This document shows, one piece after another, positions 1 to 64,000 of a DNA stretch of 64,000 bases. The stretch is from Bryum argenteum (taxonomy: Eukaryota; Streptophyta; Bryopsida; Bryales; Bryaceae), in assembly GCA_037043015.1 (NCBI GenBank), contig CM073321.1, positions 32,900,101 through 32,964,100 on the forward strand, read 5' to 3'. Position 1 is the stretch's first letter. Each line of letters starts with the position of its first letter. The notes below the pieces were generated by a model, which was not told the DNA's origin, searched no databases, and worked only from the letters and a program-made list of their open reading frames with translations. Both the position numbers and the translations under genes were made by a program.

Positions 1-1763
1 CGTAGGAGGTCGGCAAACACTTGAGTGTTTTATCTCAGCTACACGTTCATGTTACACAATTTTTCTACGCACATATCTACGCAAATGTCTAAATAGATTT
101 CTAGACGTTTTTATTATTGGTGCATAATATTTCATGTTTGAAATATGTTAAAATCATGAGGCACTCAAAAAAGGAGATGAGTTCTCTGCATGTTTTGTAA
201 AGCGAAATGCATTGGCGAGTACCAAAACAAAGGCTCCGGTGAAGATACTAAAGCCTGGAGGATTGTCAAGACCCACAAAGTCTGTGACACCAAAGGCAAC
301 GAGACAATTCCAACCGAAGAAGGCACATGAAGAGAAGCAAGAAAGCCAGTCAAAACCTAAGAAGTTGTTGGAGAAGGTACATAAGAAATGACTACTATGT
401 TATGTTTTGTAGTACGGAATGAAATTGCATACGCATAAAACGTGAGCTGTTGTTTTTCCTGACAATTGCAGAGGGCCAGCGAAACAGGATTAGAGGCCGC
501 AAAGAGAAACTGACGGGAGCTGTTTGTATTTTGATGAGTGGAACATGACATCCTAGAGATGTCTATATGGATATCTTAGAGAATGTCTATATTGATGTCT
601 GCAAGTATGTCTTTAAGGATGTTTGCAAGGTTGTTTATAACGATGTCCGTAGTGATATCTAATTGTTTCGATTTTTTAAGTGCATTTGTTGTTGGTTTAC
701 TGAACATGTGCAGCGGCATGACATGCGCACGACAGTAGAGAGGTATTGACAGCAAGCAATAGTAGTCGAGGAGCTTGAGGTTGTCGGTGCGTAGGATCTT
801 GTAGTTGTTGACAGGTGTATTTTTCATGCTAGTTATATTCTATGTGAGGTCCTAAAGCCACTAACAATGTATGATTGACTTTCACTTTGTAATGTGACCA
901 TGTCCAGTATTGTGCATTGCGAATACTTTTGTAGCATATTGTACGTTTGTTTCTTTGGTCTCTCCAAATGGCAGAATATTGGCTTCATGGTGATAGGCGC
1001 ATGCTTCTTGGGACATGTAGGTGCATTAACAACATGTCTCAGAAGACACATGTTGATGCTATGTAAGACGTCTTTGGTTTCCGGTTATAATGTCTATATA
1101 AACATCTGCAAACTTAATTCTGGAGGTCCGTCAATATGTTGAAAAGACATTAATTGTGACATCATTAAAAACATCACCAAAACTCACAACGTTTACATCA
1201 ATGTGTCGTGAGATGCCGCTACAGACATCCGTATCAACGCCACAATTATAACAAAGACATAAATCATGACATCCTTCTAGGCTTTAGAGACATCAATCAT
1301 GACATCCTTCTAGCGACTAGGGACATCAAGTGAGAGACAAAGATGTCTTCTATGATGTCTAATAGTTACATCATTTGACCACAAAACCTTGATAACTTTG
1401 TTGACTTGGCATGCCATGTCATTTTACAGGGTTCCACATCAGATTTTTCCGGGTGCCACATTGGATTCCTTGGCAGTCATGTTGGATTTTGGCGCCGCCA
1501 CATTAGATTCTACGAGAGGACCAGAATGTCGACATTAGAATGCAATTCATGGCGCTGATGTGTCTCCTACGTGGCACACGTTTTGACCTCCCAAAGTTAC
1601 TTCAAGTCACCTTAAGAACGAGGATGTCTTTAGATATTTTAGATGTCCGATTAGATATTTGCGATGTCTTCAAATGTCTTACAATGTCTATACGTCTAAC
1701 AACCACTTACTAGACATCCCAAGATAGAGATTTAGACATAAAAAAAAGAATTTTGTTATTGTA
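1..1763 (+). mobile_element. Right part of a CACTA-like transposon, cut by the window start
   Basis: This stretch is colinear with the right half of the complete element at 22555-26185. Shared landmarks are a spliced coding tail ending in an AAKR motif (about 480-510 here, about 24855 there), a block around 680-900 matching about 25105-25320, a GC-rich core at 1400-1610 containing TTTTGGCGCCGCCACAT, and many GATGTCT/AGACATC motifs in both orientations (550-660, 1170-1370, 1620-1740). Dense short subterminal repeats are typical of CACTA (En/Spm) elements, where they bind the element's own protein. The right tip is degenerate: the expected TTCTTATAGTG-like end is replaced by something like TTTGTTATTGTA near 1763, so the exact border is uncertain. 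Confidence 0.6.
203..513 (+). CDS. Last two exons of a CACTA-encoded protein (C-terminal part)
   Basis: Two blocks look like the spliced end of a gene. The first, 203-376, is open for 58 codons, is preceded by a possible acceptor (TTTTGTAAAG) and ends at a donor (GAGAAG then GTACATAAG). The second starts after a good acceptor (CAATTGCAG) at 472, keeps the frame, and ends at a TGA at 511-513. The predicted peptide is lysine-rich (for example KTKAPVKILKPGG) and ends in AAKRN. A related AAKR stretch lies in the complete element at about 24855. The strongly basic tail would fit a DNA-binding protein that recognises the subterminal repeats, but I recognise no named domain. The gene's start lies beyond the window. 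Confidence 0.4.
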
Positions 1764-2583
1764 AAAAATTGCTATACAGTATAGACGGTTTTGAATCCAC
1801 GACTCGTCTATTAATTGGCAGTGTTTTTCTTCCCTCGGGATGCTGTGAACGGGTAGGATGCCATTGTGGCGGAAGTGTTCCCTGCGCCGATTGGAATGTT
1901 AGGATACGCGATTGAATAGGTCAACAAGACATGTGTTGTGGGAGCGCGGATCCCGACTTCCGATGAGGAACGACAACTATAAACGCTGGGCAAGCTCGTT
2001 GAAGGGGGGTAGTGAAACCTCGCTAACAATGGAGCACAGGTCTCTGACTGTCCTCTTGTGAACCTAAATTCCGGTTGCCCGGTTTTTAAGCCTCAAGTTG
2101 GCCTTGGGGATGGAGTACAATCAATATAGCCTTCCAAGCAGCGGACACCCTAGCAAACACTCTAGCCAAGCATTCCAATCATTCCAACATGAACACGGAA
2201 GTTCTGGAGTGAGTTGGGTAGCGCTTCCGCGCTTGATTCCAGTTTCCCAATTTTTTGACCTAAATTCATAATTTCAGCCCAAAAATGGGCAGCGCTTCCG
2301 CACTACCCTTACACACGGTGCACACTAACATCCAATCATTCAGCAATGCAACAAGGGCACAACCTTCCCAACAAAACAAACATCAACACAAGTATAAAGC
2401 AACACACATTAAATCAAAACAATCAACTTTTGGGCAATGAATTTGCCATTTTGTAAGATAAAGTTCTCAAACATCTACTGTGTTCAACCCACACAATTTA
2501 GCAAAAAGAACAATGAATAATGGAGCAAAAAGGAAGAAGAGGGGGCTCCCTCTATAATATCATCCTTTCCACCTTCCGTATTA
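1764..2583. other. No recognisable gene
   Basis: This is mixed-composition spacer between a CACTA-like end and the GC-rich island. A 72-codon open stretch on the minus strand (1811-2029) has no recognisable domain. A short phrase resembling AGCGCTTCCGC occurs twice, near 2221 and 2288. I see nothing else. Confidence 0.4.
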
Positions 2584-3720
2584 TCACGGAGAGGTGACAG
2601 GGCTTCGATGTCGCCCTCGTGCTGCTTCGCTGAATGTCGGCTGCGATTTGTAGGTGTCGTCCTGATGCCACTCGGTGGCAAGACCCACGAACTGGATCGC
2701 CGTCGGAGCTGCTAGGTTGAGGTGCCTCTGTGCCGTGAACTGCTGCTGCCGGTGCCGGATCAACCTCGTCGAAGCCGCATGAACTTCCGCCTTTCTTCCG
2801 GCTGCCCCTTTCAGCTCGTCAATCTCCTGTGGCGACCGTGCTGCTCTTGTCGTCATGCTATGGTCGTCGCCCCTGCACGTGCTGTCGATGAGTTGCGGTT
2901 GCTCCGACTCTGACTGCCTGCCGTCACTGTCGGATCTCTGTCGGGTGTTGACCTCCAATCCCTCACTCCGAACTGATCCTCAATCACGTGCTCATGGTCA
3001 CTGTCGGTGCCGGATCAGCCGGTCGTTGAGCTTCGAGGTTTATCGATCCGCCGTCGCTGGCTGTTCCACCGCGATCGCCTCGTCGTTGCCGATGCTGCTC
3101 GTCGTCCTTCGCTGGTCCTCGTAAACTGGATCGTCATTGGCGGTCATGATCTGGCTCGGTGGTTGCCGCTCCGTCCTCGCCGTGATCGCCTCGCAAACTG
3201 GATCGTCGTCGAAACTGCTGGGTCGAGGTGTCTCAGCGCTGTGATGTCGACGTCATGCTTCGGCGCTCTTTGTGCCAGTCCTGGTCCTGTTGATCCGCTG
3301 ATCCGCCTTACAGCTCGTTTTGGCTGTTGCCGGATTGGCTACCGGCCGATCCCTGGCCCGATCAGCTTCCTTTGCCGGCTCTCCAACTTCGCACTCCTGT
3401 TGGCTTCTGCTCGCCGTCGGGCTGATTCTCCTACGAGCTGCTCGGTCGCGTATGAGCTTCGTCGACGGCAAAGTTGCTGATCCTCCTCGTCGATGTAGGA
3501 TTTGCTGATCCTCCTCGTCGATGCGGGGTTGCTGATCCTCCAACCTCGACTGCAGTCGTCACCGTCTTTCTGTTCGCCGTTGTTGTTTAGATGGCGGTCT
3601 GGCTTCATTCCGCCTGCCGCTGCTCGAAGCTTGAGCCGAAGCCTCTGCGGGTGTCGGCGTCACCGCCGCTCCTGCTCCGATCGTCATCCTGTCAAGTTCG
3701 ACGTCCTCCCTGCAAAACTC
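2584..3720. other. GC-rich island with overlapping open frames, product unknown
   Basis: Base composition jumps to very GC- and CpG-rich, with short-period phrases such as CTGGATCGTCGTC and TCCTCCTCGTCGATG. Open frames run on both strands, as expected when high GC suppresses stop codons. The minus-strand frames (2584-2958, 3253-3543, 3339-3608) are rich in R, S, Q and E and read like disordered protein, for example ARSPQEIDELKGAAGRKAEV. I recognise no domain. It may be a decayed retroelement gag-like region, a captured gene fragment or non-coding DNA. The boundary with the AT-rich flanks is sharp at about 2580 and 3720. Confidence 0.35.
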
Positions 3721-5040
3721 TCATACATGCACACTTCCACAAAACACACACAAGAACGTAACAAAACCAATTTTCCATCTCAACGTTGCACACACACTCC
3801 CCAAAAAACATACAACGCTAACTCTCTCTAACTCCTTCCTGACCATTCAACTTAGTTGGATGGAGAACAAGTTTCATCTGCTTCACCGGATGAATCTTTG
3901 CTCATCCGACAATTTCATCCGCAGGATTTAACTAAGTTCCTTGATTATTAAATAGGAGGTATTTTAGCAATTACATGTACGTGCGCTACATTATGAATAC
4001 TAATAGAGGCATAAAAAATACCCAAAAACATACCGTAATACATTAACACCAATCAATATTACAAATTTAGAATAAAGTAAACCAACGCCGAGGCATTTAG
4101 ACAAAACTCCACCCGAGAACATACATTTCCCGGGAACCGGAAGAATTGGCATAGTTGTCCCAATTAGGGAATTTGAATATGAATAAATTAGACTAAAGCT
4201 TGTAGAAAGCAATTCGCACAATTGTGAACCGTTTCGGAGCGGTTCACACTTGTCTTGAGTGTTGAGAAAAAGAAAGAAGAGAGAATACAGATAATGAGTA
4301 GGAAGGGATTGGAATGAGGAAAGAGCAAACAATGAACTTCTTCGTTAAAATCACTTCATGATGCTTTGACGTGAAAAGAGTAAAATCATCGTTCGTTATC
4401 TAATACACACAGACCTAGTGAAGGTCCAAAGTATAGCAAAATACGTAAGAGCTCAGATGCTTGATTTTGTCCGCAAGCTTCAATGATGATTACACAACTG
4501 AAACGTTGGTTCCCCTTTAAATTGCATGTCTATATCTTCCTCGTCCTCCTCACAAAGGCAATAGGGTCTCTTCAATCTTGCTATGGCCAATTATAGGTGC
4601 TAAAATTAAGATGGTGTCCGCCATGTTGGAATTCTTAAATAACTTCTCTACATAAGTCTCATTGTAAAGTAGTTTATTTTGATCTGCATATTAATTAATT
4701 TGTAGTTCAGGACAGTAGAAAGTGTCCCCAATAATTTCATTTCGAATTTTATAATTAGTAGGTTCTAACCAAATGTAGGAAATCAAGACTATAAAATGTG
4801 GAACAAAATACCATATAATGCTTCACAAGCTTCCCTAAAATGTACGTCGCGCATTCCTCCGCACAATTTATATCACACGCACACTAGTCAACAAGAGAAT
4901 CATTTTCTGATGAAATGTAGTGTGCAGATGTTCTAAATGTCGTTGCCATAGCTAGACTTTCGGCAGGGCTGCTTTCAGATGGCTTGAGCGGCTCTCCCTA
5001 GGTGAAATGTTGAGTTTATAAAATCTTGAGTTGTTGGCTT
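3721..5040. other. AT-rich spacer without a recognisable gene
   Basis: No convincing coding sequence. A short block at about 4285-4330 containing GGATTGGAATGAG recurs at about 6430-6465. The open frame at 4000-4332 on the minus strand is hydrophobic and shows no recognisable domain. Confidence 0.35.
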
Positions 5041-6470
5041 GTACCGTGGTGATAAGTCTGATACCAATATGTGGTACCAATTTTTCTACAAAACGGTTGT
5101 CCCAGGGTGCCACAACCAGTAATGCTCAAGGTTGGCTTTGGAGCTAGCGGCTACAAGAGAAGGTCTGGGCACCCCTCACAAGAATAGGCGTGGGAGACAC
5201 TTTTGTCTCGATATCCCAACCTCTTCCTCACTTCTGTAAGTGGGGCTAGCTTGCATCATGCAACGCTTAGGTTTGGTTGCCACTATCCAGTGGCAAGGCG
5301 TCACTGCCCTCACCAATGCTCAAGAACCTCTTCATCATTCCCAAAGGTGATGGAAAAGTGAATCCAATCAGCTCTCACATTCTGTTAGCTGATCAGACTT
5401 GAAGGTGGGCTAGGAGAAAACATTGCTCAATTATATTGGAAGGGGAATCCCCCGGGCAATACTAACGTTGTCCGACCCTCACAAAACTTAAAGTTCCGTC
5501 TTCCGGCTTGTGAGGTTATCACAATTCAAGCAGGATCCGCGCATGCAAGAGAACTCATACTCATAACATACATCTTGGGTAGGCCTAGACGACTCCGACT
5601 GAGTAGACTAACTCTAGGACAAGCAGTATGGACTATTGTATGCACATAAGTAAACCAAATACAATAGCCAAGCACATTACCAAACAAAGCACATGACCAA
5701 ACGAAGCACACATTCAATTAAAGAACTACACCAAAAACACGCCCAATTACAAAACAACATCAAGAATACACCCAATTGCAAAACAAATGTAAGCACACGG
5801 CAACATATCTCTAGAGTTAGAAGATTGGTTCTTTTAACCACTTGGATCGACTGATGACTCCTCCCTCTCCTTAATCTTCAAATCTGTTGTCTCTTAGTTG
5901 ATATCATTTTCTTGCATGAACACATATAGCAAGAAACTAGGTACTTCTATATAGTTAGGCCATGTAATTAATTTAATGTTAAGGTCCATACTAGAAAATT
6001 ATGTATAGTGGATCATAAGTTTAGAAAAGAGTGAAAAAAAAACATAAAGAAATGGAAGTGAGAAATTTGAGCCTAATTGAGAGTCTGTTGTATTGAACTT
6101 CGTGCATGCATTGTGCAATGATGTCTTCTGGTCTTTGGAAAATTCTAAGTAAGCTTCTTAAAAAAAAAAATTAAAAAGAAAAAAAAAATTACCATAAGCA
6201 AACACTCTCCAAAAATTGCAAAATCACTTTGCAACAAGCAAGAAAAGAAATAATTAGCAGAGAAATCATCTAAAAGTAGGAGAAAACAAGAAAAAGAGTG
6301 TATGAAATAACAATTGCATAATCGGAAAAGACCTACACAAAACTATGGTGGAGGAGTAAAAATACTAACAAGAAAGATCTAACAGTGTTGCTAACGTGTG
6401 GGGAAGGAGAACAATAAGAGAACATAAAAAATGAGTAGGAAAGGATTGGAATGAGTAAAGAGCTCTTTTC
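5041..6470 (-). mobile_element. Possible remnant of an LTR retrotransposon
   Basis: Read on the minus strand, TGGTATCAGACTTATC occurs at about 5055-5070, just after a sequence ending in GGTACCACA. Plant copia-type elements often carry a primer-binding site beginning TGGTATCAGA, complementary to the 3' end of initiator methionine tRNA, directly after the LTR. The related blocks at about 4285-4330 and 6430-6465 could be traces of repeated termini. I see no integrase, reverse transcriptase or RNase H motif next to it, so this is at best a deeply decayed piece, and limits are approximate. Confidence 0.25.
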
Positions 6471-8245
6471 CACCATGTATATATATTGTATAAATACAAC
6501 CACTTAACTATGAGTTAATTAAAGTGAAGTAATGAGTTAACTTAAGTGAAGAATGAATATTTTATCGAGATAAGGACTAGAAAAGTAGATACTAGTAGTT
6601 CCAAAGAGGGTTCTAGAGAGAATGGATATTATCTCAACACGGCCCTTAGAGGCGACGACCGGATGCTCCTCATGTGCGAGCACCCAGTAAGCGTGGGCAC
6701 ATGAGTTATATGGGTTAGGCTGTTTGCCTGGGCTGGCGAGCCTCCACCCCCCAATTAAATGAGGCAATTGGCAGCCTTGGGCTCTCTTATTTTTTGGTTG
6801 TAGGGTTGTTAAAGGTTAAACCTTGGGGCTGCTGGAACCCTTTGTGATCACTTACTTGTGATCATTGTGTTTAGTTTTTTGAGAAGATATAGTCTTCTTT
6901 TGGAACTCAAGTTGTGCTAAATTGGATGCTCCTCTCTATGCGTATGACTTCTTCTATTAGTAGCACTTGTACAACACATATCTGTAAGAAGTATTCAGTT
7001 CTTCTTCTTTGACTCTCCATCTTCTTTCTCTTTTAGTTTGGCTCAATAGAAGAAAAAGGCCAAAAGTCATTACGAACTTTTGCGTCGAGCCAAGGCAATT
7101 GCTAGGCCCACAATGGGATTGGAGGATAAGCAACCACAGAGTAAGCTTAGACAAGAGAAAGTCGTCGCTCCGCAAGGACTTTGACCAAGGATGAAGGAAG
7201 ATTGTGTTCCTAGTGTGGTTACATATACTCTTTTCAGGACTATTGTTAATGAGGGGAGTGATGTCCACGTCAAACACAACATGTCCCTCACTCAGAGGGA
7301 ACAGAGCAGTCGACAAAGTTTTCAAAGATATCTTCTTGTCGACGGTTGACACGCTTGACAAGAACTTCCCATGGTTGACCTTAGTCGTGCTGCATGAGTT
7401 CTGACCAAGGATCTTAAAAGGCCTAGGAAGTCCATCAAAAAGGTAGTCCACGATAGCCTCTACGGTCGACTTCCTCATAGAATTCCATATTACAACCCGA
7501 GCAACGTCGGCGTAATGGATTCCAAGAAACCCCTATCCCCTTGTCGGTAGTAAACCGCCTTTGGAGGTATCTTAAGTGGGATATCAGAGGTGTACAAGCG
7601 GTCTCTAGGCTCCCACAGTCTGAAATTCCTTTTTAGTAATGTCAAGTGCACACACTAACGAAGGATTCCGTTGATGTCGAGGACGACATTCAGCCACTGA
7701 CATGGAGTCGTCTGGTGGACCGCAACGACGCGCCGAGGAACACACTCAAACTGGGACACTGATTCTACCTATCAATCAAAGAATAGTAAAATGAGGATAC
7801 TTGATTGAACGCAAAGATAGTGGGATCTGCACACATAATCAAGGAGGGAATGGAATGAAACCACGACACAAAGGGAAAAAGCTTAGGATTTGAGGCCGAT
7901 CTCAAAGGCCAATGGACAAAGTACATGAGATACAACCGTAGACTGACAAACAAATATAAGGAATTAAACGGCGAAGGAAACATATATTAAAAAATTGTGA
8001 TCTAATATTCTACAACAAAATCATTGGAGTCTGTACACAAGGGTATCTGTCAAGCTAATTCTAACCCGCTAAACCAGTTGTAATATGGTACACAAAATAT
8101 TTAACAAGATGTGCCACGTTAATACTTGACAAATCCGGATATATCAGACAAATCGTAAGCATCAAAAGGATTGTCTATCTTGTGCAAGTGAGGATAGATC
8201 TATGAGCAGATAGAAGCACTCGGTTTCAAAGATTTCAACTATAAG
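6471..8245. other. Region without a recognisable gene; one long minus-strand open frame
   Basis: A 173-codon open frame on the minus strand (6957-7478) contains a hydrophilic stretch but no domain I recognise. The block at about 7093-7170 (AGGCCCACAATGGGATTGGA, then TAAGCAACCACA) recurs at about 12190-12255 as a dispersed repeat. The rest holds only short frames. Confidence 0.3.
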
Positions 8246-9610
8246 TCAAAAACATTTATTAAATTTGTTACAGGAAGGAAGCGAGATTAAGAGTTTACAG
8301 AGTCTTCTTGTTGCGTTCGTTGTAATACCTCTTAAAGACTCTTGCTGTAGTCCATGGCGTCCTCCCCTCAAGTTATCATCAAGATCTCCAGTTAGAGATT
8401 CCAAACACTCTTTGACCGCAGTCCCAGCAAGCGAAGGTGTGCTGGTGTTATTGGTCGGAACGATTGCCTTAGTAGCTTCAGGCTTAACAACTTGTGCATC
8501 TTCCATCGCAGTGTCAGAATTATCGCCGCTGCAGGGATGAAAGAGAGAGGTGTCATACTCGGACAACTCCAGCCCGGTATTGGGAGCCGGAATGGAGTCA
8601 GCTCGCACCGACGCCACCTGCAACGCTATCGCTAGATGAACTATGTCAACGACGTTCAAGACCCAAGAAGAGGTCGGAATTGGATCAGGAGTATTCTTGA
8701 GCCGGGAATAATATTTAGCATCAGGTACTTTTCCATCAGCAGCTAGCAATTTGACTGCAAGGGGAGATGTATCAAATAGAAGTGAACCTTTGCACTCCGT
8801 TGCCGCTCCAACACTCAAATGCGGAAGAGGCGAGGCCGAATTTCCACAGTTGGGTTCATCTCTAGCCTGAGAAAGGTCTATAGCCACCTCAGGTACTAGA
8901 GCCGCTGTTGCGTCCACCTCCACAACCCTATTGGATCGGAAGAAGGAGAAGAGCAGCGTGCAGCGCGCTCTACATTAGCGCATAAGAGAGAGAAAAAGAC
9001 TGTATGGCCAATGTCTTCGACATGTCCTCACGCAGCGCAAGGCCAGATTTTTTCAGGTAGGCTGCTAAACGATCAGAATACGCTGAATTCCAATTGGTTT
9101 CCTAGTCCTTCAGCTCCTTGGCTTGGGCTTTGAGCTCCAATCTATGCCTTTCCTCTTCTCGAAACTTCGAGAGTTGCTCACCCTTAATTAGAGTGGAGGT
9201 CAAAGGAAGTACAAAGTTCGAGGGATTGGCACTAGGATCCGTTAAAGTAACTTCCACCCTCTTCGGCTTTACCATTGCCAAGACCTATTTGACTTCGACT
9301 TACTCAACCACCCTCTTGACCATGTTATTTTTGTCGTTCTTGTCCTCCCTAGACAAGTCAATGTATACCTCGTTCTCTTTCGAGCCCACGTATACAACCG
9401 TGACCTTGGTTTTACTCTGTGGAGTATCGGGTATGTTTACGACCGGAATCGGTGGGTTAAATAGTCACAGCTTCTCCTTGAGAGCATGCATCCATGGCGC
9501 CAAATCACTTTATTTGGATTTTGCAATAATTACAAATGCCACGAGCACTCCGTCTCTCCACATGTCAAACACCATCATTGTAAAGAGCGGATATTGTATG
9601 CAAGAATAGA
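8246..9610 (-). pseudogene. Decayed transposon-type coding region, family uncertain
   Basis: The minus strand carries a 225-codon open frame (8246-8923) of low-complexity, acidic and serine-rich character. Upstream of it (8924-9610) one frame still reads as protein despite scattered stop codons. It contains MWRDGVLVAFVIIAKSK and then a stop, followed by DLAPWMHALKEKL, and further on a lysine/glutamate-rich helical stretch including KFREEERHRLELKAQAKEL. The first part resembles the central region of some MULE transposases, where a phrase like 'GVPVAFvItsk...W..al' precedes a catalytic aspartate; that is only a weak likeness. At least four in-frame stops mark it as a pseudogene. Confidence 0.35.
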
Positions 9611-9999
9611 GAGGGCATGTCAGTAGTATCTATCTTACCTCTGATATTCGATATGGCAGTTTTAGCAAAAGTTTGTCTTCTCACCAACGTTCGTGGGGTG
9701 AAGCTTGTCACGTATATATATTGATTCTATGTCCTTTCTCTCTGATTCTTCACCTTTCACAAAATCCAATAGGAGCTCCCAAGGAATGTAGGCCATGAGC
9801 TTTGACTGCTTCTTCTTTCACTGGCCATTCGTATGGACTTATTTGAACTATTGGGAATCAAGATTTGAACGCCTCTTGGCGTCTACGTTCCAACACATAT
9901 CTTTTAGGGTAAAAGGACCGAGAGGTGAATCTGCAAGGCGTCACTTATCTTCAACACCTTGTGTCCGTGCATCCTAAGGTACCGTGAGTGCGGTTCCAC

Positions 10000-10240
10000 T
10001 CAGGAAGCAGCTTCCAGATCTTGAATGCCTTCCTCACAAGAGGGAGAAAATCCTCTTTCTTTTTATGGCACAAGTCGCTGAAAGACGACTAAAACAGGGC
10101 CTGACAATTGGAACTACCTGTAACTGCATCTTGTATTCCGCCATAACTACTTGTAAAATTAGATGTCTTTCAAAGAGTGATGTACAAGCAGCGTGGATGT
10201 TTTTAGAGTTGACTATGAAATGGAGAGCTCTGAAACAGTA
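10000..10240. repeat. Fragment sharing sequence with the expansin inverted repeat
   Basis: A block at about 10035-10115 reading AGGGAGAAAATCCTCTTTC, then (after an interruption) AAAACAGGGCCTGACAATTGGAAC, matches the outer part of both arms of the inverted repeat at 32330-34870 (for example 34775-34845, GAGGGAAAATCCTCTTTC and AAAATAGGGCCGGACATTTGGAAC). It is therefore a dispersed piece of the same repeat family. Confidence 0.5.
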
Positions 10241-11198
10241 GCCAAGACATGCTCTCAAACATCCTGAAAGACTTTGTATAAAACATCTACTTAAACATTG
10301 ATAAAAACATCCATATAGATGTTTGAGGAGATATCTTGTAAAACATCCTGCAAGACCTTTTATGAAAGATTTTGTTACACATCACAACAAACAACTTATA
10401 AGACATTGTGCCAAACATCTTCCAAATGTCTTTGAAGACATCCTATGGAACATTTTGTGAAACATTACAAAAATCACCTATGAAGCATCTTTGCAGACAT
10501 CTTCAAAACATCATATAAGACATTTTATTGTGTAAGACGACAAAAAATATCATTTACACATCTTGCAAAGCATCATTTAAGATATCGTGCAATATGAAAT
10601 GTAACCACTACGATGTCTAAGTCGGTGACTCTAATGACACGCTGAGACTACTAAACACATCACCATGGAAATTAGCAAATACATTGTAAGATGTCTCATA
10701 AGACATTGTAAAATGTCTCATTAGACATCCTCAAATGTCTCGTGTCAAATGTCTCAGAACACGTCCTCAAATTTCTTCCAATGTCTTTTATGACCATTAT
10801 TTCAATATAAAAGCAGTCAAAACTATGCTAACGTGGCATGTCATGTCGGATTTTCTCGATGCCACATCAGATTTTCCCGGATCTACGTTGGATTTTGGCG
10901 CCGCCACATCACGCTTTTGATTGACCACGGAAAACTCCACATCATGATGAAATTCATTGCCATGTCGCATTGCCCGTCCACATGGCGCTGATGTGTCCTC
11001 CACGTGGCTCATTTCTTACCCTTCTAAGTTTACGTTGACACGTCATATCTTCTAAGACATCTTCCCCTTTTTTAAATGTCTTCTTAGACACAACGAGATG
11101 TCTAACCCAACTTTTAGTCTAAAAGTCATTTTCAAGATGTCTAAAACAACTTTAGATGTCTTATAAGACATTTAAAATTTGATGGTCTTCTTATAGTG
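10236..11198 (+). mobile_element. CACTA-like element, right end resolved, left end not
   Basis: Dense AACATC/GACATC motifs run from about 10255 to 10620 and GATGTCT motifs from about 10680 to 11170, flanking a GC-rich core at 10830-11035 that matches those at 1400-1610 and 25735-26020 (shared phrases: TTTTGGCGCCGCCACATCA, CATGATGAAATTCAT, GCGCTGATGTGTC). The right tip reads GGTCTTCTTATAGTG, the reverse complement of a CACTATAAGAAGACC terminus, and ends at 11198. I could not find the matching left CACTA tip, so this may be a truncated or solo end. The three bases after the tip are GCT. Confidence 0.65.
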
Positions 11199-12378
11199 GC
11201 TTTGTTCTCATACTCTGATTGTTTTGGGCTCGTAACAGCGGAAAAGTTTGCGTTGGTACGCCACGCGCTTTGTCTAGAGAGGGTGGTGCTGCCAAATATT
11301 GGGGGGGGGGGGGAAATGACCTAAACTAAAATAGCAAAAACAAGGTATAGCTGCCGCTGAGGAGTTCTTGAAGGTGTGGGCATCTGCGAAGTCGAGCACC
11401 TACGGGACGAGGATATACACATGCACCTGAGCGGGGAGGGAGAGCATACAGGAATCTATCGAGGATCACGATTAGAAGGACTATCTACAACCTAGTCGTC
11501 TATACTCTCCCTTGTATGATCCAACATCACAGATGCGGCGTTTGTGGTCGTAAAGATATCAAAACGCCTCAACGATTGAGAAGTGGCAATACCTTTTGAA
11601 AGTGACCGAGAACATTTCGTGTACAAGGTTCGATAGGACGTCTTAACAGATCTGCATGAGTAGGTGTTGCTGATCCAGTCAGCACAGAGAAAAGAACATG
11701 CAGGAATCACAAAGAGAACAAGTGTCAGTTAATAGTCGACAACGAAAATACAAGTTATCCACAGGGCAAGGATAACCAATGTGCACACAAGAAATACTTG
11801 TGCATAAAAGCAGTGAGTGTTCCATACGTCAAGGAACAATAGATGTATTACAAACATAAACACGAAAAATTGTTATAATACGTAAACAATAGAATGGGCC
11901 TAACAATGCACGAATCAAGATACAAGTATCTCAATACAAAAAGGTCTTCTTAATTATATAATTTGCTCTGGTATAGCGAGAGCATAATTATATTGCGACA
12001 AAGAGCGTTCGGAATGTCTAATAAAGAAATCTCTAAATGTCAATTTGAAAACGAAATAGAAAAATTCGGAGACGCGTATAAAAGACCAAGGTTTCTAAAA
12101 GATTGTGCCATCCTATCTACCCAATGTACTGTGTGCGTTAAGTGGTTGGGTTCCTATCCTATTAGGATCAACCTACGCTCGAAGGTTGATAGGCCCACAA
12201 TCGGATTGGAGGGTAAGCAACCACAAAGTATGCTTAGACAAGAGAAATTCGTCGCAATCTTGTACTAGTTATGGTGCATATGGCGGACTCTTTTAATATA
12301 GGAGCATCAATAATAAGAAAGTATGTAGACATAGTTTGTGAGATTCTCACCAATGGAACCAAATTGTTTTTATACAGC
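11199..12378. other. Spacer without a recognisable gene
   Basis: Contains a run of at least 12 G residues at about 11300-11313 and the dispersed repeat block at about 12190-12255 that matches 7093-7170. A 101-codon open frame at 11963-12268 (+) has no recognisable domain. Confidence 0.3.
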
Positions 12379-12514
12379 GTGGTCTGTATGATGGTGGCTT
12401 ACAAACATTCCAAAACATTCCAAAACATTCGTGGTCTAACATTCCAAAACATTCGTTTGGAATCACATGTTTGAGAGGTCAACACTTTGAATTGACCACC
12501 ATCATACAGACCAC
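12379..12514. repeat. Foldback with perfect 19-bp arms
   Basis: GTGGTCTGTATGATGGTGG at 12379-12397 is the exact reverse complement of 12496-12514. The 98-bp loop contains several copies of CATTCCAAAA. This could be a miniature inverted-repeat element or a transcribed hairpin; nothing seen here decides between them. Confidence 0.75.
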
Positions 12515-13959
12515 CTCCTTAGATCTATTTTCCACTTATTTCAAAGTCACGATGGTTCGAAATACTTGCAAGTAAAATCTACCTTATATTGTCATTACTC
12601 CAATTATTTGTTTAATAATTCCATCATATTTATGAGGTGTTTATTAGCTATCCTAAGATTTAAAGATATTTTTCCTCCCTTCTTTTCAAAATTTTCTCTA
12701 TTATTCAAAGTTTGAGTTACTTCAACTACTTTTTGGTAATTTGGAAAAACTAGCTATGGTCTTCCAATAATTTTTTTGATGATTTCAACATTTTCATAGG
12801 GTCCTTATTGCCTTCATCTAACCAAAAAACCACCTCCACCATGTTAATTTCCAATACATTTGCATTTACCTCTTACTTTCATGAATCTAATACATCTTAA
12901 GTAATTCGAGAAAAAAACTTTCCTTGCTCTCGTCGTCCTAAGATTTTCACCATAACTTTTGTATGACATGAATTACCTGTTGAAGTCATAAAACCACTCT
13001 CCCGCTCATTCGACCCCTACTTCAAATTTTGCTCGATGACTGAATCCTCACAAAAAATTTTACACATAGTTCCATTTGTTCTATCATATTTTTAACACGT
13101 CGACCACGTTTATATCGTCCTATTTAGCTACTTCAGATATTACAAACACCTTCTTTCCATCATTTTCTTAATCACCCCTCATTCAAATTTCTCGAGGGTC
13201 CACCTAAATGGTGACACATAGATGCATTACTCCTATGATCTATTTTATGATGCCATTGTTTTTATAAGGTTCGTATTAGCTAGTGCAAGTACTAAAATCT
13301 TTTTTTCTCGAATTTTATTTATTTTACATTCCCAATTATACTAAGTTCCAATGTATTAAAACTTTTACATGGGACTCATAGCATATAGATGCATCTTTCT
13401 CACAAATATATAAATATCACCATCATTTTTATAGTGTCATAAGTACATAGTGTAAAATTTAAATTATTTTTTCTCGCCTTCGTTATGATTTATACCAATT
13501 ATTCAAAGTTCTAATCGGTAGAGGTAGACTAAAGTAATTAGGGGAAAATAATTCTGATTTTTCTAAAATCATTTTGATGATTTGATAATTCTTATAGTGT
13601 CCATATTAACTACTTTAAATATCAAATGCCTTTCCATTAACCTTGATAAGCCTCTTCTACTTTTAAATATGACAAATTAATTTGCAAATAGCACCTCTAT
13701 TTACAGATAGCACCTCTATTTACAGATAGCACCTTTATAAGTTATTTTTGCCCCTCCTTATTGTTGTTAATCAATTTCTCTGTCAAATTTAATTTCATCT
13801 TCTTAACTCTAGAAGACCAAAGTCATCAGAAGAAATGGCAGTGACTATGACATCATCATAGTCCAAAATCTTGCGCTTTCTTTTGTTGGCGCTGCGGTTC
13901 ATTTCCTCCTCACATCTAGGAGTCCTTCCAACTTCACAGCGAAGAGGGGGAAACCACCG
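12515..13959. other. AT-rich spacer without a recognisable gene
   Basis: Very AT-rich, no coding signal. A small tandem repeat of about 20 bp (AGCACCTCTATTTACAGAT) occurs at about 13685-13735. Confidence 0.4.
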
Positions 13960-14160
13960 GTGTGAGCGTTGAGCAGTGAGCGGTAAGTGGTGAGCGGTAA
14001 GTTTAAGCAGTAAGAAAAAAAAAATTAAAACTTTATGGCCCTATTACCATGGAATGGGTGGTGCCGATATTTTGAGATGGTTATTTTTAGGCATAAAAGT
14101 ACCTAAAACCATGGATATAGGTCCTTTATCCATTTATTTTCATGGTATTAAGGTCATACA
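13960..14160 (-). mobile_element. MULE-like terminal repeat (3' end of a minus-strand element)
   Basis: The sequence starting GTGTGAGCGTTGAGC at 13960, with further GTGAGCGGTAAG units to about 14012, matches the terminal repeats of the two MULE copies at 31347-31375 (inverted) and 61254-61289. The similarity continues inward: ATTACCATGG, then CCTAAAACCATGGATATAGG here, against CCTAAACCCGTGGAGATAAGG-type sequence beside 61254. This looks like the outer 3' end of a related element extending to the right, toward the ParB-methyltransferase pseudogene. A matching left-hand terminus of that element was not found. Confidence 0.5.
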
Positions 14161-14956
14161 AAATTTCATAAATAATCCACATTTGCAAGTTTAAATAAAA
14201 GTTAATTAAATTATGGGCTGGCATCATCATGTGTAACCAATACAATTCAAATCATATACAAAATATAAACCAAAATTTGGGATGGCCCTTTAGGTAATCA
14301 ATAAGTTTATTTTACCGAATTTAATATTTGGAGACTAATTAGGGCTGACGTCATCAATTTCCTATTACACTTGTCAGACTATATGTAAATGATTCGGTTT
14401 ATATAATCTAAAATTTATAACTACAGGTCGTCTTTTCGTGTCCTTGTAAGGTGTACAGAAAGACATTCACGTGGCATTGTAATGGTCTGAGTTCAATTCT
14501 CCTCGGCCTCGTTTGAGCGTTGCACTGCATCTTAAAGCAGCTATCCTGAGCTATACGAATACTTGACTAGAGCCCCTACCAACATTGGCAAGATTCAATC
14601 ACTCCAATGGAAAATAATAAAACCTTCTGAAACTTTTAGTCTACATTGAGTGTAAAACTTAAACATTTAGATACACCGATGCATTGAAATTGGAGTTGAA
14701 GAAGTTACATCAAAATTAGGGCTGACGTCAGCATTAAAGCCAAGCATGGCTTATATTACATTGTACTGAGATACTTAGAGTAATACTTGAAGCACTTAGT
14801 ATAGGGTTAAGCTATCAACGATAATCACGATAAATAAAAATATAAAACCGTATATATTGAAAAACACATATAGATAGTATATAAGTAATAGACCATGGTA
14901 AAGTACAAATGTATGGCGCTACCATGTCCAATACCTATCAGAAAACAAATCACAAA
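14161..14956. other. AT-rich 3' flank of the ParB-methyltransferase pseudogene
   Basis: No coding sequence recognised. The phrase AGGGCTGACGTCA occurs near 14342 and again near 14720. It lies between the terminal repeat at 13960 and the stop codon at 14957. Confidence 0.35.
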
Positions 14957-17900
14957 CTAGACAGATGGTATAGTACCATTAAAGTGCTGATCACACTGAT
15001 CAGCCTCAAAGTCTATAAATTTAAGCACAGTATTGCTATAACGTCGATGTAGAGTGTCAGACAGAATAAGAGATAGAACTTGAACAAACTCTTGAGCAAG
15101 ACGCTCAGCGGAGGATGGTAGGGTGAATTTTGATGGAGGGCTCTTGTAGAGATGAGCGTTGCGAGTCAATCGCTCTTTCAGACTTGCGATCCTTAAATTG
15201 CAAAGAAAGTCAGTCCTACCAATTTGTAAGTGCGTAATTTAAAATCGAGAAAAAGAATACAAGATGGTATTACGCACCAATGAACTTTCGTGGCTTCTTC
15301 ACGATCGGTTCGTCAAAGTCATAATCTGCGGGAGGGGCCGATTCTCTCCTTTCTTCATCACCGGGAGGACCATTCTTGTAATCCGCGAGTACACCATCAA
15401 AGATCTCTTCGTCAGGTTCCATAGCGATTAGGTGTCGGTTGGAGCGTGCGCAAGAAATTACAGATGCACCTAAAAAATCAGAAGCCCACGTTAAAAATGC
15501 GAAACGTAGAAACGAATTCTAATGTACAGTCTACGGAAACATTACCTGTACTTGCGCTCCAGTCAAAGACTATACCTCCATCGCTCGTGAGACAATCCAC
15601 GAAACATTGAATGAAGGGAAGGTCCTTTTCTTGTGAGCCTTGCCATAGCGTACCGTCCGGACGATAACGCAATGTTTCTTTGTCTGCAAAGTTACAGAGA
15701 TGGTCTTCCTCATCAGGTACAATTGCTACACCCGCGTATGCGTGTGCCACTTGCCTAGTTTGGAACTTTGAAAGATACTCTTTACAAACATACACTTTGA
15801 TATGGATGCAGTGAGTCTGCAAAACACAAGTATAGATACGTTAACATGGAAGTATAGAAGACAATGATCGTGAATTGTGAAATTGGAAATTAGAATCTGG
15901 TCCGTACCTCTTTTGGTTTAGGTACAGTAGAGGCCATAGGGAGGTGATTATATCCCCACCAGTCTTAAACAAGACGAAAACTATATGTATGCGACTCAGA
16001 ATCAATAGTACGCTCGATTCTAAGATATTTTGGATGCATAAAAAGAATGGCTCCAACGTCTGTCAAATGATACGCGGCAAACACGAAGAGGCTCTCAAAG
16101 TAGGTTTTGTCACGCCGGTTCTAGGATGGAATTTCTGTTGGAGACACATCCGGTACAGGTAAGTTCTCGGGAGCGTTTGCAAAAATGAGATCAATCCCTG
16201 GATGCTTGGGATCATACTCCATCGCCGAACACGGGTACCTTTGGTCTTTTCCGATCTGAGATACAAGTCAAAAATTAGATAGTGGCTAATAGATTTACAA
16301 GTACAAAATGTAATTAAGGAGATTATAAATGACAAATGTATGAAATAATACCTTCTTGATGTGCTCGACGATATCGAGGATTTGCGAATCCTAGTTTGTA
16401 GTCTTCAAGGACTGATGAACCAAATCTCCAATGTTCCCCTTCTCGAAATACATTGGCAGAGTGACTGATATTTTTGACGACGAGCTGCTACCAATGTGAT
16501 TGGGTTTCGGGAGAGGGCGTATGGCGAAGATTGGCTGGCTGAGGCGATGTGAGGTCTGCTGGGAGTTGTGGTCAACGGTGAATGATTGAGGGGACGACCC
16601 AGCATTGGTAAGCCCACCTATAGAAAGTTGAGTCAGTCTTGCAGCGCGTCGAATTGCATTATTTGTCGCTCCCTTTGAAGCCTGAGTCACATCAACATCT
16701 TCTGGCCCTGCAATGTCTTCTAGGAGGGGAGCAATTTCTTCGGATTCTTGCTCAAGATCTACAACAGGCTTCGCAACTGCGTTGCGTCGCTTCTTGTTTG
16801 CACGAGACTTGGGCACTGCAACTGGTGAAGAAAGAGAAGACATTGGATCAGGTGCGTAGTAAAATGAAGAGGTCGTCATCGTCATTGTCGTCAATCTCCA
16901 TCGGTGCAGAGTAAGCTGGGTTTGAAGCGAGGTTCCGAAGAAGATGCTTCTCCTCTTTGTGCACATAGTTGTCGTCGCACTCAAGGAACCATCCACCGGT
17001 CGTTAATTGGGAGTTGGTAAATAGCTCTTGTTGGGTTGATGAGAAAAAGCTGCGGGGATCATTTGTCACTGAAACGTCCTCGAACTCCATTGGAATGGAG
17101 AACGAAGCTAATGCTCCCTTGGCAACGAGCTCTTGTTTTAAGTACCTACAAAAATGTAAACAAATTAGACTGTGAAAATTGAATATATTGTACCATTTTT
17201 ATTACTATTTTATAGGAAATTGGATACATACCGGAATAAAAGTCGCTTAATTGTAGCTTTGCCTCCAGTAATCTTGTAAATATTCGAGCCCTTGATGAAC
17301 TTTGGACTTGCATTAGGAGCAAGATAGTTTTCGAATGCCTTCTCCTATAAGAGCAACCTCCACTTCTCGATATACACTAATGGCTTTAGTACAATACTAG
17401 ACCACTCAATGTTGAGGTTCTCGTTATCAACCAGATTCTGCAATTCACTTACAAGTGATTGCTCTAGTTGATAATACAAGAAACATGTTAGAATCTAAAG
17501 TAACATACAAACATATTGTAATCACAGACGAAAATGCAAGTTACGTGTGCCCAAAGAGAAGCACGATGTAGAAATGCAACTAAAGCTTTATCTTTCATAG
17601 GGCATTCTTCTGGGAAGCGAAATGATCGTCGAACTTTGCAGCCACTTTGCCTTGAAATCAAAGTGAACATTGTTAGTAGCTACCATGTGTAAGCGTTCAA
17701 GCTTCATGTCGGGTTTCAGGTTTTGGCTGTAATGAGAATTAATCTGCACATCAAACTCACACTTTTCATTGGCGCAGTAGAACGTAAAGACGGATACAGT
17801 GACATAAATCGAAGAACCCAGCCAGCAATACCTCTTTCGCAAATACTTTCCCGAGTTTATTATTGGCCACAGTGACCATCTTGTCGAAATTCTTCTCACG

Positions 17901-19720
17901 TATTGATTTAATTTCAGCCTTGATTGCGTTATCCATGGCACTCCATACTCCAGGTCCAGTTTGTTTCTCTTTTGGAACCGTGGTGTAGTACGTAGCTTCA
18001 GCTTTGTCTTAATTTTTTGCTAACCTTCTCTATATACCAAGCAGAACACAAATGAGAAGTTGTTTTAAAAAAAAATTGAAGGAATAGGGTCCAACACATA
18101 TGTAGAGAATGTACAGCGTATAGAAATTTTACAAAAACGTCTATTGTGACAGGATACCAAGTCTCCTTTCTTGCTTTCGCGTTCTTACAGATCCTGTAAT
18201 CTTCTGGGGAAATGAGGTCCTTGAAATCTTCGAGTTTCAATTTACCAAACTTCCTCATGCGTTGCAGTTTCGCACACAGACTGTCTTCGACGTAATCATG
18301 TTCAGTGGACCTACAACATAGAACGAAGGATAAGAAAAATTGAATATGACAAAATCATAAAAGAAAAGGATTTTAAAAAATGCGACATTCACTTACCAGT
18401 TTATGTCGTTCATAGCATCGAGGAGGAGATTGCTCTCTCCACGGGCATCGCGTACGATGCAATCAACCGAATTGTACCACGAGGGATCATTCTTGTGGTA
18501 CCTCTCGATATGGCGCATCCACGCTGTAACACGGTGGTTACCTTTGTAGACGTAGAAATATTTGTGACTAAGATTACGAAGATCTGGATCGGAATGCAGC
18601 GTACTCTCAAACTCTTCATTCGCGGCTCTCCAATGCGGGTTCGTCCAAAGTTCATCTTGAGTGTCAACAATTTTTTCTCGGCCTTTCTTGTTAAAGGGAG
18701 ACACGTACATTACCTGATCGCCTTCATGGTAGCCTTTGTTGAACTCATTCTCAATTTTTCTGACTTCTTATTTTGAGATCGGGCGAACCTTTGGATAACA
18801 AACGAGGCGACATAGCGGAATTAGCATACGAGACTTCTTAACAGGTTTGTAGCGTAACTTGTTGATGATTGCAATGGAATGACTCTTGTGGAGCATGCAC
18901 ATCTCGTTCGCACTCCAGTCGGGGTCCTTGTTTTGAAGATGTTGAGGCATGTGAATGATTTCAACGTTCACACCTCCACGCAATGTAGTTTCTTCATCAT
19001 CCGAGAGGGACTAGTGTCCGTCATGATCCTGAGTTGGTATATGAATATCTTCAGCTTCGAGAGCATTGTCACTTGAAACCGCATTGCATTCTCTTTCCGA
19101 AGCTTGGTGATCAGTTTCCGCATGACTCTCTTGCAGTACTCCAGATCCCAACTCTTCAACACTTCTGACATTATCAAGTATGAGTTCATCCCAGTCAGAA
19201 GACCCTGTTTGTGGAGGATTCAGAAGAGGCGGGTTGGCTTCTTCATCTTCAATGACATGGACTTGAGCTATGTTCATCTCGCAATTCACAAAAGGAATAA
19301 GATAGTGTCAAATGAACAATAATATATAAAAAGTAGTACATAATCTTTTTGTAATTAAGTATATGATAAACATGTCATATAATGTGACGATACAACTAAG
19401 GAGATTGCAACTTTGCGGCAAGTTGCGGAGAACGTCCGGGTGCAAGTCTAGCTAATGCTTTCTCTTCGATACGACGAGCTTTTGCCTCATTCTTCTTAAT
19501 TCGCATGTTAACCGCTTGTGCAACCCGATCAACGACAACACGTGAAATGTGACGGACAGGTGAGGTAGTAGGTGGAGTTCCCAAAACCAAAGACAATGCT
19601 ATTACTAATCAACGGGACTCTACTATAGCCAACACATCGTCTCTCAAAGCGGAGAGGTTGCTATCTGCATCCGATTCCTCTTCTGGATGAACTCCATGTA
19701 GCTTTAGAGGATCTTGCAAA
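14957..19720 (-). pseudogene. ParB/sulfiredoxin-like plus permuted DNA-methyltransferase-like gene, multi-exon, broken
   Basis: Read on the minus strand, coding blocks can be followed through several introns. An N-terminal part (19720-19396) is basic and helical. A ParB-like domain follows (about 18840-18420): it opens with MLIPLCRLVCYPKVRP and carries YVYKGNHRVTAWMRHI, where GNHR matches the ParB/sulfiredoxin G-x-x-R motif, and ends near SVDCIV. Later exons give a methyltransferase-like domain in beta-class (permuted) order: DLIFANAPEN (about 16165-16190) sits where DPPY is expected, then GAILFMHPK, then GGIVFDWSASTG (about 15575-15546) where the FxGxG SAM-binding motif is expected, spliced to SCARSNRHLIAMEPDEEIF, which resembles the usual 'GRrfIGiEldpeyve'. 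Splice sites such as CTGGTAAGTG support exons. In-frame stops occur near 19614, 19011, 18768, 16391, 16121 and 15966, with a frameshift near 16870. Both catalytic motifs are degenerate, so activity is unlikely. Domain calls are by motif only. Confidence 0.6.
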
Positions 19721-19874
19721 AACACCACCAACCAAACAATCAAATACCAAACAACGAAAACCAAATTTAAAAAAAAAAACTCAACTTAATCAATCCATCT
19801 TTGTTTCACAAAGTAATTCACAGAAATTTTAGAATTCACTGACCATCAATCATCTCAAAATCAACCATCTATTA

Positions 19875-21025
19875 AAATATAAGAATTCAAATCGCAGACA
19901 AGAAGCATGTTTCCAGGCTCAGCGACGAGCTTAATCGGCACGTAGCTCAAGCTCGTTCCTGACTGATTGCCAAACCCACGAACACGATACGCACCGGGTG
20001 CATAGGAGGCTCGCCTCCCAACGCGCCCACGAGCTCCACATTGACACAACATAAGCAGACAAAAAGTAATTTGGGAAAAAAAATTGAATACAGTCAGACA
20101 AGTGCGAGACTTGAGTCGACGCAAGTCTGACACTTGTCCGACCAATTCAACATTCCAAAACCACCAATTCAGAATCAACCATCACAAAAAATGTTAGAAT
20201 TCAAATCCAAGTCAACCAGGTTCGTTTCCGGGCTCAGCGGGGAGTATCATGGCCCGGCTAGCTGAACCAAGTTACCGGCTGACTACCAAACCTACGAGCA
20301 CGATTCGCACGCTGTGCATGAGAGGCTGGCCTTCCCGCGCTCCCAGGAGCTCAACGTCGACACAATATGAGCAGGCAGAAAGTAACTTGAGGAAAATAAT
20401 TAGAATTCAGTCGGACAAGTTCCTCACTTGCGTCGACGCAAGTCTGACACTTGTCCGACCAATTCGACATTCCAAAACCAAAAATTTAGAATCAACCATC
20501 ACGAAAAATGTTAGAATTCAAATTCAAGTCAACGAGGCTGGTTTCCGGGCTCAGCGGAGAGCATCATGGCCGGGCTAGCTGAAGCTGGTTCCCGGTTGAG
20601 AGCGGAACCCACAAGCACGATTCGCACCTTGTGCATGAGAGGCTGGCATCCCCGCGCGCCAACGAGCTCAGCGTCGACACAAGATAAGCAGACAGAGAGT
20701 GATTTGAGAAAAAAAATTTGAATTCAGTCGGACAAGTGCCAGACTTGCGTCGACGCGAGTGTGACACTAGTCCAACCAATTGGATAGTCGAAAACCACCA
20801 ATTCAGAATCTACCATCACGAAAAATGTAAGATTACAAATCCAAGTCAACGAGGTTGGTTTCTGGGCTGAGCGCGGAGCATCATGGCCCGACTAGCTGAA
20901 GCTTGTTCCCGGCTGACTACCAAACCTACGAGCACGATTCGCACCCTGTGCATGAGAGGCTGGCCCCCCTCTCGCGCGCCTAGGAGCTCAGCGTCGACAC
21001 TATATAAGCAGACAAAAAGTAATGC
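19875..21025. repeat. Tandem array of 317-bp units, four copies, last truncated
   Basis: The unit starts near a GTTAGAATTCAAATC phrase and repeats at about 19875, 20191, 20508 and 20825. Each unit has a GC-rich half (GGCTAGCTGAA, GCACGATTCGCACC, GAGAGGCTGGC) and an AT-rich half ending in a palindromic block. The palindrome is centred on GTCGAC, with a core ACTTGCGTCGACGCAAGT and outer arms GTCGGACAAGTG / CACTTGTCCGAC, at about 20093-20143, 20410-20460 and 20727-20777, exactly 317 bp apart. The fourth unit breaks off at about 21025 before its palindrome. No gene is evident in the array. Confidence 0.85.
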
Positions 21026-21100
21026 CGACCTCCCCTGGACCAGAGCATTGGCACACGATATGCCACGAGGAACTAGGCTCGAGAAGCTCAACACGCTCTC

Positions 21101-21541
21101 TCAACACGCTTTTGCAGGAGGGGCGAGCAACAAGACCTTCACACGGCAGGATGATCGAGACCAGGAAGATCGAAACCTCTCTATGGTGGATACGTGATTT
21201 CGAAGCCTCAGCATCTCCCAGAGATTGTACACCTTAACAGCCTTTCCTATGCAGGGATCTGCAACTCCTCTTGAAATCTCTCTACGAATTAGAGTTTTCA
21301 AATAATATTCAATTTTAGGTACCAGTAAGTTTTGTAGAAAACTTACCTTGAAATCTCTGGAGTACCATGCCTCCAACTCCGCTCGTGTCTTAATTGATTC
21401 TTTCGTAGCATATCGTTGCGCCTTGTAAAATTCGGCGAACAAACTAGACTCTGACAAATTTGAACTCACATTTTCCAAAGCTTCTTCGACGTGCTCTCTA
21501 GCTCCTTCCATTGCCACCTCTTTCTCGACCAAATGGGCCAT
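21101..21541 (-). CDS. Unknown open frame, 146 codons
   Basis: The longest clean frame next to the 317-bp array. It is rich in E, K and L, with likely helical stretches (EGAREHVEEALENVSS, RAELEAWYSRDF). I recognise no domain. It begins just after a stop-containing frame and may be one exon of a larger decayed gene; the proline/alanine-rich frames at 21609-21993 are probably not part of it. It could also be chance coding. Confidence 0.3.
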   Translation of the reverse strand: MAHLVEKEVAMEGAREHVEEALENVSSNLSESSLFAEFYKAQRYATKESIKTRAELEAWYSRDFKVSFLQNLLVPKIEYYLKTLIRREISRGVADPCIGKAVKVYNLWEMLRLRNHVSTIERFRSSWSRSSCRVKVLLLAPPAKAC

Positions 21542-22551
21542 TCTCTCTTCTTCCTAGAATTTTTTGACAACACTTAAACACTTCATCAAAATGCATCCTC
21601 TCATGGTATCAAATGTGAGGATCCCATTCTGTCAGAGAACTTTCTTCCCTCATTGTAAATTTAGTCCACTGCCGCCGAGCCCATCGGCGTTTAAAAAAGT
21701 AGCATAACGACATCGAATTTTGCATCTCCAGCGAGATAAGAGGCGAGCGGAGCTTCTTCCAGCTACGAGCGCTTGCTGCACAGGCAGGGCCGGCTAGTCG
21801 AGCACCTGCTGGCACTGTAGTCGACGGGGCCCAGGGGCTTGGAGCTTGGAGCAGATACTGCGCCATGGGCGTCGGGCCCCACGGGCATACGGGCCTCATG
21901 GGCGTGCCGACCCCATGGGTGAGTGGCTCCCAAGGCACTCGCCGCATGGACTATTGATTTATTTTTATTATTGTCCTTAAAAAGATTAGGCAACTATTTA
22001 CATAATTATTTTATAATGTAAAAACCTTTATTCATGAACTTCAATTTCATATGCAATAGTCACATATTCCGGAAGTACGAACTTGCAACCTGCATTTACG
22101 AGATTGGGATCCGCTACTACAAGATTGGGACCCGCAACATGAATCACTGTTTGCAATATAAAAGCAATATAAAATAAAAAATTCAGTCTTGGGTCCACAT
22201 ATATCATGAAACTATATCATGTCTAAACTCAAAACTACACCGAGTTGAAGAATGAATCCTTGTTGATTGTATACTTAACCAACCCTAGGTCTTCTCAGTA
22301 AACCAGGAAGTAAGGTTTCTCATGTACCTCCTCTAATTCTTCAGCACTTGTCTCAAATCCGTCCGTTGTATCATTATGTGTTTCCTCATGAGAAGAGGCT
22401 TTTGCTCTCTCGCCCATATCAATGACTCTTTTCTCCACAAACATTGCTGTTTCATCTCTTGATCAATCGTCTTCCTCTTCCAATCCTCTGCGACCCTAAA
22501 CACAATACATTTTGATATTATCCCATATACGTATTTGGGAATAATGTTACC
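21542..22551. other. Spacer with low-complexity GC-rich patch
   Basis: A GC-rich patch at about 21770-21950 repeats GGGC/CATGGGCG phrases and gives proline/alanine-rich frames on both strands, typical of simple-sequence DNA. The rest is AT-rich. A minus-strand stretch near 22333-22557 (including DWKRKTIDQEM) might be a small coding remnant. Confidence 0.3.
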
Positions 22552-22554
22552 TAT

Positions 22555-25500
22555 CACTATAAGAAAACCCTGTTTTTTGTGATGTCTTGTGTAATGTCTA
22601 ATGTATTTTGTGATGTCTTACCGTCTTAAAAGATGTCTTCGAAGACGGGAGGATGTCTGTACGTCTAACGGGCACATTTTGGATTGGACGGGCATGAAGA
22701 CATCACCAAACAAAAAGATGTTGGTGAAGACATGGATGTCTTTGAAGACATCTCGATAGACATCAAACTGCCACGTTGGCAAGGGATTTTGAACTAGCAA
22801 GGTAAAAACGACCAAAATTTACTGGTGGACAGGGTAAAAAGCATTTCTAATGTTAAAAGAGTAGGTGAATGGGCGGTTTTTCAAAAGTAGAAAAAAACAT
22901 CACACTTTAGTTTTTTTCTTCTTTTTTTTTCTAATGCTAAATCATTATGTCTTGGTAATAATACTTGAAAATACTAATTTCGAGGCTATTCTCACTATTT
23001 TTTCATTGGTCTATTTTTTAAAAAAAATATTATAATATATAATTATATTTCAATAAAAAATATATTTTGTAAATTTTTATTATATTCAAATAAATTAGAA
23101 TATTATAATTCTGTAATTTTTTATGATTTAAAAATATTTAAATATTTAAAAAATATTATATAAAAAATATAATATCTATAAGATAACAATGGTGCCAAAA
23201 AAAAAAGTAAAAGTAATTTCGTGGATATTTAATCCTCAAAAAACACGTGGACATAGATTAATAAAGTTATCTACAGCGCTTTATCTACATGGCAACAAAA
23301 ACTCCACGTCGGACCAGTTGACAAGTCATTCAACATCTAGTCGGATGTCTAACACGATGTCCAACTTACCATAACTACAGTCAGGCCAGAATGTCCGCGT
23401 AGACATCTACTCGGATGTCTGTGAAGATGTTTTGCACGACATCCTCCTAAACGTCATTTACTAAAAAGTGACAGTACTTAAGGGTCTTTTTAGAATAATA
23501 TCAACTTTTTCTCTTACTGGTTGTCCTTCATTGGCGCGGGTCTTTGATTGGGGTAATCCTCAAATACTTAAAGAAAATATAAAAAGAAAATAAAAACAAT
23601 AAACAATGTTTTTTGGCTTACTTCAAGAAGGAATTAAATATTATTGATTACTTATAGATTAGATTATTATAGTCTAATGGCAAGACTATACATTACTCTA
23701 TCATCAACAACCAATATTATACAAATTAAAGCAAATTTACAAGAAATATGAATTTATGAAAGTAGCTATTTAATACAGTTTAGGAGAAAATTAAAGAATA
23801 GAATAAGTAATAAGAAAGTTAGTTGGAAAGTTAGTTAGGGTAGAAATAAAAGGTAGGTAAGAGTTTAAAAGAGAGCCTATCACCATGGAAGACTATAAAT
23901 AGTCTCATGATTGTAATTCCACACGTTTTCTATCAATAAAGATTATTTGATTTGCTGTGGAAGAAACTCTAAGACTTACAATATGTGCTTTGTTGTGGAA
24001 AGAAGTTTAAAGCATCTGGTATTTGATTTGTTGTGAGGGAAAACAAAAAACCCTTTATAGTTAATATGTTGTAATTGAAACCCTGAAGATGTCATCAGAT
24101 GTTTATGATAATGTCTGCAGGGATGTCTAAGATGACATTCATGAAAATGTCTAACATGACGTCTATGAAGATGTCGAAGATGACATCTACGACAGCATCC
24201 AGAACTATCTACAGGGATGATTTTCATTGACTTCAATGGATGAACAGAGGCGGCTAGGGTTTGCTGCCGCCGCCATAGTTAGGTCATGAGACCTTTAAGT
24301 AGAATTAGAGGCCGCACGAAGCTCATTTTTGCCTTCATTTTTCAAAGAGTTAGTGTTTGGAGTGTAGAGGCTAAAGTTTGCTTCTTCATGTGGCTAGGGT
24401 TTGTTGCCGCCGCCATAGTTAGGTCATGAGATCTTCAAATGGAATTACAAAGCTCATTTTTGCCTTAGTTTTTCCAAAGAGTTTGTGTTTAAAGTATAGA
24501 GGATTTCGAAATTGTTTCCATTCAGTTTCAAAATGATTGTTAACTACAATAAGAGAATAGTATTTGTAGAAATCCAGTAGCTCTCAAGAGTAGGTCTCCT
24601 TCTTCATGTGGCTAAGATTTGCTACTTAAGAGGTACTGGATTTCAAAAGCATCTTGTACAAGAAACCCTAGCACTTGTAGTATTTGATTTGTTGTGAAGG
24701 AAACCCTAGTACTTGTAGTATTTGATTTGTTGTAGAAGATGTCTATGATGATGTCTGCAAGATGTCTTAGAGCATGTCTATGAAGATGTCTAAATGTGTT
24801 GATGGAATTCTGTTTTGGAAGGTGGGACATAAGGGGTTGGGGCAGCGAACACGATCTAAGGCCGCGAAGCGACATGCGTGCTTGTGGGTGAGTGGAACCA
24901 ATGTATGCATAAATGTCTATAACGTTGTTTTTAATGATGTCTAGAAGGATGTCTGAAGAAATGTCTAAGCAGATGTTTGCAAGAATGTCTAACTGTATCA
25001 ATATCTTGAGGTTAGGAAGTAAACCATCTCAACCTAGGTAGTGCAATTAAATGAAATTAAATCAGAACTTTTTTACCTTTACAAACCCTTCTTTAATTGC
25101 AGTTGATATTGGTTTATTCAATATGTGTAGCGGCGGGACATGCACATGACCATACGGGTATCGACAACAAGCCATGGTAGTGGAGGAACTTACGGAGTTC
25201 AGATTGTGGGTGCGTAGTATATCGTAGTTGTTGACAGGCGTATTAGTAAATACTCTAGTTTGTGTTATCTGAGGTTTTAATGACCTAAGAGATATATGTT
25301 TGACTCATACTTTTTGATGTGACAATGCTTACATTTGATGTTATGTGAGACGTCTGTGGATTACAGATCTGATGACTATATAAACATCTAAAAATGTCAT
25401 CCTAGATGTCCTTTCATATGCCCAAAAAACATCAATAGTGACATTGTTGCAAACATCATGTTTAACACAAAACGTTCACATCGATGTCCTACGGGATGTC

Positions 25501-26185
25501 GCTACAAACATCCGAGCAAACATCACAAATTTAATAAGGACATCAACGTAAACATCATTCTACGCACTGGAAACATCTTATAAGACATAAAAATTGTATT
25601 CTAAGATATTTTGTAAGACATTGCATACGTCTTGCAAGACATCTTGTACAACATCTAAGATGTCTTGCAAGACATTTAAGTCGTCTTAACTGATGTCTAA
25701 AACTATCATGATAGGAGCATAAAACCTCCGCAATATGCTGACGTCGCATGCCATGTCATTTTCCCGGGTCCACGTCAACTTTTCCCGCGTGCCACGTTAG
25801 ATATTCCCGGGTGCCACGTCGGATTTTCCCGGGTGCCACGTCGGATTTTCTCGGGTCCACGTGGGATTCTGGCGCCGCCATGTCATCTTTCGTGGGACCA
25901 TGTAAAATTCCACATCATGATGAATTTCATCCCCATGTGGCACTGCCCATTGAATTCAAGCTGATGTGTCATCTACGTGGCACCTACGTGGCACACTTCT
26001 TACCCTTCCAAAATTACCTTAAGACATCTTCGATCTTAAGACATTTTCCTGTCTTTTTAGACGTCTGCTTAGACATTTGAGCTGTCTAGGATGTCTTATC
26101 GTCTATAAGACATCCGAATTAATGTCTACGATGTCTTTTTAGACATCATTTACAACATCATTAAAAACGCAGGTTTCTTATACTG
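22555..26185 (+). mobile_element. Complete CACTA (En/Spm-like) transposon, non-autonomous
   Basis: The element begins with CACTATAAGAAAACC at 22555 and ends with GGTTTCTTATACTG at 26185, an imperfect inverted terminal repeat. It is flanked by the 3-bp direct repeat TAT (22552-22554 and 26186-26188), the target duplication expected for CACTA elements. Subterminal zones (22585-22760 and about 25340-26160) are packed with GATGTCT/AGACATC motifs. A GC-rich core lies at 25735-26020. It is about 3.6 kb and holds no intact transposase, only a short AAKR-type coding tail near 24855. Internal features include a very AT-rich block (22910-23180), an extra GATGTC cluster (23330-23450) and a direct duplication around 24250-24490 (GGCTAGGGTTTGCTGCCGCC). 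Confidence 0.85.
24247..24500. repeat. Direct duplication inside the CACTA element
   Basis: GGCTAGGGTTTGCTGCCGCC then GCCATAGTTAGGTCATGAGA at 24251-24290 recurs at about 24391-24432 with few differences, followed by related AATTAGAGGC/AATTACAAAG and GCTCATTTTTGCCTT sequence. The spacing is about 140 bp. Confidence 0.75.
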
Positions 26186-26216
26186 TATACGAATATCAAC
26201 ATGTTTGTAACATACA

Positions 26217-26638
26217 CTACTTCATTACCTCATGTGTAGAGTCCACACCTCCATCGTCATCCCCATCCACGCAAACAGTCTCGCTAGACGTCCTCAACTG
26301 CCATCTACGCCCTTCCTCCTCCTCTTCTTCAGCTTTGTCCGTCCCGACACTCTCCGGGACACTATCGAGGTTGAGCGATCGCATCTTGATAGTCCGTCTA
26401 AATGGCGGTAGCACATCATCGTCGATCAAAATATCGTACCCGTCTGGCTCTCGATCATCGCCGCTAGAGCTTCTCCCATGCCGCTTCCGCAAAGCACTAC
26501 GCCTCTGTCCTTAGAATTAGTGAACTTCGTACCACCCCTCCGGTTTTTCTTCCTCTGACCTATTTCCTTTCCTCTGTCACTTCGTCCATGCTGCTTGCAA
26601 TGAGATGACTTATAACAAGTTCCACCTAACGAGTCCAA
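26217..26638 (-). pseudogene. Divergent ORF upstream of the MULE transposase, frameshifted
   Basis: A minus-strand frame starts at 26638 (MDSLGGTCYKSSHC), is lysine/arginine-rich (GQRKKNRRGGTK), and shifts frame near 26490. It then continues as an arginine/serine and acidic tail with an EEEEEE run and a TGA-free end at 26217. I recognise no domain. It is divergent from the transposase gene at 27114 and ends 31 bp from the CACTA element's right tip. It may be a second gene of the MULE element or an unrelated disordered protein fragment. Confidence 0.35.
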
Positions 26639-27113
26639 GAGTACTCACTCTAAATGAAGAGGTCGAACTATGCGTTTCAACTCCATTATATAAGTTCCCC
26701 CATGCGGCGAAAAACCCTAATCAGCCAACGCGTATTCCCCTAACATCCCGCTATGACTGCGTCTGACAATTCAAAATAAGCTAACTATTGAACGCATCTA
26801 TTATCCACCTGAATCTCTGACAATGACTGTCGCCGTCACTTTACCTTCTACGCCTACTTATTTTATCGACGGATCTCATATTTTGAATTGCTTCTACTTA
26901 ATGTCATTATGTCAGTCCAGATATTTTACTTACTTTAAGTAATGTGTTTTTAAATGATCCTGCCTACGATTAAGAGTATCGGGTATTTATACGTTTTTTT
27001 ATATGAAATTAAGTCTAATAGGTATTCAATACGTATGCAAACACCCTACACCAATTTCTTGTATTTGAACATTCGAAACGCACCTGAGACTCTCTTTCTC
27101 CGCGCACTTCTTG

Positions 27114-30100
27114 ATGTTGTCTTCCTCACCTGCGTCTATCATGGGATCTTCCGCTCCCCTGCCTCCCGCTGCAGCCGTCATTGCCATTAGGTCTGAAGAC
27201 TTAAGTCCCCCCATCTGCATTCCGCCGGGGGTGGATTTAGTGGCAGAAGTCACTCCGTCTTGGCTAGCAATACGTTTCGGGTTTGATGAGTCCTCTCTCT
27301 GGTTAAAGAAACAAGTCTTAGATCCAAACACTAATCTTTTCGAGTACTCTGTCCTTGTCGAACCAGTCGCCCTTGAGAGTAACTCTAAAATCTACAACTA
27401 CGGCCCGGACAATATCGACTGTTCAGCTTGACAGAGTCCGTCATGAACACCTCCACCGTCCTCCTCACTCCTCGTAGTTCTTCTACCATCTCCACTGTTC
27501 TTCCAGTTCTTGCTCGTGTCAAGGTCGAACCCCAACTCGAAGTCCGAATTGATATTACTGATTCATCTAACGATGAAAGAAAATCGTCCATCCAGTCCCG
27601 TCGATTATCATCAAATCTGCCACCCCCCTCGTCTGCTTATGAACACAGTCTCAAAACAACCTTCTCTTCTCATCCCGCGTCCAAAGTCGTAAAACCCAAA
27701 AACATTCTTTCCTCGCTCCATAGACTAGGTAGTATGTCTCGCAACAAAACTATACTCAAAAAAATTGATTTCCATTCCATTCGTACTCACAGCGTCTCTT
27801 TCCTACCTCCCACTTTCAATGGTGATGTCCTTTACATTCTCCCTCATGTTCTACCAACTACTGCTGTCAAGGTAGCCAAATCTATGGAAGGGATGGACAA
27901 AAGATACGACGGTCATGTGTGGACCAGGACAATGACTACTAACATCAGTAACAATCTCGGTTTGTCATTCCGCTACTGTAACTGTGTAGGTCATCTTCAA
28001 TGCCACAAAGAGAACTACGGCTTCTTGCTACGACCTGACCGCAGAGCACAAGTGAATGAGGTGGAGTTCGAGGGCTTTACCAAGGACCCCTTCTCTGTCG
28101 GTCATGCGCCTCCTCCTTCTTCAACACTGGACTGTAAGATCTGTAAAGAACCTCCTGTTTGTGTTGCTGTATGCCCTTCTAAAATATTCTACGTATTCGG
28201 AGAAGAGAGTCAAGAGCGTGCGTGTGTGCATATCGGTACCCACGAACATCCTATCAAGATTGGAGACTACAAATGTGCACGTAAAATAATTGATGAGTTA
28301 ATAGAGGAGCACGTAGAACGTAATCCACAAGCTACTACGTCCAAAATTGTCATGGAGGCTAGCAAGGATTTACTCGGAAACTTACTTCTCCGTGAAAAAG
28401 GTGACCCTATAACCTCCAAGCTTACCCTCCAGGAGCTACAACCTATCTTTGATCAATGTAAAGAGCTGAACTCTCCCAGCGTCAGGAATCGTATTACCAC
28501 TTTTAAGCACTTGCGCAGATACGGTGTTCTTGATGGGATCACCAAGCTTCGAGGCCTCAGCAACTGGGCTCACATTCAACGTAACCAGTTTCCGGGCCAA
28601 GGAGATGAAAGTGACAAAGTTTTCATATTCAAGATGTCCGAGGTCGGCCTCGAAAGCGGTGTTGACCTTGTTTGTCGTATGCAGCCCAGAGGCGACCTGT
28701 CCCATGTGTGGATGATGTTCGACCACGTCAAGCGTGTCAAGAACTGGGCCACCATGGCGTGCCACATTTTTGACTTAAAAATCTGCCGCATTCTAACTAT
28801 TGCATGCTGTGATTTCCAGTCTGAAGACGGAGAAGCTCAAATCGTCTTCTGGAAGAACCTAAACCACGTCATAGGCAGGAACGAAGTGGAAGCGCCGTAG
28901 TTTCAAGGGTTCATGGCCGACAGTGCGCAAGCCAAGAAGAAGGCTGTGCGCATCATTTATGACTCCGGAGACCCTACAGTGCCCATGGAAGGCCGCGAAC
29001 AGACTTGCTACTTCCATTGGACGCAATTCCTAGAAAAACACACCAAACAATACATCGTGCAAGAGCTGCAGGATCAACATCGACATCTTTGTATGCAATA
29101 CAAAGATGCACTCACCATGGCTGAGGCGGAGACAAGATATTGGGCGATCTGAGCGTGGTGGGCGTCGGCGCAGGCCACCTCTGAAGTTGGATTAGGTCAC
29201 CTTGAACACTGGCTTGCATTCTGGCACTTCCGATACATGCAATTGGGTGGCTTCATGGAACTCGTGAGTCCGCAGCCACTGTAGCAATTATGTACACGTG
29301 CTTTTCTGTCCACTAAATCCGTAAAGTATATTTACTTTTTTATTGTAGAATATTCTATTTTTCTGAACTTTTACATTAACAATTATGTAATATTTTATTT
29401 AATAATCTATTTTTAGATCAAACTTGCGGTGCCGCAAGTCTAACCCGCTTTAGATATCCTGATCAACTTCTTCTGTTACTAAGTCAAATGTCTTTGCACC
29501 TTGCTGGAAAATAAATATTCTGCAGAGGAGCTGGCGGAGATGCCTTCATGGAACCTTGCGGAATCTATTCATAACAAATGGTTGCAAGCGTCCAGCAACA
29601 AAGGTGGGGACTTGTACGTTGCAGTTGTTGATGATTATGTTTGTGTTTTCTTCCAAGTTGTGGGTTACCACGACTTCAACGGAGGTGGCAAGGGTGGTAG
29701 TGGACCAACATCCAAAGAACTATTACTTCGTGTTGCCCATAAAGCTCAACGAACCGGCAATCCATCAGGCCTCACAAAGGCAGTTTCTGACTATCGAGGA
29801 GCTGAAAAGATTTGTACCCGCGACGCCCATCTTGAGGAGGCCGAGGTGTTCGGTTCCAAGAAACGAAAGGCTAATGTTCTAATTGGAGCTGATGATGAAA
29901 CGCACAGACCTGACACCGTGAGCTACTCACGTCCTCGAATTCGGCGAAGGGTTACCTGAGCTCGTGGTGAAAATCTGAGTATTATCCCCAATGAGGATGA
30001 AGTTGAGGAGCCACCGACATTACCATCCGCTTTTGCTGGACCTAGTATTAAACATGTGACCGCTGTTGAGGAAACTAAAGTAGACGAGAGGTTGTGGCAC

Positions 30101-30938
30101 ATCGCCCGTTTGAGGGAGAATTCTGCCAAGGCTTATTGGGGTATTATGCGAAAGAGTAAAAATAGATTTGACTCACAAATTATTCGGAAGGGGAAGGCGT
30201 CCGCAGCTCCAACTTACACCTGAGTATGGCAGCGCCCTCAAGATGGGCCAAGAAAAACTGATCAGTTCTTTTTTTTGTGCGGATGATATTGACTGGTGTG
30301 TGAAGGGTCATCGTCGCAAGTGGATTGAGCCATTCTCTCTAAACCAGGAAAGACCTCCTATTCCTCCTGTTAAAATAGGGACTAATCTTACACATGATGA
30401 AACAGAGGCGTTAGAGAATGCGGGCTTTCGACTACCACAAAAACAACAGCTTCCAATGAACCGCACTTTCAATAATGCTGCCCTACCAAGAGACTTGTCG
30501 CATATTCCAGTCTCGGAGAAGCCGGACGTGTTTCCTAGGTCAAGAAGATGAAAGAACATGAAACGCATTCTAGCTATGACCTCAAAGCACATGAAGAATA
30601 TTGAGTCAGCCACCTCAATGCAGGCCAGAATTCTGAAGGTGACCATGATCCCGCAGCCTGGGTTTGGGTGTATCGTAGACTTGGAGTCGGATTCGGATGC
30701 AGTTTATAGACTTTCAATTAGTAAATTCCCGGATTGCTCATGCCCAGCATTCAAGAAAACAATTTCTACATTAGGACGGAGAGATCCATATCGACCGTGC
30801 AAGCACCTATACTTCATCACGGTATTGGTTTGCAAATTTGATCCAGATGCTGACCTCTTCATCCACGCGGCCACTCTTAGTTTCAACGAGGTCAAGAAGA
30901 TTTTGGACGGAGGAATTGTAGACCATGCTACAGATTAG
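27114..30938 (+). pseudogene. MULE-like transposase with C-terminal SWIM zinc finger, broken (copy 1)
   Basis: A first frame runs from ATG at 27114, shifts near 27428 and continues 27428-28900 (490 codons). This part has a cysteine/histidine-rich region (FRYCNCVGHLQCHKENYGF, then CKICKEPPVCVAVCP and ACVHIGTHEHP) and then a core with RILTIACCDFQSEDGEAQ and, in the next frame, FMADSAQAKKKAVRIIYDSG. The latter two aspartate phrases sit where DDE transposases carry catalytic acids. An exon ends at GGFMEL (about 29261, donor GTGAGT). From 29501 a further exon runs to 30938 and includes the SWIM motif CSCPAF...RPCKHLYF (CxCxnCxH). In-frame stops occur near 29150, 29957, 30222 and 30549. The same gene, less complete, lies at 61723-63593. 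Assignment to MULE is by motif order, not by search. Confidence 0.65.
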
Positions 30939-31346
30939 AATGCCTTAAATCTCCTCATTTACATACACCATATGTAAGCCCTATGATTGGGTGTATGTGA
31001 TATTTTTTCACAACTTATTAAAAATTATTATACCAGTACCTACATGTACAGCAAACCTTGCCAATTTGTCTAACTCGGAGTACTAATCACTTGGAAATAT
31101 TACCTTAGATATCTCTTGACATTTACAAATTGTGATTTACTGTTGAGGTTTGTAGCTCAAGTCCAACCAAATTCAGGGAATTTAAACCTTATTTCTACAA
31201 GTTTGGGTCATTAAATCCATAGTAATAAGTATGGAATATTCGAGTATTCTCGAGAATATTCGGGAAATATACCCTAATAAAAATATTACACTATTTTTAG
31301 AATTTTTTTTACTAAAACTACAAAGTCAGCCCTAAAAATTCAGAAA

Positions 31347-31375
31347 TCTTACCGCTTACCGCTCAACGCTCACAC
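31347..31375 (+). mobile_element. 3' terminal inverted repeat of MULE copy 1
   Basis: The sequence CTTACCGCTTACCGCTCAACGCTCACAC, in two pieces CTTACCGCTTACC and GCTCAACGCTCACAC, is the reverse complement of the terminus at 61254. It lies 410 bp after the transposase stop codon. The inner flank at 31235-31265 (GAATATTCGAG, CTCGAGAATATTCG) matches 61375-61402 next to copy 2. Confidence 0.7.
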
Positions 31376-31937
31376 AATAGCAACGTCCCAGCGGAGAGTG
31401 AGATCGAAAATCGCACAAGAAGAAGGATGAGGCGGTGGAGTTTGAAGAATTACATCCTCATTACTCAAAACATGCACATCCTTCCCCTTCTCCTTGTATA
31501 AATAGGGACGCACTTGATCAATATTATTAGGAATTCCATTGACTTTAGCAGTGCCAGAATACATACCAATCGAAAAGGGCGAATCACGGAGTCCATGTTG
31601 AACGTGACGCTCCGGTCGCCGATTGCTTATGCTTTTCTTCATGGTATTAGGTCCTCATGTTCCCCCATTTCTCCCTTGTTTGTCTGTCACTATGTGGATT
31701 CTCCTTTAGAAATTATGCATTGTTGACGTTAACGAAGTACTCTCAATTTTCCGCCTTAAAGGCCTTTCTATCATACTTCCGATACTTCTCCTTAATAATT
31801 TTAAACAAAAAATGAATAACTCCATCACTCCACTTTCTCTCAAAACTTGCCTTTAGAACCACATTTTGAGTCTCCTTGCCCTTCCTGTGACTATCCTCTA
31901 CTATGAAGGCCAATAGGCTACCTCCCGAGTCACCCAT
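31376..31937 (-). pseudogene. Myb/SANT-like DNA-binding domain gene fragment, broken
   Basis: On the minus strand an ATG at 31937 opens a frame with KWSDGVIHFLFKIIKEKYRK and KAFKAEN, then a TGA where a tryptophan is expected, then EYFVNVNNA. Further along are REKWGNMRT, a stop, then YHEEKHKQSATGASRSTW, a stop-like break, and ALFD. This order (W...l..l..e......f....W......), then a K.HEEK.KQSATGAS.STW.P tail, is what I know of plant trihelix or Myb/SANT-like domains, often found with transposons. Three in-frame stops make it a pseudogene. It ends exactly where the MULE terminal repeat begins, suggesting the MULE inserted into it or was deleted against it. Confidence 0.55.
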
Positions 31938-32329
31938 TGAAAAAAAAAAGAGAAGAAAATTACCAGAATTGTGCACAATAGAACAAATCCTAATCACAAC
32001 TGTTAGTCTCTTAAATCTCCTATCGATAGTCTTTGGAGTCCTCAGAGGAGTCCTCGTGCACTCACTTGATGGAAGTCCTCTGCGGAGACGGTCCAGATTC
32101 ACATTCGCGAGGAAGAGTAATGATATGCGCGTTAATTTTTGTTTACTGGAATAGATTGCAGGCGATTGGTTGATCAAATTGGTGAAGAGGTAACCAAACG
32201 GGAGTCGCAATCGTAGAGGGAACTCTTCCGTGTGTCTGGGTTTGAGGAAACACGTCGAAGTCGGAGCGTCACGTACACTGCCGTTTGGCTCATGTGCGCA
32301 GACTAAGTTAGTAAGTGACAAGGCTAAGC

Positions 32330-33232
32330 AGCCGCTTACTAATTCCAATCCATGTTCCAAATGTCAGGTCCTATTTTAGCCTTTTTTCCGCGAACTGCGT
32401 AATGAAAAGAAAGAGGATTTTCCCTCTATCGCTCGCGTCTTTTCCTTTCCGATACACTTCAGTGCCTTTATCGTCCAAGAACACTTTCGGTAACCGATAC
32501 CTCGAACCTCTCGTGCACACCGCATTGGCGGAAAAGAAACGATCTTTTAGGGAGGGCTAGGGTGCGGCCTATGCTTCGACGTCAAGTGCACCAACGCCGC
32601 AACCTACAACCCCTAATCCATTCGCATAGTCATCACAGGTTAGTTTTCCGGCGGAGTGTACCGCAACAAGTCCAACCCCGCCTTCGACTTTGGTAGAGCT
32701 GTCATGAGCGCCATCGTGCTGCTAGATAAGGACGGCGAGCTGCAGAATGTGGGCGAGTACGACATCATGTATAAGCGCGTGCCGTGCGAGTATGGAAACC
32801 ACAACATGGCGTTTCAAGTAGATGCGCAGCCGACGCTGTTTTAGTTGTTTTTCACGGTGAACCACGTGGGAGAGTCGGGTGACATTGAGAGTGTGGAGAT
32901 CAAGGACAACGGTAGGGAGTCTTTTGAGCCGGCTAAGCACAACAGGGACGCCAACTCGATGTTGATCAATAGGCAGACATTCAAGGGTCTTTCGTCCATC
33001 AAGGTCACAGCCAAGCTAAACAAACACTCCGTTGTGGCAGAGGACACGATCCATGAGGGATTCGAGCCCCGCAAGGTATACGAGAGCAAGGTGCAGTTCA
33101 AAACCTAGCGTGGAATCTTCACGAAGTACACTGCAACTTGTAGTCTTGACAAGGGAAGATTTTTGAGTGCCGACTTTTCTCACAGAGAGTACTATTGTCC
33201 AGAGTTTGCCCGATAGCATGGGGTCTCGGATT
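32330..33232 (+). repeat. Left arm of expansin inverted repeat
   Basis: This arm is the reverse complement of 33945-34870 over roughly 900 bp. It includes a shared upstream part, the expansin-like coding remnant (32560-33108) and a shared 3' part ending near the phrase GCATGGGGTCTCGG (about 33219-33232). The two arms share the same stop codons, so the duplication happened after the coding sequence had broken. Confidence 0.85.
32560..33108 (+). pseudogene. Expansin pseudogene (left copy)
   Basis: The frame carries GCGLCFDVKCTNAAT (the expansin GCGxCxxxxC region), then stops, then YRNKSNPAFDFG, LLDKDGELQNVGEYDIMYKR followed by VPCEYGN. The latter is the expansin 'I.YRRVPC' boundary between the GH45-like barrel and the C-terminal grass-pollen-like domain. 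A TAG at about 32842-32844 interrupts the start of the C-terminal domain, which continues with FFTVNHVGESGDIESVEIK (matching 'LVTNVGGAGDI..V.iKG') to a stop at 33106-33108. The signal peptide and N-terminal third are missing or unrecognisable. In-frame stops near 32613 and 32642 also break it. Expansins loosen cell walls; this copy cannot. Confidence 0.8.
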
Positions 33233-33287
33233 GAGGCAATTTTACAAATTTTTTGAGCTTCAACCTGGATCACACACTGAAGCAATA

Positions 33288-33390
33288 CAAATGTACAATT
33301 GGTTACCTTCAAAGAATGCACAAATGTACAATTGGTTACCTTCAAAGAATGCACAAATGTACAATTGGTTACCTTCAAAGAATGTACAAA
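33288..33390. repeat. 33-bp tandem repeat in the loop of the inverted repeat
   Basis: The unit beginning CAAATGTACAATTGGTTACC repeats three times without change in length from 33288, followed by a partial copy. Because 33 is a multiple of three it gives a repeated 11-residue peptide in one frame, which I regard as incidental. Confidence 0.9.
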
Positions 33391-33944
33391 TGCTCAAGAA
33401 TGTACTTTGAAATTTTGAGCTTTGTTGTGAAGTTTAAAGTTGTTTTGGATCTCCCCAAGGAAATTTCAGTAAAGTGTAGGATTTGACTATTTAAATTTTC
33501 TATCAAAGATACTCGATTTACTTGATTTCTGCAGTGGAGTGCTTGACAGTGCAGCTAAGAGATGTTTTGTGGCATTCTTTTTTACGCCTCTCACCTAGTA
33601 TTTTATATTGTAATAATGAATACATGCAACGGTTCGAGCCTCTTGGTGCTCCTCTCTGAATAACTTGCTTATTGATTATGAACTGAATTTCATGCCCATT
33701 GTTCTTGGATAAGGCATAGTTGTAGACAAGTCAAGAAGAGTTACAAAATGTCTTCGGGCAAATCAAATTGCGCAATTGCTACAGATTACACAATCCAAGC
33801 ACAGAGACCATTAGTGTTACCCAGCTAAATCTGTTCACCACTGAGTCGTACTCCACACATTCTAAAAGCTTCGAGCTACTTAAATTTTCAAATCATAGAT
33901 CTGCCTCTATCGGACAAACTCTAGACAATAGACCTGCCTCTGTC

Positions 33945-34870
33945 CGAGACCCCATGCTATCAGACAAACTCTAGACAATAGTACTCTCTATGAGAAAAGC
34001 CGACACTCAAAAATCTTCCTTTGTCGAGACTACAAGTTGCAGTGTACTTCGTGAAGATTCCACGCTAGGTTTTGAACTGCACCTTGCTCTCGTATACCTT
34101 GCGGGGCTCGAATCCCTCATGGATCGTGTCCTCTGCCACAACGGAGTGTTTGTTTAGCTTGGCTGTGACCTTGATGGACGAAAGACCCTTGAATGTCTGC
34201 CTATTGATCAACATCGAGTTGGCGTCCCTGTTGTGCTTAGCCGGCTCAAAAGACTCCCTACCGTTGTCCTTGATCTCCACACTCTCAATGTCACCCGACT
34301 CTCCCACGTGGTTCACCGTGAAAAACAACTAAAACAGCGTCGGCTGCGCATCTACTTGAAACGCCATGTTGTGGTTTCCATACTTGCACGGCACGCGCTT
34401 GTACATGATGTCGTACTCGCCCACATTCTGCAGCTCGCCGTCCTTATCTAGCAGCACGATGGCGCTCATGACAGCTCCACCGAAGTCGAAGGCGGGGTTG
34501 GACTTGTTGCTGTACACTCCGCTGGAAAACTAACCTGTGATGACTATGCGAATGGATTAGGGGTTGTAGGTTGCGGCGTTGGTGCACTTGACGTCGAAGC
34601 ATAGGCCGCACCCTAGCCCTCCCTAAAAGATCGTTTCTTTTCCGCCAATGCGGTGTGCACGAGAGGTTCGAGGTATCGGTTACCAAAAGGTTCGAGGTAT
34701 CGGTTACCGAAAGTGTTCTTGGACGATAAAGGCACTGAAGTGTATCGGAAAGAAAAAGACGCGAGCGATAGAGGGAAAATCCTCTTTCTTTTCATTACGC
34801 AGTTCGCGGAAAAAAGGCTAAAATAGGGCCGGACATTTGGAACATGGATTGGAATTAGTGAGCGGCAGGC
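33945..34870 (-). repeat. Right arm of expansin inverted repeat
   Basis: Reverse complement of 32330-33232. It differs by scattered substitutions and by a short duplication near 34679-34700 in which a GGTTCGAGGTATCGGTTACC unit appears twice. The spacer between the arms is about 710 bp. The inner part at 33895-33970 has a small direct duplication around ACAAACTCTAGACAATA. Confidence 0.85.
34072..34700 (-). pseudogene. Expansin pseudogene (right copy)
   Basis: Carries the same remnants as 32560-33108 on the opposite strand: YSNKSNPAFDFGGAVMSAIV, KDGELQNVGEYDIMYKRVPC, the same TAG before LFFTVNHVGESGDI, and the same C-terminal end. Differences from the left copy are few (R/G, E/K and similar), so the two are recent relatives or kept alike by gene conversion. 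Not functional as a protein. Confidence 0.8.
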
Positions 34871-35117
34871 TGGGCATGCTCTAGTCTCTCAGCGTCTTTT
34901 TCGGACCTGGCCCATTCTGCAGGCGTACGAAGGCCAAGAGTTCCAAGTAGCAATTGAAGTGAACTGTGCTGTGTGCTGTTGCAAATTGAGGATTGCCAGG
35001 CACGTCGGGATTGGGAGGAGCTGGAGTACGATTCATTTAATTAACAGCAGATAATTTGTTACGGAACTAGGGCTAGAATTGGATGGGAAAGTTCGAGGGA
35101 TTGTCAGAGTCGCGGAC
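34871..35117 (+). promoter_or_regulatory. Presumed KNL2 upstream region and 5' leader
   Basis: About 250 bp separate the end of the inverted repeat from the KNL2 start codon. An in-frame TAA at 35052-35054 upstream of the ATG shows the frame does not extend farther 5'. No clear TATA box is visible, and the transcription start is unknown. If the promoter needs more than this, it must overlap the inverted repeat. Confidence 0.35.
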
Positions 35118-38100
35118 ATGGCAGATCAGGTGCAGCCGGGGGGTGCGGAAGGTTCACTCTCCGAGTCGGTGCATTTTCCTCTGATGAGCAGTGTTCTTGA
35201 GCATTCGGGGGCGTATCAGATGGACGGAAGGATGTCTATGGCGCCTCCTTCATCATCCGCGTCCCGGGCACCTCCGCCAAGGCCTCCAAGTTTGCACGAG
35301 TACGGAAGACATCATTATCTTGACGATCGGCCGGAATACAGGACTTCCCTGCCGAGGCAAAGCTGTGGTGTTGACCATACAGTTTTACCTTCCGGGACGC
35401 TAATGCAGCAGTTGGTCTTTCAAGAGAATCAGAAGGCGCTCCGTATAGCGAGCACATTGCAGTCGCAAGCCACAGGGTGTGTTTCTGGGTGTTTGTTGTG
35501 CGGGTTGGGCGAGAAGAGGCCGAGATTTTCGGACGCAGAAGACGGATATCGATGCTCTTTATGCGATGCTGGTGATAGGGCTTCTAGGTCTACAAATCTG
35601 GTCGCGGAGTCGGATGCTATTGAGTACCCTGAGGGACGGTTCCGTCATGTGCACCCTCGCCAGTCAATCAGAGAGCGGAGTCAGAGTATGATCTCTTTCT
35701 CGGAGGACGGGTACGGACGTTCGCTTTGCCAGGTACGTTACAAGGTCTTCGCTACTTCTGGAATGAAGCACTTTCTTGCAGTAATTCGGAAACTGGGAAT
35801 GTTTTTCTTCTCGATTAGGCAGTTATTTATCGTATTTGCCATGGTAGAGGACAATGTGACGTGATTTGCTTGTAGTGGGCCGTGTCAGTTTTAAGGATGG
35901 TATTTTTTCACGATACCAGGATCGTCATGTTGTGAGGCTATCTCAGCTCATGACGATTTTCGACTTGCAGTATATATGTACATCTCTGCCTCCTACCTCA
36001 CAGCCATCTTAGGGAAAGTTATCTAGGCTCTGTGAGATTCAGGGAAAACCCTTGCTTTTGTGGATTTATCTCTTTACATTGCCCAGATATTGGTACGATG
36101 ATGCTGATTGGTACATGACTCCGTCGGCAGACTGAATCTTTTGAGTGGTTTGTGATTATCGGAGAGGTCTAGATGGTCGAATTATCGAATTGCAGACGTT
36201 ATTTTTACTTCGTAGGGAAGGAATCTCCGGTTTTATTCACTTTCTCGGGTATAGAATTACATTCCTACATCTACGTTGCGAGGGCGACACGTTAGTGCCC
36301 AATGAGAACAAAATGGAATTTAGGTTCATGAGTCGTCTTCTTATATTAGCGAGGCCTGCATCCTTGGAGCATGGAGTAGAGCAGTGTCATATACTATATG
36401 GTTGTGACCGATGGTGATTATGCCGAATTATCAGGCGAGGCAAACTTCGTATCGAGTCTGTCACGGAACTGTTCTGCATCCGCATGCAAATCATCAGACA
36501 CAAGACCTCCGGCCCCATCCTGTGGGAGGAGCCGGGAGTTCTGTCCCCACTTTTGGATTTAGCGATGCTGATGATAGAGTCCGACTGAGGCGGGTAACAC
36601 AACCTCAGAGTTACTTTGAGAATGTCTCCGAGGAAGATGACTGGCAGAGTCCATCAAGGTCCAGGGTTGTGCCTGCAAGCGCGAGAGAGCAGGTTGTTGT
36701 CGGCTTTATATGTAGAAGCCTTTCATCTGGTTGCGATGGTTCTTGTTTCATGTTATGAAATGTTCATTTGGATGGTGCATGCTTATGTCAACTCGCGTAG
36801 CAGGATGAATTGTATGCTGCACGCTAAAGAATGAACGTCACTTACGTTCTTTGTGTCATGTCCGTCTTCATGGCCCCACAGGGCCGCATGTCATTGCCAG
36901 GTTCAGCGACAGGTTTACCGCCTAGGAATCCGCTTAGGAGTCCACACAGAGCAGTCAGAGATTCTGTTCGACCGCTACAAAGTACACGGACCTCATCTCA
37001 AACTTTATTTGCGATGCCGGAAAATTCCACAGATCCCTCTCACCAGGATAATGCAATGCAGCAGTCATGCATCCAACGATTGGTGACACAAGGCCCAGTC
37101 GCTTTGACTAATTGGTACATCATAAAGGTTCAAATTCCCGGGTATGCCAGGTACTTGTCTTCTTGCTTTCATTTTCCTCTAAGCTGCATGGTCGATTCAA
37201 TAATTTCTACTCTGCAAGGGAATGAATCATATAAGTCCTTGATTCACCATTTTGGAGGTTTGGCATCTCATGTCATATTCACCACTTTTGAGGTTTGACA
37301 TCTTATAGCATATAAGTTTTTACATCTTGAAGCATTTCAACTTCAATTGTTATTACTGTTTGATCAGGGGCATGGAGACGAAAGTAGCTGTAGGGGGATG
37401 GCACGTACAAGATCGAGAGCATGTCAGAACCGCTCCTATTGCGAATCGTTTGGACATCCATAATGTTGTAACGGAGGATGGCGTTGAAGTTTTTCTAGAG
37501 GGTGCTATGGACCAGGAGACATCGTCTGCAAATGGGTTCTCCCCTGGAATTGTCCAGTGTTTGTCTGCTGGTGAGGATTAACTTGGTCTTGTCCTGACAG
37601 GCACAGTGTGGAGCGTGTAGTCATCCTCCAACTTTTCATGCTTATGCAGTTTGGCGACGTTTGTCATCTTGTCGCTTGTGAGTGATACTTGTAGATGCTG
37701 CTGGCAGGTTTTCCCTATATGTGGAAGCTATTATTACGTGTGAAATCAGTTGGAGAAATTCCCCTTAGCTTGGCTGTTAGCCGGAGGCTTGGAGGCCTGC
37801 AGTCAAGAGGCTCTAAGTGTCTCTTAGAGGACGAGAACCAGGATGCCAATGATCTCAAGTTCTTCAAGAACATCGGAGAGGCTGCTTCAAGTTGGTCAAG
37901 AGGATTTAGAGGTACCATTCAAGCCGCATGTCTTTTTCAAAATTTCGCTTCAGTATCTTGGTTCCGCATGCCCTGATTGCTTTGTGAGCTCAATTATAGT
38001 TCTCACCATAATTTTGTTAGTGATGCAGTTTACCTGATTTTTCGTTAGGTATGTTAATCTCGAGTGACGAGGTGGCTTGCTCACGCAGATGCTATAAACG

Positions 38101-40571
38101 CAGATTCTTTAGTTACTCCTGTAAAATATGTTCCTGATGCTGTAGGAGCAGAGGCTGCAGTTATTGCAGGGGGTCAAGCATCACACGTAGCCGAAACGGA
38201 GGCTATGCTTCCTGTTAGGGTTGAAACATCAGAAGCAGTTGATGAGTGTCATCCTCGAGATGTGCGTGTGCGACAATCATGTGATGTGAATTCAACTACC
38301 TTGGGTTGTGCGCTTGTAACTGAGGCATCTCTCGAGCATGCGATCGAGACGTCTCCTACTAAAAAAGCTGAGACAGATCCGATTGTGAAGATAAACTTAC
38401 TAACAACTCGAAATACTCGCAAAAGCAAAAAAGAACTTTCACTACCAGTTCGTAGCAGCAGGCGGCTTCAACAACGTCAATCTAGGTCGTCTGGTTTTAC
38501 AACATGTCGGATCAATTCGCTAGCTTCTGATCAAATCGAAGTGGTCGCCTCTGGTACAAGTATCGCTGAAGAGAAGCCCTCAGAGGTGGAGTGTTGTGAA
38601 ATTCTTCCAGATAAAGAGCAAGACATAACGGAATGTAACAAACTGTTCATTTCTCACAAAGTTAACGCCTTGCAGCAAGATCAAGGTATTTGAGTGTTTT
38701 GTGTTTGGGCCTCAAGTCAATTCTGAAAGAGCTATAAAGTTATGGGTTGGTGAGCTCATCTCAGTCCTGTGAGTGATGACTGGTAATAGTAATTTGAATA
38801 TTTCATTTCTAATTCGTTGTGTTGTTTCTATTTTTATTCTTTGTTTTTATTATTGGGCTGGTTGTGCTCGATACCATATTGAAGCTTCTTATTTCGAACA
38901 TTGGGTGGAAAATTTTGGCTATTATCAAACTGATTTCACTTGGGAGGCACTAAATAGCATTTATACGTGTCTTCAACGTTCTTGTTATTCTTCATGGCAA
39001 AATGTTAACATTTAGGATTCTGATTATTCGGAGTTGGGTTGTTCGCTGCAGATCCTGCTGAAAGTTTGAATGATTTACAATTTAAAGAAGTGGTGGTATC
39101 AGGTCAGACAGAGGATCATCATGAATGTCTAGTCAAAGGTGGCCTTGCTAGTAGTACGTCGCACGTGAAAGTAATAATTGAAGACGTGCCGGCAAGCGTG
39201 AAGATTGAAGCGACAGTCCCTGCAGCCACTCGGAATTTGGAAAACGAGGATATTGAAAAGTCAATTCCTGTTGCCGATCCCAACTTCGTGCTTGAACAGG
39301 AAGTCGCTGTAGCTGCTCTTGATTCGGAAAGAGAGGATATTGACGAGTCGGCCCCCGCTACTCCTTCTGAACTGCTTCAGAGCGAGATACAGTCTCGAGT
39401 GGAGTTTCTCAGTAAAGCCAGTTCCTTACGAACAAGTGAGCAACGCGTGCTTTCGGAAATTGGTACTCGCGTGACACGCTCTTTGAAACGGCGTCTGAGA
39501 ATGTCACTAACTACGGACACTGAGGTTCTTCCTCTTATTAGATCCATGAGACGATCAGGAAGAATCTCCGAGCCAAATATCGTATGTGTCTCTAATTCTC
39601 ATCAAGACGACGTCGCAGAGGTAATGTTGGATCCTAATCCTCCACCTCAAGAGGAGGTGAATGTCATTCATGTGAGAGTACGAGGTCTTAACGGAAGCAG
39701 TGCGAAGGCCGTGAAATGTACTAACTGCAATCAACCATGTTCATCTCCGGTCGCACGTAATCGCAACTGCAATGTTATGAGATCTGAAAGGTCATATGAG
39801 CAGGCGGTACCGAAGGAGGAGAGGATGGATTATGCACCGTTGTCACCATTCCAGCACACTCAAGAAGTACATGAGCTGCGCAACTACGACAGTACTGATA
39901 CTTATCTTACGGGACTACCAAGTGGCCAGTTCAAGACAATGGAGCCTGCTACCCGCTTTGCAGAGACTGGGACGTCTAGGAGAAAAACTGTAGGTGTTGC
40001 AAGTGAAGGACCTAGTAAAGGGAAAATACCCAGTAACGGTAAAGGGTCCTGTGAAGGATGTAGTCACAGTAAAAGATCAGGTTATGGTAATGGCTCTGAT
40101 CAAGGCAAAGGATCCAATAGAGGCGAAAAAGTAATTGTGCAAGGGAAGGGTTCCTGCGGTAAAGAGGTCTCCGGGAAAAATCAGGAACGCAGTGAAAGTA
40201 TAGTACACAGCGAAGTCAAAGGAACTTCTGAAGATCTAGGGCTAGTTTTAAGATGTGTGAAGAACCGAAGGAAGTCTATCATACCCCCTCCCCTTCCTCC
40301 TCCTCGTGTGCGGGACAAGAGCAGAGTACCTGAAGCATTCGGTTTGAAAACGTCTCGATCAGGACGTTTATTGGTTCCTCCGCTAGCTTATTGGCGAAGC
40401 CAATCTATCGAATACGACAAAGATGGTGGAATTATTGCAATATTTGACGGTTTCCAAGCAAAGCCTGCTGATACTGGGTGCTTCAACTTCACCCCTCCTC
40501 AAGAGAAGCATGTGAAACGGATACAGGAGAAGCTGTGTAAGGCTGCAACCTCAATTACGAAGCGGAAGTGA
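35118..40571 (+). CDS. KNL2: KNL2 (Mis18BP1-like) kinetochore protein, 7 exons, about 1221 aa
   Basis: Predicted exons: 35118-35732, 36435-36692, 36882-37150, 37368-37570, 37708-37911, 38089-38685 and 39052-40571. The phases agree and the total is 3666 nt, divisible by three. I chose the ATG at 35118 because the frame's earlier open part starts at TTG. A SANTA domain spans about residues 370-457 across three exons: VALTNWYIIKVQ, then KVAVGGWHVQD, APIANRLD, VFLEGAMDQETSSANGFSP, and GFPYMWK, matching the family's 'L.nW.l', 'NGFsp' and 'GFPy.W'. A CENPC-k motif lies near the C-terminus (from about residue 1149): TSRSGRLLVPPLAYWRSQ and YDKDGGIIAI, the 'R.S.GR...P.l.YWr' signature of plant KNL2, which loads CENH3 (CENP-A) onto centromeric chromatin. 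A related RRSGRISEPN occurs around residue 885. The rest is disordered and basic. No stop or frameshift seen. Least certain: the exon 2 donor (GTTGTT) and the exon 3 donor (37142 is an alternative). Confidence 0.85.
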
Positions 40572-41000
40572 AGTGGGGAGAATTGATTGTGGTACGATTG
40601 CATTTCTAAGCCAATTGTCGTAGTCAAATATGTGAACTCTGGATCTGTATTTCGGTCGGTATATCCTGAAGTTTCGGCAATTTCTTCCCCAGGTATATTG
40701 AGGTTTATGCTTATACAAGTGATGGCTAAGGGAACGGATTTTTCTGAGAACTATAGAACGTTTTCTCTTCTTGCTGTTGTGTGCTGCTTCGAGCTGCGCT
40801 GCCCATGTTTGTGCACCAGTTTGGGAGCAACGTCAGGTAGTTATTGCGAACTTGTAAAACTCAAATGGGGTGTATTCTATGATTTTTTTAGCAACTAAGG
40901 AATTGATACTGGTTCCAAAGCAAAGCAGCTTCTGATGCAGGTGCTAATTTCGGATAAGTGATAAAATTAGAAATCAAACGTGTATTTTGTGCGATTGTGT
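40572..41000 (+). other. Probable KNL2 3' region
   Basis: Follows the KNL2 stop codon and has no domain-bearing frame. A 103-codon open frame at 40587-40898 looks like read-through of 3' untranslated sequence. The poly(A) site was not identified. Confidence 0.35.
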
Positions 41001-43065
41001 AGTCCTTCCGGAGCTTCGACTTAAGATGAACGGTAATTGACATGACGTCGACAGTCTTGTAATATCTCTATGTACTTATCTGTGATATTAGTTGTCGTTT
41101 GTCCGAGTTTTTTTATTTGGCATTTATCTGGAACTCAAAACTGTCTAGCACGTCTTGCCCTCCCTCTGAGCTTTGAAGAGCTTAGAGAAGAGCTTAGAGA
41201 AGTTAAAATGTAAGGTATGAACACCTATTTCCATGCACTTAAGTAATTTAATACACTTGGAGTATTGGAATGATTGGCTTCTTGTTTTTCAGTGATTAGC
41301 AAATAGGAAAGACTAAGTTTCCTTATTTTTATGATAATTACAAGCACTCACAATAATTATTACAAATTTCAGGAGTGACCAATATAGGTTGACATATAAC
41401 CGGACACCCTACTAAATGTACGCACGGGGTACATTGAAAGTGGTTGTAGGGTACTCAAATCTTCATTAAATCAAGAATAATAAAGAATGTGACATACACG
41501 CTTCTAAGGGGTTTGCCGGGGTGGCGGGCGAGAATCTGATATATACACGCTTTTAGGGGGTGGCGGCCTTCAGGTGCTCACATCTCAAGAAGCTTGGAGA
41601 GCACCAACACGCCTCAACCCTGACAGGCACATGCAAGCACTGTCATTTGTACTTATTTTGTGCACTGAATGTGCACGTTTCGGAAGTCAGCTGAAGAACA
41701 CAGAGAATCATCATTGTTTTCAGAAGTCGAGTTTCTTCAAGGTAACCATGGAATGAGGCCTGGATGTCACTATGGTATGCACACCTATATGCGGGCACCT
41801 ACCTAATGGCGTGCACCCAAGATTCTTTCTTTCATGAAGATCTAACCTCCCTTGCATGTACCTCATGCGGACATAATTAGGGTGTTTGCCTTTAGGCTAC
41901 TGCTTTTAAAAATTGTATTTAATTATGTGTGTTTTTTTTAGAACCACAAAAATAGGGAAAGTGAGTCTTTTCCTATTCCTCATCCCTGAAAAATAGTAAC
42001 CCACTCATTTCTCTTTCCAAGTATATAGATTCCCTCAATTTTCTTTAAGTGCACGATAATAGGTGTGCATACCATAGGACCGCTAGATGTGGAGTAAGTG
42101 AAACGATCCTAAATGTTGTGTATTTCAATATTCTAATGGTTGGCCATTTCGAGAGACATGGGTTCTACCAATTAAGTTATCTGAAGTCCTCTTGCTTCAA
42201 GGAATCGTGGTCACTATCTATTCTCTATTCAATGTAATACCCATGTCCGTGCGGTCACATCTCTTGCAGCCATTCTTTTGTGTCTCTAAGATGCTTATGT
42301 GGATAAAATTAATGATCTCCATCCCAAAATGAGTGACTTGTTTGCGCAAAAACTTTTAAACTTTTAAGTATATTTTCTCATATGTATATAGGAAGTGTAG
42401 ATACCAATTAAGTTCATGAAATTTCTTGCGGTATGCTAAACAATGTCAGTTTGGACTCTAATTTAGACTCTGATTTCATTGATGCAGGGTTGAGTGTTCA
42501 GGGATTCCATTCAACTTACTGCCAATGTCTTGGGTCTACTAATCAAGAATTCTTACATACTCCCAATCTGAATTACCATAATAGATGCTATTAATGAGAG
42601 GCACCACAAGCCTTGGCTTGGTGCCTGGGGCTCATGGCCCCCAATGAGGAGGTCATGGGCTCCTGTTCCCCATACCAGTGCGGTGCTTACCTCCATAGTC
42701 TACCCAACTATGGTGGGGATTCTTGGACCTCGTTGTGTAGGTACCTTAATGTCCTCTTGGGCGGATATTATTTTGGATATCCTAAGTCACTAGTGGTTAG
42801 GTAGGAACTAGCAGAGTGTTCACCTCAAGAGGGGTTAGTAGTCCCGCCAATGGTGTGATGACCTTTAGGCGTACATCCAAAGATGCCCAATACCTCTGTA
42901 AGATATAAGGTTAAGAAAAATAGAAAAGCACATGTTGTTTTCTGATTTTCAATACCTTATTAAGGAGTAGACTTTTTGACACATACTACGTAGTTGGAAA
43001 CGTACTATGTATAATAAATACGACGTTTTGAATCAGAGTTAGGAATACTTTTGAAGCCTCAATAC
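41001..43065. other. Intergenic sequence without a recognisable gene
   Basis: Short local duplications occur: GAGCTTAGAGAA twice near 41180-41205, and ACACGCTT(C/T)TA with GGGGT near 41499 and 41547. A GC-richer block at 42600-42850 may be an old repeat. No coding domain seen. Confidence 0.35.
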
Positions 43066-44708
43066 CTACTTGCACGTAGTTGATTCAAAGTTTCGGATTA
43101 TTTCATTTCCAATTCCCGTCAACAAGAGCTGGTGTTCTGGAAAAGTAATAAGCCATTGCCATATTTTTATAATTTTCATTGGCCAATATCGGATCAATTG
43201 GAATTCAAAGTCGTCCAAATTGTTCAAAAAAAGGTATAAAAAGTAACAAGAAAATATTGATGTGTAGAAAATTTCAAATGAAGAAAACGACATCTTCAAA
43301 CTTGGAAAGTTAATATTCTTGGCAAAATTTGAACCAGATAACGCCTTTACCGCTTGAAGGCCAAGGGTCTCTAACTTTTTACAGTAGCAATTGAATTTGG
43401 TTATACAAAGGTTGCATAATTCAAAAAGTAAAAGGTTTGGGGTACTTCCTAAGTGCATCATCTGATGCCTCACACAAATAGCGCTTCGTATTAACACCAT
43501 TCTTCAAAGAATTTAGAGCACCAGTTAGAATATCATTGAAATCATTGTCCACGCCTTCTATAGCAACACGCATCATACTTTCTAAGTTAGATGTAGACAT
43601 TTGATTAAAATATATTGTTATTGGTATTTTGAACAATAGCCGTTGTTTCAAATGTTGTAGTACTCACATCGGTATTCAGCAATCTCTGTAAGAATGACAA
43701 GGTTAGATTACTTCTAATTTAAAGCCATAGTCCAAGAAATTGATGTCCGTACATTCGGAAAATTAAGATCCATCCACTATGTAGTTCCTTGTATCTTGAG
43801 AGCAAAAAACTCTTACTTGCACAATGTTGCATTCACCAACGACCTATGGACTTGAACTCGTTGTACTTTCAATACATCCTATTACTACAAAAAACTATCC
43901 AACCTAACATATTCTAAGAAGCCAAGCTTATATGTCTACGAGGCGTGTGTAAAGAACTGAACATTTTTTAAAATTGATGATGTAATTTTTAATAAAGTTT
44001 GCCCCTGAAGTACTACAAGAAGCATTGGAACAAGTTTTTTGAAAACCCCAAGCACACTCTAAGTCGTGCTTCAAAGATCTCAAATTAAGTCTATAGAATG
44101 AAACTTAGAACCACTTATTTCATTCGATAAACATTGTGGATATTCGAATGGTTGTCCAAATAGGGGTAGAATGGGAGATGTACTAGAAGAATTGAAGGTG
44201 TATTGACTTAAATCATATGAATTTATAACAAAGCACATTCTAATGGTTGCAATTTCTAATTTTACAATAGGTTGTATAGTAGGAATTTTGAGTAGTTTTT
44301 ATTGGAATGTCTTAGGGAGTTTTGTTAACATAAATAGAATATCAGGAAAAAATTCATGCATGTAAAATATTTCTAGGTTTCTTAACATACGGGCATTGGA
44401 GGCAACACCGCTCGCATCATGGAAAAATACACTGACATATCGTTTCTAAATAATTTCAAAGAGCTATGATAAAATCCACGAAATCAACCATCCAATCTTA
44501 TGATATTTCATTGAGTTTTAGAAGCATTTTTGAAGTATTTTTTCTCATAATTGCAAACCATATTACATATTGCATAATTCTTTTTAGAAGCAATACCCAA
44601 GTCAAGTAGTTGGATGCACTTGACTTTTGACAAGAATTTTACAGATGAGTGAATCTGGCTTTTGCAAATTATAATCAGCTTCAACTCATTGCTATTGTAT
44701 AGAATCAA
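43066..44708 (-). pseudogene. Decayed minus-strand frames, possibly leucine-rich
   Basis: Open stretches at 44508-44708, 43421-43651 and 43066-43500 read plausibly as protein in part (KKLETLGLQAVKALSGSNFA, SNELKLIIICKSQIHSSVKF). Their leucine spacing is mildly like a leucine-rich repeat. Many stops separate them. This is a weak call. Confidence 0.2.
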
Positions 44709-44719
44709 AGGAAGTGAAC

Positions 44720-46420
44720 ATCGCTTAGCAGTCTCAAAAGCCTTCGGAACCAGAGGGGAAGGAGTAGGGTTGGGCGATGAAACACCGTCATAGGCATCTT
44801 CTTTTACAGCCGCGTTGCTACTGACATTGTAGTCTACAATGTCGTTGCGCTTGTCCGGTATTTAAAAAGCCGGTTTGTCGGCATCCTCAGCGACAAGATA
44901 CTTAGGCTGTGCGGCTGTTAAATAGACAAGCGCATCAGGATTGTGCTTGTCGGGCGACTTCCGCACAAGAGCACTCAACAGCGGGCTCAATGCAGCAGGA
45001 ACAAGAAAAGGGGGCCGTCATCAAAGCGGAGTCCTCGTGAGGTGTAGGGCCAGACGGACTAGCTGACCTATAGATGGTGAGAACGGGTTGAACGGGGTTG
45101 TAGTAGGCAATGGGGACGAGCGCTACGTGTTGACTTGTAATGAACCGCTCGAACATCCCACTCAAGGCGTCAACTGTATCAGACTAGGTGCTCATTACCA
45201 GTGACTCTAATTTAGTAGTTCTTGCGATGGCGTTTGCACGATTGTCCAGCCTCTACGCCTCTAGTCGTTCAAAATTGACCCGCTTCCGCGCCTCTTGCAT
45301 CTCTCCTTCCTTCCTTCTCATAGCAAACTTCACGGCTCTCTTCTCACCTTTGCTGAGTAAAGGCTGAGTGTCTTCAACCTTGACTCTAGACTATGAAGGC
45401 TCACCCTCCTCTTGTGGTCCTTCTAATAAGAGTCGATAAACCTGACCTTCTTTTGGTTCAAGCAAGTTTGGCGCCTCCGAAAAGTCAAAGAACTTGACGT
45501 CTAAATTATCGTCGGGGTCATCCTTCAATCATACTTCTCTGATTGAACGAACTGCTGAGCCGGCGAAACATCCCTCATCTCCATCTCCTCTTCCTTGTCA
45601 CCAACTTCCATGCGTAGTTTGGTTTTTTGCAAGCCCAAGGCGTGCTACTTGTACATTCGCGCCTTCGTATAGACGGGCAGGTTTGGAGCCTTGAACGTGT
45701 CCGGGATGGTCTTGAAGAAATTCAAAGTGCTGCTACTCCTTTTCAAAAGAAACAACAAGGGAACTTAGTGATCGAAAGCCATACATCCGGGCAATCAAGC
45801 TTGGGGTCTTTCACCGTTTCCCAATATTCATCAAAGAATTCTTTGAAGTAGGGGTTGCTAGTTTCGTCGGGTGTACTCTCGGTTCCAGGATGAACCAAAG
45901 GTTTATGATGCCAACGACGCAATTTGTGGTATCCCATTGATGGTCATCATTCCAACCCAGGACTTTGAAGGTCCTTGAGTCAAACTCTCGACAATGTAGA
46001 TTTCCAGGCTAGACTTTGAATTGCCCCTTTACTTCCAAGAACTTCTTGAAAAACTCTGCTGTGTACTCCAATCTCTTCCACGCTTTTATTTCTTGACTTC
46101 TTCTGGTGGTAATTGCTCAAGAAGTTATTTCTAGGAACACTTAAAAGCATGGCCATGGTCTGACGAGTCACCTTGTATTTAGTCTTGAAATTCTTCCAGT
46201 TCTCGACGTTAAATCTCTTCTTGGAGTCAAACCACCCAAGCAAAGGCCAGAGGTTATTATACTCCATAGCAACGGTCTGCTTCCTCTTCATGTTCTCTAC
46301 TCATTGCTTAGCAAAAACGCAGAGGAAATAATTCTTCATGGGCTTCTTCGCACTCACTTTCGGGAACGCCATAACCCGATTGGGAGTCTCGTTGAGCAGA
46401 TGTAGCACCAGTTTTTGTAA
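44720..46420 (-). pseudogene. Decayed transposon-type coding region, product unknown
   Basis: On the minus strand one frame can be followed with several stops. It includes MEYNNLWPLLGWFDSKKRF, VENWKNFKTKYKVTRQTMAM, then RTFKVLGWNDDHQWDTTNC, a glutamate/lysine-rich helical stretch around 45280-45400 (SKGEKRAVKFAMRRKEGEMQ) and a last clean stretch at 44935-45165. No domain recognised. The overall plan (globular part, then a charged coiled-coil-like stretch) resembles the region at 8246-9610, but no sequence identity was seen. Confidence 0.3.
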
Positions 46421-49286
46421 GTCTTACTCGTCTAGCTGACTTATTGACTTGAAGAATTGTAGTAACTATTTATTAACATTTATAGAGTTATTGTAGAAAC
46501 TTTTTACTTTTTGGATAGATATAATATTATAGATGCGAAAAAGTATCAAAAAGTTACTTAAAAAGCTATAAAAAATAGAAAGCTTTCAATAAAGGTAAGC
46601 TGATAGAAATTAGTAAAAGTAATTATAATTGATGAATGAAAAAAAAACCGATGGATGAGAAATCCAGGTTGGATGAAGAAGTCGCGTCGCTCGCAAACGG
46701 GCGCGCGAGTCTGTATAAAACTGTTCCGAATTTTATAAAAAGCACGGCATTTCGGAGTAGATTTGCGCGTCTTCTGTTTCTCGTCTTCCGATCTTCCTGT
46801 GGATTTAGTTTTCTGCAAACGTGTATGATGTTTATCATGCGATAGTAGTTGTGTGGCTCTGTTGTTTGGTGGTGCTTAATTTGACGAGCGAGGGTTACGG
46901 TAACGCGCCTGGTGGAGGCGGTAGACAGTGTGAGAAAAGAGATCAGTAACGAAGTTGATGATCAAGCAGGAAGCGGCGCTGTGAACGGGAGAATTGCGGA
47001 ACAAAGCAATTCGGGGTTGGGGACGATACCAACTGTGTGTGCGTGGTTCACGACACCGAATATGGCGATATCACTGAAGGTTTTCATATTCTGAGTCTAT
47101 CCCTGAAAGCATTTTTAATATCCACGTCCTCACATTCTCTAAGTGCTCGTTCATTTCTCTTTTTGATTTGTCAGAGAGAAATGGGAGAAGGTGGAAAGTC
47201 ATAAATCTCAAGATTAGGCCACTGCTTTTAATCAGTTGAATGGACTTGAAATTGAATAGTCGCTCATGATACCTGGATTGAGAGGTACAGCCATGATTAA
47301 GTAAAATAAAAACGAGTAGAGTTCCTTGGAATGTGATTGAGATGCGATAAGTGAAAGGAAACAAACAAGATTCCGTGAATATTGATTGAGATGCTCCAGC
47401 ATGAGATGAGAAAAGTGAGAAACTGTAGCAGGATCTCAAAGTGCAAGTTCTACTGATCTTGAGAATCATCGAAGGTCTGGCGTTTGAGAAAAGCATTGCT
47501 TAGCGGGTCACTGTGAGATCATCAACATTTGTGTTCAGTTGATTACCCGTTCTTCCTTCCCTAGTTGACAATCGAATTGAAGAAGGGAAAAAGGAAGGTC
47601 GATCGAAAAAGCTATGGTGAAGCTGAGGCTGGAACGAAGTGCATGAAATTAGCAGATTGACGGAACCTAGAGAGTGAGCATTGGTCATCGAGAATCGAGT
47701 GAAGATGGTCATCAGAAGATGTGATCGAAGCTGCTGATTGGATGTCATGCTCGAGTGCCAAAATTGAAGTGGCGTTTGCTAATCAAAGCGAGCAACAGCT
47801 GCAGCAGGAACGAACGAAGAAAGGGGTCGAGCTGTTTGGAGGAGTTTGTGCCTGCAGATCAAACTGAGCAGGATTGATCAAGAGTTAAGTGATTTCCTCA
47901 AGGTCGCAGATTCGGTGGATGCTGTGTGCAATTGAACAAGACCGGGTATTCATTCTTCTGATCAGCAGTGCTGGAGTATCGATTGATTGCGAAGCAGTTG
48001 CAGGTTGGAGTTACATGCTGTAGATGGATTAGAAGTTTGAAATCTTTTTGTATAAACTTGATCATAAGCTGTATAGCTTGAGTATTGCATTGCATCTGAT
48101 TGTACATGGATTGGGTAAGAAATGAATCAAATTGGGTAGGAATTTGAAAGAGTTTCACTCGTCGAAGTATTTCGGTGAAATTAGGGATTCCTGTCTGCGA
48201 CTGCTGAAAATCGCACGGTCTTGGGGGTTACTTCGGACGGCAATGGGGTCCCTTTGTCCACGGCTTTAGGTCCGCAGTGCACAGCAATAGGTCCCTCGCA
48301 GAATTTCTCACATATTTTTCTGCATACTTTGATTGAATTTAAGTTTCAATCCATACGGTCGAAAACTACAAATTTTGATATACAAACTAATTGGACAGCT
48401 TTGAACAAGATCCTACGGTTGGATTTTCCAAATTCAACTCTAAAATTGAAAGATCAATTTCCAAAATACCCCAATTAGACAAGTTTGTTCGAAATTCGTT
48501 TGAAAACTAAGTGTTGAGTTTTGAGTTTGCCTTTGGTTTTGGAGTAAGTAATAGGATTATTTAAAGAATTTGAATAATAAGACCGAAATTTGAAGTTGAG
48601 TGAGACCTATTGACATAAATTTTAGGGTAAGTCCCTGGGTTTGGGGTTTGACATGTTTTTGGGTATTCTTGGAGTTTTAAGCTATTATTGAGTGTTTGAA
48701 CATGAGATTGAGCTGAGTGTGTGTCTGTGCAGGGCATATTTGCATACATATTGCATGTGTACAAGACCTATTGACTTGAGAGACTTGGAGAGCTGCACAG
48801 AGGTAGGCAGATTCTAAATCATTCCTTGCACCTGGATCTATTGACAAACTGTTCGCTAGGCATTGTGTAAATAGTATCGTATATAATACACTGGGACTGG
48901 ACCTATTGACTAAATATTTATGTGTATTATTTCAAAATATTATATCGGCATTTTGACTAGGTGATAGTCTGCATTTGGGTCTATTGACATAACCTGAACT
49001 ATTGACCAGAACTATTGACTTCCCTTAGAATACTAGACAGGACAGGGACTGCATTGAGTCTAGATCTAGTGCATTGGTAATGACAGTAACCCAAATTGAG
49101 TGATCCCTGGGTATAAGAGTGAATCGCCGCAAGACAAGCCCTCAGGTACGTTTATACATAGTTACATTTATACCGCGAATACATGTGACCTTAGTCACAA
49201 TACGACAGACTATTTTGCTTTTCTACCGTTGAACCACACTATACTGAAAGTAGTTTAGACTAGGGCAAAATCCCTACTACAATAAT
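46421..49286. other. Spacer; no recognisable gene, CTATTGAC cluster in right part
   Basis: A short plus-strand frame (46912-47094, starting with GTG rather than ATG) gives GSGAVNGRIAEQSNSGLGT with no recognised domain. From about 48600 to 49025 the octamer CTATTGAC occurs about seven times, all on the plus strand, for example near 48608, 48768, 48839, 48903, 48981, 48998 and 49011. Confidence 0.4.
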
Positions 49287-50900
49287 TCACGATTCAAGAC
49301 AAAAATTCTTTGCTTTTGCATCCCAATTAGGCGGGAGCATGAAGGGGAGCTCAGTATCAGGGTCAATAATCTCTTCAAGCCCATAGCGGATGAAGAACTT
49401 TGACCACGAGTGGTAGACTTCTTTTGAGGCTGCGATTGTGAGCATCTCATTCCGAAGGTCAGATGACTTTATAATTGTGTCCTTGGTGTTTGTGTTGAGG
49501 CTCACGAAGCGCTTCACCATGGCAGCAGCAAATACCTGGAACCGCGGATGTCAAAAAAAAGAGAATGATACTACATTGAAAATAAAAAATGAAGGAAATT
49601 TAAGCTCGACTCGAGCTAAACCAACTTACGTCGTATCTCTTGCGCATCTTCGCGTGGTTCTTTGACTCCTTCCGGTTTGGCTTCTTCATCTTTATGGGGT
49701 AGCCGCACGCCTTCCACACACTACGGCGCCCATAATATTTGTCGCCTAAGAAGGAGTGAAAGTCTCAGCGTTGTTTGTCTTGTTCGCCATCCCGGACACG
49801 TCCATGATTACCTTGGGGTCCTTGTGCCAAGCCACGTGGGCCTTCTAGGTTCTAAAGGCGGCGATTTTCCTCCCATCTATTTTGTTTTCCCAAATCAACT
49901 CCTTTGCAGCCTGAATATGGTGCTGCCGATCAATGAGCCGGAACTTGCAAGTTGAAGTAAGAGTCTTCCAGTTCCATACCGCCGGTGGCTCATAAATTTT
50001 GGGCATGATGACAATGGTCGGCTTAGAACTGACGTCTATAGAGTTGGTCAGGATAGTCTTGTAGTATTTTATCCTGGAGGTCTCTAGCGCACGACTGACG
50101 TACTTACTCGATGACAGTTGAAGGAGGTTGACATCAACATCTACCGGATAAGAGTCGACGCCAATAACATATCAGTCCGCGCACTTCTATCAGTAATCTG
50201 CCAGTGTCTTCTTAGCTTCATCATGGTTTATTGCCTTCTTAGACACAACTGCCTTCATCGTAGGATTCATGAAGGTCACAACACTGCCATTAGTGGCGCT
50301 CTTAGATTTCTTTGAGCGAGAAGTTATAGGGTTGGGGCTTGGGCGCTTCCTCCCTTGACCTTTCTGTGCTTCATCCCGTGTAGCAAGACTCGATCGAGCA
50401 GTCTCTAATTGCAAACCCAACTGCAGTACAAGAGGTCCTCCCGGCTTCTTGCCCATCTCTATGGTTGCCTCATAATTAGTAAGGGACTTCCAGATGTTTG
50501 TGGTGTGGCACTGTAGAAGATGCTCTTTGAAGGGGAGACGTCCAAGATCTTGCCAAAAATATGGCTTTCTAGAGCGGGACTCGCCTTCGACATAAGGTGC
50601 TCTTTAATGACCTCATGACAGTATCTCACTTCGTTTGGCGGGAAAACAATTGTGAAGACATAATCCATGCCATCACTCACTTCAAGCTTGACTAGGAGGT
50701 ACACATTCTCGTAGGCGACAGTAGTTATGCAGATGTCCACGACGATTTAAGCTGTCAACCTGGTACAAGCCATTCCTCGTAATAACCACAACATTTTGAA
50801 GATTTAGCTTCATGTCCTCCTTGGGAAAAGGATACCATGGAGGAATGCAAAAGGTCCTACCAATGTCAGATATGAGCAACCACTTAGCTCGACTCAAGCT
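49287..50900 (-). pseudogene. Second ParB-like domain gene, transposon-type, broken
   Basis: Minus-strand coding can be followed from about 50900. It begins with TFCIPPWYPFPKEDMKLNLQ and NVVVITRNGLYQVDSLN, then after a frameshift near 50745 LEVSDGMDYVFTIVFPPNEV. A basic stretch follows (RKRPSPNPITSRSKKSKSAT). After three in-frame stops near 50150-50190 comes VDVNLLQLSSSKYVSRALE, IKYYKTILTN, PKIYEPPAVW and KFRLIDRQHHIQAAKELI. The last resembles the DGQHRxxAAk motif of ParB-like domains, with DGQHR changed to DRQHH. Then follow VAWHKDPKVIMDVSGMANKT, a frameshift, KYYGRRSVWKACGYPIKMKK, a donor (RYD then GTAAG), and a last exon 49520-49287. I recognise no other domain. It differs from the gene at 14957-19720 and has no methyltransferase part that I can see. 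Confidence 0.45.
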
Positions 50901-51722
50901 AAAATTCTGTACAGTGTATAATCGTTTAACATGGTATAGCTACCAATATCAACGGTATGGGCATCATATGGGCATCACATGTCTATGGCTGCTGAAGTAT
51001 TTAGCTTAACTCGAGCTATATCTTTGCGGAACATGCGATCGGTATACATGGTATGAATACCAATATCTAAGTTTCAAAGATCTGACGTCTATAATTTCCG
51101 GAGTATTTAGCTCGACTCGAGCTAAAACTCCGTACAACATGTAATTGCTTATCATGGTAAACCTACCAAGACCTACGCTTTGAGCACGAGTAGACTATTA
51201 CTTCTGGAGTATTTGGTTCGAGTCAAGCTAAAACTTTGTGAAGTAAATAGTGGAACATGGAATTCTATCACAACCAATGTTTCAGTTGAATATGGTCAAC
51301 GATTTATAATGGATTTAGCTTGAGTCGAGCTCAAACTCTATAGAAATATGACATGTGCATCATGGAATGCGGTCATATTATGTATTTCACTCGTTTATTA
51401 GTTGATATATTTGCCGTTGAGAATAGAGTGGATCACGGAATTCGATCAAAGTGTCAAACATGGTTCTTTTTTCTCGTTAACATCCGAAGAATTTAGCTCG
51501 ACTGGAGTTAAAACCATGCAAGAAATGGCAATTTGTACTTTTGCACCGAACTAGTACGTACTCTAAAGGCTTCTGATGTCAAAGACACTAGGAGTATTTA
51601 GCTCGACTCGAGCTAAATATCCATAGAAAGGGAGATAATGTAGTTTGAAATTCATCAAGGCACGGCGTTTTGAGAGCTTGATGTAAGGATTTTTAGAATA
51701 TTTAGCTCGATTCAAGCTAAAA
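50884..51722. promoter_or_regulatory. Array of eight palindromic sites spaced about 105 bp
   Basis: The consensus TTAGCTCGACTCGAGCTAA is a 19-bp palindrome around one central base. Copies start at about 50884, 51001, 51107, 51213, 51315, 51493, 51598 and 51702; those at 51107 and 51598 are perfect, the others have one to four changes. The intervals are 117, 106, 106, 102, 178, 105 and 104 bp, near whole numbers of DNA turns (about 10 or 17). Short flanks are shared (GGAGTAT before, AACT after), while sequence between sites has diverged. A further copy, slightly altered, lies at about 49600-49620 in the intron of the neighbouring minus-strand gene. The array sits just upstream of that gene's 5' end, as expected of binding sites for a dimeric protein. 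Confidence 0.8.
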
Positions 51723-53128
51723 CTTCAAGATTAATATATCACACGCTCGTGGTTCCACGTGACATTATACCCCTAATGTGTATTTCTATTTTAGTCATGA
51801 TGAGATAAGGCCACTAATTTAGTACGAATCAAGGTAAAAAGTTCGAAAATGATTAAATGTAGTGACGAAGCTGCAGATATATGAGCTAAAGTGACATCGA
51901 GCTAAACATCTAAGCATAACAGGTTGGGGCTATCACGCACAAGATATTGACAAGAACGTGGTTTCAAAAATCACAGAAACAAAGCAAATTCTCAACATAC
52001 CTAACAATAATGCAAGAAACAGTAGGAAGAAGACGCGCGAACCCTAACGCGAATGAGAGCGGATGTGAAATTTGGGAGTGAAGATTGCGAATAACGAGGA
52101 AGACAAAGTGCACAAAGAATAACAAAACAAGCGTGAGCGTGAAAAACAAGGAGGGCGCGTGTGTATAGGCAGATAGGCGCGACATGAAGTGTGAACGTAA
52201 AGAGCGAAAGAGTGGAAGAGCGATAGAAGAGAGGAGCGCAAGAGCAACAATAGCAGGAGGAGGAAGTCCTCTGCAAGAAGAGGTACGCAAGGAGGCTGCT
52301 CCCGCCTTGACCCGCTGCCCTCCCCCCTTTGCCGCCTTTGCCATGCTGTCCGGGTCTGCCCGAAGCTGCCCGGGGCTGCTTGGGCTGCTTGGCCTGCCTT
52401 AGGTACTTATAAATATTGTCTTTTTGAAAACGCTAAAATTTGAACTTTTTCTTAATGCTTTGGAAGTTTGGTGTCTTAGGAACCACATCCAGTTTACGGA
52501 ACCACATTTAGATCTATAGATTGTTCACATGAACTTTTCAAACATACAATTTGCAAGGTTTTCTTTGTATAAGAAAACTTACCAATTCGTCAAAAGTCAA
52601 AACTAGTTAGATTGGTCATTGCTCCTTTCAGTCTCTGTCCATTTTATCACATAATATGTGATTTGAGCACTCATATCAATTTCTAAGTACCAATAATATT
52701 ACCTATTCTAGGAATTTTATTAGTATTGTTCTAATTTAGGGTTTAAGATATTTATATTATCTTTGGAGAACAACATCATAAGACATATAGAATCCATGTT
52801 TTATAATACATCTAATTTGTCTTTGAAACCCCCGGGCCTTTGTTGAAGTGACCAGAACTTTCAAAAATAGAATAAAAGTAATTAAGAGGAGAGAAAAAAT
52901 ATATGTAAATCTTAGACTAGCTAATAAGTACAATATGAACATGATGGAGCAATAAAAGAAATCATAGGGAATACGGATTTATATAGTGGATTTTGGTTGC
53001 AAGTACTTACGAAAAAAATAGAAAAAAATAGACGGAAAATAGTTAAATAGAGAGAAAAAATAATTTTTAATCTTGGAGCAGCTAATCTGTACCTTATGAA
53101 CATGATGGAGCAATATAAATAAATCTTA
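51723..53128. other. Spacer without a recognisable gene
   Basis: Possible outer end of the element carrying the palindrome array. Contains a purine-rich stretch at 52180-52290 that gives arginine/glutamate-rich frames, then AT-rich sequence. Two blocks resembling each other (about 52860-52960 and 53035-53120, both with GAGAGAAAAAATA...AATCTT and AACATGATGGAGCAAT) form a direct repeat about 175 bp apart. Confidence 0.4.
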
Positions 53129-55509
53129 CGAGTAGTAGAGGAAAAGAGTGTCCCTTTTGACAGTTTTTAACGCGGTTTAATGTGGTTTAACGGGGACAGA
53201 ATTGTTGACGCAAATAAATTAAAAATGTCATGGACGTCTTTATAGTTTAACGTGTCCTCTTAAAGCATGTAAAACGAGTTACCATGATTGAACATTCTAT
53301 GTTAAAAGACGTCATTCCAGTTGGAGGAAGTTACCTAGGGTCAGTAACTTGGTAAGTAAATTCCTTTTCACCTTGGCTTTTCCCGCGTTTGTACATTCCA
53401 CGTGGGACAAGCTTTCGTTGTTGTGATGGATGAAATTCGATCTGATGTGGCATCAGAAATCTGACGTGGCATTTAAATTTCAATGGCTCAGATCGTGACA
53501 CGAATGTGCGTCTACACAAACTTCGAACACGGACGCACATTTAAATTTCGATGGCTCAAATGTGCGTCCGTGTTCGGAGTTTGTGTCAAAAGAAAAAGAG
53601 GATAGTCTCCACGTTGACGCTGATTAACACTTGTGTCCTATGTTTTAACGAGATTTTCGAAACGTCCTTAGACGTCGGATGACGTTGGGCACGTCTGTAG
53701 TGAACGTAGAAATTCTCGATTTGGTGTCAATAATGACACAATGTTTTATTAATTGTGATGATGTTTAACACATGTGTTACAAATTTTAACACGTTAACGT
53801 AAACGCATCTAAACCTATGGTGACATGCGCTGCGTCACTAATGACGCATCCACATTAGAATTGTAAAGAGAAATACAATAAAGTGTCAACGTTGACACTT
53901 ATTAACGTATGTGTCCAATGTTTCGACGCTTCTTTAGGAAAGTTAACGTCGGCAGACATCGGATGATGTCTTGCACGTCATCGGAAACGCGTGGAATCCG
54001 GACACAAGCGTGACACAAATATTTGTTCATTTTGACACTGTTAAACACATGTGTCACAACTTCTAACGCAATGACGTAAACAACTGTACATGTATCGTGA
54101 CGTGCGCAACGTCACTAGTGACGCATCCAATTTCCTTCTATGTGTCACAAGTGACACCATGCACTGTTCAGTTTGATGCATAGTTAGCGTCCTAAATGAC
54201 ACATGCACACAATCATAAACATGAACGACAATGTCATCTATAACGTTACAAGACACGTTCCATGACGCATGTCAAACGTCATGCATAGCACACTTTTACA
54301 TAAAATAAAACGCAACATAACTTGTATTACTGACGTCACTTAAACGTTCATAGAAATACATAAAGGCTACATGTACAGAATGCTAGCAAACACCGATCTC
54401 GTGAAAATGGCATAAGTCTACATCTTGGAAAGCCAGATTTCCATGGGTCTCGGATTACCGTCACGTGGGGGGCTGCCGATTCAGAGATTCTTCTTGATTT
54501 GCACAGCCGACATCATCGAGCTGGTGGTATCTTAATTTGAACACACCATCAATTGAAACATTGCTAAAGAGGTTGTCGATTGAAAATACCTTTTTGACGC
54601 TCTTATGACGCGAAAATTGACTCACAATTCACCATGAGGTGGTATAGCAATTCAAAAGGACCGAAGTCCTAAACTCACGACTGCTTCTTGGCTACCCGGC
54701 GCAAACAAACATGCTGAGAGCCTCGAAACCCTACGGGTCGCCAAGAAGCCACCATACTGCTCTCGTGCGCAGCCACTCTCAAACTTTGTCACGCCTACTT
54801 CGATCTTTGTCTCATCTTGCGGCACTAACATTTCAGGCGCTTCATACGTTTTTTCTTCCAATGTTGCACAGATACATCATCAGCAAAAGCCAAACCCTAC
54901 CTCTAGCTTTGGTCAACAAGGCTCACAATTACGGAGAGGAAAGATGTCTTCCGCTATTATGGCGCCAAAGAGGAGATGCAGGGGTTCAACTTCGGAGGCA
55001 AAAGCATGCGCAGACAAGAATTGACGATACTGCATGGTTTTGAAAAATAATATGCCGTAAAGAAGCGCAATCAATAAACACTTGCAATGCCTTTCAAGAA
55101 TAGTAGCGAGTAAGAGACGGTAAGGGTGAGTTCGAGCGAGTAGACTATTACCTTGGCCCTCATGGTTTGCGAACACGCTCGGATATCAGCAGCCGCAAGT
55201 AAGTTTGTGAAAGAGACTAGAATAAAGGAGAAAAAGGGTATATGAAGAAGATACCTCGTAAAACCCTAGTTGTGCTTACGTGGCTATGGGGGCAAGCTTG
55301 TCGTTCCACGTTGGAAATATCGAGCAGGTATCGGGGCCAACGTGTCGGTCAGCATCCAGAGTAACGTTTTCTTTAACGCGTGTACACAAAATTTTACGTC
55401 ATTGGGAATATTAGGTGACATAGACGTCAACAAAATCAACGTTAGCATGCGTTACAACGTGTTAAAATGCGTTACAACGTGTTACTCGGTACACTGTTTC
55501 CATCTAGTG
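53129..55509 (-). mobile_element. Second CACTA-like element family, non-autonomous
   Basis: The right tip reads CATCTAGTG, ending at 55509. Its reverse complement, CACTAGATGGAAACAGTGTACC, in two parts CACTAGATGG and AAACAGTGTACC, resembles the left tip at 53129 (CGAGTAGTAGAGG, then AAAAGAGTGTCCC). The 3-bp TTA lies immediately outside both ends (53126-53128 and 55510-55512). Subterminal zones are rich in TGACAC/GTGTCA and ACGTCA/TGACGT motifs (53180-54340 and 55370-55480). A core at 53340-53480 shares phrases with the GATGTCT family in the opposite orientation (CCACGTGG, GATGAAATTC, TCTGATGTGGCA). The left tip does not begin with a clean CACTA, so the exact left border is less sure. No intact transposase is present; a 69-codon minus-strand frame at 54652-54861 is unidentified. 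Confidence 0.6.
53515..53588. repeat. Short near-perfect palindrome inside the CACTA-like element
   Basis: ACACAAACTTCGAACACGGA then CGCACATTT pairs with AAATGTGCGTCCGTGTTCGG then AGTTTGTGT across a short loop containing TCGATGGC. Only a few positions fail to pair. It could form a cruciform or an RNA hairpin. Confidence 0.8.
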
Positions 55510-56230
55510 TTATACTAGAGCTCGTTGAATACTGCTTTTGATTGCACACACCACTAAACCTAAATTCCGTTAAAATGACAATATTTCGGTAAAATGGCAC
55601 GATTTTGGGGTGAGAAAATGAGAAAAACATGAAGAGATATACGTGAAATGGGGACGTTGTGGGGATAATATGGAAAAAAGGGAGAGATTTTGGCAGAATT
55701 TTCAAGCAAAAACCAGAAAACTTAGCGAGAATTTGGCAAAAAAGACCAAGATTCATATAGTTTAAAAGTAAAGCATCGGAGAGTTTGTGCAGTATGCACT
55801 AATTGTCAACACATTATTAAGAATCATCACCAGTCTATTGAACTGCAACCCTATAACAATACAAGGTATTAGAACTTTGAAGTTTTATTTCCTAATATAA
55901 GTGGTACTATACCTCCCTCCTCTATCCTATAATAGGACCCTCCATCAGAATTCATGAACCCAATAATGTATCTGGGAAGATTATCCCAAAGACAAGGTGA
56001 ATTCCAACACATTCTTGAAAATCACTTCATAACCAGTGTTTACGAATTGCAGTCCTAAAACATGATTACAGGATACAAGAACTTTCAAGTTTTATTTCCT
56101 AATATAAGTGGTACTACACCTGCCTGGCTTCCTCCTCGAACTACATCTTGTACTCCTACCTACAAGGATATAAAATGTTACATGAGGCGGTGCCCCTTTC
56201 TAGAGAGTTTTTGAAAGAAGTTCGTATAAG
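55510..56230. repeat. Duplicated block of about 210 bp, no gene
   Basis: GTTTTATTTCCTAATATAAG followed by TGGTACTA at about 55881-55910 recurs at about 56089-56118. Sequence around each copy (ACTGCAACCCTATAACA / ATTGCAGTCCTAAAACA) is also related, so the unit is about 210 bp and occurs twice. No coding sequence recognised. Confidence 0.6.
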
Positions 56231-56530
56231 CGGAAGCGATGGAAGGCCTTCTTTAGATCCTCCTCCATCTGTCACTCGAAAGGTAAAAATGGTTTAGGGT
56301 AGATTGGTCTCAAGGAGGTTCACACACGCGACAACTATGAATGATCACCGATGTCAAAGTGCATTGCTTGCAAAAGATTGCCGCCCTTGCAAAGAGTGCA
56401 CTTCAACAATTGGTGATACCACAGGTGTCAAATGTAGGAAACTCCTTGTGACCAATCTACCCTAAACCATTCGTACCTTTCGAGTGACATATGAAGGAGG
56501 ATCTAAAGAAGGACGCTTATCGCTTGAGCG
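56231..56530. repeat. Long foldback of about 300 bp
   Basis: Left arm phrases (CTTCTTTAGATCCTCCTCCA, CACTCGAAAGG, GGTTTAGGGTAGATTGGTC, TCACCGATG, AAAGTGCA, TTGCAA) pair in order with right arm phrases (TTGCAA, TGCACTT, TTGGTGA, GACCAATCTACCCTAAACC, CCTTTCGAGTG, GGAGGATCTAAAGAAG). The loop is only about a dozen bases around GATTGCCGCCC. The arms are imperfect but paired over most of about 130 bp. This is the shape of a foldback element or a long plant hairpin precursor. Confidence 0.75.
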
Positions 56531-57026
56531 ACTGCAAAGTCAGAGGATCTGAAGACAAATACTATGCAGCCTCGTAGGCTTGCAATGAATCTTCACTATC
56601 TGAAACTCGTCCGTGAGTCTTTTGATTCCATAAGCCGCTTTTGAGCCTGCTGGTCCGAGACAAGAGTAAGTCTTCTAATTCCACAACCCGCGCGTGAGCC
56701 TTGAGGGACTTAATAGTGACTATTCGTATTCCGTAACTTGTGTGTGATGCTAAATTGCTTGATGGATCTTGTCTGGTGCGTCATTTTTTTCCCCATAGTT
56801 TCATTGGTAGGTTCCCCCACATCTGCATCAAGCTTCATCCTTCTCGACCTCCTCAGTCCGTACTCCTCGACAAACTTTGCTCCCCTGCTCTTCTGGTCGA
56901 GAGTGTTGGGCAGAAATCTAATGCGTAGAATGCAAAAATAATCCACTTGACAGTGCCACTTTCGACTTTCTATTTTTATTTCCCCTTCAATTCATACATC
57001 CTACTCCCGACACATAACATGCAGAG
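56531..57026. other. Spacer between two foldbacks
   Basis: No recognisable gene. Open frames on both strands at 56710-56946 have no domain. Confidence 0.35.
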
Positions 57027-57211
57027 AGGAATGAAGCAAAGAGAAAATAAAAGTAGAGAGTCGGGGCCATGGTACAGACAAAATATGTTCTGGAGTCATC
57101 TCTTGGGATGTATAGAATTGAGTGATTCTTGCACCGAAAGAGATGACTAGAGATCATTGTGTTTGCTCCATGGCCCCAACTCTCTACTTTTATTTTCTCT
57201 TTTGGGATTCC
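57027..57211. repeat. Strong foldback of about 185 bp
   Basis: The left arm includes AAAGAGAAAATAAAAGTAGA then GAG, GGGGCCATGG and AGTCATCTCTT. The right arm has the reverse complements AAGAGATGACT, CCATGGCCCC, then CTC and TCTACTTTTATTTTCTCTTT. Pairing runs over about 75 bp with a bulge in the middle and a loop of about 30 bases around ATGTATAGAATTG. It has the size and shape of a plant microRNA-type precursor or a small foldback element. Confidence 0.8.
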
Positions 57212-58151
57212 TAGCAACATCCTCCAACATTCTTCTTCATTAAGGTGAATCTTGTCTATAGTCCAAGTGATGCATTAGAACTGTGCTGAAAGGGCAATAC
57301 ATTCTTGTGAGGAAACCGTTAATCCCACAACGCCTCCTGAATGCTCCTTCTCCAGTAGTCACAACATCATTATAGTTCTCAACGGCTGCCCAAAACTGTG
57401 TCAAGTTGAAGCCTGGGTCGAAATACTGCTAGTTTAAGGTCATTCTGGACCCCAGATCAGAACGACAGATCGGAATGTGAACCATGAAAATTCAGCGATT
57501 CAATAGTACCGATACACCAACAACTCGACGTCAGACACGTCTTTTCTTTCCCTTAGTTTCATTCAAGTCGCAAACCCTCTCTACCTCCCTCGCCAGCGTC
57601 CGATTAGCTTCATACGTGAAAAGATATGGCTTCGAGCCAACTGCTGTCACGTTTTCTTCCCTTGAGGAGTGTCACCTTGGTAGACCACTGGACGACTGAA
57701 GAGGTACCCATTCCCCTCCCTGGAACAAATGAGGGAGATAGCGAACGTTGTCACCGCCACCGGTGCGTTCCTTTGCCATCTTGGATCCATCATGGAACTA
57801 TGACGGCATCAAACTGTACAAACGAGACACAGATGTACGAAGGACCAATACTTGGTAAATTACGAAGTATTCCACCATCATGTCCAAAGAGATGCTCGCA
57901 TTGACTCCATCTCCACTGTCACTTAATGCCACAGTCCTATTTTGAACCTCTTTTGATCTCATATCGATTTCGTCAATGAGCAACCATACACCTCCCGTGT
58001 TCTTCTCAATCTAGTGATAGGCAACAACGCTAGGAAGAACTTTTCCCTCAGCAAAACAAGGAATGGTGGGCCAAGGACTCTGGGATAGCGTACGAAACGC
58101 TATCATACAAGATCTCGTCGTGCACAACAAACAAAAGATAGGCGGAAATCC
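57212..58151. other. Region 5' of the DUF7869-type pseudogene
   Basis: A plus-strand open frame at 57484-57699 and scattered short stretches (for example ILDPSWNYDGIKLYKRDTDV near 57780-57840) may be decayed 5' exons of the following gene. I recognise no domain. Confidence 0.3.
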
Positions 58152-60951
58152 TTGTTATCAGACGAGGCGCTTGCAAGAGTCTTAATTCAAAGATGCTGCA
58201 ATGAAGGTTGTACTAGAAAGGTCTGGGTGGGGGTGGTCCGTGCATTACGCACCGAGATGCACATGCAGTCGTTTCAGACAAAGTTGATGAAAAACCTTGA
58301 CGTTCACCAATGCATGCACGACGTTTACGGTCGAAAGGCGAAGGTGGTCACGGTGGAAGGGGAGGGGGTTTGCATAAAAGCCTGGCAGATAATCCACAAT
58401 ATAAGTCTGCGGACGTTCCACAGGTATGCTTCTAGGGCGAAGCGACAAGAGAGAGGGGCTCCTCACTGCAACTTGTCGCGCAGTAAGTGTCGGGGTAAGA
58501 GTCTCCAAGCCGTCGAGACTCTTTGGTCATTACTGTCAACAAAGGCATACCACATGCCCCATATGAACCGGACGCTTTCTTCTGGTGAGAGGGCGCTGGT
58601 GAAGGTTCTTCCCCTAGGAACACGTTGGAGTTCGCTTCTAGATGACGTCAACAAAGTAGCTGTACATTCAGGACCTCAAATACTCCATTTTCCCCCGACT
58701 GTTGTTCCATTGCGTTCAACCTATCCGAGTTCACTTGTTTTTGGAATGGCGCCCAAAATTCTCCATGAATGTGATTGTGAGTTTGTGAGCGGTTGTTCAG
58801 AATGCTCTACCAGTAATGGTCTCGAGCGGCCTTCCACTTAGCAGGGGTGGGAGATGACATTAGAGATGCAACGCAGAATCTAGCGAGGATAAATATATCT
58901 GGGCGGTCGCTCAGAAGTAATCGCTTCGACGTCGTTCAGGGGTCCTCTGCGGGTGCATGTGCAGTGCATTGTTTCTTGGACGGCTGCCCAGAAACATCTG
59001 AATGTAGACCTCAATTTCACCACGCAATTTAGGGAAACGCTTTTGACCCCTTGAATGTTGCTCTATCTCCATTCCCAGGTCAATGAGGGGCTCGGCCTCA
59101 ACACAGTCTCGCAGCCTTGCTTCAGCAAGATATGTGGCAAGCATTTTCAGGACTTCTTAGTGTAGGGCAGAGGAGATGACTTCTCAAGGTGCAGCAAATG
59201 TGACAAGCTGACGGCCCTTCGCGCGATGTTTGTGCCTTGGTCAGAGGAATTCAGACGCCTCAACCGGAAGTTCCAGTTACACCTCTTCACGCAGGAGGCA
59301 TGTCGGCAGGCGTACTACTTCAGCAGAGCGCTATCAAAATATCGGCCTTCACGAATGTTTTCTATTATCCACGACAAGATGGACCACTCCAAAACAGCGT
59401 GCCCTGTGTTTGCAAAGAAGACCAAGTCTTTGGACGGCTACATGAAGCTACCGGTCATGGTGACGGAGATGTTTGCTCACGGGCACGGTTACGAGAAGTA
59501 CGCGCACTACCGTTTGCCCATATCCGATTCCGATAGCAATTTCTCAGTGGAATCAATCGCCAAGTTGCTACGTGATCTTGAGGAACCGCCCGTCAGTAGT
59601 TCCCGAAGCCTATTCAGAGGGGCCGGCTCTACACCACTATTCCGAGCGCTGCTACACGGAAGTGAGTTTGTAGGGCTTTGTTTAGAGAGGCAACTGAGGG
59701 CAGAATGGATGTCGTGCCCCTTCCGCCTGTGCTTTACATCCAAATGGACAACAGTTGGAAGGATAAAAAAAAGTGATATGTCTTTTGCTTTTGGTCTCTA
59801 TTGGTCGCTAAACGTATCGTGAAGAAAGTGGTGGTCTCATTTATGATGGTTGGGCACACTCATGACGACACTGATGCATCCATCAGGCGTCGGAGTATGA
59901 AATTGCGGGAGAATGACTATCCAACTCTGCCCTTGTTGATGCTGTCTTACATGGATATGGAAGAAGATGCCACGATTCCACATCTCGTAGAGGAGGTCCC
60001 AAACTTCAAGGTCTCATAAAACCATTTATAGCAACCGGTGCGAAGAGGCTAGTCGGGCATGCAAAGGGACGACAATTCAACTTCTTTGTGGATGACAATG
60101 GTTGGTTGATCATGCAATATAAGCTGAATTGCACAAGAAAGACCTGGAAGCCTGCTCTCGGAATCAAGCTGTGGAAGGCGGACGCTGAAGGCCGACCAAT
60201 GTTGCCAGAAGGAGAGGCCATGGCAGTGAGGCCCCAAGCATTGAAGAATGAAGATGACATACTTCACGGACTAGAAGGATACATGAAGCATTGGGAGAGC
60301 TTGTTGGAAGAGGAAGTTGGGGCTAATTTCCACGCACATGTATCACGGTGTATCCAATACTGGACGAGGGTAAGAGATAGTGTGAGTGAAAAGGAGTACT
60401 TCACAGGTTCCCCTGAGTTGTAGTGTGGATTCCGGCCTCACAGGAGACAACAAGGAGACATCATGACGGACATCATGGAGGATGGAAGAACTCGAGAGGA
60501 GATGGATGAAGAAGAACTGTACATCGGAAGTTTGGATGCCACACCACCACCGTTTTACAATGTTGCCGTCAATGCACAGAAGGGGTTCCTCCTTTTTGTG
60601 CAGCCCGCATCTGAGGGAAGGGAGCCGATATGGATGGGAATGGCAGACGACAATCTACAGTTTGATCCTACTCAGGAACATTTTTGAGAGATCCCCATGA
60701 AGTGGTATGTACCATGTGCAACTGGAGGCATTGTGGCAGAAAGGTATCAAGGTTGGGACAAACATAAGCGATTCATGTGGAAGCCGAATCCTACGTGCAC
60801 CATGGTAGACTATACATCAACCGATAGCATCCTAGCATCGTGGGAGCCAAGGTCGACTAAAAACAACACCCAAATCGCACCGAATAGGCAAATACAATTT
60901 GCTTTCGACAACTTACGCCGAATTGAGGTTCACGAGAGTCTCGGCATGTGA
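58152..60951 (+). pseudogene. DUF7869-type transposon-associated gene, broken
   Basis: Coding pieces in changing frames cover 58152-60951. The N-terminal part (58152-58841) has GEGVCIKAWQIIHNISLRTF, resembling the 'sVC..aw..ihg.s...f' phrase of this family. The central part (59226-59822) has HDKMDHSKTACPVF and, in another frame, PPVLYIQMDNSWKD. The family's hallmark follows: KKVVVSFMMVGHTHDDTDAS (about 59818-59878). Further stretches are PLLMLSYMDMEEDATIPHLV, QFNFFVDDNGWLIMQYKLNC, EDDILHGLEGYMKHWESLLE and KGFLLFVQPASEGREPIWMG. Stops or frameshifts fall near 58841, 59160, 59700, 59785, 60019, 60423 and 60687. Proteins of this kind are widespread transposon-associated repeats in bryophytes and some animals, to my knowledge; their biochemical role is not established. 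Confidence 0.65.
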
Positions 60952-61253
60952 AGAATTTGAACATTTCTACATGGTAGGGAAGTTTGAGGTAGCTGTCGAC
61001 AAAGAAGTGTTGACTAGTCCAAGTTAGTAGAAGTCTGTGGACATCGTTGGAGAAAACTTCAAGCAAGTTTGAAGAATCGGTGACAATTGTTGGCAAAGTG
61101 TGTAAGAAGTGAGCATTATCTAATGCGCATACCAAGAGACGGAAGCAACGTGTGAACATCACGTAGTGCACCATAGAAGGTTTATATTCCAAATTTCCGG
61201 ATGTTGTGGATTACAATCATGCTTTACGTAAACGTTAGGTGGACGTAGCTACG
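60952..61253. other. Short spacer
   Basis: Lies between the DUF7869-type pseudogene and the terminal repeat of MULE copy 2. No gene recognised. Confidence 0.4.
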
Positions 61254-61722
61254 GTGTGAGCGGAGAGCGGTGAGCGGTGAGCGTTGAGGCATCAAGATTC
61301 AGGAATTTGAGCGGTTTTATTGTATTTTTAGTAAGAAGATTTCCAAAAATAATATTTTACTATTTATTCTGGAATATTCTCAAGAATATTCGAATATTCC
61401 GGACTTATTACCGTGGTTTACTATCCCTAAACCCGTGGAGATAAGGCTAAAAATTTTGAAATTTGGTGGACTTAAACCACGTTCTTCAAACGTTAAGAGA
61501 CATTTACGAGTTTTACAGAGTAGACTACTATATTATTACTGTGAAATCAAGAGTCCAAGTTTGTATAGCAAATCATAATTTTTTGTTAATACAGATACAT
61601 TTATTGATTATAGTAAAACGCTGAAATCAAAATGAATAACGTGTGAAACACACGATTACAGGGATAACATGTAGAATAGGTAGATGTGGATGTTGGTTTA
61701 CGTAATGTGACCCTGAGGTAGT
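61254..61722 (-). mobile_element. 3' terminal repeat and 3' flank of MULE copy 2
   Basis: GTGTGAGCGGAGAGCGGTGA then GCGGTGAGCGTTGAGG at 61254-61289 is the outer end, matching 13960 and, inverted, 31347-31375. Inside it, GGAATATTCTCAAGAATATT then CGAATATTCC (about 61371-61402) matches the flank of copy 1. The interval to the transposase stop codon is about 470 bp, close to that in copy 1. Confidence 0.65.
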
Positions 61723-63593
61723 CTACTCTCTAACTTGGTCTAGGATTCCCCTCTCTAGAATCATTTTCACCTCGTTGAAACTGAGGGTGGGCGCGTGGAT
61801 GAAGAGGTCTCTCTCAATATCAAATTTGCATACCAATACCAACACGAAGTATAGGTGCTTGCAATGTCTATACGGTTCGCCTTTTCGTCCTAACTTAGTT
61901 ATGGTTTTTTTGAACACCGGGCAAGAACACTCAGGGTTCTCACTAAGAGATAGTTTATAGATAGACTCTGAATCCGACTCCAAAGCAACGATACATCCAA
62001 AACCAGGTTGAGGTATCATGGTCACCTCGAGTATTTTTGCCTCCATGGCACGAGCTGAATCAATGTTCTTCATGTGCTTCGGAGTCACAGCCTTGATGCG
62101 TCGAAGAACTTTAGACTTGCGTGATTTGGGGTACACATCAGCCTTCTCCGGCAATGAAATATGTGACAAGTCTCTCATAGGGGCAAAAGTATTAGATGTG
62201 CGGTTGAGAGGAAGGCGTTCCTTTTGTGGGAGCCAAAAACCCGCATTTTCCAACGCCTCTATTTCATCTAGTGTGAGATTAGTCCCAATCTTCACGGGCC
62301 AAACTGAGGGAATAGGCGGTCATCCTTGTTTCCGAGAGAACGGCTCAATCCATTTACGACGACTGCCCTTCACACAACGCTCAATGTCGTCTGGACAAAA
62401 GAAAAACTTATCAGTTTTTTTTGGACCTTCTTGAGGACGCTGCCATACTCCGGTGCAAGTTGGAGCTGCGGTCGCCATCCCGTTTTGGACAATGCGGGAT
62501 TCGCATTTCTTCCTGGTCTTAGCCATAATATCCCAAGAAGCCTTAGATGAGGATTCCTTCAAACGGGAAATGTGCCATAGACGCTCATTCACTCCCATCT
62601 CTTGTATTGCAATGACGCGTTGAATACTGGGTCCAGGAGAAGAGGAGGGTTCCAGCGGTTGCTCTTGAACTTCATCTTCTTCGTGGATTGGACTGAGATT
62701 CTCAGCAAGAGCTCGTGTGACTCTTCTCCCTACTGGAGGACGTGAGTGGCTCACGATGTCAGGTCGATGAGTTTCATCTTCAGCACCAATGGGAACATCA
62801 GCCTTACGTTTCCTGGAACCGAAAATCTCTGCCCCCTCCAAGTGGGCGTCACGCGTACAGTAAGCTTCAGCTTCAGGGAAGTCGATAACTGCCTTGTTGA
62901 GGCAAGATGGATTGCCGGATCGATTAGCCTGACGTTGAGCAGTATAAAGACGCTGACGAAGTTCTTCTACGGATGGTTCAGAACCACTTGCACCGCCTTT
63001 GTTGAATTGATGGTAGCCGACCACTTGAAGTAATGCCCGAACGTAGTCGTCAACGGCTGCGACGTAGAGATCCCTACCCATATTGCTAGACGCTTGCAGC
63101 CACTTGTTATGGATTGACTCTGCAAGATTACAAGAAGGCATCTCTCCGAGTTCTTCTGCGGAATTTTTTTTTTCCTGCAATGTACAAACGTATTAAGCCT
63201 TTATTCATAATTTAGATATGAACTTAATTCAGATTCATAGTATATAAATCCACATAAAAATCAACTAATACTACATAAACAAGAAGTGTTAATTTCTTTG
63301 GTACCGTCATAACATTCGAGAAGCTGCCGTAGAGCATGTCATAAGCAAAGATACCACAAAATTGAATACTTACTAGTTCCATAAATCCACCCCATTGTCT
63401 GTATCTGAAGTGCCAGTACGCAAGCCAATGACCCAAGTGTCTTAAACCAACTTCGGAGGTGGCCTTCGAGGATGCCCACCACGCTCTTATAGCTCAATAT
63501 CGGGTCTCAGCCTCTTCCATGGTGCGCGCATCCTTGTACTGCTTACAGAGAATCCGGTGTTGGCCTTGCAATTCGGGCACAATATATTGTTTC
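61723..63593 (-). pseudogene. MULE-like transposase with SWIM zinc finger, broken (copy 2)
   Basis: On the minus strand this repeats the second half of the gene at 27114-30938. The exon nearest the cut (about 63593-63382) reads KQYIVPELQGQHRILCKQYK, then a stop after ARTMEEAETRY, then AIRAWWASSKATSEVG and QWGGFMEL before a GTAAGT donor. The next exon starts after CATTGCAG near 63177 and includes GEMPSCNLAESIHNKWLQAS, a stop near 62320, SAEELGEMPS-type conserved text, and the SWIM motif CSCPVF...HCKHLYF near the end (stop at 61723). The copies are clearly related but diverged, and copy 2 keeps a longer middle exon. The transposase's DDE half is absent because the gene is cut by the LTR at 63594. 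Confidence 0.7.
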
Positions 63594-64000
63594 TGTCATG
63601 GGCCAAGGCCTCGTTGATAAGCTCGGATGTTCACTCGCTATTAATTTTATAAATAGTACTTCGGCAGTAGAGCTAAAGTATAGCCTCGGCAGTAGAGCTA
63701 AAGTATAGCCTCGGCAGTAGAGCTAAAGTATAGCCTCGGCAGTTGAGCCAAGAGATTAGTATATAAGGGACTCTTATTCATTGTAAACCTAAGTCTTGGA
63801 TCAATATATTTCTTTTGTAGTTTTTGCTTGTTTTGACAGCTAGACTCTTACATAATCCAAGACTTCTCTTGATTTTCTGAAGGGCTTCATCCTCCCTTGT
63901 TTTTTCAAACGACAAAAGTAGGACATTGATTAGATTGAGGAACTTATCCACCCTCGTGGTAGTGATTGAAGATAGCCACAGAACCAGGACGCATTTGAAG
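63594..64000 (+). mobile_element. LTR of a retrotransposon, cut by the window end
   Basis: Begins TGTCATGGGCCAAGG at 63594, right where the MULE coding sequence stops matching, as expected for an insertion border (LTRs start with TG). It holds three 25-bp tandem units (TCGGCAGTAGAGCTAAAGTA then TAGCC) from 63661 plus a partial one, then a TATA box (ATATAAGGG at about 63761) followed by ATTCATTGTAAACC and ATCAATATATTTC, typical of LTR promoter and polyadenylation regions. No primer-binding site or coding region falls inside the window, and the direction is inferred from the TATA box. Confidence 0.55.

Follow-up and report, generated by a model that had tools for sequence, protein, structure and literature searches.

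A moss DNA transposon carrying a ParB/methyltransferase-like gene and palindrome-bearing repeats

The window analysed here, 64,000 nucleotides of the moss Bryum argenteum (assembly GCA_037043015.1, contig CM073321.1, positions 32,900,101 to 32,964,100), contains a DNA transposon that has inverted ends and is flanked by 10-bp target duplications. Its two divergent genes, one ParB/methyltransferase-like and one transposase-like, are arranged around palindrome-bearing repeats (Table 1). A first-pass annotation had described a transposon-borne gene at 14957–19720. Defined ends, target duplications and a high copy number bear out its mobile setting; the range does contain the gene, but it is only part of a unit spanning 13947–31388, and the accompanying description, partly right about the ParB/methyltransferase gene, missed the second gene, the element ends and the palindrome array. 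The window transposon has four complete relatives of 14.3–15.5 kb each, and the 10-bp duplication is present in all five copies with both ends seen. With up to three mismatches, the family left end matches 296 places in the 259-Mb genome (control: 0). In complete copies the palindrome array sits between the two divergent genes, and in the five complete copies its sites lie more than 5 kb from either element end.

Table 1 Features of the transposon copy in the window (window positions).
Feature	Position	Strand	Remarks
Whole transposon copy	13947..31388		17,442 bp; ends common to copies c2, c4, c5 and c9; inverted ends and 10-bp duplication
Target-site duplication, low end	13937..13946		CTCTTCGCTG on minus strand; 1 mismatch vs high-end copy
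Target-site duplication, high end	31389..31398		CTCTCCGCTG on minus strand
Low-end inverted terminus	13947..13993	+	GGGGAAACCACCGGTGTGAGCGTTGAGC...; 7-bp GTGAGCG-type repeats; inner limit approximate
High-end inverted terminus	31345..31388	-	GGACGTTGCTA..GTGTGAGCGTTGAGCGG...; inner limit approximate
ParB/methyltransferase-like gene, exon 1	18397..19277	-	Variable N-terminus and ParB/Srx-fold block (GNHR)
Exon 2	18133..18310	-	Middle region
Exon 3	17832..18029	-	Middle region
Exon 4	17545..17743	-	Middle region; frame shifted in window copy
Exon 5	17232..17467	-	Middle region
Exon 6	16352..17145	-	Middle region and low-complexity linker; frame shifted in window copy
Exon 7	15908..16255	-	Methyltransferase motif IV position: NAPE here, DAPE in most copies
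Exon 8	15546..15816	-	Methyltransferase end block up to motif I (FDWSASTG)
Exon 9	15278..15469	-	Remainder of motif I region (ASVI.CARSNRHLIAMEPDEEIF)
Exon 10	14957..15183	-	C-terminal tail
Tandem array upstream of ParB/methyltransferase-like gene	19855..21023		3.7 units of 317 bp
Palindrome site 1	20109..20126		1 mismatch vs ACTTGCGTCGACGCAAGT
Palindrome site 2	20426..20443		Exact ACTTGCGTCGACGCAAGT
Palindrome site 3	20743..20760		1 mismatch vs ACTTGCGTCGACGCAAGT
Divergent transposase-like gene remnant	27069..30938	+	Limits approximate, from ORFs
Most conserved transposase-like block	28715..29275	+	88% identical to query, with stops; G000:C1:32928815-32929375
C-terminal SWIM-like zinc finger	30552..30938	+	Below Pfam cut-off: 12.9 bits vs 19.6

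The ParB/methyltransferase-like gene lies on the minus strand, from 19277 down to 14957, and its ten exons encode a product of about 1,165 aa. In the window copy the ParB-like block reads VYKGNHRVTAWMRHI (exon 1) and the methyltransferase blocks read NAPE (exon 7), GGIVFDWSASTG (exon 8) and SNRHLIAMEPDEE (exon 9). Its multi-exon structure had been proposed on first reading, as had the death of this copy: from the ParB block on, six in-frame stops interrupt the gene and exons 4 and 6 each hold a frame-shifting indel, and there is a further stop earlier in exon 1. A frame change near 17790 was rejected as a frame shift because relatives have an intron there; the translation used as query against Ceratodon proteins and in one Pfam scan treated it as one. 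Intact relatives, likewise predicted, do exist: of 11 spliced copies, nine are broken and two are open throughout, and in the open ones a single reading frame spans the ParB and methyltransferase parts, in support of the fusion that had been read. A block of 178 aa that includes the ParB motif is 77–100% identical in all 150 genome places scored, out of 1181 candidates. A chance match was rejected on the strength of these places and of three Ceratodon purpureus proteins (E 1e-166 to 1e-194, 44–47% identity, 66% of the query). Related proteins with 62–65% identity occur in another moss.

The ParB and methyltransferase parts are under strong purifying selection. With stop codons and gapped codons excluded, each of 10 comparisons against one open copy gave a dN/dS within 0.04–0.12 for the ParB block and within 0.06–0.30 for the methyltransferase part. 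At the N-terminus it is near 1 in three comparisons, which we count against our best explanation.

In the methyltransferase-like part, motif IV precedes motif I within one domain, which supports the beta-class order read initially, and the part is collinear with a phage enzyme (alignment A5, five of 10 listed phage matches). PHROGs methyltransferase families were matched in 5/5, the best at 1.2e-5. The catalytic motif of N6/N4 DNA methyltransferases is [DNS]PP[YFW]. At the DPPY position 12 of the 16 copies read have DAPE and the others DSPE, NAPE, HAPE or a broken codon, DPPY being absent from all 16; relatives show DAPE in all five rows of alignment A1 and in P0005, and DAPS in P0004. Motif I contains WSASTG in 15 of the 16. 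Intact copies had been expected to carry DPPY and FxGxG; most copies carry DAPE and SASTG, and on these motifs we doubt that the protein is an active DNA-modification enzyme. PF01555 scored 14.5–18.3 bits in all three Ceratodon proteins, below its cut-off of 26.7. In one profile list, three rows for a dynein light chain (Tctex; E 0.0075–0.0081) outrank four DNA-methyltransferase rows (E 0.8–1.1); in view of its overlap with the motif IV region, we attribute the Tctex match to chance.

GxxR is the nucleotide motif of the ParB-CTPase fold and ENxxR its second phosphate motif, while sulfiredoxin has its catalytic Cys in GCHR. The ParB part matches the three-dimensional ParB/sulfiredoxin (ParB-CTPase) fold. 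Its GxxR motif is present: among those of 58 rows that have a letter, we find G in 53/54, N in 55/55, H in 55/55 and R in 53/55, and the sulfiredoxin Cys is absent, its position being N in 55/55. Alignment A3 comprises six of the 10 locus exons and 52 of the 55 search matches, with P0057, P0060 and P0061 left out. The ENxxR-equivalent place, located by eye, reads [DN]AMND[IV]N. The best match to a PHROGs ParB-like family has E 0.0021, and PF02195 is missing from the family list for 10 members, which extends to E 10. The proposed ParB domain thus holds as a fold but is not found by Pfam at curated thresholds; nor is the methyltransferase domain, although both had been predicted to score. The methyltransferase structure model is poor (mean pLDDT 33), a further point against our best explanation, and that of P0001 is too poor to use. 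No DNA-binding helix-turn-helix was identified in the protein, whose middle region was modelled without confidence; this, too, counts against our best explanation.

In all 11 copies the repeats upstream of the gene contain an 18-bp perfect palindrome (24-bp form: CAGACTTGCGTCGACGCAAGTCTG), of which the genome has 616 sites, against 0 for the reversed control. Six further copies have variant palindromes that are imperfect; in four of these copies the script's own rule found none and the judgement was made by eye. Information in the palindrome core is high but partly circular, because sites were chosen by their match to the core; in five copies that analysis began only after base 5000. Among the listed rows, the tests on C1 drew on 68 ParB places, 57 transposase places and 55 exact left ends; exact palindromes were covered to 18.2 Mb. 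Over these first 18.2 Mb, an exact palindrome lies within 12 kb of six of 27 listed ParB blocks (random: 0.34), which is again counted against the best explanation, and 10 of 19 palindrome clusters are without a listed element feature within 25 kb, the lists being partial. Fixed differences between palindrome types (40 silent, 17 non-silent) all fall in the ParB-side half of the gene, with none beyond codon 540. Co-divergence of the protein with palindrome type through recognition was rejected: because fixed silent changes are distributed alike, we ascribe the pattern to linkage or recombination.

Mutator-like elements (MULEs) have target duplications of 8–11 bp (PMC6446971, excerpt), a range that includes the 10 bp seen here, and the inverted ends are a further likeness, as the candidate SWIM-like C-terminus would be. 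However, the transposase-like ORF pieces (n=4) have no match to the MULE domain PF10551, and none of 52 MULE places in the genome coincides by eye with the 150 listed transposase-like places.

We now propose that the ParB/methyltransferase-like protein may be an element-specific licensing or anti-silencing DNA-binding factor acting on the array in a VANC-like manner, an explanation to which, as a whole, we give a probability of roughly 0.42. The protein would load as a dimer on the array palindromes, possibly spread along DNA in the fashion of a ParB clamp, and leave the shared promoter region in an open or marked state within its own family; transposase expression would thereby escape host silencing. 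In this scheme the methyltransferase-like part, given DAPE at the DPPY position, would probably serve as a DNA/SAM-binding scaffold or carry out an altered chemistry. Taken separately, the anatomy is very probable, binding to the array palindromes has about even chances, and the anti-silencing or licensing role is tentative. A more elaborate version seems unlikely on balance: a eukaryotic ParB/parS-like selfish system in which the ParB-fold protein of the transposon would load at element-specific palindromes, spread along the element, and mark or shield the copy from host silencing through a converted methyltransferase domain, while site and protein diversify from one subfamily to the next.

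Other roles can be weighed against the same observations. The position of the array between divergent genes would suit a transposition accessory or autoregulator that, bound there, represses or activates both promoters or shapes the transposition complex, with no link to silencing; its sites are nevertheless far from the ends, unlike the usual end-binding sites, and the fast-changing N-terminus would better fit an arms race, which makes this role improbable. Quite improbable is an active DNA methyltransferase, guided to the array by the ParB part, that methylates adenine or cytosine-N4 there and thereby labels the element permissive or sets the timing of its transposition. The beta-class relationship, the selection on the methyltransferase part and the documented phage fusions of ParB with N6/N4 methyltransferases (PMC12704722, excerpt) speak for it; against it stand an altered motif I and the loss of the DPPY aromatic, which is E in the copies read and S in P0004. 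That nine of 11 spliced copies are broken would be expected of a captured passenger with no role in mobility; the low dN/dS of both parts and the related proteins in another moss render this very improbable. The ParB fold and repeated palindromes also recall ParB/parS-like tethering or partition, helping to keep extrachromosomal or replicating copies, yet Pfam scans of window ORF pieces revealed no ParA-like family, and we regard it as scarcely credible.

The closest arrangement for the licensing factor that we favour is that of VANDAL transposons with VANC in Arabidopsis, which encode a transposase and an additional protein and carry noncoding tandem repeats with a recurring short motif whose letters vary between families (PMC5735166, excerpt). 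The moss element likewise has noncoding motif-bearing repeats that differ between subfamilies, the variants partly judged by eye; the likeness drawn here is one of arrangement, and the moss element differs in its ParB and methyltransferase folds and its palindromic candidate sites. Phage proteins combine the same fold pair (PMC12704722, excerpt), but the moss gene is eukaryotic, with ten exons, a long middle region, altered methyltransferase motifs and scores below Pfam thresholds. Fungal DNA transposons with a TET/JBP dioxygenase also carry a DNA-modification-related gene (PMC12730594, excerpt), of another enzyme class and in other hosts, and dinoflagellate and charophyte retrotransposons mobilise cytosine methyltransferases (PMC5890265, excerpt) that differ in being host-derived C5 enzymes. 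In the survey of the ParB-CTPase fold, sulfiredoxin is the commonest eukaryotic case and some other eukaryotic domains fall in divergent clades (PMC12704722, excerpt); its main text lacks the words plant, moss and transpos-. Our literature search found no paper combining ParB-like, land plants and moss, and, among the papers listed, no description of the moss element by title or abstract opening. If our explanation is true, a ParB fold outside bacteria and phages has been recruited, with its own palindrome arrays, into the conflict over transposon silencing. A methyltransferase domain can, moreover, stay under strong selection after a change of its catalytic tetrapeptide.

Acquisition of the gene from a prokaryote or phage, inferred at first, is plausible, but our searches of those groups yielded nothing closely related to the ParB part: the ParB block had 0 tblastn matches in phage, and viral contigs, scanned with one pattern, gave no relative. 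The sole prokaryotic match, in Tsuneonella, was judged to be chance because it is antisense to an ORF that we take to be hemE. As a separate observation, an uncharacterised protein of a giant virus heads the matches in a viral structure library (E 0.0016).

The ParB/MTase-like gene proposed in the first-pass annotation is confirmed on the minus strand, with ten exons established from strand reading and comparison with relatives. The annotation also took this copy for dead, as indeed it is: from the ParB block onward it carries two frame-shifting indels and six in-frame stops, and one additional stop lies ahead of the block in exon 1.

Exons of the ParB/MTase-like gene in the window copy
Feature	Position	Strand	Basis
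exon 1	18397-19277	minus	alignment to relatives
exon 2	18133-18310	minus	alignment to relatives
exon 3	17832-18029	minus	alignment to relatives
exon 4	17545-17743	minus	alignment to relatives
exon 5	17232-17467	minus	alignment to relatives
exon 6	16352-17145	minus	alignment to relatives
exon 7	15908-16255	minus	alignment to relatives
exon 8	15546-15816	minus	alignment to relatives
exon 9	15278-15469	minus	alignment to relatives
exon 10	14957-15183	minus	alignment to relatives

Ten genomic relatives (c1-c10) were set against the window copy, each fetched with flanks of ~9 kb on the upstream and ~10 kb on the downstream side of its ParB block. The ParB/MTase-like gene is common to all 11 copies. 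A second, divergent upstream gene is shared by c1, c2, c4, c5, c6, c8, c9 and the window; none was seen within the fetched DNA of c3, c7 and c10, which holds repeats and other sequence there. Nine of the 11 copies have the same right end (not located in c6 and c7), and the left end was defined from the window and extra upstream DNA of four copies. The termini are inverted: GGACGTTGCTACCGTGTGAGCGTTGAGCGG at the left and, reversed, GGGGAAACCACCGGTGTGAGCGTTGAGCGG at the right. All five copies with both ends seen are flanked by 10-base duplications, whose two members are identical in c2, c4 and c9 and differ at one base in c5 and in the window copy. Of the lengths 7 to 13 tried on the four relatives, no other fitted. 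Together with 296 genomic left ends at ≤3 mismatches (146 + 150; control 0), these features bear out the suggestion that the gene is transposon-borne. The four relatives measure 14,254-15,517 bp and the window copy 17,442 bp, with an additional stretch at ~22555-26185. This stretch contains degenerate ATGTCTAAGATG-type repeats, is in part like window 10839-11008, and is probably another inserted repeat.

The divergent gene is open over 738-754 aa in two copies, where a SWIM-like end follows, and Pfam gave weak SWIM matches and nothing else. We call it transposase-like by its place, its copy number and an acidic/histidine pattern judged by eye; the length of the element's duplications is Mutator-like. 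In c1 (L009 1-2892) a pair of 122-bp inverted repeats (97.5%) encloses the 3' part of the transposase, which is reversed there as though the segment had flipped.

In the 258.8-Mb assembly (25 contigs), the 178-aa ParB block has at least 150 matches, 77-100% identical, and the transposase block at least 150; both are lower bounds, being all those scored of 1181 and 1134 candidates, respectively. By our own count, ~27 of the 150 ParB-block matches contain a stop. Two of the 11 alignment-spliced copies are open end to end (~1,165 aa), one with ATT where other copies have ATG. Five further copies were read onward from the ParB block, with codons anchored on one copy, and two of them show no internal stop or gap. 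For the pair of open copies, dN/dS is 0.04 in the ParB block, 0.11 in the middle region and 0.06 in the MTase part, and 0.58 in the N-terminus (89 of 102 codons). Compared with the same open copy, the other nine copies gave 0.04-0.12 (ParB block), 0.07-0.30 (MTase part) and, for the N-terminus, 0.54 to 1.17, three of these values being near 1. The element is real, mobile and selected. In every dN/dS comparison (gene region, c1-c10), the MTase half has diverged less at silent sites than the 5' half, a pattern suggestive of recombination or gene conversion among subfamilies.

When ~5.8 billion proteins were searched with the conceptual protein, three of the 7994 candidates scored had E ≤10. All three belong to the moss Ceratodon purpureus (Bryophyta) and show 44-47% identity across 66% of the query. 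A profile of the MTase end added three proteins (E 1e-104, 6e-102 and 3e-13), and one of the ParB exon matched 55, including KC19_VG030900 of Ceratodon, whose tag we take to denote the V chromosome. Judged by eye, two of the related proteins, P0004 and P0005, include translated intron sequence where exons 7 and 8 and exons 8 and 9 meet, so that intron positions seem conserved between species. An MTase-side piece (P0006) and a ParB-side piece (P0019) each come from a contig listed at 5405 bp, perhaps the same one; if so, this would support one gene there too.

The beta domain order read from the sequence at first pass holds for the MTase-like domain. The PF01555 match expected there fell short, all three Ceratodon proteins scoring 14.5-18.3 bits against a cut-off of 26.7. 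PHROGs MTase families match five of five members (best 1.2e-5) and NCBIfam, weakly, two of five; among PDB entries, DNA MTases reach E 0.8-1.1 and are outranked by a Tctex match at 0.0075. A tblastn search of phage with the related protein P0001 returned 240 records at E ≤10; the best 10 of 240 (E 0.01-0.3) comprise seven annotated as methylase or methyltransferase, one as Rsrl, one hypothetical protein and one record without annotation. One such phage enzyme aligns across residues 2-237 of 252 (pairwise E 3e-9), pairing IDLIIADAPEG with phage IDMILCDLPYG at motif IV and, in the next block, GDIVFDWSASTGAS...NRHLIALERD with GETVLDNTAGSGTT...NRKWICMERD. Profile comparison with five listed phage enzymes gave 95% probability for the motif I block and 0.3% for a ParB-block control. 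Instead of the forecast DPPY- and FxGxG-like residues, 12 of 16 copies have DAPE (the rest DSPE, NAPE, HAPE or a broken codon) and 15 of 16 have WSASTG as motif I, so that catalysis is doubtful.

Repeats lie on the upstream side of the ParB/MTase-like gene, in the intergenic stretch wherever both genes were seen. In each of the 11 copies they hold 2-16 ACTTGCGTCGACGCAAGT sites (≤1 mismatch), one to each 317-bp unit of the window array and less evenly spaced elsewhere. The genome holds 616 such sites at ≤1 mismatch, and the reversed control 0. Over 60 sites, with copies equally weighted, the flanks carry 0.67 bits per position and the core 1.94, a figure partly circular because sites were picked by core match. 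The outer arms vary between copies and are partly complementary: with one site per copy, a site's own arms form 10.0 of 14 pairs and swapped arms 8.2, and 22 of 20,000 permutations reached as high a value as the own arms. In the first 18.2 Mb of contig C1, a listed element feature lies no more than 25 kb from nine of the 19 palindrome clusters, and an exact site no more than 12 kb from only six of the 27 listed ParB blocks (0.34 at random). For this reason we turned to five copies lacking an exact site (L033-L037), as well as L038, a more divergent copy, and L039, a control. A repeated variant of similar layout, such as CCAGACATTCGTGGACGAAAGTCTGG, occurs in all six copies L033-L038; the script's palindrome rule caught it only in L033 and L035, the other four being judged by eye. 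The array layout thus seems to be kept while the letters differ between subfamilies.

Taken as a sum, the two-gene transposon, ParB fold, repeated palindromes, variable N-terminus and expanding repeats resemble VANC, the anti-silencing protein of Arabidopsis VANDAL elements (PMC5735166, PMC10398659). Our observations establish the parts, fold, selection and sites; DNA binding, spreading and an effect on silencing we infer for the ParB/MTase-like protein, which would act as an element-specific DNA-binding licensing or anti-silencing factor. We place the element among transposons that carry a regulator; reading its palindromes as parS-like (parS being the site of bacterial ParB) is bold but testable. 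A co-divergence test did not tell recognition from linkage: fixed differences between palindrome types fall in codons 0-540 only (40 silent, 17 non-silent), silent ones being as confined as non-silent.

Phage ParB-N6/N4 MTase fusions are already described in a fold survey, which names sulfiredoxin as the commonest eukaryotic representative, with other eukaryotic domains in divergent clades, and searched eukaryotes with PF02195 at its gathering cut-off (PMC12704722); the moss element's ParB family misses that cut-off. DNA-modification genes are known on fungal transposons (PMC12730594) and on dinoflagellate and charophyte retrotransposons (PMC5890265). In the papers we searched, we came upon no earlier account of the element.

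Broken plus-strand ORFs at window 58089-60423, without a convincing Pfam match, could represent a further gene of transposase-like or repeat type. Just outside the element, 32331-34866 holds a long inverted repeat with arms of 755 and 179 nt (98%), the 755-nt arms lying 696 nt apart. A second, diverged member at 61241-64000 runs off the window; its left end (61241-61267) has three mismatches, and a transposase-like fragment within 61716-63592 is ~73-78% like 29045-30945.
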